From Humisphaera borealis (GTDB taxonomy: Bacteria; Planctomycetota; Phycisphaerae; Tepidisphaerales; Tepidisphaeraceae), in the NCBI RefSeq assembly GCF_015169395.1, contig NZ_CP063458.1:248001-312000 (forward strand): a stretch of DNA of 64,000 bases, given 5' to 3'. The notes beneath the pieces are model-generated. The model did no database searches. It was not told where the DNA came from and saw nothing but the letters and a program-made list of their open reading frames with translations. Below, piece by piece: positions 1 through 64,000 of this stretch; position 1 is the stretch's first letter; the number at the start of each line of letters is the position of its first letter. The position numbers were made by a program, and so were the translations under genes.

Positions 1-380
1 AGATGATCGACCAAAGCCTGCAGGACCGCCTGCGGGCGTTTGTCGTGCCGGAGGGCGCGGACGGCCAGTTTGACTGTTTGCCAGTCGGGAATGTACCTGA
101 AATAGCGCCAGCGGTCGTACATCGCACTTTTGGCGACCCGACCGACCATGATTGCCTCATGACACCCGGCCTGCCGCAGCGTGCGAATCCACTGGCCCAT
201 CCGCACGATGCCGACCCAGCGGAAGGTGTCGCACTCTTCGCGAAGTTCCGGCCAGGCATGGCCGGAGAAGGCGCAGCAAACCACCTTGCGGCCGGCCGCA
301 CGTGCACCACGCGCGACCAGCAACGGGAAAATCCCTTCACCGGCGATCAGTCCCAACGGTTCAGTGGCCGGCGATTCCAT
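1..380 (-). CDS. lpxI: LpxI-type UDP-2,3-diacylglucosamine pyrophosphatase, N-terminal part
   Basis: The reverse strand from an ATG at 380 reads MESPATEPLGLIAGEGIFPL, then V-A-R-G-A-R-A-A-G-R-K-V-V, 'FSGHAWPEL' and 'VGIVRMGQWIRTLRQAG' with 'IMVGRVAKSAMYD'. This is the N-terminal nucleotide-fold-like start of the LpxI (formerly DUF1009) family. LpxI cleaves UDP-2,3-diacylglucosamine to lipid X in lipid A synthesis at the inner membrane. About 126 of the roughly 270-290 residues expected are present; the gene runs off the left edge. No clear Shine-Dalgarno site precedes the ATG. The 268 bases between it and mutY show nothing I can name. Confidence 0.82.
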   Translation of the reverse strand, partial: MESPATEPLGLIAGEGIFPLLVARGARAAGRKVVCCAFSGHAWPELREECDTFRWVGIVRMGQWIRTLRQAGCHEAIMVGRVAKSAMYDRWRYFRYIPDWQTVKLAVRALRHDKRPQAVLQALVDH

Positions 381-648
381 AGGTGCGTTCGCGGTTAATG
401 CTTCGGGCGAAGGCCCTGTGAACCTGCGCCGCCAAACATCCACATTGCCGGCGACCGCGTCAAGCAGGCGGAACCCCGATACCCAGCCTTCTGGACGACC
501 CAGAACCGGGGTGTCGGCTCGCAAAGACCTGCTGCCGAGCCCGGGACGCGCGAAACCTGAAGTCCTACGGCGGGAAGAGTCGGTTGCCATTGACCTACGG
601 ACGGCGTCGTGTGCTTGCAGGTTACGCTTCGTATCGAGCAAACACCTT

Positions 649-1719
649 CTAAGACGCGCCGTCCGTCCTTCGTGCGAGCATGGCGGCGATTTCCAGCTGC
701 GGCTTGGAGACAGGATGTTCCGACAACTCACCGAGCCGAACCCACCGGAATGGACCGTCAATCCGCGGCTCTTCGTTGCCAAGGGAGATCCCGACCCTGG
801 CGTCGAAGACATAGGACCGGTGTGTCAACTGATGGCGGACCTCGCCCAGCGGCGTGAACCGCCGGACCTTCACGGGAGTAACCGCGGCAGGTCCACGAGG
901 TTCGTCCGGCCGGGTGACGAACTGCCAGAGTCCCGCCCATCGCCCCTTGGCCGGGCGCTGCTCGATCAGCCACCGATCGCCGCGACGGATGCACAAGACA
1001 ATCCGACGTTCGACGGGCGTCACCTTCGCTTTTCGCGGCGGGGGGATTCGATCGGCCAAACCCGCCGCCAAGGCCTGGCAGTGCTTCGAGACCGGACAAA
1101 GCAGGCAGTTGGGCGCGCGTGGCGTGCAGACGGTCGCCCCCAATTCCATGAGCGACGAGTTAAAGTCGCCCGCCCGCGCATCGGGTAACAGTTCGGCTGC
1201 CCGCAACCAGAGCTGCTTCTGGACCGCGGGGGTCCGGGGGTCGGCCTCGATTGCATCGAGCCGACAGATCACCCGCATCACATTCCCGTCGAGAATGGGT
1301 GCCTTCTGGTCGAATGCGATCGAGGCAATCGCGCCGGCGGTGTACCTGCCGACGCCGGGAAGCTTCGTCAGCGCCTCGACCGACGAGGGCAACCTGCCGC
1401 CAAATTCCTCCATCACCATGCGAGCGGCCCGCCGAAGATTGCGTGCCCGCGAGTAGTAACCAAGCCCCTGCCAAAGCTTTAAGACGTCCTGCTCGTCGGC
1501 CTCGGCGAGTCGGGCGATGGTGGGCAGGTGCCCGACAAAGCGGTGGAAATAAGGGATCACCGTCGCCACCTGGGTTTGCTGCAGCATCAGCTCGCTGACG
1601 AGCACGAAGTAGGGGTCAGGTGGGGGGCTCAAGAGAGGGGGACGCCAGGGAAGGTTCCGCCGCGCGCGGTCATACCAGGACAGGAGGGAGGTCGCGAACC
1701 GAATCGAAGTGCCGACCAT
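649..1719 (-). CDS. mutY: A/G-specific adenine glycosylase MutY
   Basis: This base-excision repair enzyme removes adenine mispaired with 8-oxoguanine. The 356-residue protein has the catalytic Glu43 in 'SELMLQQTQV', a helix-hairpin-helix around 'LPGVGRYTAGA' (119-129), catalytic Asp144 in 'ILDGNVMRVICR', and a 4Fe-4S loop with Cys198-x6-Cys205-x2-Cys208-x5-Cys214. The C-terminal third (from about 235) is the MutT/NUDIX-like 8-oxoG recognition domain, including 'EVRHQLTHRSYVF'. Length is normal for the family. It lies divergently from the DUF4926 gene, with a 176-base shared promoter region. The function is secure. Confidence 0.96.
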   Translation of the reverse strand: MVGTSIRFATSLLSWYDRARRNLPWRPPLLSPPPDPYFVLVSELMLQQTQVATVIPYFHRFVGHLPTIARLAEADEQDVLKLWQGLGYYSRARNLRRAARMVMEEFGGRLPSSVEALTKLPGVGRYTAGAIASIAFDQKAPILDGNVMRVICRLDAIEADPRTPAVQKQLWLRAAELLPDARAGDFNSSLMELGATVCTPRAPNCLLCPVSKHCQALAAGLADRIPPPRKAKVTPVERRIVLCIRRGDRWLIEQRPAKGRWAGLWQFVTRPDEPRGPAAVTPVKVRRFTPLGEVRHQLTHRSYVFDARVGISLGNEEPRIDGPFRWVRLGELSEHPVSKPQLEIAAMLARRTDGAS

Positions 1720-1895
1720 CGAACGCGGATCATAGCGCCGACGCCCGGTGGAGGACCATCTCCCCAGGAACCGTGGCGGAAAATTCGCGGAAAAAATCGT
1801 TGCATTGCCGCTTTTACCGGACGTAAAGTTAGTGAATCCGGTGGCTCTGGGAAGGAATCCGACTCGGTTCGACTCTCAACTCATGGAGGTAACCT

Positions 1896-2123
1896 ATGCG
1901 AACTCCCCATGTCGATGACGTCGTACGTCTGACGAAAGACATTCCCGAACTGTTCCTGTCGCGGGGCGAGATTGGGGTGGTGTGCAGCACCTGGTTCTCG
2001 CCGGTTTCTGCGCTCGACGTCGAGTTTTCGCGGGTCGGCACAGACCGGCAGACACGCGCGCTGGTGTCGCTCGAGCAGGTCGAGCTCGAAGAGCCGCAGG
2101 ACGCCGAGATACCCGGCGTCTGA
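1896..2123 (+). CDS. DUF4926 domain small protein
   Basis: A 75-residue protein with the pattern 'DVVRLTKDIPELFLSRGEIGVV...DVEFSRV...ALVSLEQVELEE'. This fits the DUF4926 family of small beta-barrel-like proteins that are common in planctomycetes and cyanobacteria and have no known activity. A strong ribosome site GGAGGT at 1885-1890 lies six bases before the ATG and fixes the start. It sits 54 bases before asnB on the same strand, so the two may be co-transcribed. The family call rests on motif resemblance only. Confidence 0.72.
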   Translation: MRTPHVDDVVRLTKDIPELFLSRGEIGVVCSTWFSPVSALDVEFSRVGTDRQTRALVSLEQVELEEPQDAEIPGV

Positions 2124-2177
2124 GCAGTCTGCTAAGGCACCCCGCAAGCCATTTGGTTTCCTGTACAATCGACAGGC

Positions 2178-4118
2178 ATGTGTGGCATCGCCGGAGTGAT
2201 CCGTTGGCGACGTGTGCCGGCGGATGCGCCGCCGTTACGCGACCGCGCCGCCGCCATGGCACGGGCCGTCGCACACCGTGGCCCCGATGCCGCAGGGGTC
2301 TGGACGGACGCCACCGACACCAATCCCGGCCACTGCGCACTCGCCCATCAGCGCCTGAGCATCATCGATCTCGCCGCCGGCCCGCAGCCGCTCCCCAACG
2401 AAGATCAAACCGTCTGGACGGTATTCAACGGCGAGATCTACAACTTTGCCGACCTTCGATCGCAGCTCGAAGCCAAGGGACACCAGTTCCGAACGCACAC
2501 CGACACCGAGGTTCTGGTTCACCTCTGGGAGCAGCACGGCCCTGCGATGGTCGAAAGACTGAACGGAATGTTCGCGTTTGCGATCTGGGATACGCGGTCG
2601 CGCACGCTCTTCGCAGCGGTCGATCTTCTCGGCAAAAAGCCCTTCTATTACGCCGGCGGTCAGGCTTCGCCTTCGGCTGGTCAGGCTTTGCCTTCGACCG
2701 GTGACGAGTTTCGCTTCGGCTCGGAACTCAAGTGTCTCACCACCGGCGACACGGCCAAGGCTGACGTAGACCCCGAGGCCGTGCTGCTCTACCTCACCGT
2801 CGGCTACATCCCGGCGCCCTGGTCGATGCTGAAGGGCGTCCGCAAGCTGCCGCCGGGGCATCGGCTGATCGCAACCGAAGCGGAAGTCACAGTCGAGGCT
2901 TACTGGCGCGTGCCGCGTCGCCCGGAGCCGTTCAAGGGCTCGCTGCTGGATGCCGAGAAAGAACTTCGCATCCGGATGTCCGAAGCGGTGCGCAAACGCC
3001 TCGTCGCCGACGTGCCGCTGGGCGCCTTCCTGTCCGGCGGAATCGATTCGACGATCGTCGTCGGCCTGATGAACGAGCTTCAGGCCCGGCCGGTCAAGAC
3101 ATTCACCATCGCGTTCGATGAAAAGCAGTTCGACGAGTCGGCGTTCGCTTCGATCGTTGCCCAGCGGTTCGGCACCGAACATCACGTGATGCACGTCCGG
3201 CCTGACGCGCTGGCGGTTCTTCCGACGCTGGCGCACCACTTCGACGAGCCGTTCGGCGATTCCTCCGCGATCCCCACCTACTACGTGTCGAAAATGACGC
3301 GGGAGCACGTGACCGTCGCCCTGACTGGTGACGGCGGCGATGAAGCGTTCGGCGGCTACCGCCGCTATCGACGAGGTAAAATCGCCGGTCAACTCAGTCG
3401 CATCCCGGGCGGTCGCGGTGCCGCGGCGATGCTCGGCCGAATGATGCCCGCCAACCTCGACCGAACGACGGACCTGGGCCGGGCAAGGCGCGTGTTGCGC
3501 GGCCTGGCGAACCTCCCGTCCGATGCATATCTCGAACAGATGTCGGTCTTCTCGCCGGGCGTGCTGACAAACCTGTTGTCGGCGGAACTGAAGTCGGCGG
3601 TTGATCGCGACCTGCCGCGCCGCTGGTTCGCCGGGTTCTATGAAGGCACAAACGGATCCGACCCCGCCGCCGCCGACATGGCCGCCGACCTGCAGACCTA
3701 TCTGCCCGGCGACATCCTGACCAAGGTGGATCGGGCATCGATGGCCGTCGCACTGGAATGTCGTTCGCCATTCCTTGATCCGTCGGTCGTCGAACTGGCC
3801 TGTTCACTGCCAACGAAGTGGCGGCTGAAAGGGCTTTCGGGTCACAAGTACATACTGAAACGCGCCTTTGCCGACCTGCTGCCGCACGGCATTGTCCACC
3901 GCCGCAAGGCCGGGTTTGCGGTTCCCCTGGCGGCATGGTTCCGCGGTCCGCTGCGGTCGCTGTTGAACGATGTCCTGCTCGATACCGCCGGCCGATCGCG
4001 CGGCTGGGTGAACGCCAATGTCGTGGAACAACTGATCGCCGAACACATGAAGGGTCGGAACCACTCCGGCCCGCTCTGGACGCTGCTGATGCTGGAGATG
4101 TGGTATCGCAGGACCTGA
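2178..4118 (+). CDS. asnB: asparagine synthetase, glutamine-hydrolysing (AsnB)
   Basis: Converts aspartate, ATP and glutamine to asparagine. The protein begins MCGIAGVIRW, so Cys2 is the glutaminase nucleophile after Met removal. Conserved class II amidotransferase signatures follow: 'HRGPDAAGVW', 'LAHQRLSIIDL', 'VFNGEIYNF'. The synthetase half carries the PP-loop 'FLSGGIDSTIV' and the later 'LTGDGGDEAFGGY' and 'ECRSPFLDPSVVE' blocks. At 646 residues it is a normal-to-long AsnB. A 13-residue low-complexity insert encoded at 2658-2696 (GQASPSA GQALPST) interrupts a surface loop of the glutaminase domain. The gene is convergent with the XylR-like regulator, 18 bases away. AsnB paralogues act in polysaccharide or peptide tailoring, but nothing nearby points to that. 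Confidence 0.94.
   Translation: MCGIAGVIRWRRVPADAPPLRDRAAAMARAVAHRGPDAAGVWTDATDTNPGHCALAHQRLSIIDLAAGPQPLPNEDQTVWTVFNGEIYNFADLRSQLEAKGHQFRTHTDTEVLVHLWEQHGPAMVERLNGMFAFAIWDTRSRTLFAAVDLLGKKPFYYAGGQASPSAGQALPSTGDEFRFGSELKCLTTGDTAKADVDPEAVLLYLTVGYIPAPWSMLKGVRKLPPGHRLIATEAEVTVEAYWRVPRRPEPFKGSLLDAEKELRIRMSEAVRKRLVADVPLGAFLSGGIDSTIVVGLMNELQARPVKTFTIAFDEKQFDESAFASIVAQRFGTEHHVMHVRPDALAVLPTLAHHFDEPFGDSSAIPTYYVSKMTREHVTVALTGDGGDEAFGGYRRYRRGKIAGQLSRIPGGRGAAAMLGRMMPANLDRTTDLGRARRVLRGLANLPSDAYLEQMSVFSPGVLTNLLSAELKSAVDRDLPRRWFAGFYEGTNGSDPAAADMAADLQTYLPGDILTKVDRASMAVALECRSPFLDPSVVELACSLPTKWRLKGLSGHKYILKRAFADLLPHGIVHRRKAGFAVPLAAWFRGPLRSLLNDVLLDTAGRSRGWVNANVVEQLIAEHMKGRNHSGPLWTLLMLEMWYRRT
2658..2696 (+). repeat. 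21-bp tandem duplication inside asnB
   Basis: GGTCAGGCTTCGCCTTCG at 2658-2675 is repeated with one change at 2679-2696 (period 21 bases). It stays in frame and encodes the heptads GQASPSA and GQALPST in a loop after 'KPFYYAG'. Other AsnB proteins lack this insert. Confidence 0.85.
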
Positions 4119-4136
4119 GGCGTTCGCCTCGGCGCT

Positions 4137-5294
4137 TTACCGCAACCGATACCGCCTGCGGTATTGCATCGGCGTCACGCCGGCCGCTTTGCGAAATGTC
4201 GCATTGAAATGGGGTGCACTGACGAATCCGACCTGTCTGCCCACGCGCGCCGCCGGCCAGTCCGTCTCCAGCAGCAGCTTTTTGGCGGCGTCGATTCGGG
4301 CCAGCCGCAATTCCTCATGTGGCGATCGGCCGAGCACTCGCCGAAAGTGCCGCTCGAGCCACCGCCGCGAAACCGCGATCGAGTCGGCGACCTGGCCGAT
4401 CATGATCGCCTGCTGGAGGTTCTCCGCGATGTACCGAGCGGCGCGATGCACATCCACCTCGTCATCGCTCGCCCGGCCAGACGACTCCCGCACCTTCACG
4501 CTTCCCCGCGGGGGCACGAGGATCGGTGCTTCGGGCGGATGACCGCCGGACATGAGCCGTTCGAGCAGGGCGGCCGCTTCGTAGCCGATCTCCATCGCCG
4601 GCAGTTCGACCGCCGAAACGGTCGGGCTCGTCAATTCGGTCTTCATCGGATCGTCGTCTGATGCGATGACCGCGACCTGGCCCGGCACATCGACCTTTGC
4701 CAGGTTGCACGCCTCCACCAATTGGCACGCGACATCCGGATTCCAGGTGGTGATGCCGATCGGCTTGGGCAGTTTTTTCACCCATCGAGCCAGATCGCGC
4801 TGCCGGGCCTGCCAGGGTGCTTCCGCCGCAAGCCTGGTGAAGTCGCTGTAGTACTCACAGGGGAACCCCATCGCCGACACGGCTTTTCCGAAAGCGGGTC
4901 CGCGGTCCTCTGCTTTTCGGGCGAACCAGCCGCAATAGGCGAACTGGCGGAGTCCGTTGTCGACCAGGTGTCGAGCGGCCAGTTCCATCAGTCGGGATTC
5001 ATCGACCTTGACTCTCGGCATGGAATCGCCCGGCGGCCGGAACGACCCGATGCTGACCGCGGGTACGCCGAGCGATGCCACCCATCGTGCGATCCGGCCG
5101 CTGGTCACGCGGGCGATGATGCCATCCCACTTGTAGCTGCCGGTGAAAAACATCGAGTCTTCGAAGCCCTCGGGCGCTGTGTAGACATGCCACTTGCCGC
5201 GCTCGTGCGAGAACGCCGCGATGCCGCGCATCAACTTCTCGCGCCAGCCCATCGACGATCCGGCCAGCACGGCGACCCTTCGTTGTCCAGACAT
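4137..5294 (-). CDS. XylR-like AraC-family sugar-responsive regulator
   Basis: A 385-residue one-component transcription factor. Residues about 1-275 form a LacI/periplasmic-binding-like sensor ('RRVAVLAGSSMGWREKLMRGI', 'DGIIARVTSGRIARWVASLGVPAVSI', 'VIASDDDPMKTELTSPTVSAVELP'). Residues about 285-385 form an AraC helix-turn-helix pair ('QVADSIAVSRRWLERHFRRVLGRSP' and 'VGFVSAPHFNATFRKAAGVTP'). This fusion is the XylR type, which is very abundant in planctomycetes and usually controls nearby glycoside-use genes. No sugar catabolic gene adjoins it; it is divergent from the dehydrogenase gene at 5419, which is a plausible target. The ligand is unknown. Confidence 0.9.
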   Translation of the reverse strand: MSGQRRVAVLAGSSMGWREKLMRGIAAFSHERGKWHVYTAPEGFEDSMFFTGSYKWDGIIARVTSGRIARWVASLGVPAVSIGSFRPPGDSMPRVKVDESRLMELAARHLVDNGLRQFAYCGWFARKAEDRGPAFGKAVSAMGFPCEYYSDFTRLAAEAPWQARQRDLARWVKKLPKPIGITTWNPDVACQLVEACNLAKVDVPGQVAVIASDDDPMKTELTSPTVSAVELPAMEIGYEAAALLERLMSGGHPPEAPILVPPRGSVKVRESSGRASDDEVDVHRAARYIAENLQQAIMIGQVADSIAVSRRWLERHFRRVLGRSPHEELRLARIDAAKKLLLETDWPAARVGRQVGFVSAPHFNATFRKAAGVTPMQYRRRYRLR

Positions 5295-5418
5295 AGGCGT
5301 TCTCGAGTGTGAAACGGCGGCGTCGTACGTGCGATATCCGTCTGTTAAACTGCCGTGAAGCAGACATCAATAGCTGACGTCCGCCGCCGTATCAAAGGAA
5401 ACGCTTCCCAGGAGGAAC

Positions 5419-8400
5419 ATGACGGCTCGATATCGCACCGCGCGGATTCTGACGATCGCCCTGGCCGCCGGGGGCGTGATAGCCGTCGCGGCGCTGGCCC
5501 CGGCCCAGAACAGGCCCGCCAGGCCCCAGCCGAAGCCGGCAGCCCCGGTGCCTGATGTCAGTCCCGACGGCGTGGACTACACGCAGTACGGGATCTACGA
5601 GAAATCGGCCGCCCGCCCCGGTCCGGCGACGCCCGTCGAAACGTCCCTGCCGCTGAAACTGAACAAGGGGGACCGCATTGCCTTCATCGGCAACGGCCTG
5701 CTCGAGTTCGAACGGCAGTACGGCTATATCGAAACCCTTCTGCAGCAGCGATTCCCACAACTCGAACTGCGGTTCCGCAATCTCTGCTGGCCCGCCGACA
5801 CCGCCGACCTGCAGCCCCGTCCGGAAAACTTCGCCGACTCCGAGCAACACCTGGCACACGAGAAGGCGGATGTCATTTTCGCGGCGTTCGGGTACAACGA
5901 ATCGTTCAAGGGGGAAGCGGGGGAGGCGGATTTCCGCAAGACACTTGGCGCTTACGTCTCGGGACTGAAGTCCAGGGCATTCAACAGAAAGACCGGCCCG
6001 CGCATCGTCCTGCTGTCGCCGATCGCCGCCGAGAATATCTCAAACGTCCCCGCGGCTGATCTGAACAACGCAAATCTGAAGCGATACGCCGACATCGTCC
6101 GCGAGGTGGCGAAAGAGCAGAAGGTCGCATTCCTGGACCTCTATACCCCGACGGTCCCCGTCATGGCGGATCCGAAGACCGACCTTACCTTCAACGGCGT
6201 TCACCTGACCGATCCCGGCTACGCGCTGCTCGGCAAGACGATCTTCTCGCAACTGACAGGCGAAGCCCCGCCGGCGATTAACGAATCGATCCGGAGCGTT
6301 GTCACCGACAAGGACCGCCAGTACGAGCGCCGGTTTCGGCCGCTCAACAGCTTTTACTACACGGGCTCGCGCAATAAGGATTACGGCTACCTCGATTTTC
6401 TGCCGGCGATGCGGAACTTCGACGCGATGGTCGCCAATCGCGAAAGCCGCATCTGGGCGCTGGCCGCCGGCAAAGATGTTCCGCCGATCGCCGCTGCCGA
6501 CGCCGCGATACCTCCCATGCCCGCCGCCAAGCAGAGCCGAGGTGTGAATGAATGGCTCAAGGCCGACGAAGAGCTGAAGGCGTTCAAGATCGATCCGCGG
6601 TTCGACGTGAGCCTGTTTGCCGGCGAGGACCATTTTCCCGATGCCGCCAAGCCGATCCAGATGCGTTGGGATTCGCGTGGCCGCCTGTGGGTTAGTTGTT
6701 CGACCACCTACCCGCACGTCTACCCCGGCAGAGAGCCCAACGACAAGATTGTCGTCCTTGAAGACACCGACAAGGACGGCCGGGCCGACAAGTCCACCGT
6801 CTTCGCCGAGAAACTGCACATTCCGCTGTCATTCGAGCTTGGCGACGGCGGGGTGTATGTGTCGGAACAGCCGCACCTCACGTTCCTGAAAGACACCGAC
6901 GGCGACGGCAAGGCCGACTTGCGGCGGATCATCCTGACCGGCTTCGGAACGGAAGACTCTCATCACGCGCTGCACGATTTCGTCTGGACGCCCGACGGCG
7001 ACCTGCTGTTCCGCGAGTCGATCTTCCATCACTCACAGGTCGAGACGGCGTACGGACCTGTGCGGATGCAGAACAGCGGCTGGTTCCGGTACGACCCCAG
7101 GACGCAACGATTAACGGCGTTCGGCACTTACCCGAGCACCAACCCATGGGGCGTCACGTTCGACGACTGGGGCCAGCACGTCGCGAGCCATCCGATCTAC
7201 GCGGCCGCGTTCCATTCGCTCAACCCGCCGTACCCGCTACAGCATGCTTCGCCGAGGGGACTGCAGGCATACTCCGGCACGTGCGGACATGAGTTCGTCG
7301 ATTTCGCGACCTTCCCCGACGAGATGCGCGGTGGATTCATCAAGGCGCGCTACAAGCCGACGAACCGTCTTGAGTATCACCAGTGGGTGGAGGGCGATTT
7401 CGGCTTTGAAGAAAAGTACGTCAGCGACCTGATCTTTTCGACGAATCTGAGCTTTATCCCTGTCGATCTGGGCTTCGGGCCGGAAGGCGCGATGTACATC
7501 TGCGATTGGTACAACCCGGTGAAAGGACATGCCCAGTATGCGTTGCGCGACGAACGCCGTGACCGCACGTCCGGCCGCATCTGGCGCATGACGGCCAAGG
7601 GCAGGCCACTTCAGACGGCACCGAAGATTGATGGGGCTTCGACCCCCGAGTTACTCGAGCTGTTGAAGCGGCCCGAGTACCGATACCGGTACTGGGCCAA
7701 GCGCGAACTGCGCGAGCGAAACGCCGCTGACGTCAAGTCGGCGGTCGACGCATGGTCGGCCGCACTCGAAAAGGCCGATCCGCGTTACCGCCATCATCAG
7801 ATCGAGGCCGTCTGGATGTACCGGGGTATCGGCGCGACCAACGCACCGCTGTTGAGGGATTTGCTGGCCTGCCAAGACCACCACGCGCGGGCGGCGGCGG
7901 TGCAGCAGCTTCGCTACTGGCACTCGGCGATGCCGGACGCCATCACATTGCTGAAGTCTGCCGCCAACGACGCCAACGGCATTGTCCGGATGGAGGCGGC
8001 GATAGCGGCAAGCTACATCGGCACGAGGGAGGCGCTCGATGCGATGCTCGACATCGCCAAGCTCCCCCGGGGCGGGGCGCTCGATTACGCCTTTGTGTCG
8101 TCGCTGGGCTCGGAGGCGTTAAAGCGGCACTGGGAGAGCAACGCCGCCTACGCCCGCGTGCAGGACCTCGTCAAGCCACAGCCGCAGGCGAGCGAGTTTG
8201 CCGAAGGTAAGAGGACGCCGGAACAAGTGGCGTTCGACAAGCAGGCCGATCTGTCGGTCGTCCGCATCGGGTGCGTGCCGGAGCGAATGCGTTTCACCGT
8301 CGAGCAGCTGATCGTCAAACCCGGCCAACCGGTCAAGATCGTCTTCACCAATGGCGATGCGACCGATCACAACCTGGTGCTCGTCAAACCCGACGCGATG

Positions 8401-9201
8401 GAGGAAGTGGGCATGGCCGCCAACGACATGGCGAAAGACCCTGCCAACGCATCGTCCGACTTCATTCCCGCCGGCAAGAAGAACCTGATCCTTCAAGCGA
8501 CGCCGCTGGTCGGCCCGTCGAAGAAGTCGCGCATTCATGTGCTTCGCTTCAAGGCACCCGCCGAGCCGGGCATCTATCCGTACGTCTGCACGTATCCCGG
8601 GCATTGGGTGATGATGAACGGTCTGCTGGTCGTCGCGAACGACCCGACGCAGGCCGCCACGCTGCTGGCGGCGCGGAAGGCTCCCACGCAGACTACCGAT
8701 TGGACTATCGCCACCCTTGCCGCCGATGCCGATGCGACATCGGCCAAGGCCGCGGCTCGCGATCCCGTCAAGGGAATGCGGGCGTACATGAAGGCACAGT
8801 GCAACGTCTGTCACCCGATCGGCGGGCATGGCGTCGCGATCGGGCCTGATCTCTCGAAGGTCGCCGAGCGATACAAGGGTCAGAAACTGCTGTCGCAAAT
8901 TCTGGACCCGTCGGCCGAGGTGAATGAGAACTACCGGCTCTGGACGATCAGCCTGAAGGACGGCGACGTACTGGCGGGTTCGATCGTCAAATCCGACGCC
9001 GGCGGAATCGACCTCGTGCAGAACCCGCTCGCCCCACAGACCGTGACCCGTGTCGCCGCGAAGGACATCTTGAAGCAGACGCCGTCGAAGCAATCGGCGA
9101 TGCCGCAGGGACTGCTTTCGCCGCTCACGAAAGAGGAGATCATGGATCTGCTCGCGTTCCTGGAGACCGGCGGAACGGGTGGGGGATCGCACAACCATTG
9201 A
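5419..9201 (+). CDS. secreted multidomain dehydrogenase: SGNH-like, beta-propeller, HEAT, cupredoxin and PVC-type heme domain
   Basis: A 1260-residue exported protein (signal peptide about 1-29, ending 'LAPAQ'). Order: an SGNH-hydrolase-like domain (about 80-285), a six-bladed 'membrane-bound dehydrogenase' propeller of the Pirellula/Verrucomicrobium type (about 385-760), HEAT repeats (about 770-900), a plastocyanin-like domain (about 950-1080) with copper ligands in 'DHNLVLV' and 'VCTYPGHWVMM', and a heme-binding domain with CNVCH near residue 1130 and 'GPDLSKVAERYKGQ'. The SGNH block I reads FIGNGL, so the usual serine nucleophile is replaced by glycine and the domain may bind rather than cleave. 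Likely role: periplasmic oxidation of a sugar or polyol with electron transfer through copper and heme. AGGAGG at 5410-5415 fixes the start. The substrate is unknown. Confidence 0.88.
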   Translation: MTARYRTARILTIALAAGGVIAVAALAPAQNRPARPQPKPAAPVPDVSPDGVDYTQYGIYEKSAARPGPATPVETSLPLKLNKGDRIAFIGNGLLEFERQYGYIETLLQQRFPQLELRFRNLCWPADTADLQPRPENFADSEQHLAHEKADVIFAAFGYNESFKGEAGEADFRKTLGAYVSGLKSRAFNRKTGPRIVLLSPIAAENISNVPAADLNNANLKRYADIVREVAKEQKVAFLDLYTPTVPVMADPKTDLTFNGVHLTDPGYALLGKTIFSQLTGEAPPAINESIRSVVTDKDRQYERRFRPLNSFYYTGSRNKDYGYLDFLPAMRNFDAMVANRESRIWALAAGKDVPPIAAADAAIPPMPAAKQSRGVNEWLKADEELKAFKIDPRFDVSLFAGEDHFPDAAKPIQMRWDSRGRLWVSCSTTYPHVYPGREPNDKIVVLEDTDKDGRADKSTVFAEKLHIPLSFELGDGGVYVSEQPHLTFLKDTDGDGKADLRRIILTGFGTEDSHHALHDFVWTPDGDLLFRESIFHHSQVETAYGPVRMQNSGWFRYDPRTQRLTAFGTYPSTNPWGVTFDDWGQHVASHPIYAAAFHSLNPPYPLQHASPRGLQAYSGTCGHEFVDFATFPDEMRGGFIKARYKPTNRLEYHQWVEGDFGFEEKYVSDLIFSTNLSFIPVDLGFGPEGAMYICDWYNPVKGHAQYALRDERRDRTSGRIWRMTAKGRPLQTAPKIDGASTPELLELLKRPEYRYRYWAKRELRERNAADVKSAVDAWSAALEKADPRYRHHQIEAVWMYRGIGATNAPLLRDLLACQDHHARAAAVQQLRYWHSAMPDAITLLKSAANDANGIVRMEAAIAASYIGTREALDAMLDIAKLPRGGALDYAFVSSLGSEALKRHWESNAAYARVQDLVKPQPQASEFAEGKRTPEQVAFDKQADLSVVRIGCVPERMRFTVEQLIVKPGQPVKIVFTNGDATDHNLVLVKPDAMEEVGMAANDMAKDPANASSDFIPAGKKNLILQATPLVGPSKKSRIHVLRFKAPAEPGIYPYVCTYPGHWVMMNGLLVVANDPTQAATLLAARKAPTQTTDWTIATLAADADATSAKAAARDPVKGMRAYMKAQCNVCHPIGGHGVAIGPDLSKVAERYKGQKLLSQILDPSAEVNENYRLWTISLKDGDVLAGSIVKSDAGGIDLVQNPLAPQTVTRVAAKDILKQTPSKQSAMPQGLLSPLTKEEIMDLLAFLETGGTGGGSHNH

Positions 9202-9392
9202 ACCCTTGGCAACAAACGCTGCGGTGCCGGCAGTGGGTGATCTTGCCAATCGAGGCAGGCGTTCCGGCTTGAACGCGCGAGTTTTTCTCAACGATTGTCG
9301 GTTGAAAGGGTTAATTGAGAGAAGGTACGCCCGGTATACGTTCCGAATACGAGGGCCGGTCTCAGGTCATGACTTGCCAGTGGAGATGCACT

Positions 9393-10673
9393 ATGCCGTT
9401 GCTGATGAAGAATGTCGGCCGTCTGATCGCCGGGGTGTTGAGCTCCGGCCTGGTTCTGATGCCCATGACGGCACGTGCCGATGACGCCGCCAACTGGCCA
9501 CGCTGGCGTGGGCCGGCCGACATCGGCAGCAACGAAGTCGGTACTTACCCGTCGAAGCTCGACGCGACTTCCCTGCTTTGGAAGGTCGAACTTCCCGGCA
9601 AAGGCTGCTCGACGCCGATCGTCTGGAACCAGCGCATCTACATCACCGCGCCGATCGACGGCCAGGACGCTGTTCTGGCGTACGACTGGGACGGCAAGCC
9701 GCTCTGGCGGACGACGATTGGCCCGGAACGCGCAGGCAAGCACCGCAACGGCTCCGGCAGCAACCCGTCGCCGGTCACTGACGGCACCGGCGTTTACGTG
9801 CAGTACAAGAGTGGTCACGTCGCGGCGGTCGAACTCGATGGGAAAGTGCGCTGGACGCAGAAGCTCCTGGAACGCTTCGGCAAGGACACGCTCTACTGGG
9901 ATTACGGGTGCTCGCCGGTGCTCACCGAGAAGGATGTCGTCGTCGCAATGATGCACAACGGCGAGTCGTATCTCGCTGCGTTCGATAAGAAGACCGGGGA
10001 ACTGCACTGGAAAGTGGCCCGCAACTACCAAACGCCGGTCGAAGGCGATCACAGCTACGCCACGCCGATCGTCTATCGGCATCAGGGTCGCGAAGCCCTG
10101 CTGGTTTGGGGCGCACAGCACCTGACCGCCCATGACGCCGACAGCGGGAAGCTGTTATGGGAGTGCGGCGGTTTTGACCCTAAGCAGACCCGCAACTGGG
10201 TGGCCGTCTCGTCGCACCTGATCGTTGGCGATATGGCGATCGTCCCTTACGGCCGCGGCAGCCGGCTGCACGGCATTCGTCTCGGCGGGGCGGGCAACGT
10301 GACCGACACGCACCGCGCCTGGGTGCGCGAAGACACCGGCACATTCGTCCCCACACCGGCGGCGTACAAGGGGATGGTGTATCTCGTCCGCGACAAGGGG
10401 GAGGTCGAATGCGTGAATCCCGCCGACGGCAAAACGCTCTGGCAGGGCAGTCTGCCCAAGTCGTCCTCGTCTTACTATTCGTCCCCGGCGATCGCCGATG
10501 GCAAGGTCTACGCCGCCCGGGAAGATGGCGTGATCTTCATTGCGGGCATCGAAGGAAAACTAGAACTGCTCTCGACCACCGAGATGGGCGAACGCGTCGT
10601 GGCATCACCCGTTCCGGTCGCCAGTCGACTGCTGATACGCGGTGAGAAGCACCTGTATTGCTACGGCAAGTAG
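9393..10673 (+). CDS. secreted PQQ-type beta-propeller protein
   Basis: A 426-residue protein if started at the ATG at 9393, chosen because GGAG at 9382-9385 precedes it and a clean signal peptide follows ('LIAGVLSSGLVLMPMTARA'). An in-frame start at 9315 gives a poor N-terminus. The body has repeated propeller blades typical of PQQ-binding-like/YVTN proteins: 'NWPRWRGP', 'AYDWDGKPLWRTTIG', 'FDKKTGELHWKVA', 'NPADGKTLWQGSLP', 'YSSPAIADGKVYAA'. No dehydrogenase active-site Asp-Cys pair is evident, so it may be structural or regulatory. It follows the dehydrogenase at 5419 on the same strand after 191 bases. Confidence 0.85.
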   Translation: MPLLMKNVGRLIAGVLSSGLVLMPMTARADDAANWPRWRGPADIGSNEVGTYPSKLDATSLLWKVELPGKGCSTPIVWNQRIYITAPIDGQDAVLAYDWDGKPLWRTTIGPERAGKHRNGSGSNPSPVTDGTGVYVQYKSGHVAAVELDGKVRWTQKLLERFGKDTLYWDYGCSPVLTEKDVVVAMMHNGESYLAAFDKKTGELHWKVARNYQTPVEGDHSYATPIVYRHQGREALLVWGAQHLTAHDADSGKLLWECGGFDPKQTRNWVAVSSHLIVGDMAIVPYGRGSRLHGIRLGGAGNVTDTHRAWVREDTGTFVPTPAAYKGMVYLVRDKGEVECVNPADGKTLWQGSLPKSSSSYYSSPAIADGKVYAAREDGVIFIAGIEGKLELLSTTEMGERVVASPVPVASRLLIRGEKHLYCYGK

Positions 10674-10846
10674 CCTGCTGATATCGCAAGACCAGCGACC
10701 CCGGATCGCTGCCGAAACCTTTGTCGTCGCCAGTCCGCATCGAGTCTCCGATACCGGAACGACTGAATCGCGCAGGATTGTGTCACCGCGGCAGGGCCTC
10801 GAAAATCTCTCTCCAAAACACGTCTTTTGGCGGCCCATCTCCCCAC

Positions 10847-10898
10847 CTTGATACCTTCTTGATACCCCTGCACTCACTCTTGACGTCACTTTGATGTC
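10847..10898 (+). promoter_or_regulatory. four helically phased TTGA boxes before kdp
   Basis: CTTGATACC occurs at 10847-10855 and again at 10858-10866. TTGACGTC follows at 10880-10887 and TTGATGTC at 10891-10898. The TTGA starts are spaced 11, 21 and 11 bases, so all lie on one face of the helix. Tandem direct half-sites of this spacing are what OmpR-family regulators such as KdpE usually bind. The array ends 40 bases before the first kdp reading frame. The function is inferred. Confidence 0.5.
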
Positions 10899-10938
10899 GG
10901 ACTGAGTAAATATTGGGAGCCCATTGAAAGGAGCTCCC

Positions 10939-11043
10939 ATGGACGACCTGACGTTCGCAGCGCTCATCGCGGTGTTGTTCGCGACGGTATTCGCGCTGGT
11001 TCACCTCTGTTCCTCCCTCTCCAACCCGGGAAACCAACGATGA
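10939..11043 (+). CDS. 34-residue membrane micropeptide upstream of kdpF
   Basis: The frame begins MDDLTFAALIAVLFATVFAL and ends in a polar tail 'SSLSNPGNQR'. It has a strong AAAGGAG site (10926-10932) six bases ahead, and its stop overlaps the kdpF start as ATGA (11040-11043), which indicates translational coupling. One hydrophobic helix (about residues 5-23) is followed by Cys24. It is not KdpF itself, which follows. Some GC-rich bacteria appear to have a similar tiny gene before kdpF, but I know no assigned role; a small Kdp accessory subunit is the simplest guess. Confidence 0.75.
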   Translation: MDDLTFAALIAVLFATVFALVHLCSSLSNPGNQR

Positions 11044-11132
11044 CCACCCTCTACGTCGTCGGCGGCTGTGCCGCCGGCTTGCTCTTCGTTTATCTGCTGA
11101 TCGCATTGCTCAAGCCGGAGAAGTTCTCGTGA
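11040..11132 (+). CDS. kdpF: K+-transporting ATPase subunit KdpF
   Basis: A 30-residue single-helix peptide, MTTLYVVGGCAAGLLFVYLL followed by 'IALLKPEKFS'. The 'YLL-x-ALL-x-PEKF' ending is the hallmark of KdpF, a small stabilising subunit of the high-affinity potassium pump KdpFABC in the inner membrane. Start and stop overlap the neighbouring frames by four bases (ATGA with the upstream peptide, GTGA with kdpA), a tightly coupled translational chain. Confidence 0.92.
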   Translation: MTTLYVVGGCAAGLLFVYLLIALLKPEKFS

Positions 11133-12871
11133 CCTCGAATAGCTACGTCCAGATTGCCGTCTTTGTGATCGTCCTTCTCGCGTTGGTGAAGCCCCTCGGC
11201 GCGTACATGGCCCGTGTGTACGAAGGCAAGCCCCTCTTCGGTATTGATCGTCTGCTCGGCCCCGTCGAACGGCTGTTCTATCGGTTGTGCGGCATCAGGC
11301 CTGACGCAGAAATGGGATGGAAGACCTACGCCTTTGCAGTGCTGCTTTTCAGCATCGCAGGTGTGGTCGCCGTCTACGCACTGCAGCGGCTGCAAGGTGT
11401 CCTGCCCCTGAACCCGGCCGGACTTCCGGGCGTCAAGGCAGACCTGTCATTCAACACGGCCATCAGCTTCGTCAGCAACACGAACTGGCAAAGCTATTCA
11501 GGGGAGGTGCTGCTGAGCTACCTCACTCAGATGCTCGGCCTGACGGTGCAGAACTTCGTCTCGGCCGCGACAGGCATGGCCGTGCTGGTGGCGTTCTGCC
11601 GCGGCCTGTCACGCAAGACAGCTACGACCATCGGCAACTTCTGGGTCGATCTCACCCGTACGACGCTCTATATCCTGCTGCCCCTCTCCTTCATCCTGGC
11701 GATGGCGCTGGTGTCACAGGGCGTCGTGCAGACACTGGAGCCGTATCGCACGGTCACACTGGTGACTCCGGCCGACGGCGCGGACGGGAAACCGGTCGTC
11801 GAACAGACCCTGGCCGTCGGGCCGGCGGCGTCGCAGATTGCCATCAAGCAGCTCGGCACGAATGGCGGCGGGTTCTTCGGCGTCAACTCGGCACACCCGT
11901 TCGAGAACCCGACGCCGCTGAGCAGCTTCCTTCAGATGCTCGCCATCCTCCTGATCCCCGCTGCGCTCTGCTACACGTTCGGCGTCATGGTCGGCGACAG
12001 GCGGCAGGGCTGGGCGATCCTGGCGGCGATGACGCTGATCTTCGTACCGTTGATCGTGCTGACTGCCGTCGCCGAACAGGCGGGCACGCCCGCGCTGGCC
12101 TCTGCCGGTGTCGACCAGGCGGCGAGCGGCCTTCAAGCCGGTGGCAACATGGAAGGCAAAGAGACGCGTTACGGCATCGCCAACTCGGCGATCTGGGCGG
12201 CCGCCACTACCGCCGCCAGCAATGGCTCGGTCAATGCGATGCACGATTCCTTCACTCCGCTGGGCGGTCTCATTCCCATGTGGCTCATGCAACTGGGTGA
12301 GGTCGTGTTTGGCGGCGTCGGCTCCGGGCTTTACGGAATGATTGTGTTCGCGATCGTCGCCGTCTTTATCGCAGGACTGATGGTAGGTCGCACGCCAGAG
12401 TACCTCGGCAAGAAGATCGAAGCCTATGAGATGAAGATGGCGTCGCTGGTGATCCTGATCCCCCCGGCGATGGTTCTGATCGGTGCCGCGATCGCCGTCA
12501 GCACGGACATGGGCAAAGGCGCGATCCAGGACGGCGGCCCGCACGGCTTCAGCGAAGTCCTCTACTGGGCAAGTTCCACCGGCAACAACAACGGCAGCGC
12601 CTTTGCCGGCCTCGGCACCGACAACCTGCTCTACAACATCGTCGGCGGCATCATGATGCTGGGTTCCCGATTCTGGCTGATTGTTCCAGTCCTGGCGATG
12701 GCCGGATCACTGGCGGCAAAAAAGCAAACGCCGACCTCCACCGGAACGCTGCCGACACATACGCCGCTGTTCGTCGGCCTGATCGTTGGAACGGTCTTGC
12801 TGGTCGGCGCGCTGACATTCATCCCCGCCCTGGCGCTGGGGCCGATCGTTGAGCAACTGATGTCGCACTGA
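11129..12871 (+). CDS. kdpA: K+-transporting ATPase subunit KdpA
   Basis: The potassium-selective, channel-like subunit of the Kdp P-type ATPase, 580 residues with about ten membrane helices. Selectivity-loop signatures seen: 'NTAISFVSNTNWQSYSGE', 'QLGTNGGGFFGVNSAHPFENP', 'LGGLIPMWLMQLGEVVFGGVGSG', 'YWASSTGNNNGSAFAGL'. The start is GTG overlapping the kdpF stop. Length and motifs are normal. Confidence 0.97.
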   Translation: MTSNSYVQIAVFVIVLLALVKPLGAYMARVYEGKPLFGIDRLLGPVERLFYRLCGIRPDAEMGWKTYAFAVLLFSIAGVVAVYALQRLQGVLPLNPAGLPGVKADLSFNTAISFVSNTNWQSYSGEVLLSYLTQMLGLTVQNFVSAATGMAVLVAFCRGLSRKTATTIGNFWVDLTRTTLYILLPLSFILAMALVSQGVVQTLEPYRTVTLVTPADGADGKPVVEQTLAVGPAASQIAIKQLGTNGGGFFGVNSAHPFENPTPLSSFLQMLAILLIPAALCYTFGVMVGDRRQGWAILAAMTLIFVPLIVLTAVAEQAGTPALASAGVDQAASGLQAGGNMEGKETRYGIANSAIWAAATTAASNGSVNAMHDSFTPLGGLIPMWLMQLGEVVFGGVGSGLYGMIVFAIVAVFIAGLMVGRTPEYLGKKIEAYEMKMASLVILIPPAMVLIGAAIAVSTDMGKGAIQDGGPHGFSEVLYWASSTGNNNGSAFAGLGTDNLLYNIVGGIMMLGSRFWLIVPVLAMAGSLAAKKQTPTSTGTLPTHTPLFVGLIVGTVLLVGALTFIPALALGPIVEQLMSH

Positions 12872-12917
12872 AGCACAAAACCAGGCGATTGCCACGGCGT
12901 TCGGTCCTCGAGTGACC

Positions 12918-12943
12918 CTCCGTGTCTCCGTGCCTCCGTGGTG
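12918..12943 (+). repeat. CTCCGTG tandem words in kdpA-kdpB spacer
   Basis: CTCCGTG occurs three times at 12918, 12926 and 12934 (period 8). Only a degraded opposite arm (CCACGGCG, 12892-12900 region) remains upstream. The word is the same one that builds the intact inverted repeat at 57548-57668. Confidence 0.7.
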
Positions 12944-12968
12944 ATTCCCTCTTTCCCGGAACGAAAAC

Positions 12969-15044
12969 ATGTCCATCAAAACAAGAAAACTTTTCGACCC
13001 GCCGATCGTGAAGCGGGCTATCGCCGATTCATTCCTCAAACTCAGTCCGCGGCACCAGATCCGCAACCCTGTGATGTTCGTCGTTTTCGTCGGCTCCGTC
13101 CTGACGTCGGCGCTGATCTTCGTCGGCGAGACTGGGATCACGACCGGTTTCATTGCTGCCGTCGCGGCGTGGCTCTGGTTTACGGTGCTCTTCGCCAATT
13201 TCGCCGAGGCAATGGCCGAAGGCCGCGGCAAGGCGCAGGCAGATACCCTTCGTCGCGCCCGTCGCGATACGCCGGCGAAGAAGCTGCGAGAGCCTCGATA
13301 CGGCGCGGCGGTCGAGACCGTCTCGGCCGCCACGCTACGGAAGGGAGATGTCGTCCTGGCCGAGGCCGGCGACCTGATTCCTGTTGACGGCGAGGCGATC
13401 GAAGGTGTCGCCTCCGTTGATGAATCGGCAATCACCGGCGAATCGGCCCCGGTCATCCGCGAATCCGGCGGCGACCGCTCCAGTGTGACCGGAGGCACCC
13501 GTGTGCTTTCAGACTGGCTTGTCGTCCGCATCGGCGTCAACCCCGGCGAAACGTTCCTGGACCGCATGATCTCCATGGTCGAAGGGGCAAAACGCCAGAA
13601 AACCCCGAACGAAATCGCGCTCAACATCCTGCTGGCGGCGCTGACGATCGTCTTTCTGCTGGCGACGGTCACGCTGCTGCCGTTTTCGACGTTCGGCGTC
13701 GCGGCGGCGGGGCAGGGTACGCCGGTAACGGTCACGGTCCTGTGTGCGCTGCTGGTTTGCTTGATTCCGACGACCATCGGCGGGCTGCTCTCGGCGATCG
13801 GCATCGCCGGGATGGATCGGATGATCCAGCAGAACGTGATCGCGATGAGCGGCCGAGCGGTCGAGGCCGCCGGCGACGTGGACGTCCTGCTGCTCGACAA
13901 GACCGGCACGATCACCCTCGGCAACCGCCAGGCCGTCGCATTCCACGCCGCCGAAGGCGTTGGCGAGCGGGAACTGGCCGATGCGGCTCAACTCGCGTCG
14001 CTCGCCGATGAGACCCCCGAAGGCCGCAGCGTGGTCGTGCTGGCCAAGCAGAAGCATGGCATTCGCGAGCGCCACGTCCACGAGATCAATGCGCACTTCG
14101 TCCCGTTCACCGCGCAAACGCGGATGAGCGGCGTCAACCTCGACGGTACTGAAGGCGGCCCGCACCGAGAGATCCGCAAGGGTGCCGCCGACGCCGTCGA
14201 GGCGTACGTCAAAGCCCACAGTGGCAACTTTCCTGCGGCGGTGCGAACGACGGTTGACGGCATCAGCAAACAAGGTGGCACGCCACTGGTCGTCGCCGAC
14301 AGCCGACGCGTACTCGGCGTGATTGAATTGAAGGACATCGTGAAAGGCGGCATGAAGGAGCGTTTCGCCGACCTCCGGCGGATGGGGATCAAGACGGTGA
14401 TGATCACCGGCGACAACCCCCTTACCGCCGCCGCAATCGCCGCCGAGGCCGGCGTGGACGACTTCCTCGCCCAGGCGACGCCGGAAACCAAGCTGAGCCT
14501 GATCCGCGACTATCAGTCCGGCGGGCGGCTCGTCGCGATGACCGGCGACGGCACAAACGACGCGCCCGCGCTCGCCCAGGCCGACGTCGCCGTCGCGATG
14601 AACACCGGCACGCAGGCAGCGAAGGAGGCCGGCAACATGGTCGATCTGGACAGCAATCCCACGAAGCTGATCGAAATTGTCGAAACCGGAAAACAGCTCT
14701 TGATGACCCGCGGCGCGCTGACGACGTTCAGCATCGCCAACGATGTCAGCAAGTATTTCGCAATCATCCCGGCAGCGTTCCTGAGCAGCTATCCGGCGCT
14801 TTGGGGAAACCTGAACATCATGCGACTGTCTACGCCGAACAGCGCCATCCTTTCGGCCGTCATCTTCAATGCGCTGGTCATCATCTTCCTGATTCCGCTG
14901 GCGCTGCGAGGCGTGAAGTATCGCGCCGTGCCGGCCGACCAACTGCTGAGGCGAAACATTCTCATCTACGGCATCGGCGGACTGATCGTGCCGTTTATTG
15001 GGATCAAGCTGATCGACATCGTCCTCTCCGTTCTCGCTGTCTGA
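12969..15044 (+). CDS. kdpB: K+-transporting P-type ATPase catalytic subunit KdpB
   Basis: The 691-residue ATP-hydrolysing subunit of KdpFABC. It shows the actuator loop TGES (157-160), the phosphorylated Asp310 in '[13 protein letters not shown]', the '[29 protein letters not shown]' segment and the hinge '[24 protein letters not shown]'. N- and C-terminal membrane helices match the KdpB layout. It follows kdpA after a 97-base spacer that holds a repeat remnant. Ser in TGES-A-P is the site of inhibitory phosphorylation known in E. coli KdpB (Ser162) and is conserved here. Confidence 0.98.
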
Positions 15045-15106
15045 TCGTGTTATGCCCTCCTCCGTTGCCGCGCGCGGTATGGAACGAGGGAACTGGAGCA
15101 TCCGAT

Positions 15107-15736
15107 ATGAAATCCCAACTTCGTCCTGCCATCGTGTCTCTGGTTCTCTTCACTGTGTTGACTGGTGCGATCTACCCCCTGGTCGTCGCTGGTCTTGGCC
15201 TGATGCTTTTCCCGCACGAAGCCCGGGGGAGCGTGATCGATGTCGATGGCAAGCCCGTCGGCTCCCGCCTGATTGCGCAGTCGTTCACCGCGCCGCAGTA
15301 CTTCTGGTCGAGGCCGTCCGCCAACGGCTACAACGGTGCCGCCTCCGGGGGATCGAATCTCGGCACGGCGAATCCGGCGCTCAAGGACGCGGTTGCCGGA
15401 CGCATCGCCGCGCTGAAATCGGCCGACCCCGGCAACACGGCCCCGGTGCCGGTGGATCTAGTGACGGCGTCGGCGAGCGGGCTCGATCCGCACATCAGCC
15501 CGGCCGCTGCCGAGTATCAGGTGGCCCGGATCGCCCGAGTCCGTCAGATTCCTGTCGAGAAGGTCCGGACGCTGGTCCAGCAGTTCACCGAAATGCGAAC
15601 CTTCGGCCTGCTCGGCGAGCCACGTGTCAACGTGCTGCTGCTCAACCTGGCGTTGGACGGCAAGGTAGTGGCGGCAGACGGTTCGACGAAGGACGATGGA
15701 ACGGTCGGCACTCGATGGCCGGGCACGACCCATTGA
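15107..15736 (+). CDS. kdpC: K+-transporting ATPase subunit KdpC
   Basis: A 209-residue single-pass accessory subunit that raises the ATP affinity of KdpB. The start [20 protein letters not shown] at 15107 is preceded by CTGGAG (15093-15098). Family motifs seen are 'PLVVAGLG', '[21 protein letters not shown]', '[16 protein letters not shown]' and the C-terminal '[19 protein letters not shown]'. The extra C-terminal tail '[22 protein letters not shown]' is unremarkable. It lies between kdpB and kdpD in the usual order. Confidence 0.97.
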
Positions 15737-15804
15737 ATCGGACCGCAGAGCGCCCGCGATTTTGCCATCCTGACAGTCGCTTCAGTATCACCGTTGAGCG
15801 TCTT

Positions 15805-18513
15805 ATGACCACCGGCTTTCCATCCCGCCCCGATCCCGATGCGCTGCTGGCCGAAGTCCAGCAGCAGGAGGTCCGCCAGCGGCGCGGGAAGCTCAAGATC
15901 TTCTTCGGCATGGCCGCCGGCGTTGGCAAGACGTACGCAATGCTGGAAGAGGCCCGCAAGCGGGCGGCCGAGGGACTGAACGTGCTCGTCGGGTATGCCG
16001 AGCCGCACATTCGCCCCGACACCGAGGCGCTGCTGCTCGGGATGGAGATCCTGCCGTACAAGCTTGTTGAGTACCGAAACGCCACGCTTAAGGAGTTCGA
16101 TGTCGATGCCGCCCTTGCGAGAAAGCCATCGCTGGTCCTCGTTGACGAACTCGCCCACAGCAATGCCCCCGGAATGCGGCACGCCAAGCGGTGGCAGGAC
16201 ATCTCTGATCTGCTCGATGCCGGGATCAACGTCTATTCAACGCTCAACGTTCAGCACATCGAGAGCGTGAATGACATTGTCGAGCGCATCACCGGTGTGC
16301 GCGTGAGGGAGACGCTGCCCGACGCGGTGCTCGAGCAGGCCGACGAGGTGGAACTGGTCGATATTGCCCCGGAGGAACTCCTCGAGCGGTTCCGCGAAGG
16401 GAGGATCTATCGACCCGAACAGGCGGAGCGGGCGGCAAAGCACTTCTTCACCAAGGGAAACCTGATCGCGCTTCGTGAGATGGCGCTGCGGACAACGGCC
16501 CAGCGCGTGGACGCGCAGATGCTTGAAGCGCGGCGCGAGGCCGGGGTTCGTACCACCTGGCCCGCCAGCGAGAGGGTGCTGGTTTGTATCGGGCCCAGCC
16601 CAATGTCCGTCCGTCTGATTCGATCCGCCAAACGACTCGCCGCAGGATTGAAGGCCGGCTGGGTGGCAGCCTATGTCGAGACGCCGTCATCCACGCGGCT
16701 CACCGATATTGACCGGAAACGGATCGACGTGAACCTTCGCATGGCCGAGGAACTTGGAGCGCAGACGATCACCCTCAGCGGCCAGAGCATCGCGGATGAG
16801 GTTGTGGCTTACGCCCGGGCGCACAATGTGACCAAGATCGTCATCGGCAAGCCCCTGCGGCCGCGCTGGCGCGAAGTGTTGTTCGGGTCGGCGGTCGACG
16901 ATGTGATCCGCCGGAGCGGCGAAATCGACATCTATGTCATCCGCGGTGACGCCGATGAGCCGACTTCTGGGCCGTCGCAGCCTCCAGTGCAACGTCGGCA
17001 CGACTGGGCGGGGTTTGCTTCGGCTGCTGCTGTTATGGCGGTCGCAAGCCTCGCTGGATGGCCGCTGCATCACTGGTTCGGCCTGGCCAATGCCAACGTG
17101 CTGATGCTGTACCTGCTCGGGGTGCTCTGGATTGCGACGCATCACAGTCGCGCAGCAGCCGTGGTGGGATCGGTGCTCGGAGTTGTCGCTTTTGACCTGT
17201 TGTTCGTGCCGCCGTACTACCAGTTTGCGGTTGACGATCGGCAGTACATCGTGACCTTTCTCGTCATGCTGCTGACCGCACTTGTCATCAGCGCGCTGAC
17301 TGCAAGGGTCCGCGCACAGGGTGATGCGGCACGGCAACGCGAAAGGCGAACGTCCGCTTTATTCGCACTGAGCCGCGAACTGGCATCCCTTCGAACCACG
17401 GACGAGATCGCGTCGGCGGCGGTGCGACACATCTCCAAATTGCTGGGCGACCGTACGGTCCTTCTGCTTCCCGAGGCAGACCGACGACTCGCCGTCAAAG
17501 CCGACAGTGCGGGTACCGGCGTCTTTGACATCAAGGAATCAGGAGTTACCCAATGGGTTTTTGAGCATGAGCAGATCGCCGGAAAGGACACCGCGACACT
17601 GCCGGCCTCTGCCGGGCTGTACGTTCCGATGCGGGCTTCGCGCGGCACGATCGGTGTCGTCGGCGTGCTTCCGTCGGACGACCTTCGCAGCGATCTGGCA
17701 TCTGATCGCCGACAACTCATCGAAGCATTCGCCGCGCAGACTGCCACCGCACTCGAACGGGCTGCGCTCGCGGACGAAGCACGCCAGGCCTGGGAGCGGG
17801 TGGAAGCCGAGTTCCTGCGCAACACGCTCCTTTCCGGTGTCTCGCACGAATTGCGAACGCCCCTTGCGGCCATCACCGGTGCCGCGACGGCGCTAGTCGA
17901 AACTCATGCAAAGCTCGACGGTCCGTCCCAGCGTCAGATGCTCGATACCGTGATTGGTGAAGCCGACCGTATGGACAGGCTCATCACCAACCTGCTGGAT
18001 ATGACCCGTCTGGAGGCCGGTGGACTGGTCATGAAGCGTGAGTGGCAGCCGGTTCAGGAGGTGATCGGTTCGTCACTGCGGCAACTCGATCGCCGGCTGC
18101 TGGGCCGCCAGGTGACGACCGATGTCGAGACGGATCTTCCCCTGGCTCCGATTGACAGCGTTGGCATCGAGCAGGTCCTGGTCAATCTGATCGACAACGC
18201 GATCGAGTACACGCCTGCCGGCAGCCCCATCCGTGTGACGGCGAACGCAATTGAAGGCGGTATCGCGATTGAGGTGGCCGATAGCGGGCCGGGGCTTCCG
18301 ATCGGGACCGAGACGCGCGTGTTCGATAAGTTCTTCCGAGCCCACGCCGTCGACGCCCCGCGCGGCATCGGACTTGGCCTGGCGATCGCACGAGGCATCG
18401 TCGAAGCACACGGCGGCAGGATTTCGGCGGCAAATCGGCCTGAAGGTGGGGCGGTGTTTCGGTTTACGATTCCCATCGTGGGAACACCGCCGGTTGTGGA
18501 CGCGTCACAGTAG
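15805..18513 (+). CDS. kdpD: osmosensitive K+ channel histidine kinase KdpD
   Basis: The sensor kinase of the kdp system, 902 residues from the ATG at 15805; the open frame extends upstream over kdpC but that part is not KdpD. The N-terminal KdpD domain has Walker A 'GMAAGVGKTYAML' and 'LVDELAHSNAPGMRHAKRWQDI'. A universal-stress-protein-like domain follows (about 245-370), then four membrane helices (about 405-505), a GAF-like domain (about 530-655), the dimerisation domain with His681 in 'SGVSHELRTPLAAITG', and an ATPase domain with 'NLIDNAIEYTPAG' and 'GIGLGLAIARGIVEAHGG'. It pairs with kdpE. Confidence 0.97.
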   Translation: MTTGFPSRPDPDALLAEVQQQEVRQRRGKLKIFFGMAAGVGKTYAMLEEARKRAAEGLNVLVGYAEPHIRPDTEALLLGMEILPYKLVEYRNATLKEFDVDAALARKPSLVLVDELAHSNAPGMRHAKRWQDISDLLDAGINVYSTLNVQHIESVNDIVERITGVRVRETLPDAVLEQADEVELVDIAPEELLERFREGRIYRPEQAERAAKHFFTKGNLIALREMALRTTAQRVDAQMLEARREAGVRTTWPASERVLVCIGPSPMSVRLIRSAKRLAAGLKAGWVAAYVETPSSTRLTDIDRKRIDVNLRMAEELGAQTITLSGQSIADEVVAYARAHNVTKIVIGKPLRPRWREVLFGSAVDDVIRRSGEIDIYVIRGDADEPTSGPSQPPVQRRHDWAGFASAAAVMAVASLAGWPLHHWFGLANANVLMLYLLGVLWIATHHSRAAAVVGSVLGVVAFDLLFVPPYYQFAVDDRQYIVTFLVMLLTALVISALTARVRAQGDAARQRERRTSALFALSRELASLRTTDEIASAAVRHISKLLGDRTVLLLPEADRRLAVKADSAGTGVFDIKESGVTQWVFEHEQIAGKDTATLPASAGLYVPMRASRGTIGVVGVLPSDDLRSDLASDRRQLIEAFAAQTATALERAALADEARQAWERVEAEFLRNTLLSGVSHELRTPLAAITGAATALVETHAKLDGPSQRQMLDTVIGEADRMDRLITNLLDMTRLEAGGLVMKREWQPVQEVIGSSLRQLDRRLLGRQVTTDVETDLPLAPIDSVGIEQVLVNLIDNAIEYTPAGSPIRVTANAIEGGIAIEVADSGPGLPIGTETRVFDKFFRAHAVDAPRGIGLGLAIARGIVEAHGGRISAANRPEGGAVFRFTIPIVGTPPVVDASQ

Positions 18514-18576
18514 TGCTTTTCTGGCATGCTAACAGGTTCGGGCGGTGGGTTCTGTTCGCGTACACTCTGCTCTGGC

Positions 18577-19275
18577 ATGTCCGAGTCGCGTTCCAACATT
18601 CTCGTGATCGAAGACGAACCGCCGTTGCGGAAGTTCCTCCGCGTGACGCTGGAAAGCCAGAACTACAACGTCATCGAGGCGACGCGGGGCGAGGAGGGGC
18701 TGCGTCATGCGGCGGTCGGACAGCCGGATCTGGTCATCCTGGACCTCGGACTTCCGGACGTCGATGGAATTGAAGTGACACGTCGGCTGCGGGAGTGGTC
18801 ATCTGTACCGATCATCGTCGTCTCAGCACGAGGCAAGGAGCAGGATAAGGTCGTTGCGCTCGATGCCGGGGCTGACGACTACCTGACCAAGCCCTTCGGC
18901 GTCGGCGAACTGCTGGCCCGCGTGCGCGTGGCAATGCGGCACGCGACCAGCGTGAAACAGGACTCCGGCGATCCGGTGTTTGCAGTCGCCGGCCTGACGG
19001 TCGATTTGGCCAAGCGCGAAGTGAGCATCGACGGCAAAGCGGTACACCTGACACCCAACGAGTATCGTGTGATGACGGTCTTGGTGAAGAACGCCGGGAA
19101 GGTGATGACGCACCGGCAATTGCTGCACGATGTTTGGGGCCCGGGGTCGGGGAACGAGACGCATTATCTGCGCGTCTATATGAACCAGTTGCGGCAGAAG
19201 CTTGAGGCCGAGCCCGCCCGCCCGAGATACCTGCTGACCGAGCCGGGTGTGGGGTATCGGCTTGCGGCAGAGTGA
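18577..19275 (+). CDS. kdpE: response regulator KdpE
   Basis: An OmpR-family DNA-binding response regulator of 232 residues starting at MSESRSNILVIEDEPP. The receiver domain has acidic residues 12-13, phospho-acceptor Asp56 ('LVILDLGLPDVDG') and Lys in 'DDYLTKPFG'. The winged helix-turn-helix (about 130-232) contains 'LTPNEYRVMTVLVKNAGKVMTHRQLL' and 'YLRVYMNQLRQKLE'. It is expected to be phosphorylated by KdpD and to activate kdp, probably through the phased TTGA boxes at 10847-10898. Confidence 0.96.
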   Translation: MSESRSNILVIEDEPPLRKFLRVTLESQNYNVIEATRGEEGLRHAAVGQPDLVILDLGLPDVDGIEVTRRLREWSSVPIIVVSARGKEQDKVVALDAGADDYLTKPFGVGELLARVRVAMRHATSVKQDSGDPVFAVAGLTVDLAKREVSIDGKAVHLTPNEYRVMTVLVKNAGKVMTHRQLLHDVWGPGSGNETHYLRVYMNQLRQKLEAEPARPRYLLTEPGVGYRLAAE

Positions 19276-19348
19276 GCGTCTGCGGCAACACTCAACGAAG
19301 GGCGGGAAGGGCCGGAGGCGCGAAGTACACAGAAAGCGGAAGTTCCGC

Positions 19349-19386
19349 GTTCTGTCATCCATCGGAACATCTCCGGATGACAGAAC
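19349..19386. terminator. hairpin between convergent kdpE and a small minus-strand gene
   Basis: GTTCTGTCATCC (19349-19360) is perfectly complementary to GGATGACAGAAC (19375-19386) with a 14-base loop. It lies between converging genes and probably ends transcription from both sides, although no long T-run follows. Confidence 0.6.
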
Positions 19387-19389
19387 GGC

Positions 19390-19725
19390 TTAGTTTTCTC
19401 CCGCTCGCACATTTCTAGGCATCCCCAAGGGATTTGCGAGGAACCGCCGCTGGCATCGCGCACACAGGCGGTATTCGAAGCGGCGATGCACGCTGTCCTG
19501 CAGGTCGTCGGCGGTCATGCCGGCGGCCTCCTTCGCGATCTGATCGAGCGCCTTCTCAAAATCAAAGGTGGATAGGTCGTCGCTGCTCATCGGCGGCAGT
19601 GTGGGGTCGGCGAAGACGTCAATCCGGACGACATATGAGGCGTGCACCGGCAGGGCCCGATCGCAGAGGGCACAGCGTACCTGCTGGGTCATCGAGGCAT
19701 CCGGGGCGGCAATTGATTCCGACAT
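19390..19725 (-). CDS. small four-cysteine protein, unknown function
   Basis: A 111-residue protein starting MSESIAAPDASMTQQ. Two CxxC pairs, 'VRCALCDRALP' near residue 18 and 'YRLCARCQRRFLANPLG' near residue 93, could bind one zinc and suggest a treble-clef-like or ribbon fold. The middle is helical ('FDFEKALDQIAKEAAGMTADDLQDSVHRRFE'). It resembles conserved hypothetical proteins of planctomycetes. It is divergent from metG with 69 bases between starts. No function can be named. Confidence 0.7.
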   Translation of the reverse strand: MSESIAAPDASMTQQVRCALCDRALPVHASYVVRIDVFADPTLPPMSSDDLSTFDFEKALDQIAKEAAGMTADDLQDSVHRRFEYRLCARCQRRFLANPLGMPRNVRAGEN

Positions 19726-19794
19726 CACACTCGATTCTACTCCCCGGCCGCGCCGCGGACGGCTGTTCGCGGCTATGATTTCCGCAAAACCGCC

Positions 19795-21345
19795 ATGGCA
19801 AAAACCTTCTACATCACCACGCCGATCTACTACCCCAACGGCGAACCGCACCTGGGGCATGTGTACACCACGCTCGCGACCGACACGATCGCCCGCTACC
19901 GCCGGCTGGCCGGGGACGACGTCCGTTTCCTGACCGGCACCGACGAACACGGCATCAAGATGGTGAAGACGGCGGAGGAGAAGGGCATCACCCCCGAGGC
20001 CCTGGCGACGAAGAACGCAGATGTGTTTCGCAATCTGTGGAAAGAGTTCAACGTCACAAATGACGACTTCATCCGCACCAGCGAACCACGCCACAAGGCC
20101 GGCGTGCAGGAGATCGTCCGCAAGCTGCTGGCGAGCGACGACATCTATCTCGGCGGTTACGAGGGGTGGTATGACGAGGGGCAGGAAGAGTTCATCACCG
20201 AGACCGAGGCCAAGGCGGCGGAGTACAAGTCGGTCATCAGCGGCCGTCCGCTCGTGCGCTACAAGGAGCCGAGCTACTTTTTCCGGCTGAGCAAGTGGGC
20301 ACCAAAGGTGCTCGAATACATTGAGCAGAATCCGACCTTCATTCAGCCCGACAGCCGGCGGAATGAGGTCATCTCGAAACTGAAGATCCAGTTGAAGGAA
20401 GGCTTCCAGGATTTGTCCATCAGCCGGGCCACGCTGAAGTGGGGCGTGCCGATGCCGAACGACCCGGCGCACGTGGTGTATGTCTGGATCGACGCGCTGA
20501 GCAACTACATTACCGCGCTCGGTTACGGCGGCGGCGAAGCCTCGCTCTTCGACAAATACTGGCCGGCGGACGTGCACCTGATCGGCAAGGAGATCCTCTG
20601 GTTCCATACGGTCTACTGGCCGGCGATGCTCTTTGCGCTGGGGTTGCCGGCACCGAAGCAGGTCTTCGCTCACGGCTGGTGGACGGCCGAGGGCAAGAAG
20701 ATGAGCAAGTCGCTCGGCAACTTCATCGACATCGAGAAGCTGCGCGAGGTGAACAAGTCGTACGGACTGGACGGGCTGCGTTTTTACACGCTCCGCTCTG
20801 CCCCGTTCGGCACCGATCTGGATTGGAAGGCGGCCGACCTGAATACCAGCTTCAACGAGTTGGGCAACGTCGTCGGCAACCTGCTGAATCGCGTGGTGAA
20901 CATGACGACGCGTTACCGAGAGGCGGCGATCCCTGCGATCGGCGAAACCGACGACGCCGTCGATGCCGCCGTCCGCAAGGCGACCGATGCTTTTCCGGTC
21001 GATCTCGCCAATGCATACGATGCCCTGGCACTTCAACAGGCGGCGATGATCCCCGTCGAACTGGCCCGGGCGGCGAACGTCTATATCGACACCACCGCCC
21101 CCTTTAAGCTCGCGAAAGACCCCGCAAAGGCGGCTCGCCTGGACACGGTGCTGAACCTCTCGGCGCAGGCGATCTACCGTGCGCTGGTCGGTCTTCTGCC
21201 CATCCTGCCGGAGAAGGCGAAGGAAGGCCTGTCGCAGCTCGGGGTATCGGAGGAAGGAAAGACGCTGGCGGAGCTATTCTCTACGCCACTGCCGGCGGGG
21301 CACAAGCTGGGTGAGGGAAAAGTGCTGTTCCCCAAGGTCGTTTAG
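19795..21345 (+). CDS. metG: methionine--tRNA ligase
   Basis: A class I aminoacyl-tRNA synthetase of 516 residues that charges tRNA-Met. It has the HLGH signature at 19-22, 'FLTGTDEHGIKM', 'WFHTVYWPAMLFALGLPAP' and KMSKS at 302-306. The connective domain lacks the zinc-binding cysteine knuckles (sequence 'EGWYDEGQEEFITETEAK'), and there is no C-terminal dimerisation/tRNA-binding domain, so this is the short zinc-less type. It is convergent with pstB across a strong hairpin. Confidence 0.96.
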   Translation: MAKTFYITTPIYYPNGEPHLGHVYTTLATDTIARYRRLAGDDVRFLTGTDEHGIKMVKTAEEKGITPEALATKNADVFRNLWKEFNVTNDDFIRTSEPRHKAGVQEIVRKLLASDDIYLGGYEGWYDEGQEEFITETEAKAAEYKSVISGRPLVRYKEPSYFFRLSKWAPKVLEYIEQNPTFIQPDSRRNEVISKLKIQLKEGFQDLSISRATLKWGVPMPNDPAHVVYVWIDALSNYITALGYGGGEASLFDKYWPADVHLIGKEILWFHTVYWPAMLFALGLPAPKQVFAHGWWTAEGKKMSKSLGNFIDIEKLREVNKSYGLDGLRFYTLRSAPFGTDLDWKAADLNTSFNELGNVVGNLLNRVVNMTTRYREAAIPAIGETDDAVDAAVRKATDAFPVDLANAYDALALQQAAMIPVELARAANVYIDTTAPFKLAKDPAKAARLDTVLNLSAQAIYRALVGLLPILPEKAKEGLSQLGVSEEGKTLAELFSTPLPAGHKLGEGKVLFPKVV

Positions 21346-21354
21346 AAGAGTTTG

Positions 21355-21418
21355 ACCACGAAGGAGCACGAAGGGTCACGAAGGAGAGTTGTCCATTCGT
21401 GGAAAACTCTCCTTCGTG
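21355..21418. terminator. CACGAAGG-word hairpin between convergent metG and pstB
   Basis: CACGAAGGAGAGTT (21377-21390) pairs perfectly with AACTCTCCTTCGTG (21405-21418) over a 14-base loop. The left arm belongs to a run of three CACGAAGG units about 11 bases apart starting near 21356. The position between two facing genes suggests a bidirectional terminator. It is also a member of the window-wide word-repeat family. Confidence 0.75.
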
Positions 21419-21429
21419 GACAAAAAGCA

Positions 21430-22308
21430 TCAGCCAAACCGCCCCGTCACGTAGTCTTCCGTGTCGCTCAGGATTGGCTTGGTGAAAATGCTGCTCGTCG
21501 GGCCGTATTCGACGAGCCGGCCGAGGTACATGAACGCGGTGTAGTCGCTCACCCGGGCGGCCTGCTGCATGTTGTGGGTGACAATCAGCACGGTGTAGTT
21601 GCCCCGGAGTTCGTGGATCAGGTCCTCCACCTTGCCGGTCGCGATGGGGTCCAGAGCCGAGCAGGGCTCGTCCATCAGCAGTACTTCCGGTTCGGCGGCG
21701 ATCGCGCGGGCGATGCACAGCCGCTGCTGCTGACCGCCCGAAAGACTCAGGCCGCTGGTGTGGAGGCGGTCCTTCACTTCATCCCACAGGGCCGCGCCGC
21801 GAAGACTCTTTTCGCAGACGTCCTGCAGCACGCTCTTGCGGTTTTCGCCGTCGATTCGCAGGGCATACACGACGTTCTCGAAGATGCTCATCGGGAACGG
21901 GTTGGACTTCTGGAAGACCATGCCCATGCGCTTGCGAAGTTCGATCACATCAACGTGGCGGGAGTAGATCGGGTCGCCGTTGAGCGACATCTTGCCCGTA
22001 ATCTTGACGGTGTCGATCAGGTCGTTCAGCCGGTTGACACTGCGAAGCAGAGTAGATTTGCCGCAGCCACTGGGGCCGATTAGCGCCGTGACCTTGCCGT
22101 TCGGCACCGTCATGTTGATGTCGAAGAGGGCCTTCTTCTGCCCGTAGTAAAGGCAGAAGTCCTCGATCGTGACGACCGGTTGTTCATTGGCCAGTTCGGG
22201 ATGGACCGCCGGCGGGGGCGTTTGTCCCTTGGCGATCGCCTGGGCGAACGTTAGAGGCCTCGCCTCGGGCTTGTTGCTCGCGGGCTTTGCGTCGATGGTG
22301 GTCGGCAT
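21430..22308 (-). CDS. pstB: phosphate ABC transporter ATP-binding protein PstB
   Basis: The ATPase subunit that drives phosphate import through PstCA. Of 292 residues, the first 45 are an unusual proline/alanine-rich extension before the usual PstB start at '[17 protein letters not shown]'. Walker A '[19 protein letters not shown]', Q-loop '[13 protein letters not shown]', signature '[16 protein letters not shown]', Walker B '[14 protein letters not shown]' and switch His in 'IVTHNMQQA' are intact. It is the last gene of the minus-strand pstC-pstA-pstB run, 11 bases after pstA. Confidence 0.96.
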
Positions 22309-22319
22309 AGTTCTCTCTT

Positions 22320-24578
22320 CTAGAATGCACCGCTCGCGTGCGCCTTGCGGAGGCGCGATCGAATCAGCATGGCCGAGAAGTTCAACAGCATGACGATCGC
22401 AATCAGCAGAAACGTGGTGGTATAGACGAGCGGCCTGGCATTTTCAGAGTCGGGGCTTTGAAAACCCAGGTCGTAAATGTGGAAGCCCAGGTGCATGAAA
22501 CTGCGGTCGCTCCCAAAAAACGGGAATCGGGCTGACAGCGGCAGTTCCGGGGCGAGTTTCACTGCCCCGACGAGCATCAATGGGGCGACCTCGCCGGCAC
22601 CACGTGCAACGGCGAGGATCATACCGGTCATGATTCCTGGCAGGGCGCGGGGCAGTACGATTCGTCGAATCGTCTGCCACTTGCTCGCACCGCAAGCGTA
22701 GGAGCCCTCCCGCATCGAGCGGGGGACGGCCGACAGCGCTTCCTCGGTCGCGACGATCACCACGGGCAGCGTGAGCAGCGCCAGCGTGAGCGACGCCCAG
22801 ATCAGCGCGCTTTTGCCGACAACCGGTGTGTTCTCGGAGGCTTCGACCCAGAAGAAACCCTTGAAGAAGGGCATTCCTGATACCGCAACAAAGACGAGAA
22901 TCGCCGATGTGACCCAAAGGAGGATTCCGCCCCATCGAAGGGCTGTTGCGAACGACTGCTTCTCATCTTTGCTGTGTGTACTGGCCAGGAACGAAAGCAA
23001 CAGTGCACCGATCACCATGGCGGCGATTACCGCGACCATTGCGAACCATTGTCCCTGGGGAATCGGCTTGGCCGGGCCGGAATCGATCCACTTTCCCAGG
23101 CCGTAGCAGAAGAACGCCAGCCCGAACACACCGAATACGATGCTCGGCACGCCGGCAAGATTGTTGACCGAAATGCGGATGATCGTCACGAGCAGGCCTT
23201 GCTTGGCGTACTCGCGCAGGTAGATGGCGGCGATCACGCCGATCGGCACGACGAAGATGATCATGACGAACGTCATGAGCACGGTACCGACGATCGCCGG
23301 AAACACGCCGCCTTCGGTGTTGGCTTCGCGTGGGTCGTCGCTGAGGAACTCCCACCAGCGGCTGAAATAGCTGGCGGTCTTTTCTCCCTGGCTTTGCGCG
23401 TTGGGCTGATAGGCGCGAACGACCTGCGAGACCTGCAGAGGATTGGCCTGGCGAGCAAGTGTGTCGCCGGCGGTGACCTCCTGACCGTCCTTGACTTCGA
23501 TGACCCCGTTGGGCCAAACGGCGTGTGTCTCCACCACCTTCCCGGTGGCGTCCAGCACTTCGACAGTCGGTCGCCGGCTTCCGGAATAGAACAGGACCTG
23601 CGCCGCCCCGTCCGGCGCGACGGTCACGCCCGGCTGCACATCGATCAGCCGAACCTTGCCTGCATGGGTGGCGTTGATCGGCTTGTTCGCCGCACCACGC
23701 TGGGCCGGGATGTACTGGCCCTCGATCGTCCGGAGGTAAACGCGAACACGGCTCATGTCGTCGGTGAGCCGGTTCTTGCGCTCGACCAACTCGATTTCCT
23801 GTTTGTCCAGCGATGCAAGTTCAGGTGCGAGCCTCTCCCTCTCCCTGGCGACTGCTTCAGATTCCTTGCCGTTTCTAAGGCCAACCTCAACCAGTTTCAG
23901 ACGGATTTCGTTCTTACGGCGGCTGACGTCGCCCAGCGAGTCTTTGGTGATGTGGAGCAGCTCTTCGGTCGCCGCGAGCATGGGCTGGAACTGGCGTTGA
24001 AACTCGGCCCACGCAGCAGCGCCGGTGAAAAGCTTGTCGTTCACCACAACGGCATCAATGTAGCCGTAGGCGTTGCCCCACTCCCGGCGTTCGAAAAGAA
24101 CGGCGTCAGTGGGGTACGAAATCTCCTGGATCTGGTCGTCATTGACCCAGATGAATCGTTCCCCGGTCAGATCAACGTTACCCACACGGTAGAGCGTGCG
24201 GCCGAGCGATACGTCGGGTGCGGCGCCTTCTGGGCGGAAGCGTTCGGTGCGGAACGGCTCGCCGAGGATCGACCGCACCTTGGCATCGGGCATGCGGTAT
24301 TTGACAAGGGCCAGCGGCGAAGGCCAGAACGTGGTGAACCCCTGGTAGGTGATAAAGCCCAGCAGCCCCACGATCATGATGATCGCCACGGCGACTGTGC
24401 CGCCGGTCAACCAGACCATCGGCTCGCCGCGTGCCGTCAGGCTGATCGGCCGCCTTTTGCGGACCAGCACCGGCTTGACCTGGGCGCGTTCCGGGCCGGT
24501 GGCGAGCCTCACCGACTGTCCGGCCTGTGGGCCGGCCTGGGTGGCTGGGTCGGGGATGATTGAGTCTCCATCTGGCAT
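22320..24578 (-). CDS. pstA: phosphate ABC transporter permease PstA, long form
   Basis: A membrane permease of 752 residues, against about 280-300 for E. coli PstA. An N-terminal helix (about 55-78) is followed by roughly 300 extra residues. These include a predicted coiled coil ('[21 protein letters not shown]', then '[21 protein letters not shown]') and a beta-rich part with '[22 protein letters not shown]'. The C-terminal 340 residues are the standard permease with '[19 protein letters not shown]'-like and '[32 protein letters not shown]' (EAA loop). It pairs with the similarly enlarged PstC; both long forms occur in planctomycetes. Confidence 0.93.
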
Positions 24579-24612
24579 AGGCGGCAGAACTCCGACGGTT
24601 CATTGGCGGCGT

Positions 24613-27336
24613 TTAAAGCTGGTAGGCCCGCTTGCGGAAGCGCATTCGAACGATTTCTGCGGTCGTGTTGACGGCAAACGTAATCACAAACAACACCAGC
24701 GCCGACAGGAACAGGATTCGGTAGTGGGACGTATCCCGCGCGGCCTCGGGTAGCTCGGTCGCGACGTTCGCCGCCAGCGCGCTGAAACCGTTAAACATGT
24801 TCAGGTCGATCAGCGACACGCGACCCGACATCATCAGCATCACCATGGTCTCGCCGGCGGCACGCCCGAAACCGATCATGCAGGCCGAGAAAATGCCGCT
24901 CGTCGCGACGGGGAGGACCACCCGGATCGCGGTCTGCCAAGGGGTCGCGCCGGCACCCAGCGAGGCACTGCGGAGCGATCCCGGCACACTCGTCAATGCG
25001 TCTTCGGACACGGTGTAAATCAGGGGAATGATTGCGAATCCCATGAACAGCCCGACCAGCAGGCTGTTCCGTTGGACGTACGTTCCGACGACGCTGCCGA
25101 CGCCGCCGAACTCCTTACGGAGATCGAATCCCGCCGAGGAGAGCAGTCTTCCAAGAGCCCAGGCGATCAGGATCGCGACCACAGCGATGGCAAGGAATCG
25201 AAGGACGTCAGTCGCCCCTTGCACGCTGCGGGAACGATGGGCGACGCTCGCGACCACCATTCGCCGAATGTTCGTGTTGTAGATGAAGACCAGTGCCATT
25301 CCGATCATGGGAGACAGCAGAATGACCCAGCCCGGGGTCGCGTCGCCGACGCGGCTCGCAAGCCACCCGCGGATGTCGCCGTAGAACATCAGCCGCTCGA
25401 GTTGCGGCCCGAGCAGATAGGTGACGACACCAATTGCGATGGTCGCGACGAGCATCAGGGAGAAACGCACGATCGCTGGCACCCGGATCGCGAACGCCGG
25501 CGGTAGCGTCTGCCAGATCAGGCCGAACAGCGCCAGACCGACGGGAATCGCGACGAGCATGGCCAGCAGGGCGGTGATCCAGCTCTCGACCAGGGGAGCA
25601 AACACGAGCGCACCGATGAATCCGAGCACCACCGATGGCAGCGACGCCATCAGTTCGATGGTCGGTTTGACGACCGCACGCACCCTGGGCTGCATGAACT
25701 CGCTGGTGTAAATCGCCGCCATGATGGCGATGGGCACGGCGATGAGCATGGCGTAGAAGGTCGCCTTGATCGTGCCGAAGATCAGCGGCCAGAGGCTGAA
25801 CTTCAGTTCGGCGTCGTCGGTGCCGGCGGAACTCTGGTAGACGAACCCCGGTTTGGCGTAGCCCTCGTAATGGATCGGCGAAAACAAAGCCGACATCGAC
25901 GCGTCCGCATGGGGATTGTCCAGGTTCACGAGCGTGAGCCGGTAGTCGTCGTCGATCGCCGCGATCGCCTGATTGTTGGGGCTGAAGGCCAGTGCCTGAA
26001 TACGTCTGGCCCCCTGCGTGGTGAACGAGCCCTGGGTGGTGTTGCTCGTCATATGCCGGAGGACGACCTGGCCGCTCTTGTCGGCGGTAAGAAACTGCCG
26101 GTCCCGGCTGCTGGTGGCGACGGCGGTGACGGGCTGACCCTGTTCGGCCAAATCGTGGGCGAGCACCATGTGCACTTCGTCCCTGGTGGTGGGCTGCTGT
26201 CCCTTGGGGAAGGGGGCCGGGAACCATCCGGTGACGTCGCCGCGGTCGTCGGTGACAATCAGGGTGGTGTTCCCCAGCAGCATGCTCGCTGTCGCCAGGC
26301 TCCGCCCCGAGCTGGGCAGCAGGTCAAGTTCCTCGGCGACGTACGCCTTTTCAGGCACGTCAGTGTTGAAACGCAGGGTTGCGCCGTCGGCGTAAATGAG
26401 ATACACCATGCGGCCGTTCAAGCCGACCAGCAGCGTTTGCGGCTTCTTCGCCTGGTAGGGCGGGGGGATCGGCAGCTCGTAGCTCTCTGCCGTCTTCACT
26501 TTCTTGACCAGGCCCTTCTTCACCACCGACGAATAGAACAGTTTTCCGTCCTCCCGCAGCGCAACAACGACTTCAAGCCGGTCGCTGAAAGAGTAGTCCA
26601 GCAAGCGGATCGGAGATGGCGTGTCGCCGATTTTGAGCGGGGGACTGAGATCGGCCCGGACGCGGAAAACGCGCGCCAGCCCCTCCGGCGTCAGGCTCGC
26701 GACACCGCCGTCGTAAGCGATCGTCTGACCCGCCTGCAGTCCCTTCAGGGGTTCGGGGCGCTCGGGCACAAACTGCAGATCGGTCTCAATGCGGCCGGCA
26801 CGAACGGTGCCGTCGGCGCACCCGACCGCCACGTTTCGGCGGTCGACGGCGACGACGGTGGTCGGCGTATCTGACAGGGTGTCGCTCTTGACGAGCTCCC
26901 CGCCGGCGGTGCGGTAAACGTTGAGGTGTCCGCCGGCGTCGACCGTCCAGACATAGGTCAGATATTCGTCCAACGCCATCCCGCTGATGGCGGCGCCGCT
27001 GCCCGCCGTTGGCCGGGCCAGCTGAACGGACAGAATGGGGTTGATCTTCGGGGAGTCGAACAGTGGAACGACGACCGCCGCTAGCGCAAAGACGATCGCC
27101 GCGAAAGCGAACACGACACTCACGCCGCCGACCGAAATGACATACTTCGCGACGGCGTCGACGACCTTGACGGACCGGCGGGTCTTTCTGCGGGCAACGC
27201 CGGTGAAGGTCGCGGCCGGTCCGGCGGCCGTGCCGCCCTTGAGAGTGTCGTTGCCTTGAGCCAAGGTATTTCCGGTTGAACGAAGATCAGGACCGGCGAA
27301 TCGTGATCTATTGCGGTCGAGCCGGCAAGGCGGCAA
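24613..27336 (-). CDS. pstC: phosphate ABC transporter permease PstC with large propeller-like insert
   Basis: A 907-residue permease (E. coli PstC is about 320). After a first membrane helix near 80-105 there is a region of about 400 residues with repeated beta-blade-like segments ('LDEYLTYVWTVDAGGHLNVYR', 'AVDRRNVAVGCADGTVRAGRI', 'LAFSPNNQAIAAIDDDYRLTLVN') that looks like a WD40/propeller placed outside the membrane. The C-terminal half has the transmembrane domain with 'ELMASLPSVVLGFIGALVFAPLVE' and the EAA loop 'SLRSASLGAGATPWQTAIRVVLPVATSGI'. The insert may sense or buffer phosphate, which is inference. The stop is 34 bases before the pstA start. Confidence 0.92.
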   Translation of the reverse strand: MPPCRLDRNRSRFAGPDLRSTGNTLAQGNDTLKGGTAAGPAATFTGVARRKTRRSVKVVDAVAKYVISVGGVSVVFAFAAIVFALAAVVVPLFDSPKINPILSVQLARPTAGSGAAISGMALDEYLTYVWTVDAGGHLNVYRTAGGELVKSDTLSDTPTTVVAVDRRNVAVGCADGTVRAGRIETDLQFVPERPEPLKGLQAGQTIAYDGGVASLTPEGLARVFRVRADLSPPLKIGDTPSPIRLLDYSFSDRLEVVVALREDGKLFYSSVVKKGLVKKVKTAESYELPIPPPYQAKKPQTLLVGLNGRMVYLIYADGATLRFNTDVPEKAYVAEELDLLPSSGRSLATASMLLGNTTLIVTDDRGDVTGWFPAPFPKGQQPTTRDEVHMVLAHDLAEQGQPVTAVATSSRDRQFLTADKSGQVVLRHMTSNTTQGSFTTQGARRIQALAFSPNNQAIAAIDDDYRLTLVNLDNPHADASMSALFSPIHYEGYAKPGFVYQSSAGTDDAELKFSLWPLIFGTIKATFYAMLIAVPIAIMAAIYTSEFMQPRVRAVVKPTIELMASLPSVVLGFIGALVFAPLVESWITALLAMLVAIPVGLALFGLIWQTLPPAFAIRVPAIVRFSLMLVATIAIGVVTYLLGPQLERLMFYGDIRGWLASRVGDATPGWVILLSPMIGMALVFIYNTNIRRMVVASVAHRSRSVQGATDVLRFLAIAVVAILIAWALGRLLSSAGFDLRKEFGGVGSVVGTYVQRNSLLVGLFMGFAIIPLIYTVSEDALTSVPGSLRSASLGAGATPWQTAIRVVLPVATSGIFSACMIGFGRAAGETMVMLMMSGRVSLIDLNMFNGFSALAANVATELPEAARDTSHYRILFLSALVLFVITFAVNTTAEIVRMRFRKRAYQL

Positions 27337-27440
27337 TCACAACACTTGCCCGGACGCTCTCACACAGCGAGCCGTTCTGCCTGCGACCACGTCATCCGTA
27401 CGAAGGCAAAGGCGACCGTTGGCAGGTCGTGCGTTCCGGG

Positions 27441-27475
27441 AAAAAAGACGGTGGCGGGATTTCACCACCACCGTC
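27441..27475 (-). terminator. intrinsic terminator after pstS
   Basis: Read on the minus strand, GACGGTGG (27475-27468) pairs with CCACCGTC (27454-27447) and is followed directly by six T (27446-27441). It lies between pstS and pstC and would partly stop transcription, giving more PstS than membrane subunits. Confidence 0.85.
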
Positions 27476-27520
27476 CTGGTTTGGCCGGCTGTCGGGTATC
27501 GCCTGGCGATACGCGTCGAC

Positions 27521-28480
27521 TTACTTGATGTGCAATGCCGCCATGTCTTCCTTCAGGATTTCCGGGGTGATCGGGAAGAATCCGTCCTTGACGACGATCT
27601 GCTGGCCCTGCTGGCTGAAGATCATCTTGGCGAATTCCTTGACGATCGGGCTCGGGCCTTCGCCGGGCTTGGCGTTGACGTAAACGTAGAGGAAGCGGGC
27701 CAGCGGATAGTCGCCGCTGTAGGCGTTGGCGGCGTTGGCGTCGAACGCCTTGGCGCCATCCTTGGCCGAGAGCGGAACGGCCCGGACGTCAGCCGTCGCG
27801 TAGCCGATACCCGAGTAGCCCATGGCGAACTTGTCGCTGGCGATGCCCTGCACCACCGAAGACGAGCCGGCCTGTTCCTTGACCGACGGCTTGTAGTCCT
27901 TCTTGCCCATCGCGACTTCCTTGAAGAAGCCGTAGGTGCCCGAAGCGGAGTTACGGCCGTAAAGGCTGATGGGCTTGTCGGCCCATTCGCCGGCCAGGCC
28001 GACGTCGCCCCACTTCATGTCCTTGCCTTCTACCGAGAAGATCTTGCGGACCTGGTCGAGCGACAGTTCCTTGATCGGGTTGTCCTTGTGGACGAAGACG
28101 GCGAGCGAGTCGACGGCGGTGCGGACCGGGGTCGGGGCGTAGCCGTACTTGGCCTTGAACTGGTCAACTTCCGACGACTTCATCTCGCGGCTCATCGGCC
28201 CGAGCTGGGCGGTGCCTTCGATCAGCGCCGGCGGGGCGGTGCTGGAGCCTTTGCCTTCGATCTCGATGCCGACGCTGGGATAGGCCTTCTTGAAGCCTTC
28301 GGCCCAGAGGGTCATCAGGTTGTTGAGGGTGTCGGAGCCGACGCTTTTGATGTTGCCCGATACGCCGCTGGCCGGCTTGTAGTCGGGGATCGAGGGGTCG
28401 ACTTTCACTTGTGCCAAGGCGAGGGAACCGGTCGAAACGACCGCCATCGCCACCAAACCACGAATCATTTTCGCGATCAT
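27521..28480 (-). CDS. pstS: phosphate-binding periplasmic protein PstS
   Basis: The high-affinity phosphate binding protein of the Pst importer. The start at 28480 gives a signal peptide (MIAKMIRGLVAMAVVSTGSL ending in 'ALAQ') and has GGAG in the leader at suitable distance; an upstream in-frame start at 28543 adds an unlikely arginine-rich lead. Binding-fold motifs are 'IKSVGSDTLNNLMTLWAEGF', 'GKGSSTAPPALIEGTAQLGPMSREM', 'YGRNSASGTYGFFKEVAMGK' and 'MGYSGIGYATADVRAVPL'. At 319 residues it is normal. It is first of pstSCAB and is preceded by a lipoprotein gene 208 bases upstream. Confidence 0.95.
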   Translation of the reverse strand: MIAKMIRGLVAMAVVSTGSLALAQVKVDPSIPDYKPASGVSGNIKSVGSDTLNNLMTLWAEGFKKAYPSVGIEIEGKGSSTAPPALIEGTAQLGPMSREMKSSEVDQFKAKYGYAPTPVRTAVDSLAVFVHKDNPIKELSLDQVRKIFSVEGKDMKWGDVGLAGEWADKPISLYGRNSASGTYGFFKEVAMGKKDYKPSVKEQAGSSSVVQGIASDKFAMGYSGIGYATADVRAVPLSAKDGAKAFDANAANAYSGDYPLARFLYVYVNAKPGEGPSPIVKEFAKMIFSQQGQQIVVKDGFFPITPEILKEDMAALHIK

Positions 28481-28688
28481 AAGTAATCTCCGCTTGGGAA
28501 TTTCGGTATGGCGGATCGACGACCGATCTCGCCGGACCACCACTGACCGAGTCGTTCGGACGCAGCCAGGGAGTCGGTACGTTCAGGTCTGCTGGAAAGT
28601 GTTGCTCGAGGCCGGCATGCCGCCGGGGCTTCCCGAGACATCCGCAAGGTAGACCCCGATACAGGGGCCGATCGCCGTTGACGGCAAA

Positions 28689-29069
28689 TCAGTTCATCTT
28701 GTACTTGGCCTTGAATGCTTCGATCAGCTTCTTTTCGACGCCGCCACCTTCGCTGGCTTCGAAAACGACCGTTTCACCCTTGGGTCCGTAACCGATCTTG
28801 GTGACGGACATGGCCGGATGCTTGCCCTTGGCACCACCGGCGGCCGTTTCGTCGCTCGCCATGACATAAATCCGCCCGTCGTGGGTGACTTCATGGTACG
28901 TCGCTTTGGCGACGGCAGCGGCTTCCTTGGCCTTCTTGTCGTCAGCGGGCTTGGGGGCTTCGACCTTTTTCTCGATCTCGGGGGCGGTCGTCTTGTCGTT
29001 GCTCGAGTTGCAACCCGCGACAGACAACACCGCGACCACCGAACCCGCCATGAGGCTCTTGAAACGCAT
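28689..29069 (-). CDS. small lipoprotein upstream of pstS
   Basis: A 126-residue exported lipoprotein. The start at 29069 is set by AAGGAG nine bases upstream and the signal 'MRFKSLMAGSVVAVLSVAGC' with lipobox VAGC. After a charged linker ('EIEKKVEAPKPADDKKAKEAA') comes a short domain 'HEVTHDGRIYVMASDETAAGG...MSVTKIGYGPKGETVVFEA' ending 'LIEAFKAKYKMN'. Position suggests it belongs to the phosphate regulon. I do not recognise the family. Confidence 0.75.
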   Translation of the reverse strand: MRFKSLMAGSVVAVLSVAGCNSSNDKTTAPEIEKKVEAPKPADDKKAKEAAAVAKATYHEVTHDGRIYVMASDETAAGGAKGKHPAMSVTKIGYGPKGETVVFEASEGGGVEKKLIEAFKAKYKMN

Positions 29070-29244
29070 CGTTAACTCCTTCCAGTTTTCGCCCGTCAAA
29101 CCTCTGCGCATGCAGGGGTCTTGACCTTCGGGCGCCTGCCGGGCCGAAAGGTAGTCGCGAAGTATTTGCAAATTGTTAACGTCCTATCAGTGAATCGCGA
29201 ATGACGAAGCAAATGGCAAGGTTAGGCAACCGCGGAGAATGCCT

Positions 29245-29715
29245 TTAGCGTGGGGCGCGATCGGAAGCGTGATCGGAAGTGTGGGTTTCAGGGGCGTCGG
29301 TGGCTGTACTCTCCACATTCAGACCGCCTGCCAGAGCCAGCTCGACCACCGAAAGCAGCTGGTCGGGATCAATCGGCTTGAACAGAAGCGGCGGCAAAGC
29401 ATGGGAGGTTAGTCGGGAGATGCCCGTTTGAATGCGTTCGGGAGGCATGCCGGAAAGCAGAATGACGGGCAACGCTTTTCGATGCTCCTGCAAATACTCC
29501 AGGACGCCAAAGCCGTCGACTCTTGGCATGTTCAGGTCCAGCAGGACCAGGTCCACGCGTCGCTCTCGCAGAATCTGGAGTGCCGAGCGACCGTCATCCG
29601 CCTGGTGGACTTGGTAGGCTCTGGAATCAAGCCACCGTGCCAGTGCCAGTCGCTCCTGTCGCGAATCGTCGCACAGCAGAATGGCCGGTGATGGGTATTC
29701 GGAACGATCTGTCAT
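29245..29715 (-). CDS. single-domain response regulator
   Basis: A CheY-like receiver of 156 residues without an output domain. Acidic residues 16-17 ('LLCDDSRQERLAL'), phospho-acceptor Asp60 ('LVLLDLNMPRVDGFG'), Thr/Ser switch in 'VILLSGMP' and Lys in 'PLLFKPIDPDQL' are all present. A disordered acidic tail ('ATDAPETHTSDHASDRAPR') ends the protein. No kinase is adjacent. It is divergent from the SAM-riboswitch operon. Confidence 0.9.
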   Translation of the reverse strand: MTDRSEYPSPAILLCDDSRQERLALARWLDSRAYQVHQADDGRSALQILRERRVDLVLLDLNMPRVDGFGVLEYLQEHRKALPVILLSGMPPERIQTGISRLTSHALPPLLFKPIDPDQLLSVVELALAGGLNVESTATDAPETHTSDHASDRAPR

Positions 29716-29852
29716 TCAGTGCCTTAGGAACTACTCTTCGTGGTACTTTGTCACAGCGATTCGCGGCTGCCAATGGACAATTGATCGGAAATCACGCGGA
29801 TTGGGGTGTTATCTCGAGTGGCCTCGGGCGTTTGCCTATCGCTGGTTTCGTC

Positions 29853-29880
29853 TTGACATCAGCGTCCGTCGCAATAGAAT
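29853..29880 (+). promoter_or_regulatory. sigma-70-type promoter of the SAM-riboswitch operon
   Basis: TTGACA at 29853-29858 and TAGAAT at 29875-29880 are separated by 16 bases. Transcription would start near 29887, just before the first paired strand of the SAM aptamer. Confidence 0.75.
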
Positions 29881-29898
29881 CCGACCGACAAGTGAATA

Positions 29899-30040
29899 CT
29901 TTCTTATCGAGAGTGGCTGAGGGTTTGGGCCCAACGACGCCACAGCAACCGTCCCGACGTTTTACGAGGGATAGGTGCTAATTCCCGCCCGGGAGCGACG
30001 ATTTTCAGCGTCGCAGAGCCTGGGGAAGATAAGAGGCATC
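29899..30040 (+). promoter_or_regulatory. SAM-I (S-box) riboswitch aptamer with antiterminator
   Basis: The conserved S-box core is visible in order: P1 strand TTCTTATC (29901-29908), 'GAGAGTGGCTGAGGG', 'GGGCCCAACGACGCCACAGCAACC', 'GGTGCTAATTCCCGCCCGGGA', then closing strand GATAAGAG (30028-30035). GCGACG...CGTCGC forms the variable hairpin between them. AAGAGGC (30031-30037) can pair either with P1 or with GCCTCTT (30061-30067); the latter would break the terminator. SAM binding should therefore stabilise P1, free the terminator and switch the operon off. This 479-base interval before thrC holds no convincing protein gene. Confidence 0.93.
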
Positions 30041-30057
30041 CTGAAAGCGACTTTGCG

Positions 30058-30094
30058 CAGGCCTCTTCTCACGGGAAGGGGCCTGTTTCTTTTT
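30058..30094 (+). terminator. riboswitch expression-platform terminator
   Basis: CAGGCCTCTTC (30058-30068) pairs with GAAGGGGCCTG (30075-30085), ten of eleven Watson-Crick pairs with one G-T, and is followed by TTTCTTTTT (30086-30094). It is mutually exclusive with the antiterminator at 30031-30037/30061-30067. Confidence 0.9.
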
Positions 30095-30194
30095 GGAGAG
30101 GCAGTAGGCGGTAGCAGGTAATCAGTCGTCAGAACAGGAGTCGTTTCCTTCGTCTGACAGCTGACTTCTGGCAATTGACTACTTCTCAGAGCAA

Positions 30195-31463
30195 ATGAGC
30201 TACGTTAAAGGTCTGAAGTGCAAGGAATGCGGGCATCGGACGGCGATTTCGCCAGTTCACGTCTGTGAAGCATGCTTCGGCCCGTACGAGGTTGAATACG
30301 ACTACGCCGCGATGGCCGGCAAGGTGACTCGAGAATCCATCGCCCGTGGCCCCAAGAGCCTTTGGCGGTACAAGGATCTGCTCCCTGTGGACAAGCCGGT
30401 CACCGGCTTCCACTCCGGCTTCACCCCCTTGAAAAAGGCGGATCGCCTTGCGACGGAGCTCGGCGTCAAGCAGCTTTACATCAAGGACGACTCGTGCAAC
30501 TACCCGACGTATTCCTATAAGGAACGGGTCGTCGCCGTCGCGATCAGCAAGGCGGTCGAGTTCGGGTTCAAAACCGTCGGCTGCGCCAGCACCGGCAACC
30601 TCGCCAACAGCACCGCCGCCCATGCCGCCCAGGCGGGGCTCAAGTGCTACGTGATGATTCCGCACGATCTGGAGCAGGGCAAAGTGCTCGGCTCGCTGAT
30701 CTTCGGCCCGCAGATGGTCCGCATCCGCGGCAACTACGACGACGTCAACCGCCTGTGCACGGAGATCGCCGATAAGTACGGCTGGGCGATTGTGAACGTC
30801 AACCTGCGTCCGTACTACACGGAAGGCGCCAAGACCTACGGCTTCGAGATCGCCGAGCAGTACGGCTGGCAACTGCCGCAGCACACCGTCGTCCCCACGG
30901 CCGGTGGCACTATCCTGCCCAAGATCTACAAGGCGTATCAGGAACTGATCACCCTTGGCCTTGTCGAAGACAACAAGCCAAAGGTGTATTCGGCCCAGGC
31001 CGCCGGCTGCAATCCGGTGGTCAAGGCGATCCAGAAGGGCGTCGACATCATCGAGCCGCAGAAGCCGAACACGATCGCCAAGAGCATCGCGATCGGCAAT
31101 CCGGCCGACGGCTACTACGCCTACCAGTGTGTCACCAAGTCCGGCGGCTACGGCGAGAGCGCGACCGATCGCGAGATCATCGACGCCATCAAACTGCTGG
31201 CCAAGACTGAAGGCATCTGGACCGAACCGGCCGGCGGAACAACGCTCGCGGCGACCATCAAGCTGTTGCAGAGCGGGCGAATTCCGAAGGACGAATCGGT
31301 GGTCATTAGTATCACCGGCAACGGGCTTAAGACGCAGGAAGTCGTCGCCGATGAGCTGCCGTACCCGCGCGTGATCGACGCGAAGATGACAGAGTTCGAC
31401 GAGTTGCTCGAGGAAACCAGGCGTGCCCAGTCCGAGCCCGAACCGGCGCTCGTGGGAGCCTGA
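30195..31463 (+). CDS. thrC: threonine synthase-family PLP enzyme under SAM control
   Basis: A 422-residue fold-type II PLP enzyme of the threonine synthase family. An N-terminal zinc ribbon uses Cys9, Cys12, Cys24 and Cys27. The PLP-binding lysine is Lys109 in 'PTYSYKERVVAVAISKA', and the phosphate-binding and glycine-rich parts 'GCASTGNLANSTAAHAAQAG' and 'PTAGGTILPKI' are present. Textbook reaction: O-phosphohomoserine to threonine and phosphate. However, the operon is led by a SAM-I riboswitch and contains a MoaD-like sulfur carrier and a NIL domain protein, so it may instead add sulfur to O-phosphohomoserine to make homocysteine. Sequence alone does not decide between these. Confidence 0.9.
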   Translation: MSYVKGLKCKECGHRTAISPVHVCEACFGPYEVEYDYAAMAGKVTRESIARGPKSLWRYKDLLPVDKPVTGFHSGFTPLKKADRLATELGVKQLYIKDDSCNYPTYSYKERVVAVAISKAVEFGFKTVGCASTGNLANSTAAHAAQAGLKCYVMIPHDLEQGKVLGSLIFGPQMVRIRGNYDDVNRLCTEIADKYGWAIVNVNLRPYYTEGAKTYGFEIAEQYGWQLPQHTVVPTAGGTILPKIYKAYQELITLGLVEDNKPKVYSAQAAGCNPVVKAIQKGVDIIEPQKPNTIAKSIAIGNPADGYYAYQCVTKSGGYGESATDREIIDAIKLLAKTEGIWTEPAGGTTLAATIKLLQSGRIPKDESVVISITGNGLKTQEVVADELPYPRVIDAKMTEFDELLEETRRAQSEPEPALVGA

Positions 31464-31563
31464 AGGGTGAGCTCTGCGGCACTGCCGTAGATGGTCTGGC
31501 TCCGGAGCCAAGGCCCTGCCAACCGGCGACGCGCCGATGTGAGTCAGAATCAGGGGAACCACC

Positions 31564-32445
31564 ATGCGAGACAAGCTGTCGCTTGCGGTTTTGGTCGCAT
31601 GGCTTGCGTCGGTCTTTGTCGGCCTGCCGACAGTAGTCGCTGCACCGGCCGCAAAGTCGCCGGCGCGGATGGCGGTCGACGCGGCAATCGAGGAACTTCG
31701 AAGGGAGTTTCAGGCGCACCTGCGTGACCCGAAAACCCCGGTCCGCGAGGCCTGCGATTATTTCACCACCAAGCCTTCCAAGGCCGTCACGTTCGAAGCG
31801 GTTGTTGTCGCTTTTGAATCGAAGGTCGATCCTGATGTCAGGACGGCGGCATACATACGCTGGCAATTGATGTCGGCGCTACCGGCGGAAATCGCACCGG
31901 CGGACGTGCCTGCGGCGATCTCGGTCTATCGCAAGGCGCCGCTGCCGTTGCCACGCGTGGGTCTCTCCGCAGCGGAACAGGCGAAGCTCGACAAGGCGAT
32001 TGAGGGTCGTCGCACCACCGACGACGTCATCCTGACCAGCCAGTTGCAGGCCGCCGTCCGGGAGTGGAGTCGGGCGAACAAGCACGTGATCGCCTATCGC
32101 GACGAGTGGTATCGTCGCCTGCCCAGGAAGCTGCCTACGTTCGTCGCAGCGTTCCAAGACGCCTTCGAGCGGCAGAACCTTGCGGCCGGGGCTGAAGACT
32201 TCGTGCCGCTGGTCATCGCCGACGTCCAGAATTGGCTCGTCGCGGGTGACGCCGACCCGGCCAAGTGCGGGCAACTTGCCGAGGTCCTGGCGCAGTTGCG
32301 GGCGAAGGAGCCGCCTTCCTACTATGGGTACGCTGCCGTCAGGTATGGCAAGCTGACCTGGGTCAAAGACAAAGACTCGATGGACCCGCGGAAGAAATTG
32401 ACCTATCTTCATCAGTCTCTGGTCGAAGCCGCCGCCAAAAAGTAG
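31564..32445 (+). CDS. secreted protein of unknown function in the SAM operon
   Basis: A 293-residue exported protein (signal 'LAVLVAWLASVFVGLPTVVAAPA'). The rest is mostly helical, with 'AAIEELRREFQAHLRDPKTPVREACDYF', 'VISTSQLQAAVREWSRANK'-like and 'FVPLVIADVQNWLVAG' segments. No catalytic motif or known domain is recognised. It sits 100 bases after thrC and 110 before the MoaD-like gene on the same strand. Its TAG stop (32443-32445) is the first triplet of a dispersed palindromic repeat. Confidence 0.75.
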   Translation: MRDKLSLAVLVAWLASVFVGLPTVVAAPAAKSPARMAVDAAIEELRREFQAHLRDPKTPVREACDYFTTKPSKAVTFEAVVVAFESKVDPDVRTAAYIRWQLMSALPAEIAPADVPAAISVYRKAPLPLPRVGLSAAEQAKLDKAIEGRRTTDDVILTSQLQAAVREWSRANKHVIAYRDEWYRRLPRKLPTFVAAFQDAFERQNLAAGAEDFVPLVIADVQNWLVAGDADPAKCGQLAEVLAQLRAKEPPSYYGYAAVRYGKLTWVKDKDSMDPRKKLTYLHQSLVEAAAKK

Positions 32446-32466
32446 GGTCCGCCTTGGCGGACGCGA
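32443..32466 (+). repeat. TAGGGTCCGCC palindrome supplying a stop codon
   Basis: The unit starts TAGGGTCCGCCTTGGCGGAC and continues GCGA. TCCGCC-TT-GGCGGA is an internal palindrome. The first TAG is the stop of the upstream gene. Near-identical copies occur at 43652-43676 and 43738-43762 (inverted pair) and, inside coding sequence, at 59667-59690. Confidence 0.85.
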
Positions 32467-32555
32467 GGCCTGCCGCCTGCGACCGAGGAATGCCGTAGCG
32501 GGTTCACGTTGGCCCGCCGAATTGAATCGTCCTTTTGAACGTCTGAGAGATCGCA

Positions 32556-32834
32556 ATGAGCGTGAAGGTTCGCATCCCGTCCCCGCTTCGCAACTACACC
32601 AATGGCGCCGATGTTGTCGAAGCTGCCGGCGTTAACGTCGGCGAAGTCCTCGGCAGCCTCAAGAGCAAGGCCGCCGGCATCGAGACCCGGCTTTTCAAGT
32701 CCGAAGGACAGCTCAACCGGTTCGTCAACATCTACGTCAACGACGAAGACATCCGCTTTCTGAAGAACCTGGAAACGCCGGTCAAGGAAGGCGATGAGAT
32801 CAGCATCGTTCCGGCGATTGCGGGCGGAGTTTGA
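32556..32834 (+). CDS. MoaD/ThiS-family sulfur carrier protein
   Basis: A 92-residue ubiquitin-like protein ('VKVRIPSPLRNYTNGADVVEAAGVNVGEVL', 'NIYVNDEDIRFL', 'VKEGDEISIVPAIAGGV'). It resembles CysO/HcyS-type carriers more than molybdopterin MoaD because it sits with a PLP enzyme and a NIL protein. The diglycine is at residues 90-91, but a valine follows, so it needs proteolytic trimming before thiocarboxylation, as known for HcyS in Wolinella and CysO handling in mycobacteria. No E1-like or JAMM protease gene is in this window. Confidence 0.88.
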   Translation: MSVKVRIPSPLRNYTNGADVVEAAGVNVGEVLGSLKSKAAGIETRLFKSEGQLNRFVNIYVNDEDIRFLKNLETPVKEGDEISIVPAIAGGV

Positions 32835-33014
32835 ACCCGAAGTTGTGACCGCGTCGCGCTGACCGGTTCGTAGGTCCGGCCCGCGTTGAACGCCAATGCT
32901 GTAGTAAGCCGGTCCACGAAGTTCGCGACGACCAGCCATCGGGTCTGCGATCGCCGGTTGATTCGCATCGCCTCGTCGAAGGCTTACTCCGGCCCACTCA
33001 CTACAAGGTCACCC

Positions 33015-33278
33015 ATGAGCGATCAGAGTTCGTACAGCAAGCGTTGCTGGTTCACCTTCCCCTCCCGCACGCAGGTGGAGAAGCCCATCATCTGGCAGAT
33101 GAGCCGCAAGTTCCCGGAAGTCAGCTTCGACATCCGCCAGGCAAGCGTGCAAAACGAGATCGGCATCATGGCAATCCTGCTGACCGGCCCGCGCGACGAT
33201 GTCTTTGCCGCCATCGAGTTTTGCCGTTCACACGGCGTGCAGGTCGATCCGATCGAGAAGAGCGTCATCGAAGGCTGA
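33015..33278 (+). CDS. NIL domain protein
   Basis: An 87-residue protein 'KRCWFTFPSRTQVEKPIIWQMSRKFPEVSFDIRQASVQNEIGIMAILLTGPRDDVFAAIEFCRSHGVQVDPIEK'. This is a stand-alone NIL domain, an ACT-like ferredoxin fold first described at the C-terminus of methionine importers (MetN). NIL proteins are also linked to homocysteine formation in methanogens. The start at 33015 was chosen over an upstream in-frame ATG at 32886 because the domain begins there. It is the last gene of the probable SAM-controlled unit, 180 bases after the sulfur carrier. Confidence 0.87.
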   Translation: MSDQSSYSKRCWFTFPSRTQVEKPIIWQMSRKFPEVSFDIRQASVQNEIGIMAILLTGPRDDVFAAIEFCRSHGVQVDPIEKSVIEG

Positions 33279-33341
33279 CGGCTTTTCCTGCGTGACTTGT
33301 CCGTCCCTCTCTCGAATAGTCCGGCATACAATGCCGGTACG

Positions 33342-34025
33342 ATGACCGACTTCCTTGCCGACAAAGCCGAGCAACTGCTGTCTTGGGTCGTCCCCGACAT
33401 CGACGCGTGCCGCCGACTCGCGATGGAGGTCCGCACCCGCGATCCGAACGCCAGCCCCGAGCAGCTCGCAAAGGCGTTGATTCGCTACGCACAGAAGCAG
33501 GGGGCCACGGTCGGCGGGATGACCGGGTTGGCCGCAAGTCCGGTCACCATGCTGCCGGCGGCACTGGCCGACATCGCCGCGATGCTCAAGATCGAGGGCA
33601 CGATGGCCGGTGGCATCGCCGCCATCCTGGACCCGGCATCTCTGGACGACCCCGACCGATTCCGCACCGACGTGCTTGCGATCGCCTTCCCCGCCGCGTT
33701 CAGCCAGGCCTTGCGGCAGATTGGTATTCGCGCCGGCGAGCAGTTCACCAAGAACCTGGTCCGCAGGGCGGTCGGCAAGGGGAGTGTCGAAGGCATCTTT
33801 AAGATCGCCAGCCGATTTCTCGGAGCGAAAGTCACCGGTCGAACACTCGCCAAGGGCGTGCCACTGGTGTCGGTGGGCATTGGTGCCGGCTGGAACTGGG
33901 TGGAGGTTGAAGGCGTCGGCCGACGTGCGATCGCCTACTATACCGGGCAGCCCATCGGCGTCGGCAGGATCAAGCAGCTGACCCGGAGCATCCTCCCTAA
34001 ACGCTTCGGCGGATCTGACCGGTAG
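33342..34025 (+). CDS. EcsC-family protein
   Basis: A 227-residue alanine/glycine-rich protein with 'YAQKQGATVGGMTGLAASPVTMLPAALADIAAMLKIEGTMAGGIAAI' and 'VPLVSVGIGAGWNWVEVEGVGRRAIAYYTG'. These match the EcsC family, first named from the Bacillus ecs operon, whose role is unclear. Hydrophobic stretches suggest membrane association. It starts 63 bases after the NIL gene, but the leader is weak and it may be a separate unit. Confidence 0.75.
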   Translation: MTDFLADKAEQLLSWVVPDIDACRRLAMEVRTRDPNASPEQLAKALIRYAQKQGATVGGMTGLAASPVTMLPAALADIAAMLKIEGTMAGGIAAILDPASLDDPDRFRTDVLAIAFPAAFSQALRQIGIRAGEQFTKNLVRRAVGKGSVEGIFKIASRFLGAKVTGRTLAKGVPLVSVGIGAGWNWVEVEGVGRRAIAYYTGQPIGVGRIKQLTRSILPKRFGGSDR

Positions 34026-34139
34026 GTTGCTCGAGCAAAGTCGCGCCCGGCCCGCCGACACAGCGGTGTTTTACCGTCCACATGCCGGGCAGCCGATGGG
34101 TTCGCATCGGCACCGGCAACCGCTTACACTTGTCACACC

Positions 34140-34892
34140 ATGCCCCATGATGTCGCGCTCTTCGTCACCTGCCTGACCGACCAGTTCTATCCCCATGTCG
34201 GCGTCGCGGTCACCAAGATCCTTGAGCACTTCGGCTGCCGAGTGCACTTTCCCCAGGCACAAACCTGCTGCGGCCAGCCGTTCTACAACAACGGGTTTCA
34301 CGACCAGGCCGCCACGCTCGGCAAGCGTTTCATCGAGGTCTTTGAGCCGTACAAGTACATCGTGACACCCAGTGGCTCGTGTGCGGCGATGGTCCGCGAG
34401 CAGTACGAACAGCTCATGAAGAACGACCCCGCCTGGTCGCACCCCATGCACGAGACCGTGTCCAAGACGTACGAGTTCGTCGAGTTCCTGGACAAAGTGC
34501 TCAAGGTCGACTTCAGCCAGTTCAAACTCCCGAAGCCAGAGTCGATCACCTACCATTACACCTGCCACCTGCGCGGCATTGGCGTGAAAGATGAGGGCGT
34601 AAAGCTGCTTCAGCAGATCGGCAATGTCGATTTCCGCGCGATGGAGAAGACCGACCAGTGTTGCGGCTTCGGCGGAACCTTCGCAATGAAGTATCCCGCC
34701 ATCAGCGGGGCGATCGTGGAGGACAAGGTCGCCTGTATCGCTGCGACCGAAGCGAAAACCCTGGTCTGCAATGACGCCGGCTGTTCAATGAACATCAGTG
34801 GAATGTGCCACCGGGATGGCATGGCCGTCCAGACACGACATATCGCCGAACTGATGGCCGAGGCGATGGGCTTGGAAACCGCGGCGTGGTGA
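34140..34892 (+). CDS. lutA: lactate utilisation protein LutA (cysteine-rich Fe-S protein)
   Basis: A 250-residue protein of the LutA/YkgE group, part of the LutABC L-lactate oxidation complex that makes pyruvate. Two CCG cysteine-rich domains are seen: 'QTCCGQPFYNNGFHDQA...TPSGSCAAMV' and 'YHYTCHLRGIGV...DQCCGFGGTFAMKYPAISGAI...CNDAGCSMNISG'. These domains hold an unusual iron-sulfur cluster, as in heterodisulfide reductase HdrB. It is separated from lutB by an antisense surface-protein gene, which is unusual because lutABC is normally contiguous. Confidence 0.93.
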   Translation: MPHDVALFVTCLTDQFYPHVGVAVTKILEHFGCRVHFPQAQTCCGQPFYNNGFHDQAATLGKRFIEVFEPYKYIVTPSGSCAAMVREQYEQLMKNDPAWSHPMHETVSKTYEFVEFLDKVLKVDFSQFKLPKPESITYHYTCHLRGIGVKDEGVKLLQQIGNVDFRAMEKTDQCCGFGGTFAMKYPAISGAIVEDKVACIAATEAKTLVCNDAGCSMNISGMCHRDGMAVQTRHIAELMAEAMGLETAAW

Positions 34893-34949
34893 CTCGATGT
34901 TTGCCCTGCGGGTGCAGCTTGCGATGTCTGCCCGGTGCGGGGTCTCAAC

Positions 34950-36089
34950 TCATCCGAGCTTCACGTTTCGAATGATCCCCACAAAATCGTTCGAATCGGT
35001 CCCGCCGGTTCTGTCGTTGTTCCAGTCTTCGGTGGTGAAGATGTAAGCGTTGGCGACGAGCACGCCATTCTGCTTAAGGGGGAAGAACCGGATCTTCCGC
35101 TTGATCGTTGTTTCGACGGTGTTGAGCGAATCCTGGCTGTACTGCGTGGTGTTGATGTTGGTGTACTGCGAGTAGAGCCCGAAAGAGGCCGTCCCGGGGT
35201 CAAAGCTCGTCACGCCGGTGTATCCCACATTCACGCTCTGGCTGCTCGTGCCGTTGACGCTCAGCAGCTTGTTCTTGGTGCCCGGGGTGCCGGACTTGTA
35301 CCAGCCAACGATTCCCGCCGGCGATCCGCCCGCGAACGCCGCCAGCGGCTCGATGGTCACGGCAGCGGTTCCGGATTTCTTCAACAGCTGCATCGTCACT
35401 TCGTCGTTGACGCCGCGAACTTCGGTGTTGCTGAACAGGTTGGTGGTGGCGGGATTGGAATCGCCGGTGCGGGAGTTGATGGAGTAGAGGTCGAAGATGC
35501 GTTGGAGCGAAGGTTCCAGCTGTCCGCCGATGCCGGCCGTCGCGAGGCCGCGGAGTGAGACGGTGATGGTCGGCTTCGTCAGGTCGTTGGTGGTCAGGGT
35601 AAGGGTCGCGGTGCGAATGGTGCTGGTGGAACCGGCGGGGGGCTTGAACGCAAGCGACATTGACGTCGACAGGCTGGCCGAAACGGTATAGGGAAGCACG
35701 CCGCCGCCGGGTTTCGTGACAATAGCAAACTGGCTGGCGTTGGTTCCGGAGAGGGCCGCCCCGGTGATCTTTACCGCGAACGTACCGGTGTTCTTAAGCG
35801 AAAGGCTCACGCTCGGACCGTTTGCGCCACCCACGGGATCGTTAAATCGGAGCGTCAACTTCCCGGGCACGACCGAAAAGTGAGTCCGCTTTTCGAGCGG
35901 CTCAATCGACGCAACAACAGAGGAACGTCTCGGATCGCAGGAATGATCTGAACGGGACACGCGAGCTCCAGTCTTAACCTTCGCAGGGCGGATTTCAGTA
36001 CGGTCGTGCGGCTTGAGCAACTTACCATAGTTCCTTTTGCCACGAAGCACATTCGTAAGGGCAAGCGAGGAAAATCTGGCTCGGGGCAT
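34950..36089 (-). CDS. planctomycete surface protein with choice-of-anchor D-like domain
   Basis: A 379-residue protein lying antisense between lutA and lutB. Residues 62-72 (IEPLEKRTHFS) match the planctomycete extracellular motif E-x-LE-x-R-x-x-x-S that marks exported giant surface proteins. Residues about 75-185 ('LTLRFNDPVGGANGPSVSLSL', then 'KITGAALSGTNASQFAIV') look like an immunoglobulin-like choice-of-anchor D/ASH domain. The C-terminal half has 'AFAGGSPAGIVGWYKSGTPG' and ends 'FTTEDWNNDRTGGTDSNDFVG'. The start codon is uncertain because no ribosome site is visible. Role probably structural on the cell surface. Confidence 0.78.
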   Translation of the reverse strand: MPRARFSSLALTNVLRGKRNYGKLLKPHDRTEIRPAKVKTGARVSRSDHSCDPRRSSVVASIEPLEKRTHFSVVPGKLTLRFNDPVGGANGPSVSLSLKNTGTFAVKITGAALSGTNASQFAIVTKPGGGVLPYTVSASLSTSMSLAFKPPAGSTSTIRTATLTLTTNDLTKPTITVSLRGLATAGIGGQLEPSLQRIFDLYSINSRTGDSNPATTNLFSNTEVRGVNDEVTMQLLKKSGTAAVTIEPLAAFAGGSPAGIVGWYKSGTPGTKNKLLSVNGTSSQSVNVGYTGVTSFDPGTASFGLYSQYTNINTTQYSQDSLNTVETTIKRKIRFFPLKQNGVLVANAYIFTTEDWNNDRTGGTDSNDFVGIIRNVKLG

Positions 36090-36273
36090 TCAGGCAGCTA
36101 AGGCCATTCAGACCGGTTATTGCCCCCATCCCGCACCGAATCGACGACTTGATGCCTGACTGGATCAGTCCCCCAGTTTCATTAATGGTCTGCCGCACGT
36201 CCCATCGGCCCTTTCACGAATGCTGAAGGCCCATCCGGGTGCTACGAGGCGATCCGGTCGGTATACTCAGGGA

Positions 36274-37752
36274 ATGGCACCCAGCCTCGTCGAACCGTCG
36301 CCTCCGTTGAGACAGAGCATCTCTCTCCCGGTACTCCCCCCTGAACCGCCCTTCGATTTCGCTGAAGCCAGCGTTGCCGCCGCCGGGAACACCAAGCTCA
36401 AGGCGTCGATCAACAATGCGGTGCTGCGGCAGCACACGGCGAGGCAACTTCGGATTCTTGAGCTGCCGGATTCCGACAAGCTGCGCGACCTGGCCGGGCG
36501 GATCAAGCAGCACACGCTCGATCACCTCGACTACTACCTCGAGCAGCTCGTGGTGAACGTCCGCAAGAATCGCGGACACGTCCATTTCGCCGTCGACGCC
36601 GACGAAGCCCGCCGAGTCATCCTGCAGATCGCCGCAGATGCCGAGTGCACGCGGGTCGTCAAAAGCAAGTCGATGGTCAGCGAGGAGATCAACCTTGCTC
36701 ACATCATGGAGGCGGCGGGGCTGGACGTGGTCGAAACCGATCTGGGCGAGTTCATCGTGCAGATCGACCACGACAAACCGAGCCATCTCGTCGCGCCGAT
36801 CGTTCACAAGGACAAGGCGAGCATCGCCAAGCTATTCAGCGAGTATTTCAAGACACCCTACAACGACGACCCCAACGCCCTTTGCAACCAGGCCCGAGAG
36901 TACCTGCGCGACAAGTTCCGCAAGGCCGACCTGGGCATGACCGGCGGTAACTTCCTGGTTGCCGAAACCGGCCTGGTCTGCTCGGTCGAAAATGAAGGCA
37001 ACCAGCGGCAGTCGGTCAGCACGCCTCGCGTGATGATCGCACTGGTCGGCATTGAGAAGATCGTTCCCCGCATGGCCGACCTGGCGGTGATGCTCAAACT
37101 GCTGACCCGCAGCGCCACCGGCGCGCCGATCACCATCTACAACAACATCTACGGCGGCCCCCGGTCTGCCGGCGAGAAGGATGGCCCCGAAGAGTTCCAC
37201 CTGGTGCTGGTCGACAACGGCAGGACGGAAATCCTGGCCAGCGAAGAGTACCGCGAGACGCTGCGCTGTATCCGCTGCGGGGCCTGTCTGAACGCCTGCC
37301 CGATCTACCGAAAGATCGGCGGTCATGCCTATGGCAGTGTTTACCCCGGGCCGATCGGTGCACTGATTACGCCACTCTTCAAGGGCCTGGAGAACTACAA
37401 GGATCTGCCGCAGGCCAGTTCCCTCTGCGGCGCGTGCTATGAAGCCTGCCCGGTCAAGATCAACATCCCCAAGCACCTGGTGAACATGCGGCGGGACATC
37501 AACCGCCGACACCTCAATGGCTTCTTCGAACGAGCCATCTACAAGACCTGGGCATGGAGCCTTAAGAGCCCGTTCCTTTACGGCATGAGCACGCTGATGC
37601 AGAAATGGGACCTCCGCCGTCGCGCCGGCGGCACCGGATGGATCGCCAAGCTGCCGATGTTCGCCGCCGGCTGGACGCAGGTGCGCGACATGCCCGCACC
37701 GGCGAAGAAGGCGTTTCACCAGATGTGGAAGAAGAGACCTGCGGGTCAATGA
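36274..37752 (+). CDS. lutB: lactate utilisation iron-sulfur protein LutB
   Basis: A protein of about 492 residues from the ATG at 36274 (an in-frame ATG at 36220 is possible). The N-terminal half is a LUD domain ('VRKNRGHVHFAVDADEARRVIL', 'VKSKSMVSEEINLAHIMEAAGLDVVETDLGE', 'GMTGGNFLVAETGLVCSVENEGN'). Two 4Fe-4S clusters are bound by 'CIRCGACLNACPIYRKIGG' and 'SLCGACYEACPVKINIPK'. It transfers electrons in the LutABC complex. Its TGA stop (37750-37752) lies inside the left arm of the inverted repeat before lutC. Confidence 0.95.
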   Translation: MAPSLVEPSPPLRQSISLPVLPPEPPFDFAEASVAAAGNTKLKASINNAVLRQHTARQLRILELPDSDKLRDLAGRIKQHTLDHLDYYLEQLVVNVRKNRGHVHFAVDADEARRVILQIAADAECTRVVKSKSMVSEEINLAHIMEAAGLDVVETDLGEFIVQIDHDKPSHLVAPIVHKDKASIAKLFSEYFKTPYNDDPNALCNQAREYLRDKFRKADLGMTGGNFLVAETGLVCSVENEGNQRQSVSTPRVMIALVGIEKIVPRMADLAVMLKLLTRSATGAPITIYNNIYGGPRSAGEKDGPEEFHLVLVDNGRTEILASEEYRETLRCIRCGACLNACPIYRKIGGHAYGSVYPGPIGALITPLFKGLENYKDLPQASSLCGACYEACPVKINIPKHLVNMRRDINRRHLNGFFERAIYKTWAWSLKSPFLYGMSTLMQKWDLRRRAGGTGWIAKLPMFAAGWTQVRDMPAPAKKAFHQMWKKRPAGQ

Positions 37753-37877
37753 CGAATGACGAAATCGGAATGGCGAATGAAGTGCCAAATCTCAATGATC
37801 AACTGCCGATCCGACTTCGTCATTTGAGCTTTGCTATTTGGGCTTCACTCTTCATTCGAGATTCGTCATTCGTCATT
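37748..37877 (+). repeat. AATGACG-word inverted repeat filling the lutB-lutC spacer
   Basis: AATGACGAATGACGAA (37748-37763) is perfectly complementary to TTCGTCATTCGTCATT (37862-37877). An inner second pairing, CGAATGAAGTG with CACTCTTCATTCG, extends the stem with a bulge. The left arm overlaps the lutB stop codon and the right arm ends 19 bases before lutC, so the repeat fills the spacer. Confidence 0.92.
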
Positions 37878-37896
37878 CCGATAAATCAGCCCTGAG

Positions 37897-38583
37897 ATGC
37901 CTCGAACCGTGTCCAATATGACTCCAGACCCGCTCACCCATCCCGTCATGGACCGCGTCCGCCAGTCGCTCGGCCGGACTGCACCGCGCGTCAATCCGCC
38001 GATTCCCCCGGAGATTGAAGAGCACGTTGTACGCCTGGTTCACAGCGATATCGGCTTGTCGGAGCTTTTCATCAAGCGGGCAAGCGAGATGAAGATGCTC
38101 GTCGAGGCGGTTGGCGTCGAGCAGCTTCTGACCCGCCTGACGGACTTCCTGAAGGAGCACGGGATCAAGCGGATCATGCTGTCGGACACGCCGATCATCC
38201 TGAAGCTCAATATCGTCGAGCACCTGCGACAGGCCGGCCTCGACGCCAAGCAGTGGGCCGACATGACCGCCGACGAGACCTACGACTTCGACTGCGGCGT
38301 GACGGAGGTCGACTACGCCGTCGCTGAGACCGGCACCGTCGCGATCCGCCACGGCCCGCACCACGGCCGGCTGTTGTCACTCGTCCCGTTCGTTCACGTA
38401 GCGATTGTGGAACCCCGGCTGATGGTGGCCGACCTGATCGACCTCTTCGCCGCCCTGAAGCGCGACGGCACCGGCAGTGGCACAACGCTCATCAGCGGCC
38501 CGAGCAAGACAGCGGACATTGAGATGAACACCGTCACCGGCGTTCATGGACCGAATATTGTGAAGGCTTTTGTACTGTCTTAG
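37897..38583 (+). CDS. lutC: lactate utilisation protein LutC (LUD domain)
   Basis: A 228-residue LUD-domain protein completing LutABC. It has 'SELFIKRASEMKMLVEAVGVEQLLTRLTDFLKEHGIKRIMLS', 'FDCGVTEVDYAVAETGTVAIRHGPHHGRLLSLVPFVHVAIVEPRLMV' and the C-terminal 'ISGPSKTADIEMNTVTGVHGPN', all conserved in YkgG/LutC proteins. An alternative start is the ATG at 37918. Downstream lies a GGGCGGGC-type palindrome and a DUF1963 gene. Confidence 0.93.
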   Translation: MPRTVSNMTPDPLTHPVMDRVRQSLGRTAPRVNPPIPPEIEEHVVRLVHSDIGLSELFIKRASEMKMLVEAVGVEQLLTRLTDFLKEHGIKRIMLSDTPIILKLNIVEHLRQAGLDAKQWADMTADETYDFDCGVTEVDYAVAETGTVAIRHGPHHGRLLSLVPFVHVAIVEPRLMVADLIDLFAALKRDGTGSGTTLISGPSKTADIEMNTVTGVHGPNIVKAFVLS

Positions 38584-38593
38584 GTGGGAACAG

Positions 38594-38615
38594 GTAGGGC
38601 GGGCGGTGCCTGCCG
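38594..38615 (+). repeat. left GTAGGGCGGGC word flanking the DUF1963 gene
   Basis: GTAGGGCGGGCGGTGCCTGC (38594-38613) is the inverted counterpart of the unit at 39448-39470. The pair brackets the DUF1963 gene about 830 bases apart. Confidence 0.75.
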
Positions 38616-38668
38616 AAGAGTCACATGCCGCGACGGAGTATTAGACATCTGATGAACTGGGAGGACGT

Positions 38669-39439
38669 ATGTCAATTGAGCTGCCAGATGGGATGGAACC
38701 ACTCCGGGCATTCATCGAATCTCACCGTCGCGATTGCTGGGTACCTGTTGTCCAGTCAGGCGATGGCCCGCTCGACGCGTCGAAGTTCTCCGGCACTCCT
38801 TGGCTACAGGAAGGAGAATCTTGGCCCAGATGCATGTGCTGTGGCAAGCCGATGCAGCTCTTCGCACAGGTGAATTTCGGTACCACACCCAAGGCGACCC
38901 AGAAACAATTCGGCTCACGGTTGTTTCAGGTGTTTCTATGCATCGAAGGGGAATGCCTCTACGTTGAGACGACGACACCGTGCTGGCTGGTTCGGTTCAC
39001 CGACGGCACCAACCAAGCCGACAGAATTGTCACGCCTAAGTTCAGAAACCCATTGCCGCCGAAGCAGATCATTCAGTGGGCACATAAGGATGATTACCCA
39101 GATCACCCTGATCTGGAGGACGCCGGGCTTGCTTTTCCAGACTCCGGTGATGTGATTCGGTGCCCCTCGATCAACTTCGAGGCCGAAGCGCCGTTTGACG
39201 ACTATTTGGCCCTCAGCCACGTGGTTTCGGGAGAGAAGATCGGCGGGTGGCCCAAGTGGAGCAACATTTCAACGGTGTACCCCTCCTGCCCAAAGTGCAG
39301 CAATCCTATGAACGAAATGGTCTTCCAGATCGGCTGTGAGGACAACATCCCTTACATGCTCGGCGACGGCGGTACGGCCCAGGTTGTAAGATGCCAAGAT
39401 CATCCGGACACGTTAGAGTTTACGTGGAGTTGCGGGTGA
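38669..39439 (+). CDS. DUF1963 (YwqG-like) protein
   Basis: A 256-residue protein with the DUF1963 pattern 'WPRCMCCGKPMQLFAQVNFG', 'GSRLFQVFLCIEGECLYVE' and the later 'KIGGWPKWSNISTVYPSCPKCSNPMNEMVFQI' plus 'GTAQVVRCQDHPDTLEFTWSCG'. Two CxxC pairs may bind zinc. The family has no defined activity. GGGAGG at 38659-38664 sets the start. The gene is bracketed by inverted copies of a GGGCGGGC word and is convergent with the DeoR regulator. Confidence 0.82.
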   Translation: MSIELPDGMEPLRAFIESHRRDCWVPVVQSGDGPLDASKFSGTPWLQEGESWPRCMCCGKPMQLFAQVNFGTTPKATQKQFGSRLFQVFLCIEGECLYVETTTPCWLVRFTDGTNQADRIVTPKFRNPLPPKQIIQWAHKDDYPDHPDLEDAGLAFPDSGDVIRCPSINFEAEAPFDDYLALSHVVSGEKIGGWPKWSNISTVYPSCPKCSNPMNEMVFQIGCEDNIPYMLGDGGTAQVVRCQDHPDTLEFTWSCG

Positions 39440-39447
39440 TTCGCCTC

Positions 39448-39470
39448 CGGCGGGCAGTGCCCGCCCTACG
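39448..39470. terminator. GGCGGGC hairpin at the convergent DUF1963/DeoR ends
   Basis: GGCGGGC (39449-39455) and GCCCGCC (39459-39465) form a perfect seven-pair hairpin with an AGT loop. Read on the minus strand the unit starts TAGGGCGGGC, and its TAG (39466-39468) is the deoR stop codon. It may end transcription from both genes. Confidence 0.7.
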
Positions 39471-40239
39471 CGGCCACGATCAACTCACACCCCGCCTTGC
39501 GAACCGCATCAGCGTGCTGCGGCTCAATGCCGGCATCCGTGACGACGACGTGTACCCCCGACAATTCGCACAGGTTCGCCAGCGCCTGCTGGCCGAACTT
39601 GCTGCTGTCGGCGAGCAAAACCACCTGCTGCACCTGCCGCATCATCTGCCGTTCAGCTTGTACGAGCAGGAGATTCTGGTTGTAAATGCTGCCTTCATGC
39701 ACACCCGCACAGCTCAGAAAGAGCGTGGAGGCGTGGATGCTCGTCAGGAAAGTCTCGACGTGCGGTCCGAGCAGTACGCCGTAGCGCGGGTAGACCAGAC
39801 CGCCGGTCAGGAGCAGCTCGACGCTTTCATCGTTCAGGAACAGGTTGCCGATCGGCAGGGAGTTGGTGACCAGTTGCATCGAGCGGCCGGCCAGTTCGCG
39901 GGCCAGGAAGAATGTGCTCGTCCCACCGTCGATGAGCACCGTCTGTCCGGGTTTCACCAGCCCGGCGGCGGCTTTGGCGATCGCCAGTTTGTGTTCCTGC
40001 CGGAAGCTCATCCGCTGGTCGAACGCGTACGGCCGCGAGACCGCGGTCGGCATTTTCTCGCCCAGCCAGACGACGCCCCCGTGTGTTCGCTCGACGATGC
40101 CGGCTTCTTCAAGGGATTCGACGTCGCGGCGAATGGTGGATTGAGACACTCCCAGCTCCGCCGCGAGCGAATCCAGGTCGCTCGTGCCACGCTTGCTCAG
40201 GAGGTTTTTGAGGAGGTTTTGTCGGTCGACGATAAGCAT
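39466..40239 (-). CDS. DeoR-family regulator of the microcompartment operon
   Basis: A sugar-phosphate-responsive repressor of about 257 residues from the ATG at 40239 (a GTG at 40278 is possible). The N-terminal helix-turn-helix is 'LDSLAAELGVSQSTIRRDVESLEEAGIVERTHGG', followed by the DeoR sensor domain with 'KLAIAKAAAGLVKPGQTVLIDGGTSTFFLARELAG', 'VELLLTGGLVYPRYGVLLGP' and 'LLADSSKFGQQALANLC'. It is the last gene of the minus-strand microcompartment operon, so it probably controls the whole unit; the phased CAGAA boxes over the promoter at 51614-51646 are candidate operators. The inducer is likely a deoxyhexose phosphate or DHAP-type product. Confidence 0.93.
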   Translation of the reverse strand: MLIVDRQNLLKNLLSKRGTSDLDSLAAELGVSQSTIRRDVESLEEAGIVERTHGGVVWLGEKMPTAVSRPYAFDQRMSFRQEHKLAIAKAAAGLVKPGQTVLIDGGTSTFFLARELAGRSMQLVTNSLPIGNLFLNDESVELLLTGGLVYPRYGVLLGPHVETFLTSIHASTLFLSCAGVHEGSIYNQNLLLVQAERQMMRQVQQVVLLADSSKFGQQALANLCELSGVHVVVTDAGIEPQHADAVRKAGCELIVAA

Positions 40240-40342
40240 CAGGTACGGCGCGGCGGCGTTCGATTGTAGGGCCGGCACGGCCCGTGGGAACCATCAAGAT
40301 TCGCTGAAAAAATCAGTGTTTCGCGAAGCGGACGCCTTTTCG

Positions 40343-40364
40343 CGGCGGGCAGTACCTGCCCCTA
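40343..40364 (-). repeat. TAGGGGCAGG palindrome supplying a stop codon
   Basis: Read on the minus strand this unit is TAGGGGCAGGTACTGCCCGC plus CG, with the hairpin GGGCAGGTACTGCCC. Its TAG (40364-40362) is the stop of the aldolase-like gene. Related in sequence to the units at 38594 and 39448. Confidence 0.75.
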
Positions 40365-41690
40365 TCTGCTCCGATCGCGTGCGATCTCCGAGGCGATCCG
40401 CTGCCGTGACACCGCAACCTTTTGTGCGGGCGTCATCTTCGCAAAGTCGGGAGAGCCGTCGGCCTTGCGAGGGATCTCGCCGACGATTGCAGTGTCGATT
40501 TTTCTGGGCGCAGGGGTGTCTCCACCCGCCGTCGCCGCAGCTGCCGTTGCAATGGGTTTAGCCGATGCAGCATCGCCACCAGCAACGGCGGGCGAGGACG
40601 CCCGCGTTCCCACGACCGTCGCCACGACCTTCGGCATCGCCGGTACTGTCACTGCGCTGGGTTTGGTCGCGCCGCCGCCGGCGTAACTCATCTCCTGCGT
40701 GGTTAACTGCATGTCGTTGGCGAGGGTGCGAATGGGTTTGATTCCCAACTTTTGCAGTTCGCCATGGTACGCCTTCACCGCCTCTTCCGGCGTGATCTTC
40801 CCGTCGGCGAGCATTCGGAGGAACGTTATAAACGTGAGCTGATGTTCGCTGTTGTTGATCTTGCGGCCGTAAAGCGCCGCTCGAGCGCCATACTTCTTTG
40901 CCTCGGCCAGTTGCTTGAAGGCGTCGTACGTCGTGCCGCTGGCACCGCCCAAAATCCCAGGGACCAAGTGCGGGTCGTAGGTCGCGAGTTCTTCCATCGC
41001 CCGCGGGCCGTGGTAGACGATCTTGAGAAACACCGGCCGCCCGGCCTGCGGCACGCCGGCGAGCGTGCGGACGATCAGGTCGTTGATGAACCGCCCGAGG
41101 TCGGCGGGGCAGTGGTCGCCGCAGGCGTTGGGGTCGAACACTTCCAGGAAGTGCCGGAAGCCGACCCTTTCAGCCTCGATGCGGAAATCCTTGTACGCCA
41201 GCACCGTGGGGTAATCGAACTCGAGCTTGTTGTTCGGCGTGATCGAGTAGAGGCCGAGGTCCGCGCCCAGACGTCGCTCGGCCGGTGTCGGATTGACCTT
41301 GCCGCTCTGGATCTGTTCCAGCGTCGCGCTGCGGAACGGCCGCGACGGCTCAGCCCCGTAGGTTCCCCCGGCCGGCAGGTGAATGTCGGTCGTGTCGTTG
41401 GCCCGGGCGGCGGGGGTGATCGCGGTGCCGTCGAACAGCCGTTCGCGGATGCAAAGCTGATCGTTCGTGCTGGCCGAGGTCAGGACAATATCGACCAGGC
41501 CCTGCCTGATGACCTGGCGGATCTGGTCGCGGTAGTTGGCCAGCGACCGCCGCTTGCCGGTGACATGATCCACGCCCGTCGCCGCCAGACCGGTGGCCAT
41601 GTCCGCGTCCTTGGCGTCGGCAAGGATGAAGTCCTTGCTACCGCTGGGATCGCGATGGATGTTGGCGAGCTTTTCGTCGAGGGACTTCAT
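40362..41690 (-). CDS. microcompartment-associated TIM-barrel aldolase-like protein with encapsulation-type tail
   Basis: A 442-residue protein. Residues about 20-320 look like a class I aldolase-type TIM barrel ('GLVDIVLTSASTNDQLCIRERLFDG', 'LAYKDFRIEAERVGFRHFLEVFDPNACGDHC', 'VFLKIVYHGPRAMEELA' with Lys223 as a possible Schiff-base residue, 'GILGGASGTTYDAFKQLAEAKKYGARAALYGRKIN'). An alanine/threonine/proline linker (about 340-395) leads to a short amphipathic helix 'MTPAQKVAVSRQRIASEIAR', which resembles encapsulation peptides. It is conserved in planctomycete microcompartment loci as far as I know, but its reaction is not established. An upstream arginine-rich extension to 41933 was rejected. 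Confidence 0.82.
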   Translation of the reverse strand: MKSLDEKLANIHRDPSGSKDFILADAKDADMATGLAATGVDHVTGKRRSLANYRDQIRQVIRQGLVDIVLTSASTNDQLCIRERLFDGTAITPAARANDTTDIHLPAGGTYGAEPSRPFRSATLEQIQSGKVNPTPAERRLGADLGLYSITPNNKLEFDYPTVLAYKDFRIEAERVGFRHFLEVFDPNACGDHCPADLGRFINDLIVRTLAGVPQAGRPVFLKIVYHGPRAMEELATYDPHLVPGILGGASGTTYDAFKQLAEAKKYGARAALYGRKINNSEHQLTFITFLRMLADGKITPEEAVKAYHGELQKLGIKPIRTLANDMQLTTQEMSYAGGGATKPSAVTVPAMPKVVATVVGTRASSPAVAGGDAASAKPIATAAAATAGGDTPAPRKIDTAIVGEIPRKADGSPDFAKMTPAQKVAVSRQRIASEIARDRSR

Positions 41691-41731
41691 GGCAGCGACT
41701 TCACCGCGGATCTCCGAACGGCCGGCCGACG

Positions 41732-42637
41732 TCACTTCTGCAGATTCAGCGCGGCGGGTTTTGCCCCGGACAGTGCGGTCTCCGGACCCTGCGGAGGAAA
41801 GTCTAGGGCCACCGCGGCCTGCCACTCCTGCGGGCCCCCGCTGAGCCGTACTCGGACCGGCGTCTCGGTCCCGTCGGCGGCGGCGACTGCCACCTTCGCG
41901 TCGTAGAGGCCGATCGGGATGTCGAGCACGCACGCCGCATTGGAGCCCATGTCCGCCAGCGGCAGTCGCTTGACGATCGGCTCGCCCTTAGAACCGTCCA
42001 GGAGCGGCCCGCGCGGCGTCAGCCTGACGACGACCGTCGCGTCCTTGGGAAAGTCCTGGTTGAGGCGGCGGTTCCCGATCCCGCCATCCCCGAGGTCGAT
42101 CCGGGCACCGTAATAAGCCAGCTTTCGGAGCACCGGCGACTTATCGTCCCCGCCGGGGCGGAGACCTGAGATCTTGGCGACGAAGTCGCGGACGATGCCC
42201 GGCCGAGTGTCCGGGCCGATACCCTTGCCGTCGCGCAGGCTGAGCTTCCCATCGGTCGGCCAGAGTTCGAGCTTGTATGGCTTGCCGTTGTATTCGATCG
42301 CCGTCTTGGCCGACAGGTTGGCGGCGAACCCGGCGGGCACCTCCAGGTCGTACGTGCCGTCCTTCGCATCGCCGTGGGCGATCGTGGCCGGGGCCGTCAC
42401 GGTCGCCCGGTTAGCGTCGCCGACAAACCCACTGCAGACGACGGTGAAGGCCGGGATCGGCTTGCCGTCGGAGAACGTCGCCCGGCCGATCGCGTGGCCG
42501 GGCTTGGCCACCAGCGGGGCCGGGACGGCCGGCTTGTCGCCCGACGCCGGTTTGTCTTGGGCGTGGCCCTGGCTCGACCCGAGAAGCGAGGCGATCAAAA
42601 ACGCGTACGCCGCGATCGATGTCCAGCGAATGCCCAT
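41732..42637 (-). CDS. secreted protein encoded inside the microcompartment operon
   Basis: A 301-residue protein with a signal peptide (MGIRWTSIAAYAFLIASLLG ending 'SSQGHAQ') and an AGGAGA site before the ATG at 42637. The mature part has 'PGHAIGRATFSDGKPIPAFTVVCSGFVGDANRATV', 'GTYDLEVPAGFAANLSAKTAIEYNGKPYKLELWPTDG' and later 'IGLYDAKVAVAAADGTETPVRVRL', which read as beta-sandwich domains of the carboxypeptidase-regulatory type. Export is at odds with a cytosolic organelle, so it may handle the extracellular polysaccharide substrate. It is tightly placed between the aldolase-like and dehydrogenase genes. Confidence 0.8.
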   Translation of the reverse strand: MGIRWTSIAAYAFLIASLLGSSQGHAQDKPASGDKPAVPAPLVAKPGHAIGRATFSDGKPIPAFTVVCSGFVGDANRATVTAPATIAHGDAKDGTYDLEVPAGFAANLSAKTAIEYNGKPYKLELWPTDGKLSLRDGKGIGPDTRPGIVRDFVAKISGLRPGGDDKSPVLRKLAYYGARIDLGDGGIGNRRLNQDFPKDATVVVRLTPRGPLLDGSKGEPIVKRLPLADMGSNAACVLDIPIGLYDAKVAVAAADGTETPVRVRLSGGPQEWQAAVALDFPPQGPETALSGAKPAALNLQK

Positions 42638-42719
42638 GGAGAATCTCCTTCTCTCCCCAACCTCCGACCTTGTGCGGAGGTCGATCATCCGGGCGGGAAA
42701 CACGTTCCCGACGCCTGCT

Positions 42720-43643
42720 CTACTTGATCTGTCCCCAGGTCGCGTCCAGCGCCTTACAGCTCGCTTGGAAGCCGCTCGCTTCGCGTGGCCAGAGTTCGAT
42801 TTCAAATCGCTTCAGCACGCCGCCCTTGCCGACGAGCGTCGGCACGCTGGTGCAGGTGCCTTTCACGCCGTACTCGCCGGTCAACTGGCTGCTCACCGGC
42901 AGAACCTTGGGTTGATTGAGCACGATCGGGTGAATCACCTCGGCGATGCTCAGTGCGACGGCGCGGCCTGCGCCGCCTTTGAGACTGATGCACTCGGCAC
43001 CGCTCTTCTTGGTCCGTTCAAACACCTTGTTCTGCTGTACGGCGTTGAAGTTTGGCAGCTTGGTCAGCGGGATGCCGCCGGCCTCGGCGGTGCTCCAGAC
43101 GGGGACCATGCTGTCGCCGTGCTCGCCGATGATCAGCGCCTTGATCTGGCTCGCCGGCAGGCCGGTCTCGAGTGCGATCAGGCTGCGGAAGCGGGCGGTG
43201 TCGAGCACTGTGCCCAGGCCGATGCAGCGAGCCGGTTCCCACTTGAGCGTCTCGATCGCCAGGCGCGTCAGGATGTCGACCGGGTTGGAGACGACGAAGA
43301 TGATCGCGTCCTTCTTCAGCCCGGCGCCCTTGAGCGACTCCAGCACCTGCTTGAAGAGCGACACGTTGCGGTTGATCAGATCCAGCCGGCTCTCATCCGG
43401 CTTGCGGCGCAGGCCGGCGGTAATGCAGACGATGTCGGCATCGGCGGCACGGTCGTACCCGCCGGCGTAGATCTTCTGATCGCCGATGATGCTGCAGCCG
43501 TGGAGGAGGTCGAGGGCTTCGCCCTCGGCCATTTTCTCGTTGGCGTCGAGGAGGTGGATTTCAGAGACGATGCCCGCGCACTGCAGCGCGAACGCCGCAT
43601 CTGAGCCGACCCGTCCACCGCCGCCGATGATGCTGACTTTCAT
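42720..43643 (-). CDS. lactate/malate dehydrogenase-family enzyme of the microcompartment
   Basis: A 307-residue NAD(H)-dependent 2-hydroxyacid dehydrogenase-fold protein: Rossmann motif 'KVSIIGGGGRVGSDAAFALQ', 'DIVCITAGLRRKPDESR' with the substrate loop Arg residues, 'VVSNPVDILTRLAIETL', catalytic His in 'IIGEHGDSMVPVWS'. In the PVC-type microcompartment such an enzyme is assigned to recycling NADH, possibly by reducing lactaldehyde to 1,2-propanediol or handling lactate. Substrate specificity cannot be read from the sequence. Confidence 0.9.
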   Translation of the reverse strand: MKVSIIGGGGRVGSDAAFALQCAGIVSEIHLLDANEKMAEGEALDLLHGCSIIGDQKIYAGGYDRAADADIVCITAGLRRKPDESRLDLINRNVSLFKQVLESLKGAGLKKDAIIFVVSNPVDILTRLAIETLKWEPARCIGLGTVLDTARFRSLIALETGLPASQIKALIIGEHGDSMVPVWSTAEAGGIPLTKLPNFNAVQQNKVFERTKKSGAECISLKGGAGRAVALSIAEVIHPIVLNQPKVLPVSSQLTGEYGVKGTCTSVPTLVGKGGVLKRFEIELWPREASGFQASCKALDATWGQIK

Positions 43644-43651
43644 AGAGGTCT

Positions 43652-43762
43652 CGTAGGGTCCGCCTTAGCGGACGCGATGCCCGCCTAGGCGGACCGATGT
43701 CGTCGTATGCGTGGGAACTCTGGCGAAGCGATGCCTTCGCGTCCGCCAAGGCGGACCCTACG
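43652..43762 (-). repeat. TAGGGTCCGCC inverted pair between aldolase and dehydrogenase genes
   Basis: The arm at 43652-43676 and the inverted arm at 43738-43762 agree at 24 of 25 positions, and each contains the palindrome TCCGCC-TT-GGCGGA. The right arm overlaps the end of the aldolase gene, whose stop TAG (43760-43758) is part of the repeat. A further CCGCCTAGGCGG palindrome lies at 43681-43692. Confidence 0.93.
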
Positions 43763-44693
43763 CCGTCGCCATGATCTGGTCCGTGATCGTCTGGATAAGC
43801 GTCTCCATGTCGGCTTCGCTGACGTTCGCCGGCAGCGAGGGGAGCATCGACGCAATCGCATCGCCCAGGCCGCCGCTGGGCGGGCAGGCGCAGCTCGCGT
43901 TGCCGCTGCTGGTGACGCCGCTGGCGGTCTGAACCTTGCCGCGGGTGGCGATGTCGCCGCCGACGCGGGTCAGGAAGTCGCTTGAGCAGCTCATCCCTTC
44001 GCCGCCGTTATCGAGGCGCGGTTCACGCAGGCCGAAGCGAACCTTCAACTCCAGCAGTTCCTTCATTTCCTTCGAATCCAGCGGACGGACCGAGCCCAGG
44101 CTCTTGGCGAGCATCAGGATTCGGCTGTAGGCGTCGACGATTTCAAGCTTGTAGTACGCCTCTTCGAGGCTCGTGCTGAACGTCACCGTGCCGTGGTTCT
44201 GTAGCAGGATGGTGTTGCTGTCCTTGAGGAACGGGATCAGCGATTCGCCCAGCCGCTTGTCGCCGGGCGTGACGTACTTGGCGGTCTTGACGACGCCGAG
44301 GAACACCTCGGCCTCGGGGTGAATGCAGGTCGGCAGCTCGACGCCGGCGATCGCGAACGCCGTCGCGTGAGGCGGATGACTGTGAACCACGGCCTTCACG
44401 TCCGGCCGCTGCTTGTAGATTTCCAGATGCATCAGCATTTCGCTGGTGCGTTTCCGCTTGCCGGCGAGCTGCTTGCCTTCGATGTCCACTGTGCAGATGT
44501 CATCAGGCTTCAGGAAGCCTTTGCTGATACCCGTCGGCGTGCAAAGGAATTTGTTCGGTCCGATCTTCAGCGAGTGATTGCCTTCGTTGCCGGCGCAGAA
44601 GCCTTTGAGCCAGATGCGGCGGCCGATCTCGCACATCTCTTCTTTGAGCTTGAACTCGGAGACGCCGTTGTTGCTGGTGGATGTGTAGGCCAT
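43758..44693 (-). CDS. class II aldolase (fuculose/rhamnulose-1-phosphate type) with C-terminal targeting tail
   Basis: A zinc-dependent aldolase of 311 residues expected to cleave L-fuculose-1-P or L-rhamnulose-1-P to DHAP and L-lactaldehyde, the entry step of the PVC-type microcompartment. Zinc ligands His104, His106 ('VVHSHPPHA') and His167 ('LLQNHGTV') and acid Glu85 are present. After the catalytic domain (to about 225) comes a long linker with an odd Cys cluster ('NASCACPP') and a final amphipathic helix 'SEADMETLIQTITDQIMATA', the encapsulation peptide type. An alternative start six codons upstream exists at 44711. Confidence 0.93.
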   Translation of the reverse strand: MAYTSTSNNGVSEFKLKEEMCEIGRRIWLKGFCAGNEGNHSLKIGPNKFLCTPTGISKGFLKPDDICTVDIEGKQLAGKRKRTSEMLMHLEIYKQRPDVKAVVHSHPPHATAFAIAGVELPTCIHPEAEVFLGVVKTAKYVTPGDKRLGESLIPFLKDSNTILLQNHGTVTFSTSLEEAYYKLEIVDAYSRILMLAKSLGSVRPLDSKEMKELLELKVRFGLREPRLDNGGEGMSCSSDFLTRVGGDIATRGKVQTASGVTSSGNASCACPPSGGLGDAIASMLPSLPANVSEADMETLIQTITDQIMATA

Positions 44694-44757
44694 AGGTTCT
44701 TCTCGATTCATTTACGGACGCATGCGGCTCGGCAGGCCCGGCCAATCAGTGACCCGT

Positions 44758-45051
44758 TCAGATTTCGTGCTTCACCGTCACCGTATCCAGGATCGCGCAG
44801 TTGTACGCATCGAGCGGCACGCGCTTCTCCGGGTAGAACGGCATCGTCGCTTCGCGGCTTTCGGTGAATGCGATCGTGTCGCCTTCGCCGGCGCCGAAAT
44901 GGTCGTACACGACCAGGGCTTCCTTCGACCTGCGAGGCTTGCCGACCAGGCTGAACCGATCCTGCACCTCAACGATCAGAAACCGGCCGCCTACGAGCGT
45001 GTCGTAGATGGGGCTGAGGGTGAGACGGCCGATCACTTTGCCGATTCGCAT
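44758..45051 (-). CDS. BMC-P shell pentamer protein (EutN/CcmL family), copy 1
   Basis: A 97-residue shell vertex protein: 'MRIGKVIGRLTLSPIYDTLVGGRFLIVEV', 'KEALVVYDHFGAGEGDTIAFTESREATMPFYPEKRVPLDAYNCAILDTV'. The 'GEGD' turn and 'D-x-x-x-V/I' ending are family features. Pentamers cap the vertices of the polyhedral shell. One of three BMC-P genes in the operon. No ribosome site is seen because the spacer repeat reaches the start codon. Confidence 0.94.
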   Translation of the reverse strand: MRIGKVIGRLTLSPIYDTLVGGRFLIVEVQDRFSLVGKPRRSKEALVVYDHFGAGEGDTIAFTESREATMPFYPEKRVPLDAYNCAILDTVTVKHEI

Positions 45052-45054
45052 TAC

Positions 45055-45119
45055 ATTGTGGTGCGGGCTTCAGCCTGCACTTGCTTGTTCAGGATGCAGG
45101 CTAAAGCCTGCACCACAAT
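45055..45119 (-). repeat. GCAGGCT-AGCCTGC inverted repeat before BMC-P copy 1
   Basis: ATTGTGGTGCGGGCTTCAGC onward (45055-45079) pairs with the arm at 45095-45119 at 23 of 25 positions over a 15-base loop. Each arm also folds on itself (GCAGGCTTTAGCCTGC). The repeat occupies nearly all of the 71-base spacer. Confidence 0.93.
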
Positions 45120-45122
45120 CAA

Positions 45123-45821
45123 TCAGCCGCAAGTCGCAAGCTCTGCTAACTGCCGCTGCACGTCCGGCGATAACTCTCGTTTCGCCCGGGCGAACCGGCC
45201 GAGCATCGTCTTGATCTGCGGAAACGCCTTGTGCGGGTGTTCGATCACCAGCACGTTCGCCGCGACCTGCTGAATGCCTTGCTCGACCGCTTCCAGGCAG
45301 GTGCCTACAACGGCACGGATGCTCGGGCAGCGGTTGGCGAACACCATCGCAACGGCGGCGTTCTGCACCACGATCGCGGCGGAACTCGCACTGCCCGACT
45401 TCAGTTCTCCCGCGATCGTCTTGACTACCGCGACGATCTGCTTCGGATCCTGCGGCAGATCGATCGGACGCAGCAGCGATTCCTTCGCCTGACCGGTGAG
45501 CGCCGCCTTCGCCGCGCCGCAGGGGCCGTCACACCACCAGAGCAGGGGGGTGGTGGGTTGTTCTGTTGCGTACTGTGCGATCGACGCTTGCCCGGCTGTG
45601 CCGGGAACCCCGCCCTGCGGGCGGGCGCTAGAAGGGGCACTGGTCGTGACTGTGCCTGTTGCGCTCTTCGAAGCGTCGTCGCAATAGCCCAGTGAGACCT
45701 TCTTCAACCGGATCCAGTCCTGCGCCATCGGCGTCAGCCGGGCGCGGTACGGAAGCGTGATACGCCCGGCGCTGCCGCTTTCGCGGTGCAGTTGTTCAAG
45801 TTGCCGGGCGGTGAAGAACAT
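45123..45821 (-). CDS. RpiB/LacA-like microcompartment-associated protein
   Basis: A 232-residue protein starting MFFTARQLEQLHRESG. A short N-terminal module ('RITLPYRARLTPMAQDWIRLKKVSLGY', 20-46) resembles segments seen in other microcompartment enzymes. A low-complexity linker (about 50-92) follows, then a region similar to RpiB/LacA/LacB sugar-phosphate isomerases ('AAIVVQNAAVAMVFANRCPSIRAVVGTCLEAVEQGIQQVAANVLVIEH', 149-195). Such a protein is characteristic of planctomycete microcompartment loci. Enzymatic activity is uncertain since the classical RpiB Cys-Gly-Thr-Gly loop is not evident. The upstream frame to 45968 consists of repeat and was rejected. Confidence 0.8.
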   Translation of the reverse strand: MFFTARQLEQLHRESGSAGRITLPYRARLTPMAQDWIRLKKVSLGYCDDASKSATGTVTTSAPSSARPQGGVPGTAGQASIAQYATEQPTTPLLWWCDGPCGAAKAALTGQAKESLLRPIDLPQDPKQIVAVVKTIAGELKSGSASSAAIVVQNAAVAMVFANRCPSIRAVVGTCLEAVEQGIQQVAANVLVIEHPHKAFPQIKTMLGRFARAKRELSPDVQRQLAELATCG

Positions 45822-45830
45822 ATTTCTTAC

Positions 45831-46026
45831 CCCCTCTCCCTCGTACTCGGGGGAGAGGGTTGGGGTGAGGGGCCGAACGTCGGGCACCTCGATTCGCAAA
45901 CACGACTCACTGCAAGCTCGACTCGCGGAACCCGCGACGACGTCGCAGGGCTCTCTTGGGCAAGTCACAACGCCTTAGGTTCGGCCCCTCACCCTAACCC
46001 TCTCCCCTGAGTACAGGGGCGAGGGG
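45831..46026 (-). repeat. CCCTCTCCCC/GGGTGAGG long inverted repeat before the RpiB-like gene
   Basis: Arms at 45831-45878 and 45979-46026 match at 43 of 48 positions, with a 100-base centre. Each arm has its own internal hairpin (CCCTC...GTACTC...GAGAGGG). It fills the whole spacer between BMC-P copy 2 and the RpiB-like gene. Words of this type (CCTCACCCTAACCCTCTCCC) are common in intergenic DNA of many unrelated bacteria. Confidence 0.93.
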
Positions 46027-46034
46027 ACCGGACA

Positions 46035-46292
46035 TCATTCGTCGGCGAGCGCGATCACGAAATACCGCACCGGGCTTTTGTCATGGCCGATCAGGTCTCT
46101 CGCGGCCTTGCCGTCACTGTTCAGTATCACCGTCTGTCCCGGCGACGCGCCCAGCGAATCGGCGGCAATCACCGGATCGGCCTCGGGCTGACGCTCGCTG
46201 TTGATCGGCTGGACAATCGACAACTTCCAGCCCTTCATCGAAGGATGCTTGATAGTCGCAGTCGCGTAGCCGATGACGGTTCCGAGAAGCAT
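46035..46292 (-). CDS. BMC-P shell pentamer protein (EutN/CcmL family), copy 2
   Basis: An 85-residue protein, 'MLLGTVIGYATATIKHPSMKGWKLSIVQP', 'DPVIAADSLGASPGQTVILNSDGKAARDLIGHDKSPVRYFVIALADE'. This is the EutN/CcmL beta-barrel pattern, closest to classic EutN. It supplies shell vertices. There is no visible ribosome site because repeat DNA directly abuts the ATG. Confidence 0.95.
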   Translation of the reverse strand: MLLGTVIGYATATIKHPSMKGWKLSIVQPINSERQPEADPVIAADSLGASPGQTVILNSDGKAARDLIGHDKSPVRYFVIALADE

Positions 46293-46293
46293 C

Positions 46294-46370
46294 AGTAGGC
46301 GGTAGGCAGTAGGCAGTAGGCAGAGAAGGCAACGAATGGTCTGCCTAACGCCTACTGCCTACTGCCTACT
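46294..46370 (-). repeat. AGTAGGC 7-bp word inverted repeat between BMC-P copy 2 and the aldehyde dehydrogenase
   Basis: The left arm (46294-46324) is AGTAGGC-GGTAGGC-AGTAGGC-AGTAGGC-AGA. The right arm (46340-46370), reversed, is AGTAGGC-AGTAGGC-AGTAGGC-GTTAGGC-AGA, so 28 of 31 bases pair over a 15-base loop. It starts right after the BMC-P start codon side and ends six bases from the dehydrogenase stop. Confidence 0.95.
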
Positions 46371-46376
46371 TCTCCG

Positions 46377-47867
46377 CTAAATCATCCTCAACGATCCGGT
46401 CATCATGATCCGGCGATACCGCGTGAACGTCAGCGGTGTCGTAATGCCTTCGCCCGTGGGTGTCGCGATGCTGTAGCTCAGAAAACCCTGACCACCGAGG
46501 CCCAGGCCACTGGGGCTGCCGCCGTTGACGACGAACAGCGTGGTCGCCGCACGCCGACCGAACCGGGTGATCGTGTCGAGGTTGCGGCTGTGGATCAGGG
46601 CCGTGTGGCGATAGCCATGTTCCGACTGGATCGCCAGGTCGATCGCCTCGTCCACGTTCTTCACGCGGACGAACGGCACGAAGGGCATCATCTGTTCTTC
46701 CTGGACAAACGGATGATCTTTGTTGGTTTCACCCACCAGTAGCTGGGTGGTGGGGGGCACGGAAGTGCCCGCCGCCGCTGCCAGGACGCTTGCGTCCTTG
46801 CCGACGAAATCCTTGTTCACGTGCGGCTTGTTGTCTTTGGGGTCGATGACGAACGCGCGGCCCGTGAGAGCTTCGATCTGCCGGGCGTTCAGGATAAAGC
46901 CGCCGGCCTTTTCCATCTCGGTCATCAGCTTGTCGAACACGCTCTCGACACAGAAGACCTGCTTTTCGCCAATGCACAGAAGATTGTTGTCGAATGATGC
47001 GCCCGCGACGATGCTGCGGGCGGCATTCTGGAGGCAGGCAGTCTCATCAACCACCACCGGCGGATTGCCGGGGCCGGCGACGATCGCCCGCTTGCTGGCC
47101 TTCAACGCCGCGCGGGCCACCGCCGGGCCGCCGGTCACGACCAGCAACTGAATGCCGCGATGATTGAAGATCTGGTCGGCGGTTTCGAGCGTCGGCGGGA
47201 CGATACAGGTGATCAGGTGATCGACGCCGTACTTGGCGTTGATCTGCTTGTTGTACTCGGCGACGGCGATCGCGGCGCAGTTGGTGCCACTTGGGTGCGG
47301 ATTGGCGACGATCGCGTTGCCGCCGGCAATCATGCTGACCGCGTTGGCCGACAGGGTGGGGACGGAGTGGGTGACGGGCGTGATGATGCCGATGACGCCG
47401 AACGGTGCGTACTCTTCGAGGCAGACGCCGTTCGAGCCGCTGTCGGCGGTGGTCTTCAGGAACTCAACGCCAGGAACAAGCTCGAGGATCTGGAGCTTCT
47501 CGATCTTGTGATCGAGCCGACCGATCTTCGTCTCATCGAGTTCGATCTTGCCCCAGAGCTGCGCGTTCTGCTTGGCGATCGACTTGATCAGCTTGACGAT
47601 GCCGTCGCGGTCGGCGAGCGACAGACGGCTAAGCTTCTTCTGGGCCTCGGTCGCTGCGGCGACGCACTGATCGACCGAGCCGAAGATGCCGTGCTGGCCG
47701 ATGGGGACGGAAACGGTTGGCCCGCGCGACGCGATTTTGGCGTCATTGGCCGCGGCGTCTTCGCCGGCGCGAACGCCACCAGAGTTCGATGCCGGTGAGC
47801 CGGGGGTCTTATTGCCCAGGCGACGCATCACCTCGGCGACGACATCTTGTACGAGTGCTTGCGTCAT
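46377..47867 (-). CDS. CoA-acylating aldehyde dehydrogenase of the microcompartment (PduP/EutE-like)
   Basis: A 496-residue enzyme converting lactaldehyde (or another short aldehyde), CoA and NAD to acyl-CoA. The N-terminal helix 'MTQALVQDVVAEVMRRLGN' (1-19) is a typical encapsulation peptide, joined by a Gly/Ser/Ala-rich linker (20-48). The catalytic Cys298 lies in 'FDNNLLCIGEKQVFC'; cofactor motifs include 'PFGVIGIITPVTHSVPTLSANAVSMIAGGNAIV' and 'VVTGGPAVARAALKASKRAIVAGPGNPPVVVD'. Length matches EutE/PduP. It is the core signature enzyme of the organelle. Confidence 0.95.
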   Translation of the reverse strand: MTQALVQDVVAEVMRRLGNKTPGSPASNSGGVRAGEDAAANDAKIASRGPTVSVPIGQHGIFGSVDQCVAAATEAQKKLSRLSLADRDGIVKLIKSIAKQNAQLWGKIELDETKIGRLDHKIEKLQILELVPGVEFLKTTADSGSNGVCLEEYAPFGVIGIITPVTHSVPTLSANAVSMIAGGNAIVANPHPSGTNCAAIAVAEYNKQINAKYGVDHLITCIVPPTLETADQIFNHRGIQLLVVTGGPAVARAALKASKRAIVAGPGNPPVVVDETACLQNAARSIVAGASFDNNLLCIGEKQVFCVESVFDKLMTEMEKAGGFILNARQIEALTGRAFVIDPKDNKPHVNKDFVGKDASVLAAAAGTSVPPTTQLLVGETNKDHPFVQEEQMMPFVPFVRVKNVDEAIDLAIQSEHGYRHTALIHSRNLDTITRFGRRAATTLFVVNGGSPSGLGLGGQGFLSYSIATPTGEGITTPLTFTRYRRIMMTGSLRMI

Positions 47868-47874
47868 AGGGGGT

Positions 47875-48008
47875 AGAAGTCGGGAGTCAGAAGTCGGGAG
47901 TCAGACGTCGGGAGTCAGACGTCGGGAGTCAGACGTCGGGAGTCAGACGTCGGAAGATGAAACCGCAATTCCATCCTCGGACTTCTGACTTCCGGCTCCT
48001 AGCTTCTT
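47875..48008 (-). repeat. 14-bp tandem array with short opposite arm before the aldehyde dehydrogenase
   Basis: Five head-to-tail copies of AGAMGTCGGGAGTC fill 47875-47944, followed by a partial unit to 47953. The first two have AGAA, the rest AGAC. A single degenerate opposite arm (about 47978-48008, CGGACTTCTGACTTCCGGCT) overlaps the BMC-P copy 3 stop codon. The copies are nearly identical, suggesting recent slippage. Confidence 0.95.
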
Positions 48009-48319
48009 GCCGAATAGAACGTCTTTCCCGCGAACTGGGCCGAATCGACGATACCGATGATCACCGCGTCGGCCGGAAGGTTCTTGGTCTGCTCGGTCAT
48101 GCGGGCCGAAGAGCCCTGGCAAACGAGCACCAGTTGTCCTTCGCCGGCACCTACCACATCCAACGCCACAATCGCCCGCCCGGTGTTACCGAGCGAGGAA
48201 GGCTGGTTGGCGTCGTCGTACTTCACGTTCAAGGGCTCGACCACGAACAGCTTCTGGCCGTTGAGGGTCTTGTCCTTGGCGGTGGCGACGACGTGGCCGG
48301 TGACACGAGCTATGAACAT
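47999..48319 (-). CDS. BMC-P shell pentamer protein (EutN/CcmL family), copy 3
   Basis: A 106-residue shell vertex protein: 'MFIARVTGHVVATAKDKTLNGQKLFVVEPLNVKYDD', 'GRAIVALDVVGAGEGQLVLVCQGSSARMT', 'LPADAVIIGIVDSAQF'. The 'D-x-VGAGEG-x-x-V' turn is highly conserved in EutN/CcmL proteins. The stop TAG (48001-47999) begins the spacer repeat. Confidence 0.95.
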   Translation of the reverse strand: MFIARVTGHVVATAKDKTLNGQKLFVVEPLNVKYDDANQPSSLGNTGRAIVALDVVGAGEGQLVLVCQGSSARMTEQTKNLPADAVIIGIVDSAQFAGKTFYSARS

Positions 48320-48328
48320 GGGTTACTC

Positions 48329-48420
48329 GAAGGCACGAAGGCATTGAGGCACTCAGGAACGAAGTGTAGGAGTAACGTCTGCACACTTTGTGCCTACGTG
48401 CCTCTTGCCTTCGTGCCTCT
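48329..48420 (-). repeat. GAAGGCAC-word inverted repeat between BMC-H copy 1 and BMC-P copy 3
   Basis: The left arm from about 48329 (CGAAGGCACGAAGGCATTGA...AAGTGT) pairs with the right arm 48384-48420 (ACACTTTGTGCCTACGTGCC...TGCCTCT) at roughly 30 of 38 positions. The right arm ends three bases from the BMC-H stop. The same word reappears at 56422-56538. Confidence 0.9.
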
Positions 48421-48423
48421 ACC

Positions 48424-48690
48424 TCATCCCATTTTCGCCACGTCGCTATGCGGACGTGCGATGACGTGCACGCTGACGACTTCGCCGACGCGGCCGGCGG
48501 CCTCGGCGGCGGCGTCCATCGCGGCGCGGACGGCGGCAACATCGCCGCGGAACGTCACCGCGACCAGGCCGTTACCGACCATGTGCTTCTCGACGTACTC
48601 GACGTTCGCCGACTTCAGCGCCGCGTCCGTTCCTTCAACCGCCGCGACAATGCCGCGGGTCTCGATCAAACCGATTGCTTCGTTTGCCAT
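48424..48690 (-). CDS. BMC-H shell hexamer protein, copy 1
   Basis: An 88-residue Pfam BMC-domain protein starting MANEAIGLIETRGIVAAVEG. The pore segment reads 'KHMVGNGLVAVTF' (Gly-Asn-Gly), followed by 'RGDVAAVRAAMDAAAEAAGRVGEVVSVHVIARPHSDV'. Hexamers of this type tile the shell facets. The frame can be extended upstream over repeat DNA to 48813, which was rejected. Confidence 0.95.
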   Translation of the reverse strand: MANEAIGLIETRGIVAAVEGTDAALKSANVEYVEKHMVGNGLVAVTFRGDVAAVRAAMDAAAEAAGRVGEVVSVHVIARPHSDVAKMG

Positions 48691-48697
48691 TGTGTTC

Positions 48698-48846
48698 CAG
48701 TAGGCAGTAGGCAGTAAGCAGTACGCAGGAAGGCAGAGATCACTCCGCCTGTCGCCCGACGACTGTTTCCACCAAGGACTCTCGAACGTTTCAGTACACC
48801 TTCGGCCAGGCATTTCACTGCCTACTGCCTACTGCGTACTGCTTGC
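48698..48846 (-). repeat. 7-bp module inverted repeat between acetate kinase and BMC-H copy 1
   Basis: The left arm from 48698 reads AGTAGGC-AGTAGGC-AGTAAGC-AGTACGC-AGGAAGGC. The right arm (48817-48846), reversed, reads AAGC-AGTACGC-AGTAGGC-AGTAGGC-AGT. Both arms use the same module variants but in a shifted order. The right arm ends six bases from the acetate kinase stop. Confidence 0.92.
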
Positions 48847-48851
48847 TTCCG

Positions 48852-49967
48852 CTAATTCTGACTCAACACCGCTTCCGTCTGCCGCGCCACAATCAACTCT
48901 TCGTTGGTGGGCACGATCCAGACCTCGGCGTTGCTTTCCAGCTTGCTGATCTTTTCTTCCTTCGCCCGAACCTGGTTCTTTGTCGGGTCGAGCACGATGC
49001 CGGCCCAGTGCAGGTTGCGGCAGATCGCCTCGCGGATGGCGATTCCGTTCTCGCCGATGCCGCCGGTGAAGGCGAGCACATCGATGCCGCCAAGGACGAC
49101 CAGGTATTGTCCGATGAAGCTCCGAACGCTTTCGACAAACGCGTCGAGTGCGAGCTGAGCGCGGGCATTACCGCCGGCGGCAGCTTTCTCGATGTCGCGC
49201 ATGTCGGGGGAGACGCCGCTCATCCCGAGCATGCCGCCTTCTTTGCCGAGCTTCTTGAAAATGTCGTCGAGGCTCAGGCCCTGCTTGAGCAGCTTGAGCA
49301 TCGCAAAGGTGTCGAACTCGCCGACACGATTGTTGTGCGGCACACCCGACTGCGCCGTCATGCCGAAGCTGTTGGCCACGCTCTTGCCGTTTTCGATTGC
49401 CGTGACAGAGCAGCTGCCGCCGAGGTGGCAACTGATGATCCGGCGGCTGTTTTCCTTGCCGACCAGTTCCGGCACGCGGGTCGCGATGTAGCGATGGCTC
49501 GCGCCGTGGAAGCCGTATCGGCGGATGCCGAGTTTTTCGGTCCAGTCGTGCGGGATCGCGTAGACCTGCCGGCTGAGCGGGATCGTCTGGTGGAACGCCG
49601 TCTCGAACGCCGCCACCTGCGGGCACTTCGGCATCTTCTGCCGGAAGGCTTTCATCGCGGCGATGTAAGGCGGGTTGTGGGCCGGCGCGACGTCGGAAAA
49701 CTGCTCCATCGTCGCGATGACTTCATCGGTCACCCGCACCGCGCCGCTGATCGGCCCGCCGTGAACGGCTTTGAAGCCGATCGCGTCAGGGGGCTTCGGG
49801 AGCGTCTTGAGGATGACGTCGATGACGTCGCCGTGCGTAGCGAACTCCGACCCGGCCTGGCCGATGCGCTCGTAGCCGCCCCGCGCAACTTCATCGCCGC
49901 CGCTCGACATGTCGAGCAGCTTGAACTTGAAGCTGGTGGAACCGAGGTTGGCGACGAGGACAAGCAT
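48852..49967 (-). CDS. ackA: acetate kinase-family acyl kinase
   Basis: A 371-residue ASKHA-fold kinase that makes ATP from an acyl phosphate (acetyl-, propionyl- or here lactyl-phosphate). Motifs: 'VANLGSTSFKFKLLD', 'FKAVHGGPISGAVRV', 'VAAFETAFHQTIP', 'RRYGFHGASHRYIA', 'IISCHLGGSCSVTAIENGKSVANSFGMTAQSG' and 'VLAFTGGIGENGIAIREAI'. It is slightly shorter than the 400-residue classic AckA. It lacks an obvious encapsulation peptide, so it may act outside the shell, completing the PduL pathway. Confidence 0.94.
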   Translation of the reverse strand: MLVLVANLGSTSFKFKLLDMSSGGDEVARGGYERIGQAGSEFATHGDVIDVILKTLPKPPDAIGFKAVHGGPISGAVRVTDEVIATMEQFSDVAPAHNPPYIAAMKAFRQKMPKCPQVAAFETAFHQTIPLSRQVYAIPHDWTEKLGIRRYGFHGASHRYIATRVPELVGKENSRRIISCHLGGSCSVTAIENGKSVANSFGMTAQSGVPHNNRVGEFDTFAMLKLLKQGLSLDDIFKKLGKEGGMLGMSGVSPDMRDIEKAAAGGNARAQLALDAFVESVRSFIGQYLVVLGGIDVLAFTGGIGENGIAIREAICRNLHWAGIVLDPTKNQVRAKEEKISKLESNAEVWIVPTNEELIVARQTEAVLSQN

Positions 49968-49975
49968 GGTGGGGG

Positions 49976-50060
49976 AGTAAGCAGTACGCAGCTGGCAGTA
50001 GGCAGAAAATGCAGACGCAGACGCATTTCACTGCGTACTGCTTACTGCACGCTGCCTACT
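49976..50060 (-). repeat. 7-bp module inverted repeat between BMC-H copy 2 and acetate kinase
   Basis: The left arm (49976-50012) reads AGTAAGC-AGTACGC-AGCTGGC-AGTAGGC-AGAAAATGC. The right arm (about 50022-50060), reversed, reads AGTAGGC-AGCGTGC-AGTAAGC-AGTACGC-AGTGAAATGC. The modules are shared but permuted. The centre GCAGACGCAGACGC is itself a short tandem repeat. Confidence 0.92.
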
Positions 50061-50064
50061 TTCG

Positions 50065-50352
50065 TCAGGCTCCAAAACCCGCGAGCAGGTCTGGGTGGGG
50101 GCGGGCGATCACGTGCGACGCGATTACTTCGCCGACCTTGCCGGCGGCTTCAGCGCCGGCGTCGATCGCGGCCTTCACGCTGCCGACGTCGCCGCGGACG
50201 ACGGTCGTCACGAAAGCGCCACCGATCTGGATCGTCTTGACGATCTCGACGTTGGCGGCCTTGGTCATTGCATCGGTCGCCTCGACGAGAGGGACCCAGC
50301 CCTTGGTTTCGATCAGGCCGAGGGCCTGGCCGTATCCGTTTGATTCTGCCAT
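50065..50352 (-). CDS. BMC-H shell hexamer protein, copy 2 (atypical pore)
   Basis: A 95-residue BMC-domain protein, '[38 protein letters not shown]', with '[36 protein letters not shown]'. The pore segment is '[11 protein letters not shown]', giving Gly-Gly-Ala where the other two copies have Gly-Asn-Gly and Gly-Ser-Gly, so pore chemistry should differ. GGAGA precedes the ATG. Confidence 0.95.
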
Positions 50353-50365
50353 TGGAGTCTCCGTG

Positions 50366-50459
50366 TATTGCGGATTTCGGATTACGGAATGCGGCTTGAA
50401 CTGCGGAGGACGTCACGAGGCGTGACATTCATTCCGCAATCCGAGATCTGCAATCCGCA
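50366..50459 (-). repeat. GCGGATT/GCGGAAT word inverted repeat between BMC-H copies 2 and 3
   Basis: The left arm (50366-50394, ATTGCGGATTTCGGATTACG...) and the right arm (about 50428-50459, ATTCCGCAATCCGAGATCTG...) are imperfect inverted copies made of GCGGATT and GCGGAAT words. The right arm ends six bases from the BMC-H copy 3 stop. A GACGTCACGAGGCGTGAC palindrome lies at the centre. Confidence 0.88.
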
Positions 50460-50465
50460 TTGGGA

Positions 50466-50777
50466 TTACTTCTTCACTGCCGGTGCTACTGCGGGAGCGC
50501 CCTTCTTCTTGGGGTACATGCCCGGCAGTTCGTCGTGCGGGCGGGCGATGACGTGAACCGCCACCACCGTGCCGATACGGCCGGCTGCTTCGGCGCCGGC
50601 GTCGACGGCAGCCTTGACGGCGGCGACGTCGCCTTTGACGAACGACGTGACCATACCGCTGCCGCACTTGTCCCAGCCGAGAATTTCGACGTTGGCCGAC
50701 TTGAGCATCGCGTCGGTCCCCTCCATGAGGGCGACCAGACCTTTGCATTCAAGAAGACCGAGAGCTTCGCTTGCCAT
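50466..50777 (-). CDS. BMC-H shell hexamer protein, copy 3, with C-terminal extension
   Basis: A 103-residue BMC-domain protein starting MASEALGLLECKGLVALMEG, with pore segment 'DKCGSGMVTSF' (a Cys directly before Gly-Ser-Gly) and '[37 protein letters not shown]'. A basic proline/alanine tail 'PGMYPKKKGAPAVAPAVKK' follows the domain. GAGGAAA lies before the ATG. It is the most promoter-proximal shell gene, probably the most abundant tile. Confidence 0.95.
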   Translation of the reverse strand: MASEALGLLECKGLVALMEGTDAMLKSANVEILGWDKCGSGMVTSFVKGDVAAVKAAVDAGAEAAGRIGTVVAVHVIARPHDELPGMYPKKKGAPAVAPAVKK

Positions 50778-50790
50778 AGCTTTCCTCTTC

Positions 50791-50876
50791 GAGTGTGGAT
50801 TGTTGAGTGTCGATTGTCGGAGCCGCTCACGTTCGCGCGCAACCAGCGACAATCCACATTCCACAATCGACGATCA
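50791..50876 (-). repeat. GTGGATTGT/GTCGATTGT word inverted repeat between pduL and BMC-H copy 3
   Basis: The left arm (50791-50820, GAGTGTGGATTGTTGAGTGT...) and the right arm (about 50844-50876, CAGCGACAATCCACATTCCA...) are inverted copies made of two words, GTGGATTGT and GTCGATTGT, that appear in opposite order in the two arms. The right arm abuts the pduL stop. Confidence 0.9.
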
Positions 50877-50877
50877 C

Positions 50878-51588
50878 TTACTTGATCAGTTCCATATGCG
50901 TCGCCGATTCCAGGTCGCAGGCGTTGCCCTCGTCGGTGTCGATGTGCACCTCGAGGACCACCTTCGGGTGGTAGCGAACCTTGAGCCGGTCGAACGTGAC
51001 GCCGCACGGGCCGTCGATTTTCAGTTTCATGTAGTCGCCGTCTTTGACGCCGTAGTAGCTCATGTCTTCGGTGGACATGTGCACATGGCGTTCGGCGCGA
51101 ATGACACCCTTGTCGATCGTCAGCGAGCCTTTGGGGCCGAGGATCGTGCAGCCGGGGGTGTCTTTGTGATTGCCGCTGATGCGAAGGGGCAGATCGATGC
51201 CGAGGTAGATGCCGTCGGTGTAGGACAGCTCGATCTGCGTGTAGTCGCGCATCGGGCCGAGGATGCGAACGTTGGGGATGATCCGCTGGCGGGGGCCAAC
51301 GACCGTCACGAGCTGCTCGCTGGCGAACTCGCCCTGCTGATAAAGATCTTTGAGCTTCGTGAGCTTGGCGCCGGGTCCGAAGAGGATCTCCAGGTGCTCC
51401 TGCTTCACGTGCATGTGGCGAGCCGAGACATTCACCACCAGCGGGTGCGGCGGGCCACCGGCCTGGCTGGGCTGCCTGGCGTGCTGCTCGCGGGCGGTGG
51501 GGCCGCCTCGAAGCTTCTGCGTGAGCACCTCGCGAACGAGACGCTCGACCTCGGACCGGTTCAAGTTGGTTGTCTGCATCGTCGGCAT
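50878..51588 (-). CDS. pduL: PduL-type phosphotransacylase
   Basis: A 236-residue phosphate acyltransferase that converts acyl-CoA (lactyl-CoA in this pathway) to acyl phosphate and regenerates CoA inside the organelle. The N-terminal helix 'LNRSEVERLVREVLTQKLR' (9-27) is an encapsulation peptide, joined by a linker (28-48). The two PduL zinc motifs are RHMH at 57-60 and RHVH at 167-170, with a further His215 in 'VLEVHIDTDEGNAC'. It is the first gene of the operon; the ATG at 51588 has AGGAAA upstream. Confidence 0.96.
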   Translation of the reverse strand: MPTMQTTNLNRSEVERLVREVLTQKLRGGPTAREQHARQPSQAGGPPHPLVVNVSARHMHVKQEHLEILFGPGAKLTKLKDLYQQGEFASEQLVTVVGPRQRIIPNVRILGPMRDYTQIELSYTDGIYLGIDLPLRISGNHKDTPGCTILGPKGSLTIDKGVIRAERHVHMSTEDMSYYGVKDGDYMKLKIDGPCGVTFDRLKVRYHPKVVLEVHIDTDEGNACDLESATHMELIK

Positions 51589-51613
51589 GAAAGGTTTCCT
51601 ACCAGCTCGCCGC

Positions 51614-51646
51614 CAGAATCATGCAGAAGACTTCAGAACCTGTCAA
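51614..51646 (-). promoter_or_regulatory. promoter and candidate operator of the microcompartment operon
   Basis: On the minus strand TTGACA (51646-51641) and CATGAT (51623-51618) are exactly 17 bases apart, an excellent sigma-70-type promoter 30 bases before pduL. CAGAA (plus strand) recurs at 51614, 51624 and 51634, exactly every 10 bases, covering the spacer and the -10 box. Phased direct repeats are a common DeoR-family operator form, so this is a candidate site for the DeoR at 39466. No other plausible promoter was seen in the 291-base divergent region. Confidence 0.75.
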
Positions 51647-51879
51647 CAAAATTCGCGACAGCGTGGAAGATTTTGAACAGTTGAGGATGAGATGTCCCCT
51701 CCAGCCGGAATCCTTATCCCAGCTTCCACCTGCCCGGGAACTTGATGAGCGATAGGGCATTCCTCATGCCAATTTTGCCTAACAGTTTGTGACAACAGAC
51801 GCTAGCCTCTTATGCGTGGCAGGCCGGGTTTCCGGGTTTGGCCGTGTCACGTCTCGAATTGCACTTTCACGGAGGTTCC

Positions 51880-52266
51880 ATGCCGATTCGCCAACTGGTG
51901 ATCGCTTTCGCCGTCCTATCGCTCGCGCTGGTCGTCGGTTGTGATAGGGCTCCGACACACGAATCGGTCATGGAGCAGCAGGTCACTACCATGGAGGATG
52001 TTGCCAAGCTGCTGACCACGGTTACGGATGAGGCATCCGCCAACAGCGCAAAGCCGAAGCTCAAAGAGCTCAGTGAGAAGTTGAAGGCCGTTAAAGCCGA
52101 AGCGGACAAGATCGCCAAGCCCACGAAGGAAAAAGAGGATGAGCTCAGGAAGAAGTACGAAGAGCGCATCACCAAGGCGATGTCTGCCTGGCTCATGGAG
52201 ATGGGGCGAATTGGCCGCGATCCCAAGCTGCGATCTGTTCTGTCGGATCTGGACCTTGGCAAATAG
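51880..52266 (+). CDS. small helical lipoprotein
   Basis: A 128-residue lipoprotein: signal 'MPIRQLVIAFAVLSLALVVGC' with lipobox VVGC, then a helical, charged body ('AKPKLKELSEKLKAVKAEADKIAKPTKEKEDELRKKYEERITKAM') that may form a coiled coil. GGAGG at 51871-51875 fixes the start. It is divergent from the microcompartment operon and on the same strand as the epimerase 22 bases later. Function unknown. Confidence 0.8.
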   Translation: MPIRQLVIAFAVLSLALVVGCDRAPTHESVMEQQVTTMEDVAKLLTTVTDEASANSAKPKLKELSEKLKAVKAEADKIAKPTKEKEDELRKKYEERITKAMSAWLMEMGRIGRDPKLRSVLSDLDLGK

Positions 52267-52288
52267 TCGATTGGATCCGAAGTAGAGC

Positions 52289-53284
52289 ATGACAACGCAT
52301 CGCGATCAGCATCAACGTATTCTCGTCACCGGAGCCGGCGGGTTCCTGGGACGCGCGGTCAGCCTGGCGGCGGGCCGGGCCGGTCACGACGTGCATTTGC
52401 TTCACCGGCGTCGTGGCGCTTCGAAGGTAGGCCAATCCGCGCCGGTGCAGGAATGGACTGCCGACCTCACGGATACCGCGGCGGTCCGCGATGTTCTGCG
52501 ACGGGCGATGCCGGACGTCATCGTTCACTGCGCCGGATATGCCAACGCCAGCCGAGGCCTGGCACAGGTGGAACCGGCGGTGCGCGACAATCTCGTCGCG
52601 ACGGCGTGCCTGATGTCGGCGGCGGCGGAAATCGGCGGCATCAGGGTGGTGCTCTGCGGGTCGGTTGAAGCGCCCGGAGGACGGGTGTTGGCCGATCAGG
52701 TGGTGCCCAATTCGCCCTATGCCGCCAGTAAGTTTGCCGAAGCGACTTACGCCCGGATGTTTCACCACCTTTACGGCCTGGATGTATCGATCGCCAGGCT
52801 CGCAGTGGTGTATGGGCCCGGCGACGCCCGGCCGGCGAAGTTGATCCCCCATATCGTCACCCGCCTGATGCAAGGCGAGACCGCCGAGCTCAGTTCGGGT
52901 CGAAGGCTGATCGATTGGATCCACATCGATGACGCCGCCGCGGGGTTACTGGCTTGCGCGGTGCGCGACGATCTGGGAGGACGGACTGTGGACATCGGCA
53001 CTGGCTTGCTGACGTCGGTCGCCGATATTGCCCGAATCGTTGCCGGTCTGCTGGGAAGGACAGAGTTGCTTCGGCTCGGATCGATCCCGGATCGCCCCAG
53101 CGAACTCGAATGCGCGGCAGACGCCAATGCAACGGAACGGCTCATTGGCTGGCGGGCGGCGGTTCCGCTTAAGACAGGTCTGGAACAAACCATCGCGTGG
53201 TTCAGGTCGGTCGCTCCCCGCCCGCAGAAGGCGGTGCTCACGGTGTACGGCGACGCGCTCAACACCTCACCCGTAAGGGCCTGA
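52289..53284 (+). CDS. NAD-dependent epimerase/dehydratase (extended SDR)
   Basis: A 331-residue extended short-chain dehydrogenase/reductase acting on nucleotide sugars by family analogy. NAD-binding 'ILVTGAGGFLGRAVSLAA', 'VIVHCAGYANASRG', active-site Tyr and Lys in 'NSPYAASKFAEATYARMFHHLYGLDVSIARLAVVYGPGD', and 'DWIHIDDAAAGLLACAV'. Substrate is not determined. No glycosyltransferase cluster adjoins it. Confidence 0.9.
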   Translation: MTTHRDQHQRILVTGAGGFLGRAVSLAAGRAGHDVHLLHRRRGASKVGQSAPVQEWTADLTDTAAVRDVLRRAMPDVIVHCAGYANASRGLAQVEPAVRDNLVATACLMSAAAEIGGIRVVLCGSVEAPGGRVLADQVVPNSPYAASKFAEATYARMFHHLYGLDVSIARLAVVYGPGDARPAKLIPHIVTRLMQGETAELSSGRRLIDWIHIDDAAAGLLACAVRDDLGGRTVDIGTGLLTSVADIARIVAGLLGRTELLRLGSIPDRPSELECAADANATERLIGWRAAVPLKTGLEQTIAWFRSVAPRPQKAVLTVYGDALNTSPVRA

Positions 53285-53305
53285 CTTGGCTGCCGTCACG
53301 ACATC

Positions 53306-53692
53306 ATGAACCTTCTTCCCGATCACGAGATTTACAAGTCCATCGGCGGCGAAGGCCTCGCGCGGCTGGTTGCGGCGTTCTACCGTCAGATCCCTTCCGA
53401 TCCGATTCTCGGCCCGATGTACCCACCCGACGATCTGCCGGGGGCGGAATCCCGGTTGCGAGATTTCCTGGCGTTCCGATTCGGCGGGCCGGCCACATAC
53501 ATTGAGCAGCGAGGTCATCCGCGGCTCCGGATGCGCCACGCGCCGTTTGCGATCGATCAGGCCGCCCGCGACCGCTGGATGTTGCTGATGGATCAGGCGA
53601 TGGAAGAAGCGGCGATTCCGGAAGCCCCCAAAGCGATACTGCGTCAATTTTTTGCCGCGACGGCGACGTTCATGATCAACCAGCCGGGCTAA
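53306..53692 (+). CDS. group II truncated hemoglobin
   Basis: A 128-residue globin of the trHbO type: 'EIYKSIGGEGLARLVAAFYRQIPSDPILGPMYPPDDLPGAESRLRDFLAFRFGGPATYIEQRGHPRLRMRHAPFAID', with the proximal His in 'RMRHAPF' and the Trp of group II in 'ARDRWMLLMDQAM'. Such globins bind oxygen and can scavenge nitric oxide or peroxide. It starts 22 bases after the epimerase stop and may be co-transcribed. Confidence 0.93.
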   Translation: MNLLPDHEIYKSIGGEGLARLVAAFYRQIPSDPILGPMYPPDDLPGAESRLRDFLAFRFGGPATYIEQRGHPRLRMRHAPFAIDQAARDRWMLLMDQAMEEAAIPEAPKAILRQFFAATATFMINQPG

Positions 53693-53804
53693 CATTTGCT
53701 CGCCCGGGCTGTCCGAATGGAGGGTCGATGCGCAGCGCCCCTATGTTCAGAATCCTTGAGCCGGCGTGCCGAGCGTTGTGACCCTGAGTATTGGCGAAGG
53801 ATCG

Positions 53805-54758
53805 ATGGTTTGCCGGATCGCCATTCTCCCCGCATCCGTTCGCGTGGTGCTCCTCGCGGCATCGGTTGTCCTTTGGCCGCGGGTCTCAACTGCACAGACA
53901 ACCCGTCCGGCCTCGCCGACTTCCCCTTCGCTATCAAAATCCGAGATTCGGGAAACCTCGAACGTTTCGCCCGGCGTGCCACCAGCGGTCGATGCGGGCG
54001 TCCTCGTGGGAGCGGCGGCTTCTACGCAACCGGCTGTTAGTGCGGTCGAAGCAGCACAGCGCTCGGCGACCGAATCGCTCCGCCGTGATGTATTGGGCTC
54101 GCCGTTCTCCACGGACATGACCATCGGTCAGGCGGCGCGGCGATTGGGTGCGCTGGACGCACTTGAGGCCTCGCTGTTGAACGCAGAGCAACCTGGTGGC
54201 CCGCGTTGGCGGGACAATGTCTGCCAGGTGCGCCTCGAGATAGCAGGTTCGCAGATCGCGACCGCGTTGAGCGACGCTGCAGAGAAAGGGCAAGGGTTGA
54301 GTGGTTTAGGCGAGGAAGACTTCGCTCGTCGCTTGGCGCACCTGAAGACTCAGAGATTCACCGGTGTCGGGCAGTCGGGGGAACCGGCGGTTGTGGTGCT
54401 GTCGGCTCCGGTTCAGAAGGGGGATCAAAACGCGAGCCGGGTGCCCAAAGAGGCACCGGAATGGGTCGGACGGCAAATGGACGCCGACGGCCGTGGCGCC
54501 GGTAGCGGACTCAAGGGTGCCCGTGCGGCTGAAAGTGTGGCGCTGTCGCAACTACGGCGTCAGATTGACGAACTGCCGCTGCGGGATGGCCTGACGATAG
54601 GCCAAGCCGCCGCGAAAGACCCGAGGCTCGACCGAGTGGTGACCGAGGCGATGCGCCGCGCGCGGGTGTCGCGGGTCATATACGGCGTCGACGGCGCCGA
54701 AGTACGCGTAAGTTTCGATCTAGACCACTTTTGGCGGGAGTTGTTAAAGTCCGAGTAA
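53805..54758 (+). CDS. exported protein with LPP20-like repeat pattern, unknown function
   Basis: A 317-residue protein started at the ATG 53805, chosen because GAAGG at 53796-53800 precedes it; a GTG at 53766 is also in frame. The signal peptide is 'VRVVLLAASVVLWPRVSTAQ'. Two related segments, 'SPFSTDMTIGQAARRLGALDALEASLL' and 'LPLRDGLTIGQAAAKDPRLDRVVTEAM', and 'VCQVRLEIAGSQIATALSDAA' recall LPP20/FlgO-type lipoprotein folds. I cannot assign a role. Confidence 0.72.
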   Translation: MVCRIAILPASVRVVLLAASVVLWPRVSTAQTTRPASPTSPSLSKSEIRETSNVSPGVPPAVDAGVLVGAAASTQPAVSAVEAAQRSATESLRRDVLGSPFSTDMTIGQAARRLGALDALEASLLNAEQPGGPRWRDNVCQVRLEIAGSQIATALSDAAEKGQGLSGLGEEDFARRLAHLKTQRFTGVGQSGEPAVVVLSAPVQKGDQNASRVPKEAPEWVGRQMDADGRGAGSGLKGARAAESVALSQLRRQIDELPLRDGLTIGQAAAKDPRLDRVVTEAMRRARVSRVIYGVDGAEVRVSFDLDHFWRELLKSE

Positions 54759-54932
54759 TCGGGCTCCCGGGGACGGCGTCGGGCGGCTGGGAAGAAAAAA
54801 CACGCATGACAATAAATTCCGAACGCCGTCGTTGCACCTTATAGAAATCAATTCGTCTCAATGCAGGCCGTGTCATCGCACGCCCGCCCGCGGAGGGTGG
54901 GAACGCCGCTGCCGACGAAACAGGAGTATCCC

Positions 54933-55322
54933 ATGTATCTCGTCAAGAAGCTCTCGATGTCTGTTCTCGCGCTCGCATTCATGGCCAGCGTTTCGCTCGC
55001 CGGCGAAATCACCGGCACGGTCACTGGCAAGGACGGCAAGCCCGCCGCCAGCGTTGCCGTGAAGCTGATGAAGGGTGGCGCGGGCAAGAAGCCGGCCGCT
55101 GCTCCCGCCGCCGGCGAGAAGAAGCCCGGCGCCGCCGCCCTGAAGGAAACCTCCACCGACGACAAGGGCGCCTTCAAGTTTGATGGCGTTGAAGACGGCG
55201 AATACCGCGTCCAGGCTGGCAGCAAGGAAGCCGGCACCGGTGGCGCGGCCGTCAAGGTCGCCGGCGGCAAGGCCGATCCGGTCAGCATCACCCTCAAGGA
55301 AGCCAAGCCCAAGGCCAAGTAA
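54933..55322 (+). CDS. small secreted carboxypeptidase-regulatory-like domain protein
   Basis: A 129-residue exported protein: signal 'LSMSVLALAFMASVSLAG', then 'EITGTVTGKDGKPAASVAVKLMK', a lysine/alanine/proline-rich insert, 'TSTDDKGAFKFDGVEDGEYRVQAGS' and 'VSITLKEAKPKAK'. This is one transthyretin-like CarboxypepD_reg domain, common in planctomycete secreted proteins. CAGGAG at 54921-54926 sets the start, and a strong terminator follows, so it is a single-gene unit. Lysine-rich composition suggests high abundance. Confidence 0.87.
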   Translation: MYLVKKLSMSVLALAFMASVSLAGEITGTVTGKDGKPAASVAVKLMKGGAGKKPAAAPAAGEKKPGAAALKETSTDDKGAFKFDGVEDGEYRVQAGSKEAGTGGAAVKVAGGKADPVSITLKEAKPKAK

Positions 55323-55400
55323 TCCCTTGGAAGGCTGCCTGATTGCCGGGCGAACCGGTTGAATCATCCTGATTCGACCCCTTCGGCTCGAACCTGAATC

Positions 55401-55436
55401 AAAGCCCGCGAACGTTTGTTCGCGGGCTTTCTTTTT
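55401..55436 (+). terminator. strong intrinsic terminator after the small secreted protein
   Basis: AAAGCCCGCGAAC (55401-55413) pairs perfectly with GTTCGCGGGCTTT (55418-55430) over a four-base loop and is followed by CTTTTT. The palindromic A-tract also allows use from the minus strand. Confidence 0.93.
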
Positions 55437-55466
55437 GCACCGGACATGTGCCCGACATTTTGCGCG

Positions 55467-56408
55467 TTACAAACCCAGCACCTTCGCCGCACGGTGCCAG
55501 TACGCATCGTCAAAACCCAGTGCCTCTTTGATCGCCACATCCCGCCTCATCCAGTTGCCGTCGGCGATCGCGGCGACGGTCTTGTGAACAGGTAGCTGTG
55601 ACGCCGGCGGCAATGCGATAATCGGCCAGTCGCTGCCGTGAACGAGCTTCTCCCGGACGACCTTGTCTTTCAGGACCATCGGGAAGGCGTGCGATCGTGT
55701 CGGCAGACAGAGGGCGGCGGTGTCGCCGTAGCAGTGCTCGTGCTCGCGGGCGAACTTCATGAAGTTCGAGACGTAGTCGGTTTCGCCGAACGCCGACCGA
55801 GTCCCGCAGTGGGCCATGATGACTTTCACGCCGCGCTGCAGCGCCGGCAGCAGCAGGGCGGGGTCGGCGACGGTGGTGTCGATGTTCGGCAATGACTTCT
55901 CCCCGCCGGTATGGCTGAGCAGCGGCAGCTTGTGGTGGGCGAGCGCTTCGTAGAACGGAATGCAGCGATCGTCGGCGGGGTTGAATCCTTGAACGATCGG
56001 CAGCCATTTCATCAGCACCGCGCCGGCCTTCACGCACCGCTCGATTTCGGCGACGGCGTCTTTCCGGTATGGATGAACAGACGCACCGAAGCGCAGCTTC
56101 GCATTCTTGCGGCAGAGGTCGATCGCGTAGTCGTTCGTGACGTGGAGGTGTGTGTTGGCGTGGTCGAGCCGGCCTTGCCCGTCATGCACCGCATCGAACG
56201 CCAGCACGACGACGGCGTCGAGCTTCCTTGTCTCGTCGATCGTCCGCACGAGCTTGTCGGCGATGGCGCGTTCGGTGGCGTCGTCCTCGCCTTCCACGCC
56301 CAGACGCCATTTCATGAAACGGAATGCGAGCGTGTCGAGCAAGTGGCGCGACATCTTGCCGTGGCCGCGGGTGAGGGCGGAGATGTGGACGTGGAGGTCG
56401 AGGATCAT
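55467..56408 (-). CDS. amidohydrolase-family metal-dependent hydrolase
   Basis: A TIM-barrel hydrolase of about 313 residues from the ATG at 56408. The metal motif 'ILDLHVHISAL' is at the N-terminus, with 'GASVHPYRKDA', 'LLSHTGGEKSLP', 'VIMAHCGTRSAFGE' and 'LVHGSDWPIIALP' (catalytic Asp) downstream. This is the amidohydrolase 2 (uronate isomerase/ACMSD-like) branch. Substrate unknown. It is transcribed upstream of the quinone oxidoreductase. Confidence 0.87.
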   Translation of the reverse strand: MILDLHVHISALTRGHGKMSRHLLDTLAFRFMKWRLGVEGEDDATERAIADKLVRTIDETRKLDAVVVLAFDAVHDGQGRLDHANTHLHVTNDYAIDLCRKNAKLRFGASVHPYRKDAVAEIERCVKAGAVLMKWLPIVQGFNPADDRCIPFYEALAHHKLPLLSHTGGEKSLPNIDTTVADPALLLPALQRGVKVIMAHCGTRSAFGETDYVSNFMKFAREHEHCYGDTAALCLPTRSHAFPMVLKDKVVREKLVHGSDWPIIALPPASQLPVHKTVAAIADGNWMRRDVAIKEALGFDDAYWHRAAKVLGL

Positions 56409-56421
56409 GGCGTTAGTGAGT

Positions 56422-56538
56422 ACGTGGCACGAAGGCATCTTGGCGTATCAGGCACGAAGACATGAGGCATGAAGGCACGTGGAGTGGGGTGGGTTTCATT
56501 TCCTTGGTGCCTACGCGCCTCCGTGCCTTCTTGCCTCT
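56422..56538 (-). repeat. GAAGGCAC/GAGGCA word inverted repeat reaching into a coding end
   Basis: The left part (56422-56480) carries GGCACGAAGGCA, GGCACGAAGACA, GAGGCATGAAGGCAC. The opposite arm TGGTGCCTACGCGCCTCCGT onward (about 56504-56538) extends across the stop of the oxidoreductase and encodes its last residues EARRHGGA. Same word as 48329-48420. Confidence 0.9.
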
Positions 56539-57518
56539 ATTTCCAACACAACCTTTCCCATCGGCCCCGCCGCGAGCTTGGCGAAAGCCTTGGGCAACTG
56601 CTCAAAAGGAAATACTTCGTCCACCAGCGGTTCTGCACCCGACTTTTCCAGCAGTTCCAGCACCGCCTTCCACGCCTCCTGGCTTTCGGCCGGGGTGTAT
56701 GCCCCGACCGCTACACCGCCAACACGCAGCCGGCGGAAGAAAAGCGTTGCCGGGCTGAAGTTCGGAACCGGGCCGGCGAGCTGGCCGACGCAACTGATGC
56801 GACCATTCTCGCCGAGCGTTTCGACGATCCCCTTGAATGACTCGCCGCCGATGTTGTCGACTGCCAGTTCCACCCGGCGATGGCCGAGGATCTGCTTGAC
56901 CGTTTTCGGCCAGGCGGGGTCGGTCGGGTCGATGGTGTGGTCGGCACCCAGGCGTTCGAGCTTTTCGCGTTTGTTCGCGGATCGTGACAGCGCGACGACA
57001 TCGAACCCCATCGCCTCGGCCAGTTGCACGCTCGCGACGCCGACGCCGCCCGATGCGCCGGTGATCAGTACCACGCTGTGCGGCGGCAGCTTGCCCCATG
57101 TTGTCAGCGCCTGATACGCCGTGAGGTAGACCAGCGGCGCACCCGCCGACTGCTCCGGCGACCACTTCGGCGGGACCGGCGCGAGCGACTCGACCGGCAC
57201 CGAGACCAACTCGGCGAACGTGCCCGGCTTGCTGACGCCGATCTCGCTGCGCAACAGCAGAACCCGGTCGCCCACCTTGAGCGACTTCACATCCGTCGCG
57301 ACGGCGACCACCTCGCCGACGCCATCTCGACCCAGGATGTGCGGCAGCGACGGCTTGGCCGGGTACTGCCCCATCGACAGATACCGATCGGCCGGGTTCA
57401 GTGAGGCGTAATGCACCTTCACCACAACTTCCCCCGACCCCGGCTCAGGGTCCATGACGGTGCCGATGCGAAGCTGTTCGATGCCGGATTTGGTGTCGTC
57501 GATGAGCCAGGCTTTCAT
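56511..57518 (-). CDS. quinone oxidoreductase/zinc-less alcohol dehydrogenase-like protein
   Basis: A 335-residue MDR-superfamily NADPH oxidoreductase started at the ATG 57518. It has the GroES-like part 'VKVHYASLNPADRYLSMGQYP', the Rossmann motif 'SVVLITGASGGVGVASVQLAEAMGFDVVALSRS' and 'GAYTPAESQEAWKAVLELLEKSGAEPLVDEVFPFEQLPKAF'. The structural-zinc cysteines are absent, so it is of the quinone reductase class. The final eight codons and the TAG stop are supplied by a dispersed repeat. Confidence 0.9.
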   Translation of the reverse strand: MKAWLIDDTKSGIEQLRIGTVMDPEPGSGEVVVKVHYASLNPADRYLSMGQYPAKPSLPHILGRDGVGEVVAVATDVKSLKVGDRVLLLRSEIGVSKPGTFAELVSVPVESLAPVPPKWSPEQSAGAPLVYLTAYQALTTWGKLPPHSVVLITGASGGVGVASVQLAEAMGFDVVALSRSANKREKLERLGADHTIDPTDPAWPKTVKQILGHRRVELAVDNIGGESFKGIVETLGENGRISCVGQLAGPVPNFSPATLFFRRLRVGGVAVGAYTPAESQEAWKAVLELLEKSGAEPLVDEVFPFEQLPKAFAKLAAGPMGKVVLEIEARRHGGA

Positions 57519-57547
57519 TGGTTTGGTTCTCCGCGAAATCCGATTCT

Positions 57548-57668
57548 TAACCACGGAGGACACGGAGGATGAGAAAGACCGAGACGACCTAATGCGGGAT
57601 GGTCTGTAAGTGCACCAGGCATCTCTCTCCGATCTCTTCCTCCGTGCTCTCCGTGTCCTCCGTGGTTA
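57548..57668 (-). repeat. CACGGAGGA-word inverted repeat between hrpB and the oxidoreductase
   Basis: TAACCACGGAGGACACGGAG (57548-57567) pairs perfectly with CTCCGTGTCCTCCGTGGTTA (57649-57668); the arms continue imperfectly inward. Words of the form CCACGGAGGACACGGAG are found in intergenic DNA of many planctomycetes, verrucomicrobia and acidobacteria. Confidence 0.93.
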
Positions 57669-57678
57669 GGTTTTTCCG

Positions 57679-60318
57679 TTACGTTCGCCTTCGTCCGCCT
57701 CGGGCGACAGGCGTTGCCGTTAGCGGGTCTTCGGGCCAACTGTGCTTGGGGTACCTGACACGCAGATCCTTGCGCACCTGGAAATAGGTCGTCGTCCAGA
57801 AGCTTCGCAGGTCGTCGGTCACTTGCACAGGACGATAGTTGGGGCCCAGCAGGTGCATCAATACCGGCACCCGGCCGCCGGCGATGCGTGGCGTATCGAA
57901 CCAGCCGAAGACTTCCTGCAACCGCACCGCCAGGATCGGCGGCTCTGCCTTTCGGTATTGCAACGCGATGCGGTTGCCCGTCGGCACTTCGATCGACTCC
58001 GGGGCGTGCTGGTCGAGCAGGCGGTCGAACGGGTATTGAAGCTGCGATTCAAGGATCGCCCCGAGTGATGTCCGGCCGACGATCTCATCGAGGCTGCGCC
58101 GCCCGGCGCAGGCCTCGGCGAGGATATCGCCGAGCCCGGCATCGTCGATTGACGGCCAGGCCTGCTCGGGCATGTGCTTTCTCAGAAGGTTCAGGCGGTC
58201 CATGATCGCCACGGCTTTCTCGTCGGCTTCGAAAAGCTCTCGTGCCCGCGGCCGCAGCGCCTCGGCCAGCACCGGCCCGGCGGCGGCAGGGTCCACCGGG
58301 GCGTCTTTGTCTTCCTTCAGCAGCAGATCGCGATAGCTCGTCGTCCCCCGCGCCACGACACGTTTCCGCTGCTCGTCGTACACCAGCACCCGTTCGCGGC
58401 GGATCGATTGCGAGAAGAACTCTTCGAGCCATTCCACGTTGATGCCGCTGGCGATCTTCACCATTGCCTCGCGCGTCTGCGACCGCGCATCCTGACGGGC
58501 GTCGAGGGCGAGGAAGAACTCGTGCTGCCGCACGACCGACTCGGCGGCCAGTCGCACGCCCGTCCCGCCGACCATCGCCGCCGCGGCCGGGTCCGACGCC
58601 CGCCGACGGCAGACGCGATCGGGGTACGCGAGCAGCGCGAGCCGTATGATGATTTCGTCGTGGTCGAGGGCGGACCATTTCGGCATCGCCGCGCCACTGG
58701 CAGCATTCGACACCGGCGTGTTTGAACGTGGATCGCGATCAAGCCGTTCCGCGATCCGCAGCAAATCATCCCGCGCCTTTGCCGCCTGCCTCGCTGCCAC
58801 AGGATCGATGCCGCTGTCGCGCAGGTGCGGGGCGAAGCGCGACTTCTCCGCCTGCTCCAGCAGGTCCAGCCGTAGCAGCAGGTCCGACGGACCGATCGTC
58901 TTGGTTTCGCGCATCCAGCGGGGCGTGCCGCGCTCTTCCCAAGCGATGTCCTTCTCGGCCAGCAGCGCCGCGACGGCGGCGCCTTGTTCCAGCAGTCCGG
59001 CTTCGGCCGCGCCGATGAGCAGCCTTGCCAGCCGTGGGTGCGTGGGCAACGCCATGATCCGCTGTCCGAGCGGCGTGATCTTCCCGTCGACGTCGGCGTC
59101 GAGCGCGCCGATCATCGCCAGCAGCCGCTCGGCCGAGACGAGCATGTCTTCGGCGGGCGGCTCGTACCAGCCGAAGTTGCGCAGGTCCGGCTTGCCCCAG
59201 GCGTGCAGGAGCAACGCCGTGCCGCAGAGGTCGACCCGGCGGATTTCGGGCGTGGTGAACGCGGCCATCGCCTGCTCTTCGGACTTGCTCCACAGCCGAA
59301 TGCAAACCCCCGGCGCGGTACGTCCGGCGCGGCCAGCCCGCTGCGTCGCCGACGCCAGGCTGATCCGTTCGAGTTCGAGCTTGTCCATGCCGCGCTGGGC
59401 GTCGTAGCCGGCAATGCGGGCGAGGCCGCTGTCAATCACGGTACGAACGCCGTCGATCGTCAGCGACGTCTCGGCGATGTTGGTCGACAGGATGACCTTC
59501 CGCTGTTTCGACGGACGTAGGGCCAATGTCTGCTCGTCCGGCGGTAGCGATCCGTGCAGCGGCAGGACGAGCAGGTTCCGTTCATCCGCGAAGCGGGACA
59601 GACGTTCGCCACACCGGCGGATCTCGTCCACGCCCGGCAGAAAGACCAGGATATCGCCGGGCTCCGTAGGCTCCGCCTTGGCGGACGCGACGACATCCAT
59701 CACCGCATCCGCCGCCCGTTCCCACGCGTACGCCTGGCTGTAGCCGGTGTGCTTCACCTCGACCGGGAAGGTCCGCCCTTCGGTCCGAACGATCGGGCAG
59801 CCGCCCAGAAACCGGCTGACCGGCTCGGCCTCCAGCGTCGCCGACATGACGATCAAAATCAGGTCGTCGCGAACGGTCTGCTTCACTTCGCGAAGCAGGG
59901 CGGCACAGAGGTCGGTGTGAATGCTCCGCTCGTGGAACTCGTCCAGGATCACGCAGCCAACGCCCTCGAGGAACGGGTCGTCCAGCAACTGGCGGGTAAG
60001 GATGCCTTCGGTGAAGACTTTCAGACGGGTGTCGGGGCCGATGCGCTTTTCGAACCGCACCTGGTAGCCGACTCGCCCGCCGAGGGTCCAACCCTGCTCG
60101 TCGGCGATCCGCGCCGCCGACGCCCGCGCCGCGACCCGGCGGGGCTGCAGCATCACCAGGTTCGGATGCTCCCTGTCCATCAGCCCGGCGGCGAGGATGG
60201 CGGGGGGCACCCGCGTCGTCTTGCCCGCCCCGGGGGGAGCCACCAGCACCATTGCGCGGTGCTGCTTCGCGGCGGCGACGACGTCAGGGAGGTATCTGTC
60301 GATCGGCAGAGGAATCAT
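57679..60318 (-). CDS. hrpB: ATP-dependent RNA helicase HrpB
   Basis: An 879-residue DEAH-box helicase from the ATG at 60318. Motif I 'VAPPGAGKTTRVPPAIL', motif Ia 'MLQPRRVAARASAARIA', DEAH-type motif II 'VILDEFHERSIHTDL', motif III 'IVMSATLEAEPVS', motif V 'VILSTNIAETSLTIDGV' and VI 'QRAGRAGRTAPGVCIRLW', followed by HA2 and the HrpB-specific C-terminal domain ('SKHSWPEDPLTATPVARG'-type end). Function in E. coli is unclear but affects mRNA processing. A dispersed TAGGCTCCGCC palindrome lies inside the frame (59667-59690), encoding ASAKAEPTE. Confidence 0.95.
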   Translation of the reverse strand: MIPLPIDRYLPDVVAAAKQHRAMVLVAPPGAGKTTRVPPAILAAGLMDREHPNLVMLQPRRVAARASAARIADEQGWTLGGRVGYQVRFEKRIGPDTRLKVFTEGILTRQLLDDPFLEGVGCVILDEFHERSIHTDLCAALLREVKQTVRDDLILIVMSATLEAEPVSRFLGGCPIVRTEGRTFPVEVKHTGYSQAYAWERAADAVMDVVASAKAEPTEPGDILVFLPGVDEIRRCGERLSRFADERNLLVLPLHGSLPPDEQTLALRPSKQRKVILSTNIAETSLTIDGVRTVIDSGLARIAGYDAQRGMDKLELERISLASATQRAGRAGRTAPGVCIRLWSKSEEQAMAAFTTPEIRRVDLCGTALLLHAWGKPDLRNFGWYEPPAEDMLVSAERLLAMIGALDADVDGKITPLGQRIMALPTHPRLARLLIGAAEAGLLEQGAAVAALLAEKDIAWEERGTPRWMRETKTIGPSDLLLRLDLLEQAEKSRFAPHLRDSGIDPVAARQAAKARDDLLRIAERLDRDPRSNTPVSNAASGAAMPKWSALDHDEIIIRLALLAYPDRVCRRRASDPAAAAMVGGTGVRLAAESVVRQHEFFLALDARQDARSQTREAMVKIASGINVEWLEEFFSQSIRRERVLVYDEQRKRVVARGTTSYRDLLLKEDKDAPVDPAAAGPVLAEALRPRARELFEADEKAVAIMDRLNLLRKHMPEQAWPSIDDAGLGDILAEACAGRRSLDEIVGRTSLGAILESQLQYPFDRLLDQHAPESIEVPTGNRIALQYRKAEPPILAVRLQEVFGWFDTPRIAGGRVPVLMHLLGPNYRPVQVTDDLRSFWTTTYFQVRKDLRVRYPKHSWPEDPLTATPVARGGRRRT
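59667..59690 (+). repeat. TAGGCTCCGCC palindrome inside hrpB
   Basis: This copy starts TAGGCTCCGCCTTGGCGGAC and differs from the stop-codon copies at 32443 and 43738 by one base early on. It is in frame and encodes part of 'VVASAKAEPTEPGDI' between helicase motifs, so the element can occupy coding DNA. Confidence 0.85.
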
Positions 60319-60491
60319 GAGCCCCCACAGGATAGGCGGCATTTGCCCCACGCCAAGACTGCCGCAGAAACCGGACGATCCGCCGGCCGTGATTCGATGC
60401 AACTAAGTTCATCTGTTATCCTGCTTTTACGGGGCGCGAACTCACCCGGTTCTTATCGTCGACAGTGGTTCGGACTCAATTCGGAGGGAAG

Positions 60492-62984
60492 ATGTTGAAC
60501 TTGCGCACTGCGTTTGCTGCGATCAGGCGTCGGCGGGTACTGAAGTCTGCTCGTGAAGCGGGTTGCGCTAAGTCTGTCCCTACTACGATGGCGGAACGGC
60601 TTGAGTGCCGCCGTCTGCTCTCCGTGTCCCTGGTCAAGAACATCAATGACAGCGTCGGGGATTCCATTCCCGGAGAGATCGTCGCCGTTGGCGGTCTGAA
60701 AGTATTTGGCGCGACGAATGTCTCGTCCGGGCGCGAGCTTTGGCGTACTGACGGAACCGGACTCGGAACGCAGCTACTGGTTGACCTGAACCCCAACCCC
60801 CAGGAGTGGGTCAGCGATCCCCTGATGCTGCCCAATGGGAAGGCGGTCTTCCTTGCAAGCGGCACTGGCGGCAACCGGCCGTATGTGACTGACGGCACCG
60901 CTCTGGGAACGGTGCAACTCGCTCCCATCGTTGGCGTGCAGGGCAACTACGTGGTCGCCGGCAACCTCGCCTACTTCGGGACCGCGAATCAACTCTGGCG
61001 AACCGACGGCACGGTTGCCGGCACATTCCCCGTCGCCGCCACGTCCTTCTTCGTTGTTAGCCCGGGTGCGAGTTTCGCCGTCAGCGGCACGTCGGCGTAC
61101 TTCGTGGGAACTGACAACGAAGTCTGGTTTACCGACGGGACGGTCGACGGCACACACCAGTTCATCGATATCCAGCCGGGCGTCCCTTCCTACGCCCGCA
61201 TGTTTTTGCCCCAGAGTGATGGGTCAGTACTGTTTTGGGCAGAAGACGGCATCCACGGGAAGGAACTCTGGCGCAGCGACGGGACCGACATCGGGACGAG
61301 CCTCGTTCGTGATATCACGCCGGGCTCCGGCTCCGTCGGCGGCTACTTCATGTTCCAGCTTGGCGGCGGCCGCGCCGTGTTCGACATTGGCCCGGCGCTC
61401 TGGTCGACGAACGGAACGGAGGCCGGGACGACACCGATCAAGGCGAGCTTCGTGCCTCAGTCGCTGGGGTTCCTCGGGGGCAAGATGTACTTCAGCGAGA
61501 ACGGCCAGCTTTGGATGACCGACGGAACCGCCGCCGGCACCAAGCTCGTGCCCGGCACGCCGACCGGTGTGTCGCAGATTCAAGTCGCCGGCAACACCGT
61601 CTTTTTCGCCGGTACCGACGCGGCCGGGGGGAAGGAGCTCTGGGGCGCCACCAATGGCGTTGCGACTCGTATCAAGGACATCTTCGTCGGCGAAATCGGA
61701 TCGCAGGTGAGATTGGAGAGCGCAATCGGGAATCGGATGTACTTCCGTGCCACCGACGGGGACGGAAGCCCGCAATTGTGGCAATCGGACGGCACGAGCG
61801 CAGGCACCTTCCCGATCACCGTCGGCGGGTCACCCGGCATTGGCCAGACTGCGGTACCGCTGTTCCGTGAAGCCAATGGGACGGTCTACCTCCGGGCGGA
61901 TGACGGCACGCTTGGGTCCGAGTTGTGGTCGGCGACGCCTGACGCGCCATCAACCTTTTCCATCGCGGATGCATCAGTCAACGAAGGCAGCAACGGTACG
62001 ACGAGTCTGGTGCTCACGGTGAGCCGCACGAACAGCGCCGGCTATGCCGCGGTGAACTGGTCAACCGCGAACGGTAATGTCGCGGGCGCCATCGCACAGG
62101 CGGGCAGTGATTACACCGCCAGCACCGGAACCGTTTTCTTTGCGCCCGGACAACTCACCCGGCAGTTGTTCATGAATGTAGTCGGCGACACCGCCGTCGA
62201 GAGCAACGAGAGCTTCTTCGTGAATCTTTCGAGCTTCTATTCGGCGACGTTCGCCGACAGTCAAGCGGTTGCCACCATTGTCAATGACGACCAGGCCGTC
62301 ACTGTGGCAGGGCTTTCAGTTAACGACGTCTCCATCACCGAAGGGGCCGGCGCTACGACCAAAAACCTGGCGTTTACCGTCTCGCTGAGCAAGAAGGTCG
62401 CCAAGGCAGTGACGTTCAGCTACGCCACCCAAGGAAACACCGCGGCCAGCGGCACCGATTTCGTCGCCAAGACCGGCACGGCGACGATCGCCGCCAACGC
62501 GCTGTCGGTCGTCGTCAACGTCGTCATCAAGGGAGATGCCGTCTACGAGCCCGACGAGACGTTCTATCTCAAACTCAGCAACGCGGTAAACGCGACGATC
62601 CTGGACAACACGGGCATCGGCAAGATCGTCAACGACGAGTTGATTCCGAAGCTGAACATCTTCGACGCGCCATCCATCATCGAAGGCAACAGCGGAACCC
62701 GGCAGCTCGTTTACACGGTGAAACTGGACAAGGCATCGTCTACGGCGGTGACGGTAAACTTCGCGACGGCCGACGGCACGGCGAAGGTCGCGTCCAATGA
62801 CTACAAGGCCCTCAGCGGCAAGCTGACGTTCGCCGCCGGCGAGACCAGCAAGACGATCATCGTCACGACGGTGGGGGACACACGCAAGGGCGTGGACGAG
62901 ACAGTGTTCGTGAAGCTCAGCAGCGCGATCGGCGCTCAGATTGTAGACGGGCAGGCGGTGGGGACGATCAAGAATGATGACTGA
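60492..62984 (+). CDS. giant surface protein with ELWxxDGT repeats and Calx-beta domains
   Basis: An 830-residue exported protein. GGAGG at 60483-60487 supports the ATG at 60492. Residues 33-44 (TMAERLECRRLL) match the planctomycete extracellular export motif E-x-LE-x-RRLLS. Residues about 65-490 contain at least seven ELW-x-x-DGT-x-x-GT repeats ('ELWRTDGTGLGTQLL', 'QLWRTDGTVAGTFPV', 'ELWRSDGTDIGTSLV', 'QLWMTDGTAAGTKLV', 'QLWQSDGTSAGTFPI'), predicted to form a propeller. Three Calx-beta domains follow (about 492-605, 610-715, 720-830), each with the 'N-D-D' end motif. It is probably a calcium-binding cell-surface adhesin. Confidence 0.92.
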   Translation: MLNLRTAFAAIRRRRVLKSAREAGCAKSVPTTMAERLECRRLLSVSLVKNINDSVGDSIPGEIVAVGGLKVFGATNVSSGRELWRTDGTGLGTQLLVDLNPNPQEWVSDPLMLPNGKAVFLASGTGGNRPYVTDGTALGTVQLAPIVGVQGNYVVAGNLAYFGTANQLWRTDGTVAGTFPVAATSFFVVSPGASFAVSGTSAYFVGTDNEVWFTDGTVDGTHQFIDIQPGVPSYARMFLPQSDGSVLFWAEDGIHGKELWRSDGTDIGTSLVRDITPGSGSVGGYFMFQLGGGRAVFDIGPALWSTNGTEAGTTPIKASFVPQSLGFLGGKMYFSENGQLWMTDGTAAGTKLVPGTPTGVSQIQVAGNTVFFAGTDAAGGKELWGATNGVATRIKDIFVGEIGSQVRLESAIGNRMYFRATDGDGSPQLWQSDGTSAGTFPITVGGSPGIGQTAVPLFREANGTVYLRADDGTLGSELWSATPDAPSTFSIADASVNEGSNGTTSLVLTVSRTNSAGYAAVNWSTANGNVAGAIAQAGSDYTASTGTVFFAPGQLTRQLFMNVVGDTAVESNESFFVNLSSFYSATFADSQAVATIVNDDQAVTVAGLSVNDVSITEGAGATTKNLAFTVSLSKKVAKAVTFSYATQGNTAASGTDFVAKTGTATIAANALSVVVNVVIKGDAVYEPDETFYLKLSNAVNATILDNTGIGKIVNDELIPKLNIFDAPSIIEGNSGTRQLVYTVKLDKASSTAVTVNFATADGTAKVASNDYKALSGKLTFAAGETSKTIIVTTVGDTRKGVDETVFVKLSSAIGAQIVDGQAVGTIKNDD

Positions 62985-63015
62985 TCGGAGGTTGGTAGTC
63001 ATTCGTCCGCAAACT

Positions 63016-63149
63016 TTTTGCGCCATCCCCGAAGGGATGGGCTCGGACGCGGACATACCGCAAGGTCTGCGATCGTCTTCGATTTGATTTATCCCGACGC
63101 TAGTCGTGTGCCGGCGTCCGAGCCCACCCCTTCGAGGATGGCGCCAAAA
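63016..63149. repeat. TTTTGGCGCCATCC...GGACGC inverted repeat upstream of the beta-lactamase-fold gene
   Basis: The arm 63016-63050 and the inverted arm 63114-63149 agree with two mismatches and one single-base gap over 36 positions. The sequence from 62985 to 63215 otherwise shows only a CTCCCGAC-type word after the right arm. Confidence 0.92.
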
Positions 63150-63215
63150 TGTTCTGGCTCCCGACCCCGACTCCCGACTACTCAACTACTGACGAGGCGC
63201 GGTAAGCTTTTCGGC

Positions 63216-64000
63216 ATGCGAACTGCCAAGCTCCTTTCTTTGTCGTGCATACTCACCGCCATGACGATGACCGCTGCCCGTGCCGCTGATGCGCCACCGA
63301 AACTGCCGGGTGTATCCGAGAAGATGTTGACCTTCGTAAAGGACAGCGAAGTTTCCGGCGTTGTCACGCTGGTCGCGAATAGCGACGGCATCATCCACCT
63401 GAGCGCCGAAGGGCTGGCCGACATCGAAGCCAACAAGCCGATGCAGCCCGACAGCCTGTTCTGGATCGCGTCGATGACCAAGCCGGTGACCGGCGTGGCA
63501 ATGATGATGCTGGTCGATGAGGGCAAGCTTGCGATCGACGATCCGGTCGCGAAGTACATTCCTGAGTTCGCGAACCTGAAGAAGCCGGACGGCTCGCCGG
63601 CGAATTTGACCGTGCGGCATCTGATGACTCACACGTCGGGGTTGTCGGAAGTCTCGCCTGAAGTCGGCAAGACCGCGACGAAGCTCGCCGACCTGATTCC
63701 GTCGTTCCTCAGTAAGCCGACGCAGTTCGTCCCCGGCAGCAAGTGGCAGTATTGCCAGAGCGGTATCAACACCGGTGGGCGGATCGTCGAAGTCATCAGC
63801 GGGATGAGCTACCCCGAGTTCCTGCAGAAGCGGCTGTTCGATCCACTTGGCATGACCGATACCAGCTTCTATCCGCCGAAGGAGAAGTTGGATCGCCTGG
63901 CCGACAGCTACAAGAAGGACGGCATGAAGCTCGCTGCCGTGCCCATTGCGTTCCTGAACGGCAAAAGTCCGAGCGACACCAACCGCTACCCGCTGGCCAA
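63216..64000 (+). CDS. beta-lactamase-fold serine hydrolase, N-terminal part
   Basis: The frame from ATG 63216 stays open to the window edge (about 261 residues). A signal peptide (MRTAKLLSLSCILTAMTMTA ending 'ARAAD') precedes a class C beta-lactamase-like domain: nucleophile motif SxxK in 'FWIASMTKPVTGVAMMMLVDEGKLAIDDPV', 'LTVRHLMTHTSGLSEV', Tyr motif 'WQYCQSGINTGGRIVEVISGM' and 'LFDPLGMTDTSFYPP'. Such planctomycete proteins are esterases or D-amino-peptidases more often than true beta-lactamases. Confidence 0.9.
   Translation, partial: MRTAKLLSLSCILTAMTMTAARAADAPPKLPGVSEKMLTFVKDSEVSGVVTLVANSDGIIHLSAEGLADIEANKPMQPDSLFWIASMTKPVTGVAMMMLVDEGKLAIDDPVAKYIPEFANLKKPDGSPANLTVRHLMTHTSGLSEVSPEVGKTATKLADLIPSFLSKPTQFVPGSKWQYCQSGINTGGRIVEVISGMSYPEFLQKRLFDPLGMTDTSFYPPKEKLDRLADSYKKDGMKLAAVPIAFLNGKSPSDTNRYPLA

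Follow-up and report, generated by a model that had tools for sequence, protein, structure and literature searches.

The open reading frame at 40362-41690 on the minus strand of the window (the whole 64,000-nucleotide stretch of Humisphaera borealis DNA that was analysed) is a real, well-bounded and unannotated gene for a second aldolase-type protein of PVM microcompartment loci, with a lineage-specific tag. The explanation that we favour, with a probability of roughly 0.55, is that it encodes a class I ketose-phosphate aldolase that was tagged once and recruited as optional PVM cargo. The enzyme would belong to a class I (Schiff-base) family unnamed in Pfam or NCBIfam. Its substrate would be a phosphorylated ketose, with ketohexose or 6-deoxyketohexose 1-phosphates the likeliest, and its products DHAP and an aldehyde. 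Its ancestor would have been an ordinary enzyme of cytosolic sugar operons, to which a long linker and a conserved C-terminal helix would have been added in a single event that coincided with recruitment as an optional extra cargo. The aldehyde (lactaldehyde or glyceraldehyde) would be passed to the aldehyde dehydrogenase (ALDH), PduL and kinase already there. Beside the class II aldolase, such an enzyme could widen the range of ketose stereoisomers or substrates.

The gene and the surrounding PVM operon

The reading frame starts with the ATG at 41690 and encodes 442 amino acids. Homologue alignments begin at this ATG and not at a GTG that lies further upstream. Its neighbours are a DeoR-type regulator and, on the upstream side, a hypothetical gene whose end at 41732 is 41 bases away. 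The locus is of PVM type and contains BMC-H, three BMC-P, ALDH, PduL, class II aldolase, LDH-type dehydrogenase, acetate kinase and DeoR genes (Table 1). Axen et al. describe the PVM locus as handling fucose and rhamnose via lactaldehyde (PMC4207490).

Table 1. Coordinates of the aldolase-like gene, its parts and its operon in the window
Feature	Position	Strand	Basis
CDS, class I aldolase-like protein (442 aa)	40362..41690	-	ORF and homologue starts; within PVM operon
Barrel domain (predicted), residues 1-337	40680..41690	-	AlphaFold2 and structural matches
Lys223 codon, proposed Schiff-base lysine, strand 6	41022..41024	-	invariant in A1 and wider set; aligned with LsrF Lys203
Disordered linker, residues 338-412	40455..40679	-	pLDDT <50 over 338-399; length varies
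C-terminal tail, conserved motif and helix, residues 413-442	40365..40454	-	motif, predicted helix, host association
DeoR-type regulator	39466..40278	-	PF00455
Hypothetical gene	41732..42805	-	apparent signal peptide (by eye); no family above cut-off
Lactate/malate dehydrogenase-type enzyme	42720..43643	-	PF00056/PF02866
Class II aldolase, classical-looking C-terminal tag	43758..44711	-	PF00596; tag by helical-moment test
BMC-P	44758..45051	-	PF03319
BMC-P	46035..46292	-	PF03319
Acylating aldehyde dehydrogenase (ALDH), N-terminal tag	46377..47867	-	NF011927 over cut-off
BMC-P	47999..48319	-	PF03319
BMC-H (start uncertain)	48424..48813	-	co-aligns with BMC-H at 50065-50352
Acetate kinase	48852..49967	-	TIGR00016 over cut-off
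BMC-H	50065..50352	-	matches annotated EutM/PduA/PduJ
BMC-H (start uncertain)	50466..50864	-	co-aligns with BMC-H at 50065-50352
PduL, N-terminal tag	50878..51588	-	PF06130

At E 0.001 the aldolase-like protein has no hit among Pfam and NCBIfam models. Among PDB sequences it has no match as a single sequence and none with E below 0.5 as a profile. Because there is no domain model, Pfam-based microcompartment surveys would miss the gene. Passages of PMC4207490, PMC8217296, PMC8857213, PMC13274419 and PMC6620236 do not name a second aldolase in PVM loci; this is a statement about those passages and not about the literature in print.

Three further features of this region are recorded here. The hypothetical gene upstream has an apparent signal peptide, although the operon is that of a cytosolic organelle. 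The C-terminal half of the gene at 45123-45968 (minus strand) weakly matches the RpiB-type model PF02502 (E 0.0017, below cut-off), and a similar frame recurs in PVM loci. Close to the operon, at 34140-38583 on the plus strand, are LutA/LutB/LutC-like genes (LUD-domain proteins and an LdhH-like C-terminal half), which would oxidise the lactate expected from the PVM pathway.

Fold and conserved residues of the barrel

An AlphaFold2 model was made from an alignment of 69 homologues (A1), drawn from the 83 that remained after redundancy thinning of 88. Its mean pLDDT is 85.0, and most of the barrel lies above 90. Eight strands follow in the barrel order of the class I aldolase superfamily's (beta/alpha)8 fold (E22-27, 68-71, 92-96, 145-150, 179-184, 222-224, 244-247 and 271-274). 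An earlier note on this DNA had proposed a TIM-barrel domain; the predicted barrel bears this out, and comparison with known folds makes it an aldolase barrel of the LsrF/FbaB type. The same note's report of two different aldolase folds in one operon also holds, the other aldolase belonging to PF00596.

Foldseek matches to the model include ADH synthase, LacD, LsrF and archaeal FBP aldolase (best E 8.0e-10, TM by target 0.70). With VIA-align, ADH synthase (MJ0400, 2qji) scores Z 23.6 (rmsd 3.0, 255 aligned), LsrF (4p2v) Z 23.0 (rmsd 2.8, 251 aligned), archaeal FBP aldolase (1w8s) Z 22.7 (rmsd 2.7, 241 aligned) and the Salmonella YihT protein Z 20.9 (rmsd 3.6, 254 aligned). The scores of the first three are tied, and the predicted model does not pick a function from among them. 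They fail to separate aldolase from thiolase, which counts against the aldolase reading. DeoC is not among the best 50 structural matches listed, an absence that carries no weight.

Sequence models point the same way. The ADH-synthase model PRK07226 is listed for 65 of the 69 A1 members (best E 7.1e-6), the LsrF model for 41, TIGR01949 for 39 and an archaeal FBP aldolase model for 35, all far below curated cut-offs. In a profile-profile comparison with twelve LsrF/DhnA sequences, A1 aligns over residues 155-312 with E 1.9e-8 and a probability of 95.4; hhalign matches to single LsrF or YihT sequences are weak. One of three weak whole-genome matches to the gene (G039) overlaps an LsrF-type gene.

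The barrel shares its fold, the lysine on strand 6 and the GG and GR motifs where strands 7 and 8 end with the DhnA-type aldolases. It differs from them in its low identity (12-17%) and its greater length, with linker and tail. PF01791, the DhnA/DeoC-LacD model, is listed for none of the 69 members at E up to 10, in a search whose filters drop most weak matches. The DHG motif of strand 1 is missing, and ADAKDAD stands in its place; DH is invariant in the LsrF/DhnA set (A2). Since the PF01791 model is not listed and the DHG motif is missing, we call the barrel a new family within the class I aldolase superfamily and not a DhnA member. The predicted structure and the alignments together make the case for fold and superfamily strong.

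Conservation was counted in 116 sequences (117 aligned, L152 left out). D25, K27, D28, D30, E183, K223, G248, G249, G275, R276 and I278, among others, are at least 98% conserved. D25 lies on strand 1, E183 on strand 5 and K223 on strand 6; the GG and GR pairs follow strands 7 and 8, where alignments with LsrF/DhnA place the phosphate site. This agrees with the general arrangement of these strand positions in class I aldolases. A GRKI motif is conserved as well. K223 is invariant in A1 and aligns with LsrF K203, and catalysis would run through this lysine.

Distribution of the gene and host association of its tail

A scan of genome contigs gives at least 584 relatives, 80 of which were kept. 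These are 51-75% identical in the best segment and come mostly from Planctomycetota, with others from Sumerlaeota, KSB1 and an Acidobacteria-labelled bin. In a KSB1 bin (L028:9115-9966, plus strand), the gene stands directly after a GatY/FbaA-like ketose-bisphosphate aldolase gene (TIGR00167 over cut-off).

Among 392 sampled genomes of the phylum, 34 match, 31 of them strongly (E at most 7.3e-104) and three weakly. BMC-P is present in 124 of the 392 (123 over cut-off) and in 30 of the 31 genomes with a strong match; the exception, G129, is 91% complete. The association has a Fisher p of 1.6e-15 with kinship ignored. All 19 genomes whose copy sat on a stretch without PVM genes have BMC-P elsewhere. 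The converse does not hold, as 94 of the 124 BMC-P genomes have no strong match to the gene. Ten such loci were read (L116-L125): each holds a PVM set that includes class II aldolase, ALDH, PduL and kinase, and in none is there a trace of the gene. The aldolase-like enzyme is therefore accessory, not core, in PVM organelles.

Residues 338-399 of the AlphaFold2 model have pLDDT below 50 and are rich in Ala, Gly, Pro, Ser and Thr, consistent with the Ala/Thr/Pro linker that had been claimed. The terminal helix, residues 421-441, is predicted confidently (pLDDT mostly about 90) and contains AQKVAVSRQRIASEI at residues 422-436. The earlier claim of a final amphipathic helix is confirmed for the helix but not for its amphipathicity: of 5000 column shuffles, 1206 attain the tail's family-mean helical moment. 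The corresponding counts are 362 for the N-terminus of PduL, 177 for that of ALDH and 103 for the C-terminus of the class II aldolase. These three ends share a pattern like LVREVL, VVQEVL or LVQTITDQVM and are classical-looking, as had been proposed for them; the fourth appears to differ from an ordinary encapsulation peptide, which counts against the favoured reading. Single-sequence hydrophobic-moment tests of the tail were uninformative.

PMC8217296 defines an encapsulation peptide as a terminal helix joined by a flexible linker, and the predicted model has such a helix behind such a linker. Unlike encapsulation peptides, the tail is not demonstrably amphipathic and carries a fixed motif with charged and aromatic positions; on its sequence it appears to be of another kind than the three classical-looking tags. 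The end motif PDFxKMTxAEKxAYxxxRxxRIxG is kept among homologues while the preceding linker varies from 15 to 93 residues, a combination that makes the motif more than chance. P-D-F, M, T/S, E/Q-K/R, Y/W and R are nearly fixed, as would be expected of a binding motif. Searching the fetched stretches for the motif gave 122 pattern matches assigned to the gene by script and three not so assigned (two patterns on L040, one on L084), which by eye are also the gene's tails; no other protein on these stretches has it. The tail alone matches only designed proteins among PDB sequences, weakly (E 0.033 and 0.75).

The tail was surveyed in 117 proteins (88 of the first set, 15 from further planctomycete loci and 14 from plasmid loci), near-duplicates included. 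Of the 73 copies whose stretch also holds PVM genes, 71 have it. This count comprises 58 of 60 copies with shell or class II aldolase genes and 13 of 13 with only LDH, DeoR, acetate kinase, ALDH or PduL genes. Where the stretch has no PVM genes, 24 of 30 copies have the tail; among the six without it, L138 is cut off by the end of its contig. None of the 14 proteobacterial plasmid orthologues has it; they end at 327-343 amino acids and simply have no room for a tail, and the tail score was trained on the same family and leans towards it. The earlier note had taken absence of the tail from orthologues as grounds for rejection. The outcome points in the opposite direction: the tail is lacking in the orthologues examined outside microcompartments (0 of 14) and kept in nearly all of those inside (71 of 73), a comparison based, for the plasmid hosts, on their plasmid records. 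Among the matches listed for the aldolase-like gene and for BMC-H (47 records each), no plasmid record occurs in both.

In a quick maximum-likelihood tree of 116 rows (L138 left out; SH-aLRT support only; midpoint root), the tail label changes four times, compared with 17.9 times in shuffles. Rooted on the tail-less side, the tree shows the tail gained once and lost three times (in L069 with L078, in L136 and in L137), each time in copies that stand away from PVM genes. These four copies lie in genomes with BMC-P, which counts against recruitment. The copy of G129, the host without detected BMC-P, has no tail and branches just outside the tailed group. Four tail-less planctomycete frames show no lost tail when read beyond the stop. 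The host association of the tail is strong. Its presence in organelle-linked relatives and not in the examined outsiders suggests, at the level of sequence, that an ordinary enzyme was tagged and recruited.

The tailed aldolase would then lie in the lumen. A rival with perhaps a minor share of the probability gives the same enzyme another address, in which the tail binds the aldolase to a partner enzyme or to the shell's outer face, so that the aldolase stays outside the lumen. The nearly fixed polar and aromatic positions, the lack of demonstrable amphipathicity that sets this tail apart from the other three and the restriction of the motif, on the fetched stretches, to this one protein all speak for docking. 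A second kind of lumen tag would look identical, however, and PMC4207490 takes the organelle's aldehyde producers to be inside. If the tail is a lumen tag, it may represent another class of cargo tag that could serve to load shells.

Gene neighbours, the reaction and alternative readings

The 14 plasmid homologues fetched are 40-49% identical, lie in sugar operons and are called "hypothetical protein" wherever annotated. Twelve of their loci are annotated, and 11 have a sugar kinase within the operon or beside it; L161 is the sole exception. The kinase is of the carbohydrate-kinase family in L151, L153 and L160, DhaKL in L162 and an ADP-dependent sugar kinase in L163. An FGGY kinase occurs with a glycerol-3-phosphate dehydrogenase/oxidase in L152, L154, L157, L158 and L159, and with an FAD-dependent oxidoreductase in its place in L164. 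L152 also has an ALDH directly downstream. In the six FGGY loci, from rhizobia and Vibrio, the barrel gene shares an operon with an importer, the kinase and the glycerol-3-phosphate-dehydrogenase-like (or FAD) oxidoreductase, probably an undescribed sugar-alcohol pathway.

Kinases also occur beside the gene in some other loci. G129 has a ketohexokinase gene (PF25270, E 1.8e-42), the barrel gene, an epimerase-like gene (by eye) and a GH38 gene packed on one strand. In L133 a PfkB kinase gene abuts the barrel gene, in L007 one follows it inside a PVM locus, and in L018 a relative of that kinase is divergently placed. Most PVM-linked copies have no kinase beside them, which counts against a ketose phosphate as substrate. 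Two candidate partners were rejected: the L133 PfkB kinase scores better than E 1e-30 only in its own genome and G127 (2 of 52), and PF25270 followed taxonomic class, not the barrel gene. In the same 52 genomes, of which 31 have the gene, 13 have BMC-P and lack it and 8 are further ones, the fucose and rhamnose isomerases PF07881 and PF06134 show no co-occurrence pattern with the gene, another point against the favoured reading. Clustering of conserved neighbours among the frames of 52 loci with the gene returned mostly antisense frames and the RpiB-like PVM gene.

The earlier note had called the reaction unknown; gene context narrows its kind to the cleavage of a phosphorylated ketose. That kinases of different families stand next to one and the same barrel suggests a sugar phosphate as substrate, and kinase together with polyol-phosphate oxidase suggests a ketose phosphate. 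The aldolase fold with phosphate motifs would give DHAP and an aldehyde, for which the organelle setting makes lactaldehyde or glyceraldehyde likely. A possible working analogue is the sulfofructose-phosphate aldolase YihT, which has the same fold and a sugar-kinase neighbour. YihT cleaves a ketose 1-phosphate to DHAP and a lactaldehyde-type product. E. coli YihT has no significant sequence alignment with the barrel family (E 0.73).

Two other microcompartment aldolases bear comparison. The PVM class II aldolase, the known signature enzyme of these loci, is proposed in PMC4207490 to make an aldehyde from a deoxyketose phosphate; the barrel protein shares its operon and differs in superfamily and mechanism. 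In SPU microcompartments a DeoC-type class I aldolase (PF01791) is presumed cargo, according to PMC8217296. It is likewise a class I aldolase, with another locus type, partner (RpiB) and substrate, and the barrel protein has no PF01791 match. As for why one organelle should have two aldolases, complementary stereospecificity is the favoured reason. FucA and RhaD set 3R stereochemistry, FBP and TBP aldolases 3S. We offer only tentatively the fuller proposal that a new kind of organelle tag, gained once, made a cytosolic ketose-phosphate aldolase into cargo, and that two unlike aldolases of complementary stereospecificity let one PVM shell take 6-deoxyketose phosphates beyond the reach of the class II enzyme.

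An LsrF-like thiolase would transfer the acyl group of a phosphorylated diketone to CoA, giving DHAP and acyl-CoA, from which PduL and the kinase would make acid and ATP. In its favour, LsrF scores level with the top structural match (Z 23.0 and 23.6), its model is listed for 41 of 69 members and autoinducer-2 kinase is a secondary match of the plasmid FGGY kinases. We nevertheless think this improbable: ADH synthase and FBP aldolase fit equally well, the FGGY kinases match xylulokinase best, and the ketohexokinase, DhaKL and polyol-phosphate oxidase partners require no diketone. Slightly less probable still is a fructose-bisphosphate aldolase that works in the condensing direction and uses the class II aldolase's DHAP for gluconeogenesis. 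The archaeal FBP aldolase matches the structure closely (Z 22.7), but a class I FbaB-type match is already present elsewhere in the genome (C1:2175574), and the kinases and importers that neighbour the gene outside organelles speak for uptake and breakdown. A catalytically dead barrel retained as a scaffold would suit a gene that is absent from many PVM genomes, and is very improbable given that the tail-less sugar-operon homologues, too, conserve the lysine, the acidic positions and those of the phosphate site.

If the tagged ketose-phosphate aldolase is the right reading, the protein would give the PVM organelle a second enzyme that produces aldehyde and would alter the organelle's range of food. 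Tail-less enzymes of sugar operons and tailed ones of organelles would form a natural before-and-after of the recruitment of a cytosolic enzyme into a bacterial organelle. The barrel itself is an unannotated enzyme family across rhizobia, Vibrio and planctomycetes.

In groups f38 and f48, many planctomycete genomes have five BMC-P genes and not three, perhaps a second microcompartment type.
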